DNA of 30,847 nt, taken from positions 1 through 30,847 of the IMG/VR virus record IMGVR_UViG_3300024520_000338. One strand, 5' to 3'. Below, one piece after another: positions 1 through 30,847 of the stretch. A program made the translations under genes and the position numbers. The notes under the pieces were generated by a model. That model worked only from the letters and a program-made list of their open reading frames with translations, was not told the DNA's origin and did no database searches. Within the stretch, counting starts at the first letter, position 1, and each line of letters opens with the position of its first letter. This DNA comes from a virus.

Positions 1-348
1 ATGTTCTCTGTACAATTGCAAGTATCGTTTTATATCATCATTATGCAACAACTTAACTCCACCTGTTTTTATTCCATATTTCATAGCCCTTCCTAACTCT
101 GCATCAGCTTTAATCAGTTCGATTTCTTCTTTTAAAAATATTAATTCGCATATATCGTATATAGCATATTCGCTAAAGTTTGTTTGATATTGTTTGTTTG
201 ATTTCTCCAACTCTTCAACCCTCTTATTAGATTCTATTAGTTGTTCCAATTGTTCAGACGCTTCTATAGCCAAAGAAACGTAGAATGGATTGTAATTCAA
301 TTGCTCTTTTACATTTGAAATTAGCTCCTTGATTCTATTACCTAACAT
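1..348 (-). CDS. Partial early phage protein, coiled-coil, unknown function
   Basis: An open frame starts with ATG at 348 and runs off the left edge of the window, giving 116 codons without a stop. The product starts MLGNRIKELISNVKEQLNYN and is rich in Glu, Lys and Leu in heptad-like spacing around residues 30-65, so a coiled coil is likely. It lies 2 bases after the stop of the gene at 351-557, within the leftmost operon. I do not recognise the family. The C-terminus is outside the window, so its full length is unknown. Confidence 0.75.
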   Translation of the reverse strand, partial: MLGNRIKELISNVKEQLNYNPFYVSLAIEASEQLEQLIESNKRVEELEKSNKQYQTNFSEYAIYDICELIFLKEEIELIKADAELGRAMKYGIKTGGVKLLHNDDIKRYLQLYREH

Positions 349-350
349 TC

Positions 351-557
351 CTACTCCTCCTCTATCTCTACTAGTTCCTTGCTTAACAGTGCTTCTACTG
401 AGCTTAATGCTTTCTCTGATATGTTATCTATAGCCATCCTTTTAATCTTCTCAGCGCTTTCTAATTTAGTTTCGAGTATATAGTTTTCTCTGAGTAACCT
501 TTTGATCTGGGTATCTTTTGTTTTGTTTTCTATCCTTAATCGTTTAAGTTCATCCAT
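351..557 (-). CDS. Small coiled-coil protein, unknown function
   Basis: A 68-residue charged protein with Leu/Ile repeats through residues 1-45 (LKRLRIENKT, RLLRENYILETKLESAEKI), almost certainly a coiled coil, and an acidic tail ending EIEEE. A clear AGGAGTAATC ribosome site precedes the ATG. It sits 2 bases from each neighbour, which indicates translational coupling in the early operon. No enzyme motif or family is recognised. Confidence 0.72.
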   Translation of the reverse strand: MDELKRLRIENKTKDTQIKRLLRENYILETKLESAEKIKRMAIDNISEKALSSVEALLSKELVEIEEE

Positions 558-559
558 GA

Positions 560-952
560 TTACTCCTTAATCCACAAATTATTCACCTTATCTATATTTC
601 CATAAGGCTTATTAACGTGAACGCTAACAACTCCATTCATTCCTACGATAAAAATGTGCGGTGTCAATTCGTTTTTGTATCTAATCAAAGTATCATCGCC
701 GCTATTCTCTAAACAATCGTTATAAGCAGTTGTGTAGTCTACTGGTTCTATTACTTCATACCATTCAAAATCTAATCCCCAAAATGGTTTTATCGGAACA
801 TCGTCCATATCAACTCTTTCTATTTCGGCAGAATATCTTTCCCCATTCCAATTATTAGCGCTTGCTAAATAGTAATCACCACAAGGTATATCACTTCTAA
901 ACTTCTTTTCCGTATGTTCCGTTAATTCCTTAATCATTTCCCACGCTTTCAT
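560..952 (-). CDS. Phage early protein of a DUF-type family, paralogue of the gene at 4660-5037
   Basis: A 130-residue protein beginning MKAWEMIKELTEHTEKKF. This opening resembles small hypothetical proteins common in phages of Bacilli (from memory; function unknown). The central segment EVIEPVDYTTAYNDCLEN closely matches EVIESVDFLTAYKDCKEN in the 125-residue protein at 4660-5037, so the two are probably paralogues within one genome. Many Trp/Tyr residues and alternating hydrophobics suggest a compact alpha/beta fold. An AGGAAGTT ribosome site precedes the ATG. It is part of the leftmost early operon. No catalytic motif is visible. Confidence 0.75.
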   Translation of the reverse strand: MKAWEMIKELTEHTEKKFRSDIPCGDYYLASANNWNGERYSAEIERVDMDDVPIKPFWGLDFEWYEVIEPVDYTTAYNDCLENSGDDTLIRYKNELTPHIFIVGMNGVVSVHVNKPYGNIDKVNNLWIKE

Positions 953-961
953 AACTTCCTC

Positions 962-1246
962 CTATTTCGTCACTATATTAAGTATCTGTACACCTTCGCC
1001 ATACTTCTTAATAGCCATCTGTTTTATCTCCTGAAATTCCTTTGGATCTCCTATGTACTTGTTACCCGGTATATCAAAACTCTTTTTACCATCTGTTGTT
1101 ATAACCGTTACTATAAATATTGTTTTCCTTGGTGCAGAGCTAGAAGATACCTTGCATTTCTTAGTATCCTCTAGATATTTCTTACGTTTCTTCTTTGCCC
1201 TTCTCTGAAATTTATAGTTTCCGTATTCTTCATAGGCTTCAGCCAA
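962..1246 (-). CDS. Small protein with basic N-terminus, unknown function, TTG start
   Basis: A 94-residue product. The first 30 residues are very basic (RRAKKKRKKYLEDTKK), followed by a probable beta-rich part (IFIVTVITTDGKKSF) and a C-terminal helix. The reading frame has no suitable ATG; it begins at TTG (codon 1246-1244) with AAAGGGATG about 8 bases upstream, which I accept as the ribosome site. The basic region could bind nucleic acid, but this is inference. It is located between two other small early genes and I do not recognise the family. Confidence 0.62.
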   Translation of the reverse strand: MAEAYEEYGNYKFQRRAKKKRKKYLEDTKKCKVSSSSAPRKTIFIVTVITTDGKKSFDIPGNKYIGDPKEFQEIKQMAIKKYGEGVQILNIVTK

Positions 1247-1262
1247 TTAGGTTCATCCCTTT

Positions 1263-1460
1263 CTATGATTTTCTGTTGAACACCTTTTTGATTCTAGACA
1301 ACATACTCACATTCTTTGGTTTCGATTTAGTTTGAATCTTGATATTTTTTCTCATGTTTCTTAAGTTACGTCTTTCTTCTTCTCTTTTACTAGCCGCTCT
1401 ACCTGGAGAAAATCTAGTTCTTGCAATTCTACTTCTTGATTGTGCTTTAGTATATGTCAT
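1263..1460 (-). CDS. Very basic small protein, possible nucleic-acid binder
   Basis: A 65-residue protein with about a third Arg plus Lys and only a handful of acidic residues (SRSRIARTRFSPGRAASKRE, then RRNLRNMRKNIKIQTKSKPK). It has a strong AGGAGGTCATT ribosome site before ATG. The composition suggests binding to DNA or RNA, but no domain is recognisable and such short basic proteins may be disordered. It lies in the leftmost early operon between a Cys-rich protein and another basic protein. Confidence 0.62.
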   Translation of the reverse strand: MTYTKAQSRSRIARTRFSPGRAASKREEERRNLRNMRKNIKIQTKSKPKNVSMLSRIKKVFNRKS

Positions 1461-1490
1461 AATGACCTCCTTGGTCTCTAGTTTATTCGA

Positions 1491-1778
1491 TTAACATCCT
1501 GAGTTTGTCTTATTCATTTCATAGCAGAAACCAAATCCTTTGTACAAACTTTTGATAAATACGATTTTCATGTTATGCCCTTCCATGTAGCTTTGACTTT
1601 CTCTTATGAACCATAAGTAATTTCTGATATGTCTTTTTACCGGCTTGACATATTCTCTCCATTCACTACCGCTTTCGCAGTCATAACACTTTTGTGGGTT
1701 CTTAGTGTTCTTGCAGTCTTTGCAGAATATCTTTGAATGAGCGTTTACCTTCTGTGCTTCTGTTGCTGATTTAATCAT
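1491..1778 (-). CDS. Small Cys-rich (zinc-binding-like) phage protein
   Basis: A 95-residue product. The N-terminal half has the pattern CKDCKNTKNPQKCYDCESG around residues 19-37, four cysteines in two CxxC pairs that could hold one zinc ion. The C-terminal half is rich in aromatic and basic residues. It begins at the ATG whose A overlaps the stop of the preceding gene (TAATG at 1780-1776), a sign of translational coupling. The function is unknown; small zinc-ribbon proteins are common in phage early regions. Confidence 0.66.
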   Translation of the reverse strand: MIKSATEAQKVNAHSKIFCKDCKNTKNPQKCYDCESGSEWREYVKPVKRHIRNYLWFIRESQSYMEGHNMKIVFIKSLYKGFGFCYEMNKTNSGC

Positions 1779-1957
1779 TAGTCACCTCTTTTTATAGTTT
1801 CGTATATGTCGTCAAGTTCTTCTCTGTTCAAGCCTTCTAGATTGTTCCATCTAAATTCGTCTACAAATCCGCCTACATAATACAGAACTTTGTACTTATC
1901 CATAATTAACGAAGCTTCTTCGTAGCAGACATCAGAACCTACAATCATTCTAATCAT
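1778..1957 (-). CDS. Small acidic protein, unknown function
   Basis: A 59-residue open frame, MIRMIVGSDVCYEEASLIMD through to a charged end with EELDDIYETIKRGD. It fills the space between the genes at 1491-1778 and 1979-2422, and its stop overlaps the next start by one base, which supports it being real. The ribosome site is weak: GGTGA lies about 15 bases upstream of the first ATG, and a second ATG occurs three codons later. I do not recognise the family. Confidence 0.58.
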   Translation of the reverse strand: MIRMIVGSDVCYEEASLIMDKYKVLYYVGGFVDEFRWNNLEGLNREELDDIYETIKRGD

Positions 1958-1978
1958 ATCTTTTTGTCTAGTTTCACC

Positions 1979-2422
1979 TTACACCTCTTCCTTTAGTCTT
2001 GCCATCTTCTCGTCATACTCTTTGTCAAACTCTGCTTTCTTAGCTTGTAGTGATTCTATTTCTAGTTGTGCTTTAGATTTAGTTTCAGGTAACGTCCATT
2101 CGAACGGCGAATTTCTTTTCAAATTACATTTACCTTCCGTTGCTTTTATTTCGCAATCCCAACAGTTACGCACTTTACAATATTCCTTTATAGTATTCAT
2201 TGCCGTTCTTAAATCGTCTTTAGTCATACCTACCTCCTCAAATTTTGTTGACGAAGAAAACTTTTCCCATTTTTTCAAGAGTGTATTCCCTTTTTTTGAT
2301 GCGAAAACACTAAATTCACTACCGTCGTCACACTTGATTCCGTACCTAGTCATATCGTACACTTTACCGATTGTCCAATAGTTCAAATTACTTCCTGTTG
2401 CATGTGTACATCTTACTTTCAT
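1979..2422 (-). CDS. Early protein with SH3/KOW-like N-terminus, Cys cluster and coiled-coil tail
   Basis: A 147-residue protein in three parts. Residues 1-45 (MKVRCTHATG, LNYWTIGKVYDM, DDGSEF) look like the small beta-barrel opening found in many phage hypothetical proteins. Residues 80-105 carry a cysteine cluster (YCKVRNCWDCEIKATEGKC) of possible zinc-binding type. The last 35 residues form a charged coiled coil (QLEIESLQAKKAEFDKEYDE). It starts at ATG after an AAGGAGGGTAAC ribosome site. It is part of the leftmost early operon. A structural or regulatory role is possible but not supported by any known motif. Confidence 0.68.
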   Translation of the reverse strand: MKVRCTHATGSNLNYWTIGKVYDMTRYGIKCDDGSEFSVFASKKGNTLLKKWEKFSSSTKFEEVGMTKDDLRTAMNTIKEYCKVRNCWDCEIKATEGKCNLKRNSPFEWTLPETKSKAQLEIESLQAKKAEFDKEYDEKMARLKEEV

Positions 2423-2432
2423 GTTACCCTCC

Positions 2433-2708
2433 TTATATTGTCTCTAAGTATAGATCTATTCCTATAAATTTTATGAACGTTAAACCTGATTTTAATAGAT
2501 TTATCCGCTCTTTGTGTTCCTCTGTCTTGTATAACCATTGTTCTAAGCGTGTTATTTCCCTTCTAAGAGCGCTTAACGTTGGTTCTGTACCAAATTCATC
2601 ACGCCATAGGTTAACTACTCTCAGGGCGTTATAATCGCCTTTGTTTCTTCTGTCAATTGCTAGGTTTAAATAAGCAGTGTTATTAAATGTGTCATTACTT
2701 TTTTTCAT
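2433..2708 (-). CDS. Small helical phage protein, unknown function
   Basis: The frame stays open up to 2852, but its upstream part lies within the well-supported Cys-rich gene at 2695-2937. The ATG at 2708 gives a compact 91-residue product (MKKSNDTFNNTAYLNLAIDR), overlapping the upstream gene's end by 14 bases. The ribosome site is weak (AAGAG about 12 bases upstream), consistent with coupling to the upstream gene. The sequence is mostly helical and charged. No known family is recognised. Confidence 0.6.
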   Translation of the reverse strand: MKKSNDTFNNTAYLNLAIDRRNKGDYNALRVVNLWRDEFGTEPTLSALRREITRLEQWLYKTEEHKERINLLKSGLTFIKFIGIDLYLETI

Positions 2709-2937
2709 ATTCTGATTTACTCTTGAAATTTTGAGAGGTCCATCCGCAAACTGGACATTTTGAAGTCGGCAACTCAACCCTTGTAGAAGTAGACATAAAC
2801 AACATATTGCCAAAAGGCTTATTGTTATCTTCTTCAACTCTCCAATCTTCATGTTCCCATTCTGTATTGCATAACTTACATGTGAATACCAACGGTGGCT
2901 TCTTTCCGTTCTTTATAATTTTTCTTGTATCTGACAT
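2695..2937 (-). CDS. Small zinc-finger-like protein
   Basis: An 80-residue protein with two CxxC pairs, CKLC at residues 20-23 and CPVC at 61-64, separated by about 37 residues, a plausible zinc-ribbon arrangement. Both ends are basic. An AGGAGGAAAT ribosome site precedes the ATG. It lies directly downstream of the helicase-loader-like gene, so it may assist replication, but that is context only. No specific family is recognised. Confidence 0.66.
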   Translation of the reverse strand: MSDTRKIIKNGKKPPLVFTCKLCNTEWEHEDWRVEEDNNKPFGNMLFMSTSTRVELPTSKCPVCGWTSQNFKSKSEYEKK

Positions 2938-2945
2938 ATTTCCTC

Positions 2946-3461
2946 CTAGTCCCCTATATTGTTAGTTAACTTTAATAACCTTTGTTTGTTCTCTAGTTGC
3001 TCTTTTTTAAGACTGTTTGTTAATAGTCTATCTTCTGTTTCTCGCTTTAAATAACTTTCAGCCATCTTCAAGATCTGAGTTCTTAAAAAGTCAGGAGAAG
3101 TTGATAACCCTATCGCAGTCATACCGCCCATGCCTTTAATTGTTTTCTGAGTAGCTTCTGCTAAATCTTTTGTAGGTGTTCTGTGTCTTATAGCTTTCAT
3201 TATTTCGTCATAAACATCACCAGGCTCTAATTTGTTAGGATTTTTAATATCCGATAGAAACTTATTGATGTTAGATATTTTAGGATTAGAGTATTCAAAC
3301 GCTACTATGCAAACTTTAATTGCAGACTCGAATAGTCTATCATCTTCCTCTTTGAAAACGTCGTACCATATTCCAACTGTTGTTTTATCTTCATGCGCTT
3401 TGAAGTCCTTAAAAGATTTTGATAATAAGAACATGCCTTTAATTAGAGTTTCTTTAGTCAT
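2946..3461 (-). CDS. Helicase loader-like protein (G39P family-like)
   Basis: A 171-residue product. Residues 5-75 follow the pattern of the phage G39P-type helicase loader/inhibitor N-terminal domain: short helices, GIWYDVFKEEDDRLFESAIK, then ISNINKFLSDIKNP. In SPP1-like phages such proteins deliver the replicative helicase to the initiator-bound origin. The C-terminal part is helical and charged with a likely disordered end, as in that family. It lies one base after the replisome organiser gene, the usual arrangement. The assignment rests on pattern recognition and gene order, with no search run. No replicative helicase gene is visible in the window, so it may recruit the host helicase or one encoded beyond the left edge. 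Confidence 0.68.
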   Translation of the reverse strand: MTKETLIKGMFLLSKSFKDFKAHEDKTTVGIWYDVFKEEDDRLFESAIKVCIVAFEYSNPKISNINKFLSDIKNPNKLEPGDVYDEIMKAIRHRTPTKDLAEATQKTIKGMGGMTAIGLSTSPDFLRTQILKMAESYLKRETEDRLLTNSLKKEQLENKQRLLKLTNNIGD

Positions 3462-3462
3462 T

Positions 3463-4251
3463 TTAACCCTCCCTTAAAAATTCTCCTAGTATACCGTTAT
3501 CCATACTTTCTTTAAAATCATCTGTTGTGTTCTGTTTGTTATTGGAATTGTTCTTTAATTCAAATATACCTTTCCAACTATTCATTACTGATTGGTTAAG
3601 TATTTCTATTTTGTCTTGATCGTTATTAGCCATCTTATCTAGTTTTGATAGTGTTAGCTTTAATGCGTTAGTAGTTAACTTAGCCTTAATTGCTTTCCTC
3701 ATATCAACAAAGTTTTCTATAGCTTCTATGAGACTAGGTTTATCTGTATAAGCAAATATCATGTCTGAGAAAACTTGTTTTTGAGTAGGTTTCTTCTCTT
3801 CTTTTACTATACTATCCTTACCTAACCTAACCTTACCTAACCTAACCTGTGTATCCATTTGGTTGTCATTTGGTATACCAAGAACCTTAGCCATTGGTAT
3901 CACTGCGTTTAGCGTGTATGACTTATTTTCGGTTTCTTCTAACAGTAGTTTCTCTTCGTGATATAAAGTTTCCTTGTATCTGTCACTTCTAATGTAGTTG
4001 TGAATCTTCCAATGTTTGATAACTATAACACCCGATTCAAAGCCTAGTAAGAATTTTTTACCCATCAATACTTTTAACTCATCTTCTGAAGCACCAACCA
4101 TTCTCATAATCTTTTTAGGATTATTCAAGAAACCGTCGTCGTCTGCTCGCATACTTAAATGAAAATATAAAGCTTGAGTTGATAAAGGCATATCCAAGAA
4201 AGCGTCACTATCAATTATTGTCTTTGCGAACATTCTACGTTCTGCCATCAT
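3463..4251 (-). CDS. Replisome organiser / DnaD-like replication initiator
   Basis: A 262-residue protein. The N-terminal 90 residues (MFAKTIIDSDAFLDMPLSTQ, RADDDGFLNNPKKIMRMVGA) are the winged-helix start typical of phage replisome organisers of Bacillota. The linker at residues 135-146 reads VRLGKVRLGKDS, encoded by a perfect tandem DNA repeat. The C-terminal half is helical and resembles DnaD-like or primosome-binding parts. In such phages the protein binds repeats inside its own gene and starts replication with the loader encoded just downstream. Two adjacent ATGs occur (4251 and 4248). The second is better spaced from GAGGTG, so the true protein may lack the first Met. The start overlaps the end of the MerR-like gene. 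Confidence 0.78.
   Translation of the reverse strand: MMAERRMFAKTIIDSDAFLDMPLSTQALYFHLSMRADDDGFLNNPKKIMRMVGASEDELKVLMGKKFLLGFESGVIVIKHWKIHNYIRSDRYKETLYHEEKLLLEETENKSYTLNAVIPMAKVLGIPNDNQMDTQVRLGKVRLGKDSIVKEEKKPTQKQVFSDMIFAYTDKPSLIEAIENFVDMRKAIKAKLTTNALKLTLSKLDKMANNDQDKIEILNQSVMNSWKGIFELKNNSNNKQNTTDDFKESMDNGILGEFLREG
3818..3847. repeat. Perfect 15-bp tandem repeat within the replisome organiser gene, candidate origin
   Basis: Two exact head-to-tail copies of a 15-bp unit (plus strand ttacctaacctaacc at 3818-3832 and 3833-3847), with a partial third copy just left of it. Each copy is itself built from ccta/acc steps. Being 15 bp, the repeat keeps the reading frame and encodes a VRLGK-type repeat. 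Phages with this kind of initiator often carry the origin as repeats inside the initiator gene; that this one is an origin is inference. Confidence 0.6.
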
Positions 4252-4406
4252 TCACCTCTTAATCTTTTTAGTTCAGTTTCGCTAACTTTCTGAAAATCTC
4301 CTACAGATATAAACTTGATCTTGTTTTCTTTTTCCCATCTGTAAAGCGTTTGTCTAGTAACTCCTAGCAACTCTGCAGCTTTACTGATATTGTATAATTT
4401 ATCCAC
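4248..4406 (-). CDS. Small MerR/excisionase-like helix-turn-helix protein, GTG start
   Basis: A 52-residue protein with a near-complete MerR-type helix-turn-helix: YNISKAAELLGVTRQTLYRW at residues 5-24, then a short wing-like strand (KIKFISVGD). This pattern is seen in HTH_17 and excisionase-like DNA-binding proteins. GTG at 4406-4404 is preceded by an ideal AGGAGGTGATTAA site. It is the first gene after a strong promoter and overlaps the replisome organiser start by 4 bases. It may regulate its own operon or the shared promoter element. With no integrase in the window, a transcription role is more likely than excision. Confidence 0.8.
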   Translation of the reverse strand: MDKLYNISKAAELLGVTRQTLYRWEKENKIKFISVGDFQKVSETELKRLRGE

Positions 4407-4419
4407 TTAATCACCTCCT

Positions 4420-4430
4420 AACACTATGTT
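4420..4430. promoter_or_regulatory. Dyad overlapping the -10 of the replication promoter (possible operator)
   Basis: The 11-bp sequence aacactatgtt is an inverted repeat with arms AACA and TGTT around CTA. It overlaps the -10 hexamer at 4426-4431 and the start region of the leftmost operon, so a bound protein would block transcription. The MerR-like product encoded just downstream is a candidate binder. The short arms mean chance cannot be excluded. Confidence 0.35.
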
Positions 4431-4454
4431 ACACCTATACACGTTATATGTCAA
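4426..4454 (-). promoter_or_regulatory. Promoter of the replication operon (TTGACA-17-TAACAT)
   Basis: On the minus strand a perfect -35 TTGACA (4454-4449) is 17 bases from TAACAT (4431-4426). It lies just downstream of a terminator and about 20 bases upstream of the GTG start of the MerR-like gene, so it should drive the operon running to the left edge. The last spacer bases and -10, ATAGGTGTA, recur at the promoter near 8145. Confidence 0.78.
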
Positions 4455-4467
4455 GCGTTTTTGCAAT

Positions 4468-4492
4468 AAAAAAGGGATTCAAACTGAACCCC
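4468..4492 (-). terminator. Rho-independent terminator of the second early operon
   Basis: On the minus strand GGGGTTCA and TGAATCCC form an 8-bp stem with one G-U pair and loop GTT, followed by six Ts. It comes 18 bases after the stop of the 50-residue gene at 4511 and before the replication promoter, separating the two operons. Confidence 0.82.
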
Positions 4493-4510
4493 TTAAAACT
4501 ATTTGGATGG

Positions 4511-4663
4511 TCACACCGCGCAAGCTTCAGCAACCCCGTTAATCACCTTCAGATCATCGTCTAGCATTGCTCCTACTCTTGGTGTACCTTTTATTTGACT
4601 TATGTTATATCGTTGACCAGTATCGGTAAAAACGTGTGGAAAATTGATGTGTTCTATCTTCAT
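4511..4663 (-). CDS. Small protein, last gene of the second early operon, unknown function
   Basis: A 50-residue protein (MKIEHINFPHVFTDTGQRYN, then a predicted strand-helix region ending GVAEACAV). Its ATG overlaps the TGA of the preceding gene (ATGA), indicating coupling. The terminator lies just beyond. The family is not recognised. Confidence 0.6.
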   Translation of the reverse strand: MKIEHINFPHVFTDTGQRYNISQIKGTPRVGAMLDDDLKVINGVAEACAV

Positions 4664-5037
4664 TTAGACACCTTCTTCCATTCAAATTCACTCAAATTTG
4701 TAGACCTAGAAGCAGTGTTTATTATCATAACTTCACCTTCTAAATTTTCCATATCACAATGGTTCTCTCTTGTATCATTTCTTGTATAAATAGCGCCATT
4801 CTCTTTACAATCCTTGTAAGCCGTTAAAAAATCCACCGATTCTATTACTTCTTCGAAATTAGTCATGCCACCTATTAAATATTGAGGTTGTACCGTATCA
4901 AAAATACTCTTTCCTTCATTAACAATTATTAAATCACCCATATCAACAATTGTTTTATATATGTTTACGTAAGTTCCAAAGTCTACATGTACATCATATC
5001 TTTTTCCTTGTTCCCATTTAATTCCCGTTATATTCAT
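4660..5037 (-). CDS. Phage early protein, paralogue of the gene at 560-952
   Basis: A 125-residue protein. The stretch EVIESVDFLTAYKDCKENGA matches EVIEPVDYTTAYNDCLEN in the 130-residue protein at 560-952, though the N-terminal parts differ: this copy begins MNITGIKWEQGKRYDVHVDF and lacks the MKAWEMI opening. The sequence suggests a small beta-rich domain. It overlaps the next gene by 4 bases and follows a 54-residue Cys-containing gene. Function is unknown; the duplication in two separate early operons is the notable point. Confidence 0.72.
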   Translation of the reverse strand: MNITGIKWEQGKRYDVHVDFGTYVNIYKTIVDMGDLIIVNEGKSIFDTVQPQYLIGGMTNFEEVIESVDFLTAYKDCKENGAIYTRNDTRENHCDMENLEGEVMIINTASRSTNLSEFEWKKVSK

Positions 5038-5202
5038 TTAGTCCTCCTTATATAGATTCTCACAACTTACACATAGTCTGTGAGTCCCTGAGTTACCTTT
5101 ATACCCCGAGCACTTACCGTTAATCTCAGTAGGCTTGTCGAAACTGTATAGCTTGCGTGATGCGTGGCAGCTGTTAACTTTCTTCTTTAGGTTCTTATTC
5201 AT
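5038..5202 (-). CDS. Tiny Cys-containing basic protein
   Basis: A 54-residue protein, MNKNLKKKVNSCHASRKLYS onwards, ending with CVSCENLYKED. Four cysteines (residues 12, 31, 44, 47), the last pair CxxC, could bind a metal. It starts at ATG 2 bases after the stop of the MazG-like gene and abuts the next gene. The sequence around residues 28-47 (INGKCSGYKG, THRLCVSC) has a zinc-ribbon look. The family is not recognised. Confidence 0.62.
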   Translation of the reverse strand: MNKNLKKKVNSCHASRKLYSFDKPTEINGKCSGYKGNSGTHRLCVSCENLYKED

Positions 5203-5204
5203 GA

Positions 5205-5531
5205 TTAGTCCTTTCTATTGATTGATCGTTCAGAATCAAACCCTTTACCAGGATATCGTTTCTGCAACTTATTAATGTTAATTGTCATTATTTCACTTAT
5301 TGTATATCCTAATGCGTTAGCAGCTAAAGCAAGATACCAATATATATCTCCTAATTCGTTAATTAAGTAGTTTTCATCTAAATTATGTCCTTGGAATGTG
5401 TGTTTCTTGATGTGATCCGCAAATTCTCCTGATTCGCCACATAAACCCAATGCTGCATTTAGTAGTTTTTCATCCTTAGTAAGGTTTCCGGCGGTCCTCA
5501 TTGCTTTTCTCATGTACTCAGTATTATTCAC
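5205..5531 (-). CDS. MazG-like nucleotide pyrophosphohydrolase
   Basis: A 108-residue protein with the MazG signature: GLCGESGEFADHIKK (E33xxE36) followed by NELGDIYWYLA (E59xxD62), the four acidic residues that bind Mg in all-alpha NTP pyrophosphohydrolases. These enzymes hydrolyse nucleoside triphosphates to monophosphate and pyrophosphate; in phages they are thought to clean or rebalance nucleotide pools or affect ppGpp signalling. The length fits single-domain phage versions. It starts at GTG (5531-5529) behind a strong AGGAGGGGTTAA site. It lies in an operon of tiny Cys-rich proteins and methyltransferases. Confidence 0.88.
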   Translation of the reverse strand: MNNTEYMRKAMRTAGNLTKDEKLLNAALGLCGESGEFADHIKKHTFQGHNLDENYLINELGDIYWYLALAANALGYTISEIMTININKLQKRYPGKGFDSERSINRKD

Positions 5532-5675
5532 TTAACCCCTCCTATCAATTATCGGATCGTACATTACACACGGATATACTTTTTTACCGTTTTTATCTTC
5601 ACAGTGCGAACAATCAACGCATTTTCTATTTTTAAGCACTAACATCATTTCTTTTTCTTCTTTAGATAGTTTCAC
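5532..5675 (-). CDS. Tiny Cys-rich protein (47 residues), GTG start
   Basis: MKLSKEEKEMMLVLKNRKCV followed by DCSHCEDKNGKKVYPC: cysteines at residues 19, 22, 25 and 36 give CxxCxxC plus a distant Cys, a likely metal site. GTG overlaps the previous stop (TAGTG) and is preceded by GAGGAGGTACACTA. It is one of four tiny Cys-rich genes interrupted only by the MazG-like gene. Function unknown. Confidence 0.66.
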   Translation of the reverse strand: MKLSKEEKEMMLVLKNRKCVDCSHCEDKNGKKVYPCVMYDPIIDRRG

Positions 5676-5821
5676 TAGTGTACCTCCTCGTTTGGACATC
5701 CATATTTAACGCAGATACCATCCATCAAATTGCAACGGAAACAGCGGTCACAGATTTTACGATCGTTCTGATGATGCTTTCCTATCTTAGCTAGACGCTG
5801 AAGCTCGTTATAATCAGACAT
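5675..5821 (-). CDS. Tiny Cys-rich protein (48 residues)
   Basis: MSDYNELQRLAKIGKHHQND, then CDRCFRCNLMDGICVKYGC. Five cysteines at residues 24, 27, 30, 37 and 42 with CxxCxxC spacing suggest zinc or another metal. The ribosome site is weak (AGGACG about 14 bases before ATG). It ends in the one-base overlap with the following GTG gene. Family not recognised. Confidence 0.62.
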   Translation of the reverse strand: MSDYNELQRLAKIGKHHQNDRKICDRCFRCNLMDGICVKYGCPNEEVH

Positions 5822-5839
5822 CTTTATAGTTATAACGTC

Positions 5840-5950
5840 CTATCTATATACGATTGTACGTTTAACTGGTTTAGGTCGGCAGCTTATACATGTTTTACTA
5901 TTTTTATGCAAATTCTCAATCGGTTTTTGGCACTTTGTACATACTCTCAT
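5840..5950 (-). CDS. Tiny zinc-ribbon-like protein (36 residues)
   Basis: MRVCTKCQKPIENLHKNSKT followed by CISCRPKPVKRTIVYR. Two CxxC pairs 14 residues apart form a minimal zinc ribbon with a basic tail, suggestive of nucleic-acid binding. AAAGGATACTAAC precedes the ATG and the gene starts 2 bases after the methyltransferase stop. The small size and conserved ribbon pattern support a real gene. Confidence 0.64.
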   Translation of the reverse strand: MRVCTKCQKPIENLHKNSKTCISCRPKPVKRTIVYR

Positions 5951-5951
5951 G

Positions 5952-6722
5952 TTAGTATCCTTTCATATAGTCAATGTACTTATTAGTAATAGTTGCGATA
6001 TGTTTACATAGTTCTTTTGGTATTCTAGATCTTTCCATGTTTCCTTTCTTCCCTTGAGTAGAGCCTTCTGTCTTGCTACCTCTAGGCGCTTTTGCGTGAT
6101 GACAATTGTTAATCACACCTTTTCTTTTGCTAGGACACATCGGTTTGAAATCCGGTTGAGGGTGGTTAGTCCATATATCGGTAGGTTTGTTTGATGTGTC
6201 TCCATAACTACAATATGTAACCGTATATCTATACATAAGTCCTATCATTGTAGGTTTGTATCTCATTCCACCTCTAGGGTTTTCAAAGTAATAAAGTTTA
6301 GGTTTTAAATCTCTAACTAACAACAACACGTTTAAAAGTAGTTCATCGTACATTTTAGCTTCTTCTGACTTTGCTACAAGCGTATGTGTGTAATCTTTAG
6401 CAGTCTCTGTTTTTCCGTGACCACCTACATAAGTTCTATGCGTTCCGATTGCTGCTATTGTATCTGATGTACATACCGGGCTAACCCATATAGCATCAGG
6501 AACCCTTCCGCCTGTTCTTTTTAGTATCTTCTTAACTGTAAGATCGCCGACGCTTATAGTCCATTGTACTAGGTTATAAGGTGGTTTAGTGAAAATATCA
6601 TTTAATTCCACGCTTATGATATCCCATTCATCCAAGCCAAACTGAGATTCGATGCTTTGAGTTCCTGAGTATAATACAAGCAGAAGCTTTTTCTCTTTTA
6701 ACAGTTTAATCTGTTCATACAT
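5952..6722 (-). CDS. Phage DNA cytosine-C5 methyltransferase-like protein
   Basis: A 256-residue protein related to the compact cytosine methylase-like proteins of phages. LLVLYSGTQSIESQF at residues 13-27 is the SAM-binding motif I, and WVSPVCTSDT is the PPC-type catalytic loop with the nucleophile cysteine kept but the second proline replaced by Val. FENPRGGMRYKP corresponds to the ENP motif. The C-terminal part, YCSYGDTSNKPTDIWTN and HHAKAPRGSKT, is characteristic of this phage family. It probably methylates phage DNA to resist host restriction; the altered loop leaves activity uncertain. No restriction endonuclease is adjacent. It starts immediately after the membrane-protein gene. Confidence 0.78.
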   Translation of the reverse strand: MYEQIKLLKEKKLLLVLYSGTQSIESQFGLDEWDIISVELNDIFTKPPYNLVQWTISVGDLTVKKILKRTGGRVPDAIWVSPVCTSDTIAAIGTHRTYVGGHGKTETAKDYTHTLVAKSEEAKMYDELLLNVLLLVRDLKPKLYYFENPRGGMRYKPTMIGLMYRYTVTYCSYGDTSNKPTDIWTNHPQPDFKPMCPSKRKGVINNCHHAKAPRGSKTEGSTQGKKGNMERSRIPKELCKHIATITNKYIDYMKGY

Positions 6723-7091
6723 CTATTTCCCCTCCAAACTCTCGATATTCTTCTGAATAATTTCTTGCATCTTAATTTGTATCTCTTCTTCAGTGTAATT
6801 ATTGATATTCATCACACTATCACTTAAAGCGTTTAAATCGCCTTGTAACACGGTTAACTCTTCTTTTGAGTGTAACATCAATGATTCTAATAAATGTACG
6901 TGGTCGGTTAATTCTTCGTTGTATATTTGAAGTTCGTCTATCTTTGCTTCTGTTTCTTCTCTAAACTGTATAAAACCTATAAAAGTCATAACGATCATTG
7001 TTGTTAATATAATTTTAATCATCAGTTTAAACTGTTCTTTTGTTGATTCGCCAGTTAATACTTTCCAATGTTTACTTAAGTTAAGAGTCAT
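6723..7091 (-). CDS. Single-pass membrane protein with coiled coil, unknown function
   Basis: A 122-residue protein. Residues 24-42 (MIKIILTTMIVMTFIGFI) are a clear transmembrane helix, preceded by a basic stretch that suggests a cytoplasmic N-terminus. Residues 45-120 are a charged coiled coil (ELQIYNEELTDHVHLLESLM). Its ATG overlaps the stop of the AbrB-like gene (TAATG). Found among methylase and regulator genes rather than the lysis cassette, it may act early at the membrane, for example in superinfection control. This is speculation with no motif support. Confidence 0.66.
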   Translation of the reverse strand: MTLNLSKHWKVLTGESTKEQFKLMIKIILTTMIVMTFIGFIQFREETEAKIDELQIYNEELTDHVHLLESLMLHSKEELTVLQGDLNALSDSVMNINNYTEEEIQIKMQEIIQKNIESLEGK

Positions 7092-7240
7092 TAGCTGCCT
7101 ACTTTCGTTATAACTATCTTTTTACCAACTCTTTTAAATTCTAATGGTGTTTCGTCTGTCCACTTTAATTCGTCAACCATGTGTTTAGGTAGAGTGATTC
7201 GATTAGAACCACTTGCTACCGTTATAAATCTACTTTTCAT
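7091..7240 (-). CDS. AbrB/MazE-like DNA-binding protein
   Basis: A 49-residue protein, MKSRFITVASGSNRITLPKH then MVDELKWTDETPLEFKRVGK and a beta strand ending ITKVGS. The pattern strand, NRITLPK, short helix, strand matches the swapped-hairpin AbrB domain, which dimerises to bind DNA. No toxin gene follows, so a MazE antitoxin role is less likely than a regulator. A second AbrB-like gene lies at 11858-12019. Its ATG overlaps the stop of the adenine methylase gene. Confidence 0.7.
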   Translation of the reverse strand: MKSRFITVASGSNRITLPKHMVDELKWTDETPLEFKRVGKKIVITKVGS

Positions 7241-7749
7241 TTAATTTTCCTTTCAACCGTTACTATGGTATCGTTGTGCCATCCGCCATGTGCCACTAAT
7301 AATATTTCTACAATTTCAAACCCGTTTGTTTTTCCTATACCACCGGAATTCCACCCAAAAGTTATTACATAGCCCCCCGTTTTTGTTATCCTAGATATTT
7401 GTTTCTTTTGTCTGGACCAATAACTCGATTGTGTAGTCTGCATGTTTACAGTCATACCTAGAGATTTATAACATTCACTGACCTGTCTAGGTGAATAAGG
7501 TGGGTCATACAATGTCAGCTCTACGCTATCATCTAAGAATATTTTTAAAAAGTCTTCAGCATCAAAATTATAATCAGTATTATATTGAGGGTCCAAGTCG
7601 TTCGTAACTTCTGCAATTGTGTTCTTGTTTGCGAAAGGGTCTATCGAATAAATTTCTTTGTCTTCCGTGTACCTTTCTATCAATTCTTTTATAGGCTTAA
7701 TCGTAAATGTATTTTTATTAGGCATCGCCCACGCTCTAGTTATTTTCAT
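7237..7749 (-). CDS. DNA N-methyltransferase with DPPY motif (adenine or N4-cytosine)
   Basis: The frame opens at 7767, but the ATG at 7749 has AAAAGGAGACGAAGA upstream, giving 170 residues. The motif LTLYDPPYSPRQVSE (about residues 80-94) is the DPPY catalytic loop of N6-adenine or N4-cytosine methylases. IYSIDPFANKN before it and GGYVITFGWNSGGIG after it fit the Rossmann-like fold of small phage methylases. It probably modifies phage DNA. It overlaps the upstream gene by 14 bases and the AbrB-like gene by 4. A fuller motif I is not evident, as often seen in this compact phage group. Confidence 0.78.
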   Translation of the reverse strand: MKITRAWAMPNKNTFTIKPIKELIERYTEDKEIYSIDPFANKNTIAEVTNDLDPQYNTDYNFDAEDFLKIFLDDSVELTLYDPPYSPRQVSECYKSLGMTVNMQTTQSSYWSRQKKQISRITKTGGYVITFGWNSGGIGKTNGFEIVEILLVAHGGWHNDTIVTVERKIK

Positions 7750-8104
7750 TCTTCGTCTCCTTTTCATCTTCTTTTACCCACTTGTAATACTCGTGAAATT
7801 TTTCGTATTGTTTGACTGTAATTTGGTGTTTGTTGTTTTCCACCCATTCCTTTTGTTCTTCGGTTATTTGCATATCATTAAAATCTAAAAATAAATAAGA
7901 ATCGGTATTTGTGCCTAAGTCAGGAGTACAACCTAGATATAAAAAACCAAAAGCTTTTAGCGAATCTTCATTCATACCTTTATATTTAGTAAAGTCATAT
8001 TTGCCCTCTGTGCAAAATTTATCCATCAATTCTCTTGCTAACTCCCAATGTTCCTCATAACTGCATTTGTAAAACGTACCCTCTGGTGATAAAAAGCCAT
8101 TCAT
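7736..8104 (-). CDS. First gene of second early operon, hypothetical phage protein
   Basis: The frame is open to 8170, but bases 8142-8170 hold a strong promoter, so the ATG at 8104 (after AGGAGGAATAC) is the start, giving 122 residues: MNGFLSPEGTFYKCSYEEHW onwards. A C-terminal section ITEEQKEWVENNKHQITVKQ and a charged tail KEDEKETKNENN are visible. Similar small proteins starting MNGFLSP occur in phages of Bacilli, function unknown to me. It is acidic and probably globular. Confidence 0.68.
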   Translation of the reverse strand: MNGFLSPEGTFYKCSYEEHWELARELMDKFCTEGKYDFTKYKGMNEDSLKAFGFLYLGCTPDLGTNTDSYLFLDFNDMQITEEQKEWVENNKHQITVKQYEKFHEYYKWVKEDEKETKNENN

Positions 8105-8141
8105 GTATTCCTCCTTAGTCGTCGTGTTAATTCCTAAGTCT

Positions 8142-8170
8142 ATACTACACCTATTCGTTACGAACGTCAA
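8142..8170 (-). promoter_or_regulatory. Promoter of the second early operon (TTGACG-17-TAGTAT)
   Basis: Minus strand: TTGACG (8170-8165), 17-base spacer, TAGTAT (8147-8142), about 38 bases upstream of the ATG at 8104. The sequence ATAGGTGTA across the spacer end and -10 is the same as in the replication promoter at 4426-4454. Confidence 0.78.
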
Positions 8171-8194
8171 CCCTTTTTCGTAAAGTTATATAAA

Positions 8195-8303
8195 TAAAAA
8201 AAGAACCTTCCGTGGAGAAGATTCATTTCCGTACATAAAGTTTTAGGCTTATGTTCTATAAATAAACAATTTGGTTGTATCAAGACACAACGTCTCGAAA
8301 GTT
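8195..8303 (-). ncRNA. Candidate small non-coding RNA (about 105 nt)
   Basis: No gene fits this stretch, but on the minus strand it has its own promoter (8310-8338) and a strong terminator (8203-8224). Between these the sequence folds into further hairpins: GTTGT with ACAAC around 8273-8290, and ACATAA with TTATGT around 8234-8255. Such a unit, complete with promoter, stems and poly-U end, is the mark of an independent small RNA. It might act as antisense or regulate phage mRNAs. The family is unknown. Start and end are estimated from the promoter and T-run. Confidence 0.55.
8202..8224 (-). terminator. Terminator of the small RNA and/or recombination operon
   Basis: Minus strand: GAATCTTC and GAAGGTTC pair over 8 bp (one G-U) around the loop TCCACG, followed by seven Ts. 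It ends the candidate RNA and would stop read-through from the RusA gene. Confidence 0.82.
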
Positions 8304-8309
8304 AATTAC

Positions 8310-8338
8310 ATTATATCACCAATGGTGACTAGTTACAA
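8310..8338 (-). promoter_or_regulatory. Promoter of candidate small RNA with palindromic operator
   Basis: Minus strand: TTGTAA (8338-8333), 17-base spacer, consensus TATAAT (8315-8310). The spacer holds the 13-bp dyad tcaccaatggtga (8316-8328), likely a protein-binding operator. The -35 overlaps the stop codon of the RusA gene. Confidence 0.7.
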
Positions 8339-8824
8339 ATTTAATTCTTCTATAGATATTTGATTCTTGTTTCTCTGAGTTTCTCGCTTTATAAATAATT
8401 GCTCGTTTTCCTTGGTCAGTTCTTTAATCATCATTGTATTACGTTTAATTAATTCGCTAGGATCATTTGCATCTATTAACAACACTTCTATTCGTGGGTT
8501 AATCTTATCTAATAGGAATGTCTCTACAAATATAGGATCTATCTGTTTCCAACCATCCCCCATGAGAATCCCTGATTTAACTAAAGCATCTAGTATAAAC
8601 TTCTTCCCTGAACAGATGTTATCAAAGTCTCTTCTTTTATTAGGTTCATACCATGCAATAGCTATACGTACACGCTCGTATTTTCGCTTGCACTGGTTTT
8701 TAATATGAACACATAGTAATTGTTCGGTCTCTCGTTTAAGTTTGGCTCCGATATACTTGTTTGACCTATTAGCACTAATTACATCATTTAAACCTGGGAG
8801 TTTACCAGGAATCTTAATTAACAT
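8333..8824 (-). CDS. rusA: RusA-like Holliday junction resolvase
   Basis: A 163-residue protein. The first 115 residues fit the RusA fold: MLIKIPGKLPGLNDVISANR, then RRDFDNICSGKKFILDALVK with the acidic pair D66 and D68, a lysine at 74-75, and D90 in LMGDGWKQI, matching the catalytic acids of RusA. These enzymes dimerise and cleave four-way junctions, helping phage recombination and packaging. The C-terminal 45 residues form a coiled-coil extension. It is the last gene of the recombination operon with ERF and the HNH-like protein. Its stop overlaps the downstream promoter. Confidence 0.86.
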   Translation of the reverse strand: MLIKIPGKLPGLNDVISANRSNKYIGAKLKRETEQLLCVHIKNQCKRKYERVRIAIAWYEPNKRRDFDNICSGKKFILDALVKSGILMGDGWKQIDPIFVETFLLDKINPRIEVLLIDANDPSELIKRNTMMIKELTKENEQLFIKRETQRNKNQISIEELNL

Positions 8825-9028
8825 TTAGTCACCTCCTACACGAAACTTAGTTACTACACCGTGTTTTCTAGGGTTTATAGCTTCGCTACCCGTAACGCGG
8901 AGGTAATTCGATCTAGCCAATTCTCTTTTTACCGCATGTTCTTCTTTTGCTTTTTCGTACTCGTTACATCTTTCATGTAGTTTACCAGCTTTTTCACAGG
9001 TTTTACAAGGGTAATCGAATTTAATCAT
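8825..9028 (-). CDS. Small Cys-containing phage protein
   Basis: A 67-residue protein, MIKFDYPCKTCEKAGKLHER then CNEYEKAKEEHAVKRE. CxxC with a following His and Cys (residues 8, 11, 18, 21) is a likely zinc knuckle on a basic, helical protein. Its start overlaps the upstream stop by 4 bases (ATGA). It lies directly before the RusA gene, so it is probably cotranslated with it. No named family is recognised. Confidence 0.66.
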   Translation of the reverse strand: MIKFDYPCKTCEKAGKLHERCNEYEKAKEEHAVKRELARSNYLRVTGSEAINPRKHGVVTKFRVGGD

Positions 9029-9384
9029 TGCATTCTCCTTACGTTTTTTATGTCTTCTTCTATGATGTTAATCTGTAGTTTGATTTGGTAAATCTTTTCT
9101 TGAGTAACATCCGCATCCGCTTGTCGGTAATCTCTAGTTAACTTTAACTTCGCAACATCAGGATCACCTTGTGCTAGATTGTAAACTGCAGTCGCAGCTA
9201 TTGGCTTTGTTGTACCTTCATCTGTTTTATAACCTACAAGCATCATCTTAGCCATTAATAACGTTCTAGCTTTCTTATACTCGTATTCTGCTATTGCCAA
9301 GAGTCTACCGTTATCCTTTTTATACTCAATACATTCTGTGAGGAGTTGTATCAAGTCTTGTCTTTGTTCATACATATCTTGCAT
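9025..9384 (-). CDS. Helical protein in the recombination operon, unknown function
   Basis: A 119-residue, nearly all helical protein (MQDMYEQRQDLIQLLTECIE, later TRDYRQADADVTQEKIYQIK). Heptad patterns at both ends suggest a coiled-coil dimer. It overlaps the next gene by 4 bases and is preceded by AGGAGGAAACT. Proteins of this shape are common between HNH-like and RusA genes in phages of Bacillota, but their role is not known to me. Confidence 0.66.
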   Translation of the reverse strand: MQDMYEQRQDLIQLLTECIEYKKDNGRLLAIAEYEYKKARTLLMAKMMLVGYKTDEGTTKPIAATAVYNLAQGDPDVAKLKLTRDYRQADADVTQEKIYQIKLQINIIEEDIKNVRRMQ

Positions 9385-9393
9385 AGTTTCCTC

Positions 9394-9648
9394 CTACTTA
9401 AACACTTCTATAAAATCCAAGTGAGGATAATTTGTTTCAAAGTGTTCTCTAACATAAGTTCTAGCTTTTATATCGTTGTCATTTCTAGGGTTATCGTGAT
9501 CGTTTCTATGACAAGTAAAACATAAAGTTATTACCATTCCATATTTAATACTTAACTGTCTGTTGCGCCCGCAATATGGCTCATGAGGAGATAATTGATA
9601 GGTACTACCACAGTGAAAGCAGTACCCATCGTTTAATGTTTTTCTCAT
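9394..9648 (-). CDS. HNH-like putative zinc protein/nuclease
   Basis: An 84-residue protein with YCFHCGSTYQLSPHEPYCGR at residues 8-27 and TLCFTCHRNDHDN at residues 41-53. The four cysteines and the order of histidines resemble the short HNH-fold proteins found next to recombination genes in phages of Bacillota. The usual paired His (HH) is only partly present (HEP in the first position), so nuclease activity is uncertain. Its start overlaps the end of the ERF gene (ATGA). Confidence 0.68.
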   Translation of the reverse strand: MRKTLNDGYCFHCGSTYQLSPHEPYCGRNRQLSIKYGMVITLCFTCHRNDHDNPRNDNDIKARTYVREHFETNYPHLDFIEVFK

Positions 9649-10247
9649 GACTTGTCAGCCAGTGAAGCTAGTTTATCGTACAACTCTATTTTTCTATCTG
9701 CTTTTAAGTACTTGATATCATCTGCTTTTTTAACGCCAATCTTTTTATAAAGATGTTCATCTTCATAACCCTTTTGTTTACCAATTGCGATTATTTCAGA
9801 AGGTGTTACTTTTCTCTTAGGTGGTTCGTTCTGTTTATTAGGCGTTTCTTTCTTAGGAGCATTAGGGACTCCTGAATCAGTATCTTTGGTATCATCTATA
9901 CAGAACAAACCGTTTAAAGCATATTTTCTAGCGTATGATGATGTAGATCCTGTTATTTGCGAATCGTCCATACCTTTTTTAGTAACGGATTCTCTAGCAC
10001 TTGCAGATACTTCTATTTTAGTTCCACCTTCAACATCCCATATAGTTGCGGTAGCTTCTACATAATTCATATCGCCAACATTGATAACTCTATCGCTTAT
10101 CGTTAGTAATAAACCATTCTCTAAGCACAAAGGTTTAGCAGCTTCTAATATATCTTCACAACTTCTGTAATTGTATTTACCGAATGAGTTGAATTGGTTC
10201 TTAGGTGCTTTTAAAGCACCTTGCACTATTGCCAATTTCTTTAACAT
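9645..10247 (-). CDS. erf: ERF-family single-strand annealing recombinase
   Basis: A 200-residue protein with the ERF pattern: short N-terminal helix (LAIVQGALKAPKNQFNSFGK), YNYRSCEDILEAAKPL, then LLLTISDRV, VEATATIWD and GSTSSYARKYALNGLFCIDD. ERF proteins anneal single DNA strands in phage recombination and genome circularisation. The length is typical. After residue 125 comes a Lys/Pro/Asn-rich linker and a small C-terminal helical domain. It is downstream of the DUF1351-like gene, the usual order, and overlaps the HNH-like gene by 4 bases. Confidence 0.9.
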   Translation of the reverse strand: MLKKLAIVQGALKAPKNQFNSFGKYNYRSCEDILEAAKPLCLENGLLLTISDRVINVGDMNYVEATATIWDVEGGTKIEVSASARESVTKKGMDDSQITGSTSSYARKYALNGLFCIDDTKDTDSGVPNAPKKETPNKQNEPPKRKVTPSEIIAIGKQKGYEDEHLYKKIGVKKADDIKYLKADRKIELYDKLASLADKS

Positions 10248-10256
10248 ATTTACCTC

Positions 10257-11450
10257 CTACACTTTAGTGTATTCTATGTTGTATTCTTCCATGTAAGCTT
10301 TTAACGCTTCTAATTGGTTCTTATTGCCTTTAATTTCTAATACAACGGTATTTACCTTTTGTCTATTATTTACTACTGGTGCAAGTCTTTCGGCTTCTAG
10401 TCTAGCTTCTTCAATAACTTTAGCTCGTGCTTCTTCTGCTAATCTAATCGCTTCTTGTTTTTCTGCTTCAACAACTCTTATTGCTTCTAATCTATCGGCT
10501 TCAACTTTAGCAGCTAGTTCTTTAGCTTCTTGTTCTGCCATTCTTTTTTCAGTTTCAATTTTTTCAGCAGCTTGTCTCTTTTCAAACTCAACTCTCCATA
10601 ATGCTTCTTGCTTTTCTTTTTCAATACGATCAAGTTCTTCTTTGTGTTTGCGTTCTTCTTCTAACTTAACTCTTTCGGCTTCTTGTTTAGCTTTTAGTTC
10701 AGCTTCGAACTTTGCTTTTGCAACTGCTTCTTCTTGTGCTTTTTTAATTCTTTCAAGTTCGGCTTGTTCATCTGCTAATCTTTTGTTAACTGCAGCATTT
10801 ACAATTGCACTAAGTTCTTGTAAAGATGTTTCGTCATTGATGTGTCTTTCAAAGTATTCAAATTCGAATTTAAAAGTAAGTCTTTCGTTGTGAGCATCTA
10901 ATATAATGTGTACTGTATCGATTTTAAGTTGTTCCGCATCTTGGATAGCTTTTACTTCTTTAAAGTTCTCTACGATTAACTTTTTAACTTTAGTAGGATT
11001 AGCAGCAGCTAACATGTACTCGTCTTTAACTTCAATCATTTGTAAATACTTTTCATTTAATTCTATTTCATTTCTAGTTTGTTCTATTAACAGTAAAGCT
11101 ACTTCTCTTTTACGTTCTCTTTCTTCTTCTTCAAAGTTTTTAACTTGATCCGATACAAACGTTCTAGCGTCTTTTATCATTGTAACAAGTTCTTTTGCTT
11201 CTGATTCGAATTGTTTAATGTCAGGGTTTAATACTTTAACTGTAGCTTTTCTAAACTCATCAATTTCTTTCGCTTGCTTGTTCATATCTGCCATATCTTT
11301 TTTGTATCCAGGAATAGATTCTTGTGTAACTACTGCGTTTCTGATATCTTCTAAACCTTTGTTTAAAGATGCTTTGATTTCTGCGCCATTCCATTCAATT
11401 TTTGCTGCTTCAACTTTACCTATTTTTAATTGAGTTACTTGTAAGTTCAT
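10257..11450 (-). CDS. DUF1351-like protein with long coiled coil
   Basis: A 397-residue protein. Residues 1-200 look like the DUF1351 family of phages from Bacillota (helical, with GYKKDMADMNKQAKEIDEFR and PTKVKKLIVENF), known as neighbours of annealing recombinases. Residues 225-360 are a very long Ala/Glu/Lys-rich coiled coil (KAKQEAERVKLEEERKHKEE), followed by a small domain ending NIEYTKV. The role is unknown; it may act with ERF. An AGGAGGAATT site precedes ATG. A mirror plus-strand frame of 189 codons opposite the coiled coil is a shadow. Confidence 0.75.
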   Translation of the reverse strand: MNLQVTQLKIGKVEAAKIEWNGAEIKASLNKGLEDIRNAVVTQESIPGYKKDMADMNKQAKEIDEFRKATVKVLNPDIKQFESEAKELVTMIKDARTFVSDQVKNFEEEERERKREVALLLIEQTRNEIELNEKYLQMIEVKDEYMLAAANPTKVKKLIVENFKEVKAIQDAEQLKIDTVHIILDAHNERLTFKFEFEYFERHINDETSLQELSAIVNAAVNKRLADEQAELERIKKAQEEAVAKAKFEAELKAKQEAERVKLEEERKHKEELDRIEKEKQEALWRVEFEKRQAAEKIETEKRMAEQEAKELAAKVEADRLEAIRVVEAEKQEAIRLAEEARAKVIEEARLEAERLAPVVNNRQKVNTVVLEIKGNKNQLEALKAYMEEYNIEYTKV

Positions 11451-11459
11451 AATTCCTCC

Positions 11460-11549
11460 TTATGCGATATCTTCGCCCTCTTGTTGTTCTAGCCAATATT
11501 GATACTGTTCATCGTACTCTTGCCCTAATTCATCTTTGATTGAATCCAT
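11460..11549 (-). CDS. Tiny acidic protein (29 residues)
   Basis: A very short frame, MDSIKDELGQEYDEQYQYWL followed by EQQEGEDIA. It starts at ATG after GGGAGTGTTAAT and exactly fills the space between its two neighbours, with 1 base upstream and 10 bases downstream. Small size leaves some doubt, but position and ribosome site favour a real gene. No function is inferred. Confidence 0.5.
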   Translation of the reverse strand: MDSIKDELGQEYDEQYQYWLEQQEGEDIA

Positions 11550-11550
11550 A

Positions 11551-11856
11551 TTAACACTCCCTCATGATTTCTATAGTATCCTCTAGCTCTTGTATCTTGT
11601 CCTTAGCCGTGTTTAACTCTTCTTCGATATCTTCTCTAATATCTATCTCTATTGCTTCTGAAACTGCTTCTAACAGTGTATCGTATGCCTTTTCATCATC
11701 ACCAGTCTGCACCTTAACTAAATCGTGATAAGCTGAGATAACCTTTTTTACAAAGTCGTATGGATCTAACTCTATTTGTAATTGGTCTAGTTGTACTTCT
11801 GAGTTATTAAATGTTACTTCAGGTAATCCTTCTAGTTGTATGCCTACATTCTTCAT
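11551..11856 (-). CDS. Acidic helical early protein, unknown function
   Basis: A 101-residue protein with strong negative charge. Residues 30-70 form amphipathic helices (DPYDFVKKVISAYHDLVKVQ) and the last 35 a coiled coil (EELNTAKDKIQELEDTIEIM). It starts one base after the AbrB-like gene's stop. As an acidic early protein it could be a DNA mimic or a partner of a host protein, but nothing specific supports this. Confidence 0.66.
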   Translation of the reverse strand: MKNVGIQLEGLPEVTFNNSEVQLDQLQIELDPYDFVKKVISAYHDLVKVQTGDDEKAYDTLLEAVSEAIEIDIREDIEEELNTAKDKIQELEDTIEIMREC

Positions 11857-11857
11857 C

Positions 11858-12019
11858 TTATATCTCTACTTTCTCAATAATTATCTTCTTACCTTTAACA
11901 TAGATTAAAACTTCGTCGCCTACCTTTAACCCTGCTACTTCTAATTGGTTAGGATGCAACCCTACTAGTCTGTTATTGTTAACTGATCTTATCTTTTTCT
12001 TTAATGCTAATAATTTCAT
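11858..12019 (-). CDS. AbrB-like DNA-binding protein, first gene of the recombination operon
   Basis: The frame is open to 12052, but AGAGGAGGAACACAT before the ATG at 12019 sets the start, giving 53 residues: MKLLALKKKIRSVNNNRLVG, then LHPNQLEVAGLKVGDEVLIY and a strand ending IIIEKVEI. The pattern fits the SpoVT/AbrB swapped-hairpin fold. It sits behind a strong promoter facing the plus-strand initiator gene, so it is well placed to control this divergent region. No toxin partner is seen. Confidence 0.74.
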   Translation of the reverse strand: MKLLALKKKIRSVNNNRLVGLHPNQLEVAGLKVGDEVLIYVKGKKIIIEKVEI

Positions 12020-12042
12020 ATGTGTTCCTCCTCTGTAATTAC

Positions 12043-12071
12043 ATATTATCATTACTCAAATGTATTGTCAA
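12043..12071 (-). promoter_or_regulatory. Promoter of the recombination operon (TTGACA-17-TAATAT)
   Basis: Minus strand: perfect TTGACA (12071-12066), 17-base spacer, TAATAT (12048-12043), 24 bases before the ATG at 12019. It faces away from the plus-strand promoter at 12078-12106; the two -35 boxes are only 6 bases apart. Confidence 0.85.
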
Positions 12072-12090
12072 GAGGTATTGTCTAACAATA
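12064..12090. promoter_or_regulatory. Possible operator in the divergent promoter region
   Basis: Two copies of tattgtc (12063-12069 and 12076-12082) are 13 bp apart, and attgtctaacaat (12077-12089) is an inverted repeat with 5-bp arms. They overlap both -35 boxes, so one bound protein could switch between the two transcripts. The AbrB-like protein and the initiator are candidates. Confidence 0.45.
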
Positions 12091-12106
12091 TAAAATATGT
12101 TATACT
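12078..12106 (+). promoter_or_regulatory. Promoter of the plus-strand initiator gene (TTGTCT-17-TATACT)
   Basis: TTGTCT (12078-12083), 17-base spacer, TATACT (12101-12106), 20 bases before the ATG at 12127. It is the only well-supported plus-strand promoter in the window. Confidence 0.8.
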
Positions 12107-12126
12107 ATTAATGAAAGGAGGTAGTT

Positions 12127-12741
12127 ATGGACTACTTAATTAATGAAATACCATTTTTCCAAGTGCCTAACGAAATATTTGAATGTGATCTTACTTCTAA
12201 TGAAAAGATTGTTTTTATGTATTTGTGCAGATGTGGTAACAATGGAAAGAAAGCGTTCCCAAGTCAACAGACGATAGCAGACAAATGTTCTATCGGTAAA
12301 TCAACTGCTAAACGCGCAGTAAATGCGTTAGTTGATAATAATTACATTATAAAGGAAAGGAGATTTAAAGAAGGATACAACAAGAGTAACATCTATAGAG
12401 TGAATTATAGTAGGGTCACACAGAACCTACCTAGGGTCACAGTGGACTCAGATAGGGTCACAGTGAACCACTATAAAGAACTAAGTAATAAGAACTATGA
12501 AAAAATAACTAACAACTTACATCTTTTCGAGGAAAACACGCATACTATCTTATTAGCTTTAGAAGAATATACCTTTAATAGATTCGGTAAGCATATTAGA
12601 AAACACGATCCTAATAAAAGTTATGATTGGTTTGAACTAGAATATAGTGAAGACTTAGAAGCAGATTTTGATTCGTTAATAAAATGTTACGATAATTGCA
12701 ATTTAGACTACTTGATAACAGTAGAAAGGAGAATACAATAA
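12127..12741 (+). CDS. Winged-helix replication initiator-like protein, sole plus-strand gene
   Basis: A 204-residue protein. Residues 24-82 form a winged helix of the HTH_36 type (LTSNEKIVFMYLCRCGNNGK, FPSQQTIADKCSIGKSTAKR, VNALVDNNYIIKERR). This domain starts many plasmid and phage replication initiators. Residues 94-114 contain RVT three times at 7-residue spacing, encoded by 21-bp DNA repeats. The C-terminal half is helical and acidic and not recognised. GAAAGGAGGTAGTT is the ribosome site. It could be an initiator with its own origin, or a transcription regulator of the divergent early operon. Repeats inside the gene favour the first view. Confidence 0.72.
   Translation: MDYLINEIPFFQVPNEIFECDLTSNEKIVFMYLCRCGNNGKKAFPSQQTIADKCSIGKSTAKRAVNALVDNNYIIKERRFKEGYNKSNIYRVNYSRVTQNLPRVTVDSDRVTVNHYKELSNKNYEKITNNLHLFEENTHTILLALEEYTFNRFGKHIRKHDPNKSYDWFELEYSEDLEADFDSLIKCYDNCNLDYLITVERRIQ
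12411..12462. repeat. Three iteron-like direct repeats, 21 bp apart, within the initiator gene
   Basis: The 10-mer tagggtcaca occurs at 12411-12420, 12432-12441 and 12453-12462. In the second and third copies identity extends through gtg. Exact 21-bp spacing (two helical turns) places all copies on one DNA face and keeps the frame (RVT every 7 residues). This resembles initiator-binding iterons; origin function is inferred. Confidence 0.65.
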
Positions 12742-12783
12742 AACGAGACTTCGCAAGGAGCTGAACCCTTTAGAAATCTCGTT
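12742..12783. terminator. Hairpin at the end of the initiator gene, possible bidirectional terminator
   Basis: AACGAGA (12742-12748) pairs with TCTCGTT (12777-12783), with a smaller inner stem (AAGG with CCTT). Read on the minus strand it is followed by TTATT, so it could stop read-through into the initiator gene. On the plus strand it directly follows the stop, but the T-run is poor. Confidence 0.45.
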
Positions 12784-12873
12784 CCATAAGCTATTTAGTT
12801 TTTAGTTGGTACATCTTACCCCTAAGACATACGGACTGTTTGACAAATATAAGTTTACCATATAAACGGAAAT
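12784..12873. other. Non-coding stretch, nothing convincing seen
   Basis: No gene with a ribosome site is found on either strand. A plus-strand TTGACA occurs at 12840-12845, with only a poor -10 (TAAACG at 17 bases or TATAAA at 15). It is part of the 370-base gap between the initiator gene and the lysis gene at 13115. Confidence 0.5.
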
Positions 12874-12898
12874 AAAAAAAGAACCTTTTAAGATTCTT
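12874..12898 (-). terminator. Terminator of the second candidate small RNA
   Basis: Minus strand: AAGAATCT pairs with AGGTTCTT over 8 bp (one G-U) around loop TAAA, followed by TTTTTTTATT. The distal arm and T-run are the same as in the terminator at 8202-8224. Confidence 0.8.
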
Positions 12899-12982
12899 TA
12901 GATATATTCAGAAAGCTTGCCGACAAAATCTGAATAGTAGCTCGAGAAGTAGCGTCAGACCATCCTCTTATTAATTTGATTA
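12874..12982 (-). ncRNA. Candidate small non-coding RNA (about 105 nt)
   Basis: On the minus strand an extended -10, TGGTATGAT (hexamer 12993-12988), lies at the upstream end and a strong terminator (12879-12898 plus T-run) at the other. Between them TATTCAGA pairs with TCTGAATA around a 16-base loop (about 12912-12945). No frame of use is present. The end is similar to that of the candidate RNA at 8195-8303, both ending in GGTTCTTTTTTTATT, so the two may share origin or function. The -35 is weak. Confidence 0.5.
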
Positions 12983-13004
12983 ATTGCATCATACCATATA
13001 ACGT

Positions 13005-13066
13005 GAAAAAATGCCATACGATAGGCATCTTCTCTGAGGAATTAATTGTAATAAGGAGTTTCTATG
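13005..13066 (-). ncRNA. Candidate very short RNA (about 60 nt) with anti-Shine-Dalgarno sequence
   Basis: Minus strand: promoter TTGCAA-17-TATAAT (13100-13072) and a small terminator hairpin ATGCC/GGCAT followed by six Ts (13028-13005). The predicted transcript carries CTCCTT and TTCCTC, complementary to AAGGAG-type ribosome sites. A role as an antisense RNA is possible. Opposite it, the plus strand holds AAGGAG and ATG followed by only four codons. The unit may be real, but the hairpin is short. Confidence 0.38.
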
Positions 13067-13071
13067 AATCT

Positions 13072-13100
13072 ATTATAAAACAAAAGACCGACTTTTGCAA
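13072..13100 (-). promoter_or_regulatory. Promoter nested in the late terminator (TTGCAA-17-TATAAT)
   Basis: A consensus TATAAT (13077-13072) with TTGCAA (13100-13095) at 17 bases. The -35 lies inside the hairpin of the late-operon terminator. It would start the short RNA 13066-13005. Confidence 0.5.
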
Positions 13101-13107
13101 ATCGGTC
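13077..13107 (-). terminator. Terminator of the late (structural and lysis) operon
   Basis: Minus strand: GACCGA and TCGGTC pair around a ten-base loop, followed by TTTTGTTTT. It lies 7 bases after the stop of the last lysis gene at 13115 and ends the late transcript. Confidence 0.85.
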
Positions 13108-13114
13108 CAGGTGA

Positions 13115-13276
13115 TTACTTGTTATCTATAATTGATTTAACATCTAATACGGCTAATACCGCGACCAATATAGTGTTAATCATATCTAATTGTTTTGTTG
13201 CCATTGCGTAACCAGTGATTGCTATTAATAAAAACAACAATACCAACTGAATTAAGTTGTCTTGCAAGAATTTCAT
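13115..13276 (-). CDS. Small membrane protein, holin candidate
   Basis: A 53-residue protein with two hydrophobic segments: residues 8-24 (LIQLVLLFLLIAITGYA) and 33-47 (INTILVAVLAVLDV). A short charged hinge MATKQLD lies between, and the end is DNK. AGGAGGACAC precedes ATG. It is the last gene before the late terminator and next to the endolysin, so a holin or antiholin role fits. Size is small even for holins. Other membrane proteins at 14027-14332 and 14394-14513 are rival candidates. Confidence 0.62.
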   Translation of the reverse strand: MKFLQDNLIQLVLLFLLIAITGYAMATKQLDMINTILVAVLAVLDVKSIIDNK

Positions 13277-13323
13277 GTGTCCTCCTAGATTGTAGTAATA
13301 TCCGTAGATGTTAGATCACTTCC

Positions 13324-13779
13324 TTATTTATAATAGTATTTAACTGCGCTATTCCCTTGATGTTTCCATCCGTTACCTTCATTCCATCTTTTAAAACTAG
13401 AACTACCGATATCTAAATGCAACCATAATAGCTTTTTACTATTCTTATCCATGTAAATGCCAATGTTTTTAAATCCAATCCCGACGCAGATTTTAGCTAA
13501 CTGGTCCGCTGCCCAACCTGTGAAATTAAACTTAACATCAACCGCATGTCCTAACAAGTGATTACTGTTACTTGAACCGCCTATTTTCGAGTTGTAAGAG
13601 CTTGTACGATACCCCGAGTTAATATCAGTCGAACCAACAATAACTCTTAGCATATCGAGTTTTTCGAACAATTCTACTTGCTTTGCTTTTATAGCGTTCC
13701 CATCATCTTTATTAGCAAACTCATAAGCCGTAAAGTAATGACCTAGTTTAATTGATTTTAAAATAGTCGTAGCATCCAT
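13324..13779 (-). CDS. Endolysin, M15-family peptidase
   Basis: A 151-residue protein with the M15A (VanY/D-Ala-D-Ala peptidase-like) zinc site: INSGYRTSSYNSKIGG at residues 53-68, then SNHLLGHAVDV giving H74 and D81, and WLHLDIG giving H121. These are the usual H, D and H ligands. It would cut peptide cross-links of peptidoglycan, releasing progeny. There is no wall-binding domain and no signal peptide, so it needs a holin. It starts right after the helix-hairpin-helix gene stop with GGAGTGA upstream, in the lysis cassette. Confidence 0.88.
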   Translation of the reverse strand: MDATTILKSIKLGHYFTAYEFANKDDGNAIKAKQVELFEKLDMLRVIVGSTDINSGYRTSSYNSKIGGSSNSNHLLGHAVDVKFNFTGWAADQLAKICVGIGFKNIGIYMDKNSKKLLWLHLDIGSSSFKRWNEGNGWKHQGNSAVKYYYK

Positions 13780-14037
13780 CTAATCACTCCATTCTTCTTT
13801 AATAGTTTGTAGCCTTTGAACGCCTATCCCTTCAACCTCGACTAACTCTTCTACACTAGCTTCAGGATTTTTTTCAAGATACAACAATATTCTTTTCGCA
13901 AGCACATCGCCAATATCATGCAGTTCAATTAGTTCTTCATACGTAGAATTTTGTATGTCAGGTTTTGAGCCGATTAGAAAGATAAGCGATAAGATTAATA
14001 CTGTCATTATTAACAATAGTAAAAACTTACTTTTCAT
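13780..14037 (-). CDS. Membrane-anchored helix-hairpin-helix (ComEA-like) protein
   Basis: An 85-residue protein. Residues 4-23 (KFLLLLIMTVLILSLIFLIG) are a transmembrane helix or uncleaved signal. Residues 30-85 are a double helix-hairpin-helix: STYEELIELHDIGDVLAKRI and VEELVEVEGIGVQRLQTIKE, each with the IG hairpin turn of ComEA-type DNA-binding modules. ComEA holds incoming DNA at the cell surface in competent bacteria. Here the gene lies between a coiled-coil membrane protein and the endolysin, which is unusual. It may bind DNA at the membrane, or only share the fold. It overlaps the upstream gene by 11 bases. Confidence 0.74.
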   Translation of the reverse strand: MKSKFLLLLIMTVLILSLIFLIGSKPDIQNSTYEELIELHDIGDVLAKRILLYLEKNPEASVEELVEVEGIGVQRLQTIKEEWSD

Positions 14038-14332
14038 TTTTCTCCTCCAGTAACAATTGTATAATTCTATCCAGTTTTTTATTTAACTCGTTGTGATCTT
14101 CTCTCTGTCGTTGGTGTTCTGCAGAATGTTCAGTTTTAAACTCTCTGAAATCCTCCTTTTTAACATAATTATCACTCATGTTATCGTTCACCGTTTTGAT
14201 TTCGTCATTGTTCGAGACAATCGCAGTAGTATTTTTAGATATCTTTTTATTTATCTCAGATATTACTAGTGTTATCGTAGCACCTAGCGCCACTGCAATT
14301 ACGCCCATTATCCAGTACATTAGTGCGGTCAC
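14027..14332 (-). CDS. Membrane-anchored coiled-coil protein, holin-like candidate, GTG start
   Basis: A 101-residue protein that starts at GTG (14332-14330) after GAAAGGGGTAAACC. Residues 5-24 (MYWIMGVIAVALGATITLVI) are a transmembrane segment and the rest is a charged coiled coil (EFKTEHSAEHQRQREDHNEL then KKLDRIIQLLLEE). The arrangement, one N-terminal helix plus coiled coil beside the endolysin, is seen in several phage lysis cassettes (XhlA-like in arrangement but inverted), so a holin or lysis regulator is possible. Confidence 0.62.
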   Translation of the reverse strand: MTALMYWIMGVIAVALGATITLVISEINKKISKNTTAIVSNNDEIKTVNDNMSDNYVKKEDFREFKTEHSAEHQRQREDHNELNKKLDRIIQLLLEEKNEK

Positions 14333-14393
14333 GGTTTACCCCTTTCAATTAGTAGAATGTTTATCGAAAGAATCCCACGTCTAACGATTAAAA

Positions 14394-14513
14394 TTATATC
14401 TTCGAAGCTTTTCTATTTTCAAAGAACAACATCATAAATCCTAATAAATAAATACCAACAACCGGCGGAATGATGTACAACGCTAAATATAAAATAACTT
14501 CTAATACTATCAT
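14394..14513 (-). CDS. Tiny membrane peptide (39 residues) in the lysis cassette
   Basis: MIVLEVILYLALYIIPPVVG followed by IYLLGFMMLFFENRKASKI. Nearly the whole length is hydrophobic with a basic end, as in one or two membrane segments around PP. AAAGGAGTAATT precedes ATG, and it starts 2 bases after the stop of the 1431-residue gene. It may be a small holin or lysis helper. Function unproven. Confidence 0.55.
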   Translation of the reverse strand: MIVLEVILYLALYIIPPVVGIYLLGFMMLFFENRKASKI

Positions 14514-14515
14514 AA

Positions 14516-17500
14516 TTACTCCTTTCCTTCTAAAAAATCTTCTTTTGCTAAGTCGTACCCTTCATCGTTGACTTTCTTTACAGCTTTCGCCTTTTCTTCG
14601 TCACTAGAATTTTGATAATTAGAGCTATTAAACAAAGTTTTTAATCCTTGTTCTGTGTATTCGCCCATTACTTTTTGGAAATCTGATTTTTCCTGAGTTG
14701 TTAATTCGTATTTAACTTTTTTACTTGTTACGTTTTTCACTCTCGCTCTAGGTAAGAAAGACTTCCCAACTTCATTATACAACCTTAACAGTTCATTAGT
14801 CAAAGCGTCGTCTTGCTTCTTAGCAAAGAATCCAGGAGAAAGGAATTGTTGCACTGCGTTTAGTGCGCCTTCGCCATATTTAAGTTCTTCTCCGAATATA
14901 CCACGTTTAGGCGGTAAACTCGTAGTTAAACCAGGTGTTTTAGATTGTGCTTGCGTCTTAAATGTTTTCAATATACTCGAATAGTCTCGCTCTCTTTTCA
15001 CAGGATCAACAGTCCTTGCAATCTGTCCTCCAACAGTAGGTATACCTTGACCAATATAATCTAGAGGTAACTCGAATATTTTCTTAGCAACTCCATCATA
15101 ACCACCGAAGAAATCAGTTATGCCGCTTAACATTGTTTGTTTAAAAATAGTGTCTATACCTGAAGTTACAGCAGTCGCAGTAGCGTCAACTATACCCGAC
15201 TCTTCTTTTTTCATCATTTCTTCAGCAAAAGCAACACCCATAAAGTAAGGGATTGCTGCGGGTTGTGCCCAATCTATCGTGTATGAACCGTTTTTCATAA
15301 CAATCGAATTAGGCAATATACCAGCTCTTGATAGCAAAGCTTCTTCTTCGGGATCTGCTTTGTACTCACCTCTAGCCATTCCGTTAAATGCCATATAAGC
15401 ACCCAATGCTGACAATCCAGCGCCAGTTGTACCTTTAGAGAATATCTCTATTGCTTCCGCAGCTGGTGCGTTACCTGCTATTTTAGCGATACTTTTAACT
15501 ACTCCTATCGGCGAATAGTCAATACCTGTTTGAGCAATGTTTGCAGGTGTCTTACTGAAAGGTATAGCAGCTTCTACTAACAGTCCGTACTGAGACTTTT
15601 TACCTTTTGCGATAATATCAGCTAGTGCGTTCTGTTCTCTAAATGTAGCTTCTTGTGCTCGTCTTAATGCATATGCTACAGCTTCTTGTGTAGGTTCTGT
15701 CATTCCTCTAGCTTGCATAAACCCAGCTAAATCTCTAACAAAGTGTTTTTTAAGGAAAATTATATCTTCTACTTCTAATGTGTCTTTTGAAAATTTACTT
15801 ACTTTCTCTAATGCCTTGTTAGAAAAGTCCTTTAGTTTTTTTGCGCCTGTTGTGATTTTACCATCAGTCTCTTTAAAGTTAACACCAGTATCAAAGATTT
15901 TCTTCTCTGCGAAAGGTGACTTGATTCCGAATATTTCCCAACGAGAGCCTTCTGATAACTCTTTTGTGTGTTCATCCCAATATTTAGTGGCCGTTTTTCT
16001 ATTAGCCTTGTTAGCAAATACTGATTTAGTACGCTCTGCTTGTGGTAAGAATGCTTTTTCTAATACTGCAGCTTCCGTATCAGCAACTTTTTTAACCGCA
16101 GCCATCATGCTATTACCTAATAAGTTTCTAGCGTGAGTCTTAGGATTAGTTAACATTGCAATTCTTCTCCACGAGTCAAATTTTTCACGTCTAGTCGTAG
16201 GTATCCTTTTGGAAATAGATTCGTATAATTCTTCAAACAGTTGTGTTTTCTCTGCGTCCGTTGTTTCTGAAGTGAATTTAGCAACTTTTGCAAGTTCTTC
16301 TTCGCTCAATTCAATTTTTTTCCAACCTTTTTCACCTTTGCCTATCAATTTCTTTTTACGAGGACCGTATCTCTTCAAACCTTGATCGTTAAGCTTCTTA
16401 ATTTCTCTTTCTAAATATTGCAGAACGGTAGCAGGGTCGTTAGCTTCTCTTAAAATCTTAGCAGCTTGCGAATATTGACCAGCTTGCGTTAAAGTTTCTG
16501 CTACGTCAGATAAAACTCTTCTCATTGCGAATAAATCACCTTGAGCCGCAGCTTCGTTAGCTAATAATTTGGCGAGTACAACGTTATCAGGAGTAAACTC
16601 TGTCTTTGTTAAGTCGAAATCTTTTAAAGCTTCTTCGTATCCTTTGTCGAATCTAGCTAAAGCCTTGTCTAAAGTTGTTGCATTAGTTAATTCTGTGTAA
16701 AAATCTGAGTCTTTATCGAAGCTTGCGTTAGCTTCAGGTGCGATAGCTTGATCCGTTCTTATGTTTCTACTGAATCCACGCTCAATCTGACCATCTTTTG
16801 TACGTTTTGCAGTTCCGTCTGCGTTACGTTTAACTGTAGTCTCTATTCCTGGTATTTCAAACGTAGTTACTAAATCATCTTCACCTTCTATTTTAGCAGC
16901 TTGCGGCGACTCTTTACCTGGTGCAAACTCAAACTCATCAATTCTAGCATCATCAGCTGCAGCTTTACGGCTATCTTCTAGCGTTTGTCTAAATACGTTA
17001 GGTTCGGGTTCATCTATTTGGACACCAAACTTTTTAATAGGTTGTGATGCACCTCTACTGTATAAATCATTAGGATCAAACAATATAGAAACTTCATGAG
17101 GGTCTGCGCCTGTTAATTTACCTCCTACGTGTTTATAGCCATCGTACCCTATTTCTTTCAAGTTTATTTGTAACTCGGTTAAAATTTCTTCTGACTCAGA
17201 CTTGGAAACAGCTCCGGACATTTCGTCAGTTATTTTTCTATATAAATCATACCCGGTGTCGCCTTTGTTGTCATTGATAATTGAAGTTATATTAGTGTCA
17301 AACAAATCATCAACAGGCTCTAGAGCTCTCCTATACTCGTTTAAAACTTGTTCGTCAAACGGAACTTCTAAGTCTAACAGTTTAGATCTATCTATACTTG
17401 CTTGATAAATAGTAGGAACTCCACGTCTTTTGGATCTCGCTCTTGCATATCCTCCAGCGATATCTTTAGAATCGGTCAAGTATATACCAGGCCCGAACAA

Positions 17501-18811
17501 ACCCTCTGTATTTGTCAATCTAGGCTCTAAACTCTTCGCTGTTAAACCTTTAGTTCCGCTTCCGTGGTAAACTATATCAAAACCATCTTCGTCTACCCTA
17601 GGGGCTTGTTGTACTATAGGTTTTTCCACAGGGATGTCCACAGTTGTTGATAAGTCTCCATCGATCTTAGCAGGTTCTACTGATTGTTTAAACGGATTAA
17701 CCTCTAACCCTTCTGTTAAAGCTCTGTCTTGTGTTTTAATAGTGTTTAAGCCTAATACATCAGATACCTTACTAGCTTGCGCAGGGTCTAACTGTTTGAT
17801 TCTATTAAGCGCTATCTGTCTACCGTCATCACCTAACTCTTCAATAACTTTCTTTAGATTAGTAACCTCTTTACTCTGAAAAGCTTCTTGGAAACCTTTA
17901 GCATCTGATAGTCTACCGATAACTAGATTTAATCCGATATCAATAGCAGTATTACCTGCAAGATTCCAAAACGTCTCACCTAGATCCTTTTCGCCTTTTA
18001 ATAGTGGTATCCATTCTTGCGGCGCTTGTACAATTCTATCAGCTACTAAATCTACCGCTTGATTAGCTGCGAACTGTGAACCTAGTTTACTAGTTAACCA
18101 CCCGCCAAACTTAGTAGCGCCTAGTGCAGCGTTTACCGCTTGATATTGTGCAGCTGTTCCGAGTATTTTACCACCTACGAAACCTTGTTTAAACTCAGGT
18201 GTTTCTCTAGCTTGTTGTATCAACTCTTCATCTGTGTCGAATACGGTGTCTAAAGGCTTGATTAATTGCTTTCCAAATGGTAAACCTTCTATAACTCCAC
18301 GCCCTCTTACGTTTGCTACAGCTTGTTCGTTCATGAACTCTTGGCTCAACTCTCTTACGCGTTCAGCGTTTCCACCTTGAATAGTAAGTTGTCTGATTTC
18401 CTCTTGTATTCTATCCATGTTTTCTTTAGCTACATTGCGACTTTCTTTCCTGATTTTAGCATCTTCCTGACGTTGTTGTATTTCAGGCTGATTACGGCTT
18501 GCAAACCTTTGACGTTCATTAGTACCCGAACCGCGTTTAATCTCGTCTAAGAACGATTTAGGCTGTTCTACGGGTATCTCTGTGCCTATAGGTTTCCTAG
18601 CAACAGAAGCAACCTTCTCAAAGAAAGAAGGCTCTTGTTGTTGTCGTTGTTGTGCTACTTGTTGTGTTTTCTCAAAGAACGTAGGTTCAAATTGACCGGC
18701 TTCTATGTTTCTAGCTTGTTCTATTGCTGGTCTATCTATGCCACTAAGAGCGCCTAGGAAAGATTTATTTTTAGTTTTCTTCTTGTTTAATTCGTTTAAA
18801 AAACTTGGCAT
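14516..18811 (-). CDS. Giant ejection-type virion protein with ADP-ribosyltransferase-like domain
   Basis: A 1431-residue protein, the largest in the window. The first 95 residues are low complexity and repeat a short motif (PSFLNEL, KSFLGAL, PTFFEKT, PSFFEKV, KSFLDEI). Residues 411-587 look like the ART-PolyVal type of ADP-ribosyltransferase: VYHGSGTKGL (H416), GLFGPGIYLTD (Y444) and PHEVSILFDP (E573), the H-Y-E order. Segments at 881-900 (WRRIAMLTNPKTHARNLLGN) and 1085-1106 (SKTPANIAQTGIDYSP) recur in large polyvalent phage proteins. Hydrophobic helices occur near 1126-1147. Its place after adaptor, nozzle and fibre genes fits an internal virion protein delivered with the DNA. ADP-ribosylation of host targets is inferred. 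Confidence 0.78.
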   Translation of the reverse strand: MPSFLNELNKKKTKNKSFLGALSGIDRPAIEQARNIEAGQFEPTFFEKTQQVAQQRQQQEPSFFEKVASVARKPIGTEIPVEQPKSFLDEIKRGSGTNERQRFASRNQPEIQQRQEDAKIRKESRNVAKENMDRIQEEIRQLTIQGGNAERVRELSQEFMNEQAVANVRGRGVIEGLPFGKQLIKPLDTVFDTDEELIQQARETPEFKQGFVGGKILGTAAQYQAVNAALGATKFGGWLTSKLGSQFAANQAVDLVADRIVQAPQEWIPLLKGEKDLGETFWNLAGNTAIDIGLNLVIGRLSDAKGFQEAFQSKEVTNLKKVIEELGDDGRQIALNRIKQLDPAQASKVSDVLGLNTIKTQDRALTEGLEVNPFKQSVEPAKIDGDLSTTVDIPVEKPIVQQAPRVDEDGFDIVYHGSGTKGLTAKSLEPRLTNTEGLFGPGIYLTDSKDIAGGYARARSKRRGVPTIYQASIDRSKLLDLEVPFDEQVLNEYRRALEPVDDLFDTNITSIINDNKGDTGYDLYRKITDEMSGAVSKSESEEILTELQINLKEIGYDGYKHVGGKLTGADPHEVSILFDPNDLYSRGASQPIKKFGVQIDEPEPNVFRQTLEDSRKAAADDARIDEFEFAPGKESPQAAKIEGEDDLVTTFEIPGIETTVKRNADGTAKRTKDGQIERGFSRNIRTDQAIAPEANASFDKDSDFYTELTNATTLDKALARFDKGYEEALKDFDLTKTEFTPDNVVLAKLLANEAAAQGDLFAMRRVLSDVAETLTQAGQYSQAAKILREANDPATVLQYLEREIKKLNDQGLKRYGPRKKKLIGKGEKGWKKIELSEEELAKVAKFTSETTDAEKTQLFEELYESISKRIPTTRREKFDSWRRIAMLTNPKTHARNLLGNSMMAAVKKVADTEAAVLEKAFLPQAERTKSVFANKANRKTATKYWDEHTKELSEGSRWEIFGIKSPFAEKKIFDTGVNFKETDGKITTGAKKLKDFSNKALEKVSKFSKDTLEVEDIIFLKKHFVRDLAGFMQARGMTEPTQEAVAYALRRAQEATFREQNALADIIAKGKKSQYGLLVEAAIPFSKTPANIAQTGIDYSPIGVVKSIAKIAGNAPAAEAIEIFSKGTTGAGLSALGAYMAFNGMARGEYKADPEEEALLSRAGILPNSIVMKNGSYTIDWAQPAAIPYFMGVAFAEEMMKKEESGIVDATATAVTSGIDTIFKQTMLSGITDFFGGYDGVAKKIFELPLDYIGQGIPTVGGQIARTVDPVKRERDYSSILKTFKTQAQSKTPGLTTSLPPKRGIFGEELKYGEGALNAVQQFLSPGFFAKKQDDALTNELLRLYNEVGKSFLPRARVKNVTSKKVKYELTTQEKSDFQKVMGEYTEQGLKTLFNSSNYQNSSDEEKAKAVKKVNDEGYDLAKEDFLEGKE

Positions 18812-18819
18812 ATTCCCTC

Positions 18820-20178
18820 CTATTGTCCTACGCTAGGATTAATGTTAACCCTTCTTTGTAAATCTATCGGCTCTAATCCGTAAGCATCCATAATAGCATA
18901 CCCTTGTTCAATTGAATATCTACCATCGTTGTTAATCATCCATTCGATGACTGATTGTCTAGTGTTACCACCTTTTTGCTGAATGTATCCTTGTAAATCT
19001 GCATTAACAGCATCATCATTTGGACTCCCATCAGTTGAACTTGCTTGGAAATTAGGATCAACGTATCCTTCAGAAACTCCAAACACTCTAGCTTCTTCAG
19101 CTGTTAACGGTTGACCGTTGTTAATTTTAAATCTTGCATTTGTAGCCAAAGCACTATCAGATAACCCACTAGTACCACCGCCACCACTTGAAACCGTTCT
19201 AGGTTTAGTAGCTCCGGTTTGTACTCCTAAAGCAATTGCTTCTGATTCATTTAACGGAATACCTGCATCCCACTTAGTAAATGCTAAATCTAAAGTAGTT
19301 GCATCTCCTGAAATTTGGTCTTGTACTGCTTGCGCTTCAGATGCTAACAACTGATCTCTACTAAATCTAGCTTCGTCTAGTAAAGCAGCATTAGCAGCTT
19401 CGTTAGCTTGAACGTTTCTAGCAATATCAGCAGCGGTAGCACCTTGTGTTAAAGCAGTTAAGCCAGTACTAAATTGGTCTTGTGCTTGTTGTCTACCAAA
19501 TGCAATGCCTTGTTCTTCTTCCGTTCTAGCGGCGTCTATTCCTGATTGTCTACCTTGTAAACTAGTTTCTAACCCTTGTGCTTGTCTTAACGTTCTTCCG
19601 GTTTGTTGTCCTGAGAAAGGCGAGAATCCAGCTAATCTATTTTGTGCTACTCTAGTCCCTGCTACTGCAGAACCCTTTAAAGCACCGAATCTAGGATCTA
19701 ACGATTCTGCTTGTCTATCAAATTGTGCTTGAGTTCCAGCTAAAGAGCCTTCTAATAGAGTTGTACCTTGTGCTATTTCTGCTTCTTTGGCAGCTTGACT
19801 CTCTCTTCTACGTTCTTCTCGCATTCTGTTAATGATAGATTCAACACTTTCTACTTGCTGAACATTTTTAGGAGCGTTGTTAACCAATGTAGTATCTGCT
19901 AAAACAACCTTTTCTTCTCCTGCAGCTTCTGCTTTTCGTCTTTGTCTTTCTTCAAACTCTCGTTTAGCTCTAGCGTCATACTCTGCTCTAGTCAATCCTG
20001 AGTTACCAACCGTTTGTTCGGTGCTAACAATTGGTGTTATTTTAGGCACAACTGTTACAGTGGTTTGCTTTTTCTTCTTTTTCTTCTTAGCAGCTATTTC
20101 TTTTGTAGCTTCCCCTATTGTTTTAGCAGGGGTTGTTTTCTTTTTATTATCTACGATTCCAATTCTAGCTATTGCCAT
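18820..20178 (-). CDS. Ala/Gln-rich internal virion (ejection-like) protein
   Basis: A 452-residue protein. The N-terminus has seven consecutive lysines (residues 31-37) and a charged coiled coil (YDARAKREFEERQRRKAEAA). The middle (130-295) is Ala/Gln/Gly-rich and helical, typical of podovirus ejection proteins. Two similar segments, KWDAGIPLNESEAIALGV (303-320) and KINNGQPLTAEEARVFGV (351-368), form an internal repeat. The last 60 residues are an unfamiliar small helical domain. Gene order between fibre and giant protein supports a DNA-ejection role. No catalytic residues are seen. Confidence 0.68.
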   Translation of the reverse strand: MAIARIGIVDNKKKTTPAKTIGEATKEIAAKKKKKKKQTTVTVVPKITPIVSTEQTVGNSGLTRAEYDARAKREFEERQRRKAEAAGEEKVVLADTTLVNNAPKNVQQVESVESIINRMREERRRESQAAKEAEIAQGTTLLEGSLAGTQAQFDRQAESLDPRFGALKGSAVAGTRVAQNRLAGFSPFSGQQTGRTLRQAQGLETSLQGRQSGIDAARTEEEQGIAFGRQQAQDQFSTGLTALTQGATAADIARNVQANEAANAALLDEARFSRDQLLASEAQAVQDQISGDATTLDLAFTKWDAGIPLNESEAIALGVQTGATKPRTVSSGGGGTSGLSDSALATNARFKINNGQPLTAEEARVFGVSEGYVDPNFQASSTDGSPNDDAVNADLQGYIQQKGGNTRQSVIEWMINNDGRYSIEQGYAIMDAYGLEPIDLQRRVNINPSVGQ

Positions 20179-20187
20179 ATCAACCTC

Positions 20188-21081
20188 CTATGCTATCGAT
20201 CCGAATAATACCCAAATATCAGTATCTATTTTCTTTAAAGTTGCAACTGCGTTTTCACCTGCTATTTCAAGATTTCCGTCAAACGATTTAATTGTAACCC
20301 CAACACCGAAAGCGAAATTGACCGCGCCTAGACCGTATTGCATTATTTCTATTTTCGTACCTATTGGAAAAGCAACGCTAGAGTTCGGCGGAACTGTAAA
20401 GGTTATAGCTGTTCCGTTTGTGCACTTTAAGAAATCTCCTGCATCAGTCAATAGTAATGTGGATGAAATTGTTTTTTCGTTAACCCCTCCGAGTATAGCA
20501 TCATCTACGTAACTCTTAGGTGTGGCGTGATTGGAATTTGTCGGTGCATTCCCGTACAAGAACACTTCGTCATAAGTGTTTAAATTGCCATTAACAATAG
20601 CTTCTTCAAATTCCGCAATTTCAGAGAATGTTTTTTCTCCACCTATAGTCTGATTGGTAGACTTGTCAACAAAGTTATCGTCTACGTAATCTTTTCTAGT
20701 TAATTGGTCTGCTGCAGTGGGAGCTGCGTCACACACTGGTATTGTACCTATGAATTGCGTAAGACCTCTGAATCTATTGACGTTATAAAAATCTGTAACA
20801 CCTGAGAAAATTGCATTATCTATAAAACTTGCATCATTCTTGAATACAGTTGTTGAATTAAAATCAACATTTTCTTCGAAGTCTTTTTTCCCTATGATTG
20901 ATTGGTCTCCGTTTAAACCATCTAGAACCTCGTTTATCTGATCTTGATTATATATTGCCCTTGCGTCATAGTCAGCTTGTACTGCTGCATAGTCACCACC
21001 TTTGCTAGCTCCGAATTCATTTGCAGAACCGCTATGTTTAAAAGGGAAGTCACTTGGTGTTTTTTTACTTGGTAAAGCCAT
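20188..21081 (-). CDS. Tail fibre/spike-like protein
   Basis: A 297-residue protein. The middle has short repeats of phage-fibre type: LTRKDYVDDNFVDKSTNQTI with GGEKTF (about 147-170) and ATPKSYVDDAIL (about 205). A beta-rich stretch VFKNDASFIDNAIFSGVTDF earlier suggests a trimeric shaft. The C-terminus KIEIMQYGLGAVNFAFGVGV and IAGENAVATLKKIDTDIWVL is a small beta domain common at the end of phage fibres. It probably contacts the host surface. It begins just after the nozzle-like gene and shares its late operon. Confidence 0.78.
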   Translation of the reverse strand: MALPSKKTPSDFPFKHSGSANEFGASKGGDYAAVQADYDARAIYNQDQINEVLDGLNGDQSIIGKKDFEENVDFNSTTVFKNDASFIDNAIFSGVTDFYNVNRFRGLTQFIGTIPVCDAAPTAADQLTRKDYVDDNFVDKSTNQTIGGEKTFSEIAEFEEAIVNGNLNTYDEVFLYGNAPTNSNHATPKSYVDDAILGGVNEKTISSTLLLTDAGDFLKCTNGTAITFTVPPNSSVAFPIGTKIEIMQYGLGAVNFAFGVGVTIKSFDGNLEIAGENAVATLKKIDTDIWVLFGSIA

Positions 21082-21082
21082 A

Positions 21083-23047
21083 TTAAATCTCCTTTCCTTC
21101 GCTTACGTTAATTTCAAAGTTGGTTATAGTTGCAGGTAATCCGGTTGTACCACCTATTTTAGCTTGGAAATACTCACAATCCTTAACCTTAACCTTACTT
21201 TTAAAACTCTTAGGGAATAAAGAACCACCATAAACCATAGTTGAATACGTCCAAGACGAGTAAACTAACGATGTTATTTCAAAGTTATCTTTTAACACAT
21301 AATTATTATCAACATCACTTCTTGTCCACAAGTTAATATTTGTGTCAGCGTAACCTTGCATAGTTACATAAACGTCATCTACATTCTCTCTAAGTTGTGT
21401 TGTTCTTAGGTTTGTTAACTTTGTTGTCCAGTAGAAATCGTATTCACTAGGATAAGGATCAAAGAAGTTCGTTCCTTCTTGTTCATCTACATAAGGTAAT
21501 GTTTCATCTACTGTTTTGAATCTACTGAATGTAGCGCCTAATGTACCGAAGTGTAATTGATTATCTATAACAACCCAACATCTAACACCTAAGTTGTTTA
21601 ATATATACCACTGAGGTAAATACTTACCTGATGCCTGGTCTAAAATTGTATTGTTGTAATCACATACCCAAACCACGTTAGTAAAAGGATTACTTATATA
21701 AAGTTTACCTTTGAAATCAATAGAAATATATTCATCTAAGAATAAAGTTCCAGCGCTTTCTGCTTCTAATAATCCTACTATATCACTGAAATTAGTATTT
21801 TTGTTGTAGTTAATTGCATCTGATTGTATAATTATACTGTTCTCGGCTAATACTTCCTTGGGAACAACCTTTCCGTATCCATCCTTGCTAAGCGCCCAAG
21901 CTGAATTGTTTATCAACGCAACCGAACCTCGAGCTAGACAACCCTTATAAGGATTTAGTTCTTTATGATAGAATACCACTTCGGAACCTATTATATTAGT
22001 TCCTCTAACCCATGTAGACTCCGCTCCGGTATCTTCGTTGTTCTTATAAATGATTAACTGATCACTTTGAGTTTGATAAGCTATAATCTTTTGGTCGTCA
22101 AAACCTATCTCATCATAATCTGTTAAAGGGAAATAAGTCGGGTCTGATTGACCGTCGTGTATTCCTGAATGGAAATCTAAGTTAGGATAATCAGGATTAC
22201 CACTAAACCATGCAGATATTGCAGCTTGACCACCATATATAGCTGATAAAGTACAATCTGTTATAGTTGCTGCGTCGGTAAAGCCTACAAAAGGCGTATT
22301 AGGTTCAAATACAACTCTAACCGCATCGTTTCCATCTATGTTGATTGATTCAGGCGGGAATGTAACATAAGTTATCACCCCTGTGACTAGGTTTCTAGTG
22401 TAGTTTGTTGTAACGGTTTGTAAATCCCATGCGCCAGTTGTAGCGTTTCTGTAATACACCTCTATTGTTGATTTAACATCATCTATTTGTAAAGTTACAG
22501 TTGTGCTTCCTGTTACGTGTTGAAACTCTTGCGCTCTTTTAGGTTGTATCATATTTAATTCTTCTAAAACAGTACCACCACCAGTTTCAGGAGTGTTAAT
22601 TGTGTTAGTGGGAATATACCCTACTACATCTACTAAACTTCCTCCGGTTTCATATACCATAAATCTATCTCTAGTTAACAAATAGAATTTACTATTGTAC
22701 TCGAAAGCTGAGAAAGGTTCTGTTGCATACCCCGAACCTACAATAGAAGATGTGTAACTTTGCGTTGTATCATAAGCTCCTTGACCGTTAATTATTATAG
22801 CGCCTTTTTTATAGTTAAACGCTCCTAATATTACACCGAAATCACTTGCATAGTCATGGACTATCTTAATTCCTAATCTAGTTGTTAAATCACCTTTGTT
22901 ATTAGGTAACATATTCAAGCAACCAGGTGTGTTTAAGTCTGAAATGGTATCATTACTAGATGAAATATCGATACCACCGAAGCTTGCCGTTCTTAATGTT
23001 CTTGTATTGTCTCTTATAGTTGGTCTTGATCTTCTTGGAAAAGGCAT
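21083..23047 (-). CDS. Nozzle-like tail protein (T7 gp12 type by position)
   Basis: A 654-residue, beta-rich protein (start MPFPRRSRPTIRDNTRTLRT, then FGGIDISSSNDTISD and NMLPNNKGDLTTRLG). A sequence that begins with a statement of sample points and Gly-containing strands (GAFNYKKGAIIINGQGAY) is typical of podovirus nozzle or stabilisation proteins with a propeller-like fold. It directly follows the adaptor-like gene with a 1-base gap, matching the gp11-gp12 order of T7-like tails. Homology was not tested. It would form the tail tube end through which DNA exits. Confidence 0.65.
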   Translation of the reverse strand: MPFPRRSRPTIRDNTRTLRTASFGGIDISSSNDTISDLNTPGCLNMLPNNKGDLTTRLGIKIVHDYASDFGVILGAFNYKKGAIIINGQGAYDTTQSYTSSIVGSGYATEPFSAFEYNSKFYLLTRDRFMVYETGGSLVDVVGYIPTNTINTPETGGGTVLEELNMIQPKRAQEFQHVTGSTTVTLQIDDVKSTIEVYYRNATTGAWDLQTVTTNYTRNLVTGVITYVTFPPESINIDGNDAVRVVFEPNTPFVGFTDAATITDCTLSAIYGGQAAISAWFSGNPDYPNLDFHSGIHDGQSDPTYFPLTDYDEIGFDDQKIIAYQTQSDQLIIYKNNEDTGAESTWVRGTNIIGSEVVFYHKELNPYKGCLARGSVALINNSAWALSKDGYGKVVPKEVLAENSIIIQSDAINYNKNTNFSDIVGLLEAESAGTLFLDEYISIDFKGKLYISNPFTNVVWVCDYNNTILDQASGKYLPQWYILNNLGVRCWVVIDNQLHFGTLGATFSRFKTVDETLPYVDEQEGTNFFDPYPSEYDFYWTTKLTNLRTTQLRENVDDVYVTMQGYADTNINLWTRSDVDNNYVLKDNFEITSLVYSSWTYSTMVYGGSLFPKSFKSKVKVKDCEYFQAKIGGTTGLPATITNFEINVSEGKEI

Positions 23048-23048
23048 C

Positions 23049-23990
23049 TTACCACCTCTTTCTTCTGATAGGCGTTTCTACTGCTCTCTTTTGGTTGTTT
23101 GCTAGAGTTGCATTAGCTGCGTCTATACCTATACTAGAATATCTATCACCTACACTATACTTTTTATCAACATTTGCTTTAAGTTTCCCTGCTACACTGT
23201 TGATTAATGAAGTTAAATACTCATCTAGTATGTCTAATTCTGTATCATCTGCTATATTAACGTTATTTTCATCATATTCTAATAGTGTTGGATAAGCTGC
23301 ATACTCAACTTTAAATTCGCCTTCTGTTTCGTAAGGGAATATAATTTTCTTTCCAGCTCTGATATACATTGAAGAAGGATACTCTTCATAAGAGCCATCG
23401 TCTTTTAAAATGTTAACTCTTTCTAACAGATATAAATCACTTGGAGAGTCATATTCTAATTGACTTTCGTAAGATACTGGAAACTCTTTGTATTCAGTGA
23501 ACAACGCAACCCATCTAAAAGGATAGTCGTATGTGCCTGAAAATCTAAGTCTAAGCTGATTAGCGTCATCTGCCTTAGTAACATTGCCTTTATACAATAC
23601 ATAACCGTCACCGACAGTATGAGCGTGTACAATAGCATCTATGAGTGTCCATACGCTAGGTGCAGTCTCTTCTTCTATATAAACCGTACCACTACCACCT
23701 ATTTGTAATGAATAAGCTCTTGCTGCTCCTAATTCGAATGTTATATCAGTTCCTTCGAAGTCGTATTCTTCCCACGATCCACCTAAACCATTTTTAGGGT
23801 TCTTTTGAGCTATTAAATATGATTCTTTCTTGCTCTTAGTAACAGTAACTAAGTATGTTAACTCTTGATTAGTGAAATCTGTAATCGATAGAATGTAGTC
23901 TTGTTTTGATGCTTCAGAAGTTAACGCACCACTAGCAGACCACTCACCAATTTCCATGATTGTGTTTCTTTTAAAATCTTTAAATAACAT
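23049..23990 (-). CDS. Head-to-tail adaptor-like protein (T7 gp11 type by position)
   Basis: A 313-residue protein. The N-terminal two thirds are beta-rich, and the C-terminal part (YEYDENNVNI-like acidic strand, then LDILDEYLTSLINSVAGKLK and a basic end ETPIRRKRW) is helical. Its size and place, directly before the nozzle-like gene, suggest an adaptor between portal and nozzle. AAGGAGGTAACTG precedes ATG, and a strong promoter sits upstream. A later in-frame ATG (MEIGEW) exists but has no good ribosome site. Function is from context. Confidence 0.58.
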   Translation of the reverse strand: MLFKDFKRNTIMEIGEWSASGALTSEASKQDYILSITDFTNQELTYLVTVTKSKKESYLIAQKNPKNGLGGSWEEYDFEGTDITFELGAARAYSLQIGGSGTVYIEEETAPSVWTLIDAIVHAHTVGDGYVLYKGNVTKADDANQLRLRFSGTYDYPFRWVALFTEYKEFPVSYESQLEYDSPSDLYLLERVNILKDDGSYEEYPSSMYIRAGKKIIFPYETEGEFKVEYAAYPTLLEYDENNVNIADDTELDILDEYLTSLINSVAGKLKANVDKKYSVGDRYSSIGIDAANATLANNQKRAVETPIRRKRW

Positions 23991-24008
23991 CAGTTACCTC
24001 CTTGCCTT

Positions 24009-24037
24009 ATTTTATCACAGATGTTAATAGTGTTCAA
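24009..24037 (-). promoter_or_regulatory. Internal late promoter before tail genes (TTGAAC-17-TAAAAT)
   Basis: Minus strand: TTGAAC (24037-24032), 17-base spacer, TAAAAT (24014-24009). It lies between a terminator and the adaptor gene, so it can drive the tail, ejection and lysis genes. Confidence 0.72.
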
Positions 24038-24042
24038 TTTGT

Positions 24043-24061
24043 AAAAAGGGGCATAAGCCCC
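24043..24061 (-). terminator. Terminator before the tail-gene promoter
   Basis: Minus strand: GGGGC, loop TTAT, GCCCC, then TTTTT. It closes the transcript from the capsid-side genes 8 bases after the stop at 24069. Confidence 0.85.
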
Positions 24062-24068
24062 CTTGTTA

Positions 24069-24380
24069 TCATTCTGTTTCTAATGGCTCTAATTCTGTTA
24101 TGAAAATCAAGTCAGGTCCGAAGAAGCTTTGTAGTTCTCTGAATCTAGCAGGTGTCATAAAAGTTCCACCTTCTCCAATTGAACCGTTTCCGTGTTCGTC
24201 TCTATCAACCTTCACATAAATCTTATCATTTCTTTGTTCAAAGTTCATTTTAGGCTCTTGATTTTCATAACTTTTACGGCCATCACCTAATGTAGGATGG
24301 CATTTAGCTTGTAGCGATTCAATGCGGACCAGCATTATAGTGTTTAAAGGTGCTGCGTTTACTGCTTGTGCATTACTCAT
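24069..24380 (-). CDS. Small late protein, unknown function
   Basis: A 103-residue protein (MSNAQAVNAAPLNTIMLVRI onwards), with beta strands in the middle (DKIYVKVDRDEHGNGSIGEG) and an acidic end. It is close behind the 412-residue gene and is followed by a terminator, so it may be a minor structural or assembly protein of the capsid-side module. Family not recognised. Confidence 0.62.
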   Translation of the reverse strand: MSNAQAVNAAPLNTIMLVRIESLQAKCHPTLGDGRKSYENQEPKMNFEQRNDKIYVKVDRDEHGNGSIGEGGTFMTPARFRELQSFFGPDLIFITELEPLETE

Positions 24381-24389
24381 TATAACCTC

Positions 24390-25628
24390 CTACTTCCATT
24401 CATACCCTATTAACAAGGCATTTGTTATTACGATATTAGCACCTATATCATCATTCGGATTTGCTTCTGCATCTCTTAAAGCTGATATAACTACACCACC
24501 GCCTTCAATCCCTACTTTGTTTATAGGTATTTCAAAGCTAACCGTTTGCCTAACGTTTTGTGAAGGAGCTGCAACTGTGACGATTTTAGTCTCTAAAGTA
24601 TCCGCTGGTATCGCTTGATTGTATAAATAGTTCTGACTCACTTGTTTTGAAGAAACAGTGAATTCAATATCACCTGTGTTTGCACCATCAACATAAAATG
24701 ATAATGACAATTGAAGCGGGATTGATGTATCTAATCCCTTTGTAAAGTTTTGAATTAACAAGAAACCATCTTTTTTTGTGTTTTCCCATTTGTTCTCTTT
24801 GTATTTAGCTGATATGTCTGTGCAATATTGAACCGTTTGGTCTTTAGGATCATTAAGTCCGTTTGCTATAATCCCTCTAAGTCCTTCTTGAAGTGTCACT
24901 TCTCTTCTTGCTAATCCAAACAATTCTTCTAAACCTGTTGCATTCTTTTCTGCTTTGTTTGTATTGTGTTTAATTTGTTCTAATACTGGTGATGCTGTAA
25001 TTGCTGCCACAATTCTGAATCTTGCCCAATACATAGTGTGATCAACACCATTAATATTCAGTGTCTGAGCTGCCCAATTTGTATCTAGCGGATCCGCAGG
25101 GTTCATGCCGAATCTAATGTGTTCACTTAGATTGCTTGCGATTTCCCATCCATGTTGATCATGTGGGTAGTTTGAATCTGATGACATATACAACTCTTCT
25201 TCCCAAACGTTAATGTCATTTAGAAATTCACCAACAATATTTTCTGGTTCTGCTGCTATAGAACCAAGAGAAGTGTATTTCATTTTAACCCCTAGCCTTG
25301 GCCGTTCTGAACCTATCATAACCACTTGGCCTATGTTTCCATTCGTGAACATAGGTGCATTTGAAGCTGTGTCAGACTGCCAGCTTACGGTTTCGTCCAC
25401 AGCACCTGTGATCACGTTTCCAACTTCATTAGCAACATCATACTTGAATGCGATCTCAACAGGATACGAATCACCTTCTCCAAAGACAGACTCTTTTCCA
25501 TTGTCTTTTGTTCCGATTGACACCTGCTCTGTAAATATAACCCCTGCATCGTCACCTGTTTCTGTTACTTCTGTAAATGAAAAGAAAATTTTCACATACT
25601 CCCATAGTTTACCAATGCTTTTTGCCAT
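24390..25628 (-). CDS. Late structural protein, unassigned (412 residues)
   Basis: A beta-rich protein with regular hydrophobic strands and Asn/Gly/Thr-rich loops, for example GNVITGAVDETVSWQSDTAS and FYVDGANTGDIEFTVSSKQV. A central helical part (NKAEKNATGLEELFGLARRE) is notable. It follows the 594-residue gene with 2 bases between. Size and place between capsid and adaptor do not match a classic podovirus protein; a head fibre, decoration or receptor-binding role is possible. No motif proves it. Confidence 0.6.
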   Translation of the reverse strand: MAKSIGKLWEYVKIFFSFTEVTETGDDAGVIFTEQVSIGTKDNGKESVFGEGDSYPVEIAFKYDVANEVGNVITGAVDETVSWQSDTASNAPMFTNGNIGQVVMIGSERPRLGVKMKYTSLGSIAAEPENIVGEFLNDINVWEEELYMSSDSNYPHDQHGWEIASNLSEHIRFGMNPADPLDTNWAAQTLNINGVDHTMYWARFRIVAAITASPVLEQIKHNTNKAEKNATGLEELFGLARREVTLQEGLRGIIANGLNDPKDQTVQYCTDISAKYKENKWENTKKDGFLLIQNFTKGLDTSIPLQLSLSFYVDGANTGDIEFTVSSKQVSQNYLYNQAIPADTLETKIVTVAAPSQNVRQTVSFEIPINKVGIEGGGVVISALRDAEANPNDDIGANIVITNALLIGYEWK

Positions 25629-25630
25629 TA

Positions 25631-27415
25631 TTAAACCTCCTCTATAGCGAAATAACCTTCTGTATCGACTGCATATTCACCTTCGCTATCTATCGCAAAT
25701 TCAGCCGTATTAAAACCCATTTCCTTTAACAACTTTTCTTCACACGTACCAGAAATAGGTGCTTCCATGAAGGCAAGTTTGCCAGTTGCTATATTGAAGT
25801 ACATTTGATTAAATTGATTCTCTGCCATATCTGCAAACGGCATAACCTTGTTAACCCCATTAAGTGATGAGATATTATTAGTATCATTGATATAACGAAT
25901 GTTGTATTGATCTGATAGTATTGCAGAGTTACCTACTTCAATTGCTCCTGGGGTAGGTTGAGAAACCGTTTTATCACCTTCGTAAATAACTGCTTCTATT
26001 GTGAGACTCTCCGTTATAGGTATCACAGCACTAAACACTAATCTTAAAAAATCTTCCGTTAGTACTGCATCAGTAGTGAAAGTTATAGCATAAATTCCGT
26101 TTACATATTGTAAAGCTAAAAAGTCTGCAGAAACACCAAATGAATTTAGAGAGAAAGCATCAGTTCCAACATCTGAATTTGTTATTGCGTAATACAATGT
26201 ATATAGCGTGTTAGATTTCCATGCATTAGAAGGGAATCTTACATCTTGAGTTGTTGCTCCATCTGATGTAAATGTGACTTTGCAATCCGCTATAACAGGG
26301 TCGCCATTCACACTATACGCTTGTCTGCAATCCACAACCCCATCAACCACCTCATAATTTTCCTTAACTCGCTTAACATAATCAGGTTTGAACTTTACCC
26401 CATTGATAAATCCTACTGGTATATTGTTTTCATCATTAGGCACTTTGTAGCCTTGTCTGTAAGGTAATAACCCTGCTGAGTCTCGTGTGATACCTAGGTA
26501 TGACTCGTAAGGGAGTATAGACGAACCTAGTTGGACTTGTAAATTTTCCACATAACCAGATACACCTGAAACGGCGGCTCTGAACGTTATATATAACCAT
26601 TGTTTCGCGTCTACGTTATTTAAAATGTCACCATTCACTATATTTGGTTCTGAGGAAGTTAACGATATTGCATCTGCAGAAGAATCTGCAAAAACATCAG
26701 AGAAAACAGCTTTCAATTCCTGATTATCATCTGTCAAGTAAGACAAAGTCGCATCCGATATGTCTTTAGAGTAGATTCTACTATACCATATTGAGGTGCT
26801 CCCTCTTACATCTGAGAAGTACTTTTCTCCGACCCTGATAGTTCCGCTTAACGGTGTTGTAATATCAAACTCGTTAAATCTGTTATCCCCTTGCCCTTTC
26901 TCCACCGAGTAACCATATAAATCCCGTCTATCTACCTGAGTAATGTTAATCTCAGTAGGAACAGCAGGTGCGTTCTCTTGTTGTACGTCTATCTGTGCTG
27001 AACCGTCTGACGGTATTAGGGATAATACGTTGTTGTCAGGGTTAATGTCTAAGTCATAACCAAGAGCCCCTATTTGAGTTATAAGGGTTTTAATACCATT
27101 GACGGGTATAATGAATTGACCACTACCATTGAATGCACTCACAACAGGTAAATCAGTTGTAGCATCTATATAAGTCAATGCTTCATTAGCAAACTCAATC
27201 GCTTCTAAATACGATACTCCGTCACCCAAGCCCGTCAACGCTTGCACCGCTTCTCGTCCTACCTCTGTTCCAGTGTTTCCTACTTTGTCAAGTAAAATAC
27301 CGGATGTTACTCCTTTTGAATACTGCTCTAAACCACAGTTTTTAAGCAAGTACTCGTATAATCCATCTTTCTTATATGGTCTACCCCTTCTAGGGTATAC
27401 TCCGACTAATCTCAT
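25631..27415 (-). CDS. Large late structural protein with C-terminal repeats, unassigned
   Basis: A 594-residue protein with a basic N-terminus (MRLVGVYPRRGRPYKKDGLY), then mostly beta-rich Asn/Asp/Ser/Thr sequence. The last 25 residues contain three similar units, EFAIDSEG, EYAVDTEG and YFAIEEV, an acidic repeat. It lies between the HeH protein and the 412-residue protein, overlapping the former by 1 base. It could be a capsid-attached fibre or receptor-binding protein. The family is not recognised. Confidence 0.62.
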   Translation of the reverse strand: MRLVGVYPRRGRPYKKDGLYEYLLKNCGLEQYSKGVTSGILLDKVGNTGTEVGREAVQALTGLGDGVSYLEAIEFANEALTYIDATTDLPVVSAFNGSGQFIIPVNGIKTLITQIGALGYDLDINPDNNVLSLIPSDGSAQIDVQQENAPAVPTEINITQVDRRDLYGYSVEKGQGDNRFNEFDITTPLSGTIRVGEKYFSDVRGSTSIWYSRIYSKDISDATLSYLTDDNQELKAVFSDVFADSSADAISLTSSEPNIVNGDILNNVDAKQWLYITFRAAVSGVSGYVENLQVQLGSSILPYESYLGITRDSAGLLPYRQGYKVPNDENNIPVGFINGVKFKPDYVKRVKENYEVVDGVVDCRQAYSVNGDPVIADCKVTFTSDGATTQDVRFPSNAWKSNTLYTLYYAITNSDVGTDAFSLNSFGVSADFLALQYVNGIYAITFTTDAVLTEDFLRLVFSAVIPITESLTIEAVIYEGDKTVSQPTPGAIEVGNSAILSDQYNIRYINDTNNISSLNGVNKVMPFADMAENQFNQMYFNIATGKLAFMEAPISGTCEEKLLKEMGFNTAEFAIDSEGEYAVDTEGYFAIEEV

Positions 27416-27645
27416 TATAACACCTCGTTCAATCTCTCAATCAAATCAACTTTCGATACTCCAAAAGGATTTGCATCACACTTCTCAGTGTACAACTCTT
27501 GCAACTCTTTATATTCCATAGTGCTTAGATCGTATTCTTTCTCTTGCTCTACAATTTCATAACCACCAGGTTTGTAGTATCTTAAATATTTAGACATAGT
27601 TGTATATAATGCGCAACCCGCCTTCTTAATTAAAATTTTATCCAT
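27415..27645 (-). CDS. Small protein with C-terminal HeH/SAP-like domain
   Basis: A 76-residue protein. Residues 40-76 (STMEYKELQELYTEKCDANP, FGVSKVDLIERLNEVL) fit the short helix-extended-helix HeH motif often found in small phage proteins next to the capsid. The N-terminal part is a short basic beta region. It may bind DNA or assist head completion. It follows a hairpin terminator after the capsid gene and has AGGAGGAAAC before ATG. Confidence 0.66.
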   Translation of the reverse strand: MDKILIKKAGCALYTTMSKYLRYYKPGGYEIVEQEKEYDLSTMEYKELQELYTEKCDANPFGVSKVDLIERLNEVL

Positions 27646-27655
27646 GTTTCCTCCT

Positions 27656-27689
27656 AATAAAATAAGGGGAAGGGAATTAACCCAACCCC
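27656..27689 (-). terminator. Hairpin after the capsid gene, likely attenuator
   Basis: Minus strand: GGGG, TT, GGG pair with CCC, TT, CCCC around loop TTAATT, followed by TTATTTTATT. It lies 13 bases after the capsid stop and would give more capsid than downstream transcript. The mismatch and broken T-run suggest partial termination. Confidence 0.7.
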
Positions 27690-27701
27690 TAAAGTGTCGT
27701 C

Positions 27702-28586
27702 TTACGCTTCTTGATTTACATAAATTCTGTTAGCGCCTTCTGCACCTAATACGTGAAGGTCATATCCGAATACTGACTTAAACTCATCATTGTATCCTAA
27801 TGTGTTCTTTTCAGCAGGAATGATTAATGAATGATCTGTTCCTTTCGTAGGAATAATCTCATCACCAATTGCTACAGCGATAAATCTTAAGTCTTTACCA
27901 GTTACAGCGGTCTTTTCGAATCCACCAGCAGTTGTATCTAATAAAGTGATTTGTGAGTAGAATCTAGATTGTGGTACAACGATAATTTCAGATTCGTTGT
28001 AGATTCCGACGATTTGTTTAATTTCGCCAGTCATGTTAGGTGTATCCCATACGATCTTACCATCCAACAAATCACTTGTAGCTGAGTTCATGTAAATAGT
28101 GATCTCGTCTCTATCATATCCTAATTCGAACAACGATGTTTGAGCTGCTTTTAATAGAGCTTCAACGTTATCTTCGTCAGGTACAGTTGTTGTAACAGTA
28201 GTTGCTCCTGCAGCTAAGTTAGCAAATCTAACAGCGTCAATTTCTTTAACCATTTCTTTCATACCTTGCTTCTCAGCAATCTTAGCTAACATTTTTAAAC
28301 CAGCTTGTAACGATTCAGTTCTAGGGACTGTGTAACATACTTGTCTAACTGCAGCGTTTGTTAATGTTTCGTAAGATACATCAGAATCAGAATCAGCATA
28401 AGCGCCTGAATAGTTTCTAGCTCCACCAACTGTTAATACTGGTACTTTTGATTCTTTAGCTTTACCTACTACGTCTGATAAAGATGATCCCATTAATTTT
28501 GATGATTTAGCACCTCTTAATACTTGTGTTACGATAAAGTCTTCTATTCTCTTTGCTACTACTTCAATTGTTGTTAATTCAGCCAT
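27702..28586 (-). CDS. Major capsid protein
   Basis: A 294-residue protein downstream of portal and scaffold, the normal capsid position. The sequence has helical N-terminus (IEDFIVTQVLRGAKSSKLMG), a spine-like helix (SLQAGLKMLAKIAEKQGMKE), and beta-rich parts with KEIDAVRFANLAAG and DEITIYMNSATSDLLDGKIV, consistent with the HK97 fold. Length is in the usual range. AGGAGGAAACACAA precedes ATG. It is driven by the strong promoter at 29409-29437 and followed by a terminator, which fits the high output needed for a capsid. The assignment is by order and pattern. Confidence 0.82.
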   Translation of the reverse strand: MAELTTIEVVAKRIEDFIVTQVLRGAKSSKLMGSSLSDVVGKAKESKVPVLTVGGARNYSGAYADSDSDVSYETLTNAAVRQVCYTVPRTESLQAGLKMLAKIAEKQGMKEMVKEIDAVRFANLAAGATTVTTTVPDEDNVEALLKAAQTSLFELGYDRDEITIYMNSATSDLLDGKIVWDTPNMTGEIKQIVGIYNESEIIVVPQSRFYSQITLLDTTAGGFEKTAVTGKDLRFIAVAIGDEIIPTKGTDHSLIIPAEKNTLGYNDEFKSVFGYDLHVLGAEGANRIYVNQEA

Positions 28587-28598
28587 TTGTGTTTCCTC

Positions 28599-29369
28599 CT
28601 ATAATTTGAGTATTTTATCAATCTCACTCATAAGCGAAGAACCTTGATTTACTGAACCTGACTTTTTCTTGACAAATGTTTTCTTTTTAGCCTTCTCGTT
28701 CTGATTTTTAACTTTAAGGTCTTTCTCCAACTTTGCAATTTTGTCTTTCAGTTCACCATTCTCATTAGTTAACAGGTGTTTATTGTAAGAGTTCACAATG
28801 TCTTTACCTAATTTCAGATCATTTAAGACTTCTTTAGGGATAGTATCGTAGGTTAAATCAGAATTAGCATCTAATAACCGGTTAATACTTCTTTCTTTGA
28901 AAGATTTGTGATTACCGTCAAAGTCTTTTCTAATATCATCAACGTGTCGTCCACCTTCTTCGGATTGCGTTGCGAATATCTGAGACTTTAGTTCTTCTAA
29001 TAGTTCTTCGGTACCAATTCCATACAATTCTGCCACACTGTCAAAAGCTGAAACGGTATCGTTCGCTCTGACGTTTGTTTTGTTCTCCTGAAACTCATCC
29101 TTCATACCCATTTGCATGTATCTTTTTACTTCTTCAGGTGTGAAATCACTGAGTTTTGTTCTTTCATCATCTTGGAATTGGATTTCTACGTCTCCAAAGT
29201 TAATAGTTTCTTCAACTTCTTCTTCGGTTTCCTCGACTTCTTCTGTAGTTTCTTCGATCTCTTCAGACTCATTGGTTTGTTCGTCTAAGATTTCTTCTGC
29301 CACTTCTGTTTCTTCACTTGACTCGCTGGTCTGCACGTCTGTGAGTATATCATCTAAATTTATTTCCAT
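28599..29369 (-). CDS. Scaffolding protein
   Basis: A 256-residue protein. Residues 10-62 are extremely Glu-rich (EEIEETTEEVEETEEEVEET), the centre is helical, and residues 200-245 form a coiled coil rich in Lys (LKDKIAKLEKDLKVKNQNEK, then KKKTFVKKKSG). An acidic N-terminus, coiled coil and basic C-terminus just before the capsid gene are classic scaffold features; the C-terminal basic helix should bind capsid. AGGAGGTAAC precedes ATG. It is driven by its own promoter just upstream. Confidence 0.8.
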   Translation of the reverse strand: MEINLDDILTDVQTSESSEETEVAEEILDEQTNESEEIEETTEEVEETEEEVEETINFGDVEIQFQDDERTKLSDFTPEEVKRYMQMGMKDEFQENKTNVRANDTVSAFDSVAELYGIGTEELLEELKSQIFATQSEEGGRHVDDIRKDFDGNHKSFKERSINRLLDANSDLTYDTIPKEVLNDLKLGKDIVNSYNKHLLTNENGELKDKIAKLEKDLKVKNQNEKAKKKTFVKKKSGSVNQGSSLMSEIDKILKL

Positions 29370-29408
29370 GTTACCTCCTATTAGGATTGGTCTATCCTAT
29401 CTAGTTTT

Positions 29409-29437
29409 ATTATACAATAACGAACATTAATAGTCAA
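29409..29437 (-). promoter_or_regulatory. Strong promoter for scaffold and capsid genes (TTGACT-17-TATAAT)
   Basis: Minus strand: TTGACT (29437-29432), 17-base spacer, consensus TATAAT (29414-29409), abutting the portal stop codon at 29438-29440. It would boost scaffold and capsid over portal. Confidence 0.87.
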
Positions 29438-30847
29438 TTAGACTGGAACGTTCGGTAATACGTCTTGTGTTGATGGTAACGATGGATCTTGTGCGTCTGT
29501 AACTGGTGCTACTGCTGCAGCTTTTTCTTTTAATCTCTTCAAAAGCTTTTGTCTGTTAGGAATCTTACCTTCAGGTTGTTCTTCTAACCACTCTACATGG
29601 TCTAATATGCCTGCTTGTAACATGCTATCTAGTGTTTGGATAAGATTGTTCTCTGACCAATAACTAGAGTCTCCTACCTCAATTACGGGCGGTTTGTACA
29701 TCTTCTTAAGTTTAGCAAAATCATAAGTACCCAATACCATTTCGCCTTCTTCTTCGATTAATACCGGACGTTCACCATAAAGGTTTTCAGCCATATTCTT
29801 ATAAATACGTGCGATACCTTCAACCCAATCATGGCTATTTAGCTTTGGTACTTCAATAGGAATAGCTGCTTGTGTAGATGCTGCTACAATAGAAGCTCCT
29901 GAAGCTTGTTCGGGGTTAACATTACCTGTGATTGCATCTGTTAACGATACTACATCTTTAATATAAGAATAAGCTAGATCAATCATAGCTATTACTTTAT
30001 CACTCATATTACCAGGTGTTTTATACTTTCCTGCGTCATCAACTGATTGGCCTTGTTTAAGATCCAATCCAACTTGTGTAGATACATCTGCTGTAATTCC
30101 TTCAGGTAACACGTTAGTATCATAGAAGAACTTAGCAAAAGCAGTATCCATTGTGTGTTTCATTGCCATTGCAAAACCTTGATTAATAAATATCTGTGCA
30201 GGTACAACACCTTTAACGAACGTTTGACCGTGGTATGTATTCTTTTGTTCAATCCAGTTACCCAATTCACAAGGATACACATTAAAGCCCAATGGTCTAT
30301 CTTTCCAAATGTAAGTATTCTCTGTACATTTTGTAGAGTAAACCCATTCTTCAGTAACCTCTTTAGTCATTGGCTCACCGTCTGAGTCTAACTCAGGGTT
30401 ACCTTCTGCATCTAGTAAAGGTTCTTCTCTTGTTTCTTCTTTTTTATAGTAAGTTACAACCCAAGTGGCAGAACCGGTTTCTTTTCCATCATCTGAAAGT
30501 ATAGGTTGTATCTCTTCGTCTCCAAAGTCTCCTATTTGTGTTTCGGTGTCTCCATCTTCAATAATAGTAGATGAGTCTTTATCACTCATAAACTGCTCGC
30601 GTTCATCGTTTAATACTGAAACAAACGATCTACCATCATATTGAATATACTTTTGTGGTTGTACTTCTCTGTCAGTAGGATCAGCTACATAGAAATTAGT
30701 TGCATCTATTAACGACATATCAATCTGGCCTATTTCATCACCGTAAGCACCGTCATAAGGCTTCTTATCGCTAAATGTAAGGTGTGCAATGTAATCCCCT
30801 GTGATAGTACCATCCTTTAACGCTTGTCTATACTCCTTAGAAAACTT
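29438..30847 (-). CDS. Portal protein, 5-prime partial
   Basis: The frame is open to the right edge, giving 469 residues without a certain start. An ATG at 30718 is internal: the upstream codons (LTFSDKKPYDGAYGDEIGQI before it) read on smoothly. Features are helical regions around WVEGIARIYKNMAENLYGER and TDAITGNVNPEQASGASIVA, similar to portal proteins with long helices, and a Pro-rich C-terminus ending QDVLPNVPV. It sits before scaffold and capsid, the portal position. As a dodecamer it would be the DNA gate. The terminase is likely beyond the right edge. Confidence 0.75.
   Translation of the reverse strand, partial: KFSKEYRQALKDGTITGDYIAHLTFSDKKPYDGAYGDEIGQIDMSLIDATNFYVADPTDREVQPQKYIQYDGRSFVSVLNDEREQFMSDKDSSTIIEDGDTETQIGDFGDEEIQPILSDDGKETGSATWVVTYYKKEETREEPLLDAEGNPELDSDGEPMTKEVTEEWVYSTKCTENTYIWKDRPLGFNVYPCELGNWIEQKNTYHGQTFVKGVVPAQIFINQGFAMAMKHTMDTAFAKFFYDTNVLPEGITADVSTQVGLDLKQGQSVDDAGKYKTPGNMSDKVIAMIDLAYSYIKDVVSLTDAITGNVNPEQASGASIVAASTQAAIPIEVPKLNSHDWVEGIARIYKNMAENLYGERPVLIEEEGEMVLGTYDFAKLKKMYKPPVIEVGDSSYWSENNLIQTLDSMLQAGILDHVEWLEEQPEGKIPNRQKLLKRLKEKAAAVAPVTDAQDPSLPSTQDVLPNVPV

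Follow-up and report, generated by a model that had tools for sequence, protein, structure and literature searches.

Locus and genomic setting

The window, by which is meant the whole 30,847-nt stretch of virus record IMGVR_UViG_3300024520_000338, carries a long minus-strand open reading frame that begins with ATG six bases downstream of an AGGAGG sequence, in agreement with the preliminary description, which had placed a 1431-residue reading frame here. This gene and the neighbours relevant to its interpretation are as follows.

14516..18811, minus strand: 1431-residue protein, probably of the gp16 ejection (internal virion protein D-like) type, with an ADP-ribosyltransferase (ART) domain (open reading frame, ribosome-binding site AGGAGG, C-terminal homology)
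18820..20178, minus strand: 452-residue protein directly upstream, candidate second ejection protein by position
23049..23990, minus strand: putative head-tail adaptor, SU10-like (Pfam PF24175, E = 0.01, under the cut-off)
29438..30718, minus strand: P22-like portal protein (Pfam PF16510, E = 3.4e-9, above the cut-off; phrog_156, E = 8.7e-12)
13324..13779, minus strand: M15 peptidase endolysin, a downstream lysis gene (Pfam PF08291, E = 1.6e-13; phrog_894, E = 1.1e-19)

The gene order, which runs adaptor, tail, fibre-like, helical protein, giant protein and endolysin, is that of podovirus ctQWt234. The 452-residue protein, for which family profile searches gave no family match, occupies the slot held by a four-helix-bundle protein in ctQWt234 and by a 386-residue protein upstream of the giant gene of relative L008. 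The podovirus-like character proposed in the preliminary description is supported by the P22-like portal and the SU10-type adaptor match, together with the lack of a recognised tape-measure or sheath gene within the window. A MuF fusion and an N4-type virion RNA polymerase were also considered and were rejected, neither having a family match. A Gram-positive host is plausible from the sequence, given AGGAGG-type sites before most genes and the presence of ERF, DUF1351 and DnaD-like genes; if the host is indeed Gram-positive, the envelope-crossing geometry established for T7 is not directly transferable.

The C-terminal half is of the internal virion protein D type

The following features can be distinguished within the 1431-residue protein, the ART domain being placed between the N-terminal region and an internal virion protein D-like half.

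17906..18199, minus strand: residues 205-302, N-terminal moderately hydrophobic region (hydropathy only, weak)
17051..17581, minus strand: residues 411-587, ART domain with H416, Y444, Y455 and the candidate third residue E573, preceded by H572 (Pfam PF18760, PDB profile, relatives)
14540..16579, minus strand: residues 745-1424, conserved C-terminal module (BLASTP)
16124..16147, minus strand: residues 889-896, NPKTHARN, the best-conserved short motif within the C-terminal module (alignments)
14765..15688, minus strand: residues 1042-1349, matched directly by the T7-like internal virion protein D profile (E = 4.8e-18)

The C-terminal module is common to the giant proteins L007-L010 and podovirus ctQWt234, with BLASTP E-values of 2e-48 for L008, 5e-36 for L009, 2e-18 for L010 and 1e-13 for UOF82117. 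An internal virion protein D profile built without the 1431-residue protein or its giant relatives detected the former at E = 4.8e-18 among 1112 sequences, the best of 1000 shuffled controls scoring 0.49 and no reversed and shuffled sequence falling below that value. The converse profile recovered the internal virion proteins of Syn5, P-SSP7, P60, ProddE, CRP-114 and jiawei at 1e-13 to 1e-30, and PHROG 6651, annotated as ‘internal virion protein’, spans the same region in Syn5 and ProddE. T7 gp16 itself gave no significant direct match to the 1431-residue protein, and the C-terminal profile found no relative by sequence among solved structures. Homology of this half to internal virion protein D supports packaging in the virion, and it does so more strongly than the neighbourhood argument for the ejection-type protein that had been proposed; the 1431-residue protein is thus very probably a packaged protein of the gp16 type.

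The same homology bears on the possibility that the protein, made late, acts in the producing cell (in assembly, lysis timing or the exclusion of other phages) and is not injected at all. The late gene position adjoining lysis genes would suit such a role, as would the existence of stand-alone ART relatives outside virion proteins (Nocardia P0003 and L032), but here the ART domain lies in one chain with an internal virion protein D-type half, a class that leaves the virion with the DNA (PMC8954989), and a role confined to the producing cell is accordingly very unlikely.

An ADP-ribosyltransferase domain in the middle of the protein

The three motifs from which an ART-PolyVal-type domain had been proposed are found precisely where they were described: VYHGSG at residues 414-419 (H416), GPGIYLTD at 440-447 (Y444) and HEVSILFD at 572-579 (E573). 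A profile search, which the preliminary description had called for, returned Pfam ART-PolyVal (PF18760) as the top match over residues 413-582, with an E-value of 3.1e-4 for the whole protein and 3.7e-6 for the domain alone; a second match was to DUF3990 (E = 2.7e-4). The isolated domain scored 28.2 bits, 3 bits short of the curated gathering cut-off of 31.2, and is therefore called ART-PolyVal-like and not filed as a member of the family. When a profile of the H-to-Y block was compared with all solved structures, 28 of the 29 sequences at E ≤ 10 were ARTs, including PARP16, tankyrase-1/2 and a PE-like toxin, with the catalytic His and Tyr in register, the individual E-values being only 0.04-1.1. 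Only this block was informative, since the full-length ART profile gave spurious matches in the variable middle (to glycogen phosphorylase and others), and single-sequence searches of solved structures returned noise alone. AlphaFold models were of low confidence (mean pLDDT 45.5 with seven sequences and 41.4 with five).

H416 lies in the YHGS/T motif of the first core strand and aligns with the catalytic His block of PARP16 and tankyrase, and Y444 lies inside the G-x-G-[IV]-Y-x-[TA] motif (GPGIYLTD) expected around an ART catalytic Tyr. A chance ordering of the motifs is ruled out by the profile matches; membership of the Alt/VIP2 (R-S-E) clade was rejected, as H and Y stand where R and S would be expected. 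That residues ~411-587 adopt an ART fold is highly probable.

The third active-site position and catalytic activity

The H-Y-E order previously read in the domain stands for its first two members, and E573 is the weaker catalytic candidate. The corresponding column contains E in the 1431-residue protein and L027, D in the first domain of L009, N in L025 and the second domain of L009, and L in the Nocardia protein, the two nearest relatives of the domain thus having Asn and Leu; H416 and Y444 are therefore secure and E573 is not. In ARTs of the H-Y-[E/D] type this position is an acidic residue where the fifth core strand starts; in polyvalent proteins, the ART family that has been described is of the H-Y-D type (PMC5512222).

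Because E573 is not kept in L025 or the Nocardia protein, activity may have been lost or may rely on another residue. Some PARP-fold domains are inactive, and such a domain, retained for binding of NAD+ or a partner or as a relic, could serve in ejection or structure only. The E/D/N/L variation across relatives speaks for this explanation; set against it are the high similarity among relatives of His416, Tyr444 and the GPGIYLTD...GGYA block, the retention of HEV in the 1431-residue protein and L027, and the retention of H, Y and E in the ART-like modules of cyanophages P60 and S-CBP42 at 64% overall identity, as would be expected of enzymes. Loss of activity is, on balance, an unlikely explanation that deserves some weight, and the prospect that the domain is an active host-modifying enzyme, judged from sequence, is about even.

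An active, delivered enzyme might instead have as its substrate NAD+ itself (for instance to counter NAD+-based defence), a small signalling nucleotide or nucleic acid. Phage and host ARTs do act on DNA, RNA and NAD+ besides proteins (PMC9503650), and relatives of the giant protein have DNA-directed modules such as ddrB-ParB. However, among fold matches whose function is known, protein-modifying PARPs and a PE-like toxin come nearest, and Iyer et al. favour protein targets for the clade (PMC5512222), so that a non-protein substrate appears rather improbable.

Relatives and exchange of modules

The ART domain is also found in other large phage proteins, namely L025 (31% identity over 172 residues, E = 1e-14), L027, L026 and, twice, L009. 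The nearest full-length match, that of L025, lies in an 1851-residue giant protein on a podovirus-like contig that was assigned to the bin of a Candidatus Falkowbacteria genome; its ART domain is at the same place (L025 residues 398-560), whereas its C-terminal half has no internal virion protein D profile match and its third position is Asn. The 1431-residue protein, L008, L009, L010 and the ctQWt234 protein have a common C-terminal half and unlike middles, those of the relatives holding two ARTs with LPD23, a ParB-like module or none. The likeness to polyvalent proteins noted in the preliminary description thus holds as regards interchangeable modules on a shared carrier, but family profile searches recognised a single enzymatic domain in the 1431-residue protein, L009 bearing further ones.

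One extra weak match came from searching for ARTs in 380 genomes belonging to the phylum of L025. IMG/VR relatives were found only by alignment-based scans; single-sequence scans with the whole protein, the ART domain or the portal found no relatives there, and no match was confirmed when the C-terminal alignment was scanned against a genome collection. A weak match in MT837118 was dropped, the frame at that locus being full of stops as read.

L009 and the Synechococcus phages P60 (gp34) and S-CBP42 likewise have an ART-like module before a gp16-type region. The cyanophage modules, which have H, Y and E as in the present protein, have diverged too far to be matched firmly and directly to its ART domain (hhalign probability 29%), and their hosts are cyanobacteria. 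The presence of an ART-like module in the internal virion proteins of these cultured phages is unreported in the literature searched.

Proposed mechanism of delivery

It is proposed that a podovirus pilot protein of the gp16 type takes an ART into the cell along with the DNA, where it modifies host macromolecules; as a whole, this explanation stands an even chance of being correct. A few copies of the protein would sit above the portal inside the head and, as for T7 gp16, would exit ahead of the DNA or together with it, become inserted in the cell membrane and assist in pulling the DNA in. T7 gp16 is laid out as an N-terminal enzyme, membrane region I, a cytoplasmic part and membrane region II (PMC8954989). 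Residues 205-302, which precede the ART domain, are a weak candidate for the counterpart of membrane region I; the ART, positioned between this first hydrophobic region and the second one, in what is the cytoplasm-facing part of T7 gp16, would thus be exposed within the cell or set free there. Acting through H416 and Y444, it would draw on the NAD+ of the host and, in the first minutes of infection, mono-ADP-ribosylate host macromolecules, proteins being the likeliest targets. Injection has been predicted for polyvalent ARTs (PMC5512222; PMC9503650).

The sidedness is conjectural, since the first hydrophobic region is weak, and the known enzyme domain of T7 gp16, its N-terminal transglycosylase, lies on the outer side (PMC8954989). 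Both points would fit an ART that remained outside the cell membrane and either acted on the envelope or had no action, but the NAD+ that ARTs require is a cytoplasmic metabolite and the domain comes after the N-terminal hydrophobic region, not before it, which makes an external location highly improbable. By analogy with T7, delivery to the cytoplasm is fairly probable. A broader and more doubtful proposal is that podovirus gp16-type pilot proteins, those of P60 and S-CBP42 included, have repeatedly gained ARTs between the two membrane regions, so that an enzyme stationed where the channel opens into the cell would modify host factors before phage transcription.

Relation to known systems and significance

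The closest described family, ART-PolyVal of phage polyvalent proteins, belongs to the Tox-ART-HYD2 clade and has as its prototype the virion RNA polymerase of Roseovarius Plymouth podovirus 1 (Iyer et al., 2017, PMC5512222). It resembles the present domain in its H and Y motifs, in matching over the whole domain (PF18760), in residing in a giant phage protein and in its predicted co-injection with DNA. The present domain differs in scoring under the cut-off, in having E and not D at the third position and in its longer middle (170 residues set against 122 positions of the profile), and it is carried by an internal virion protein D half in place of MuF or an N4 virion RNA polymerase; PMC5512222 makes no mention of internal virion or ejection proteins. 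The T7-like internal virion protein D/gp16 family (Syn5 gp45, P-SSP7 gp16, PHROG 6651) has the homologous C-terminal half, a similar size and a site among tail and ejection genes, but T7 gp16 has a transglycosylase at its N-terminus and most family members examined show no ART.

T4 Alt, to which the protein had been compared, is likewise an ART packaged in the head and injected to act at the first moments of infection, delivery in the present case being predicted from sequence. The comparison holds for function only, because Alt is a member of the R-S-E clade and the present domain of the H-Y clade (PMC5512222); Alt is, moreover, a separate myovirus head protein outside the DNA-ejection machine.

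Among phage-injected ARTs, T4 Alt is an established case and those of polyvalent proteins are predicted ones; only 3% of podoviruses had ARTs in a 2022 survey (PMC9503650). In the literature searched, no report of an ART in an internal virion protein was found. The combination of an ART with a gp16-type ejection protein joins two fields, those of DNA-delivered effectors and of the DNA ejectosome, and makes effects of ejection proteins on the host beyond DNA entry directly testable. Since all that is known of the present virus is an assembled sequence record, the cultured phages P60 and S-CBP42 offer the test systems for the idea that a DNA-delivery machine may also hold a host-disabling enzyme.

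Gene Position and Motifs

The virus record spans 30,847 bases and carries nearly all of its genes on the minus strand. ORF, sequence motifs and ADP-ribosyltransferase (ART) match were confirmed as set out in the preliminary description, including the numbering of H416, Y444 and E573. The features are:

14516..18811, minus strand: ORF of 1431 residues, ATG start, AGGAGG six bases upstream
residues ~205-302: weak hydrophobic region (hydropathy)
residues 411-587: ART domain
residues 414-419, VYHGSG; 440-447, GPGIYLTD; 572-579, HEVSILFD
residues ~1085-1260: second hydrophobic region (hydropathy), within the conserved C-terminal half

At 13780-14037 is a gene for a short helix-hairpin-helix (ComEA-like) protein with a hydrophobic N-terminal stretch; it is flanked by genes for a small membrane protein and an endolysin, which is unusual for a lysis cassette.

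Relationship to Ejection Proteins

Packaging and ejection of the protein had been argued from neighboring genes, and are now also supported by homology to internal virion protein D. Residues 745-1424 recur in giant proteins encoded by four IMG/VR viruses, namely L007 (at least 2367 residues) and its near-copy L008 (2416), L009 (3611) and L010 (1685), and in a 1121-residue protein of podovirus ctQWt234, the gene for which lies between helical protein and endolysin genes, as in the window. Many T7-like phages have a protein annotated as internal virion protein D, and a Bordetella bronchiseptica phage-like plasmid protein connects this module to it. To avoid circularity, the Bordetella protein was combined with seven internal virion proteins (ProddE, P60, Syn5, P-SSP7, CRP-114, jiawei, and HTVC304P) into an independent profile. 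It matched the window protein at E 4.8e-18, best over residues 1042-1349, whereas the best of 1000 shuffled proteins reached 0.49. With the converse profile, E-values of 1e-13 to 1e-30 were obtained for Syn5, P-SSP7, P60, ProddE, CRP-114, and jiawei. T7 gp16 itself was not reached. An AlphaFold model of the conserved C-terminal half was poor (pLDDT 41.4) and mainly helical. Assignment as an ejection protein of the internal virion protein D type is well founded at the level of homology.

On the Bordetella plasmid (L003) the gp16-type protein has been annotated as a pair of overlapping ORFs (9938-11776 and 11767-12915), a split gene or frameshift; the conserved module is matched by the second, while the first resembles only its start, and weakly.

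ART Domain

In Pfam, residues 413-582 match ART-PolyVal best, at E 3.1e-4 when the whole protein is searched and 3.7e-6 with the domain alone (28.2 bits, below the cut-off of 31.2); DUF3990 comes second. ART-PolyVal was also matched by six of seven domains gathered by homology (best E 3.2e-11). When a profile of the H-to-Y block from eight ART-like domains was searched against all solved structures (E up to 10), 28 of the 29 sequences matched were ADP-ribosyltransferases (PARP16, tankyrase-1, tankyrase-2, and PE-like toxin), aligned on the catalytic His and Tyr; individual E-values are weak (0.04 to 1.1), and support derives from their consistency. The nearest relative, in podovirus-like contig L025, aligns along the full length of the domain (31% across 172 residues, E 1e-14). 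Since the AlphaFold model from seven sequences was too poor to judge the fold (pLDDT 45.5), the ART fold is inferred from sequence, where an ART domain at residues ~411-587 is well founded.

The L025 protein (1096-6651; 1851 residues, Candidatus Falkowbacteria bin), the closest full-length ART relative, has a C-terminal half of a different type.

The proposed H-Y-E order holds for the positions of the three residues, but ARTs of polyvalent proteins are described as H-Y-D (Tox-ART-HYD2 clade; PMC5512222), and the E573 column varies: L027 (another large phage protein) has E, the first of the L009 domains has D, L025 and the second of the L009 domains have N, and a Nocardia plasmid protein has Leu. 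E573 is therefore a reasonable candidate for the third catalytic residue, short of established. The adjacent H572 is retained in L025, L027, and the Nocardia protein. The latter (L004:5959-6951) is a stand-alone ART-like protein, close in sequence to the window domain, in which Leu occupies the third active-site position; it is possibly inactive.

Module Exchange and Topology

The corresponding stretch of relatives contains two ART domains and LPD23 in L009 and a ddrB-ParB domain in L010; no module was recognized in this middle stretch of L008 or ctQWt234. Such swapping is a habit of polyvalent proteins. The suggested polyvalent likeness is borne out by this exchange, although the window protein itself has one known enzymatic domain only.

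The L009 protein (90-10925), with a gp16-type C-terminal half, also carries two zincin-like motifs (HEFTH and HEIQH). The mid-protein domain of gp16-type L010 (4725-9782) matches PF18763 above cut-off (E 1.1e-7).

In T7 gp16, an outer-side transglycosylase at the N terminus is followed by membrane region I (243-410), a part that binds DNA and lies in the cytoplasm (411-1118), and membrane region II (1119-1290; PMC8954989). If this topology is kept, as the weak hydropathy signal may suggest, the ART domain would lie on the cytoplasmic side, the site of NAD+.

ART-Like Modules in Cyanophages

For Synechococcus phage P60, the same profiles gave a weak, collinear two-block match within its internal virion protein (residues 388-441 and 489-548). 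In Pfam this stretch matches ART families exclusively (Exotox-A_cataly and PARP, both below cut-off). Its sole close relative in the phage collection, from Synechococcus phage S-CBP42, is 64% identical and retains H, Y, and E; a profile of the two gave 12 matches among solved structures, all ARTs (E 0.14 to 1.5). The modules are:

L012:1512-6431, P60 gp34, residues ~394-548, ahead of the gp16-type region
L037:1026-4543, S-CBP42 internal virion protein, ahead of the gp16-type region

No report of this module was found in the literature searched, and its occurrence in these two cultured cyanophages, inside proteins annotated as internal virion proteins, is apparently previously unreported.

Biological Implications

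The interpretation in the preliminary description is supported in part: its ART and ejection-protein elements are well founded. The comparison with T4 Alt stands for function only, since Alt is a functional analogue but belongs to a different clade. The main advance is a homology basis for the putative packaging and ejection of the protein; the protein is predicted to be present in the virion, and its ART domain, if active and delivered to the cytoplasmic side, may modify host targets.
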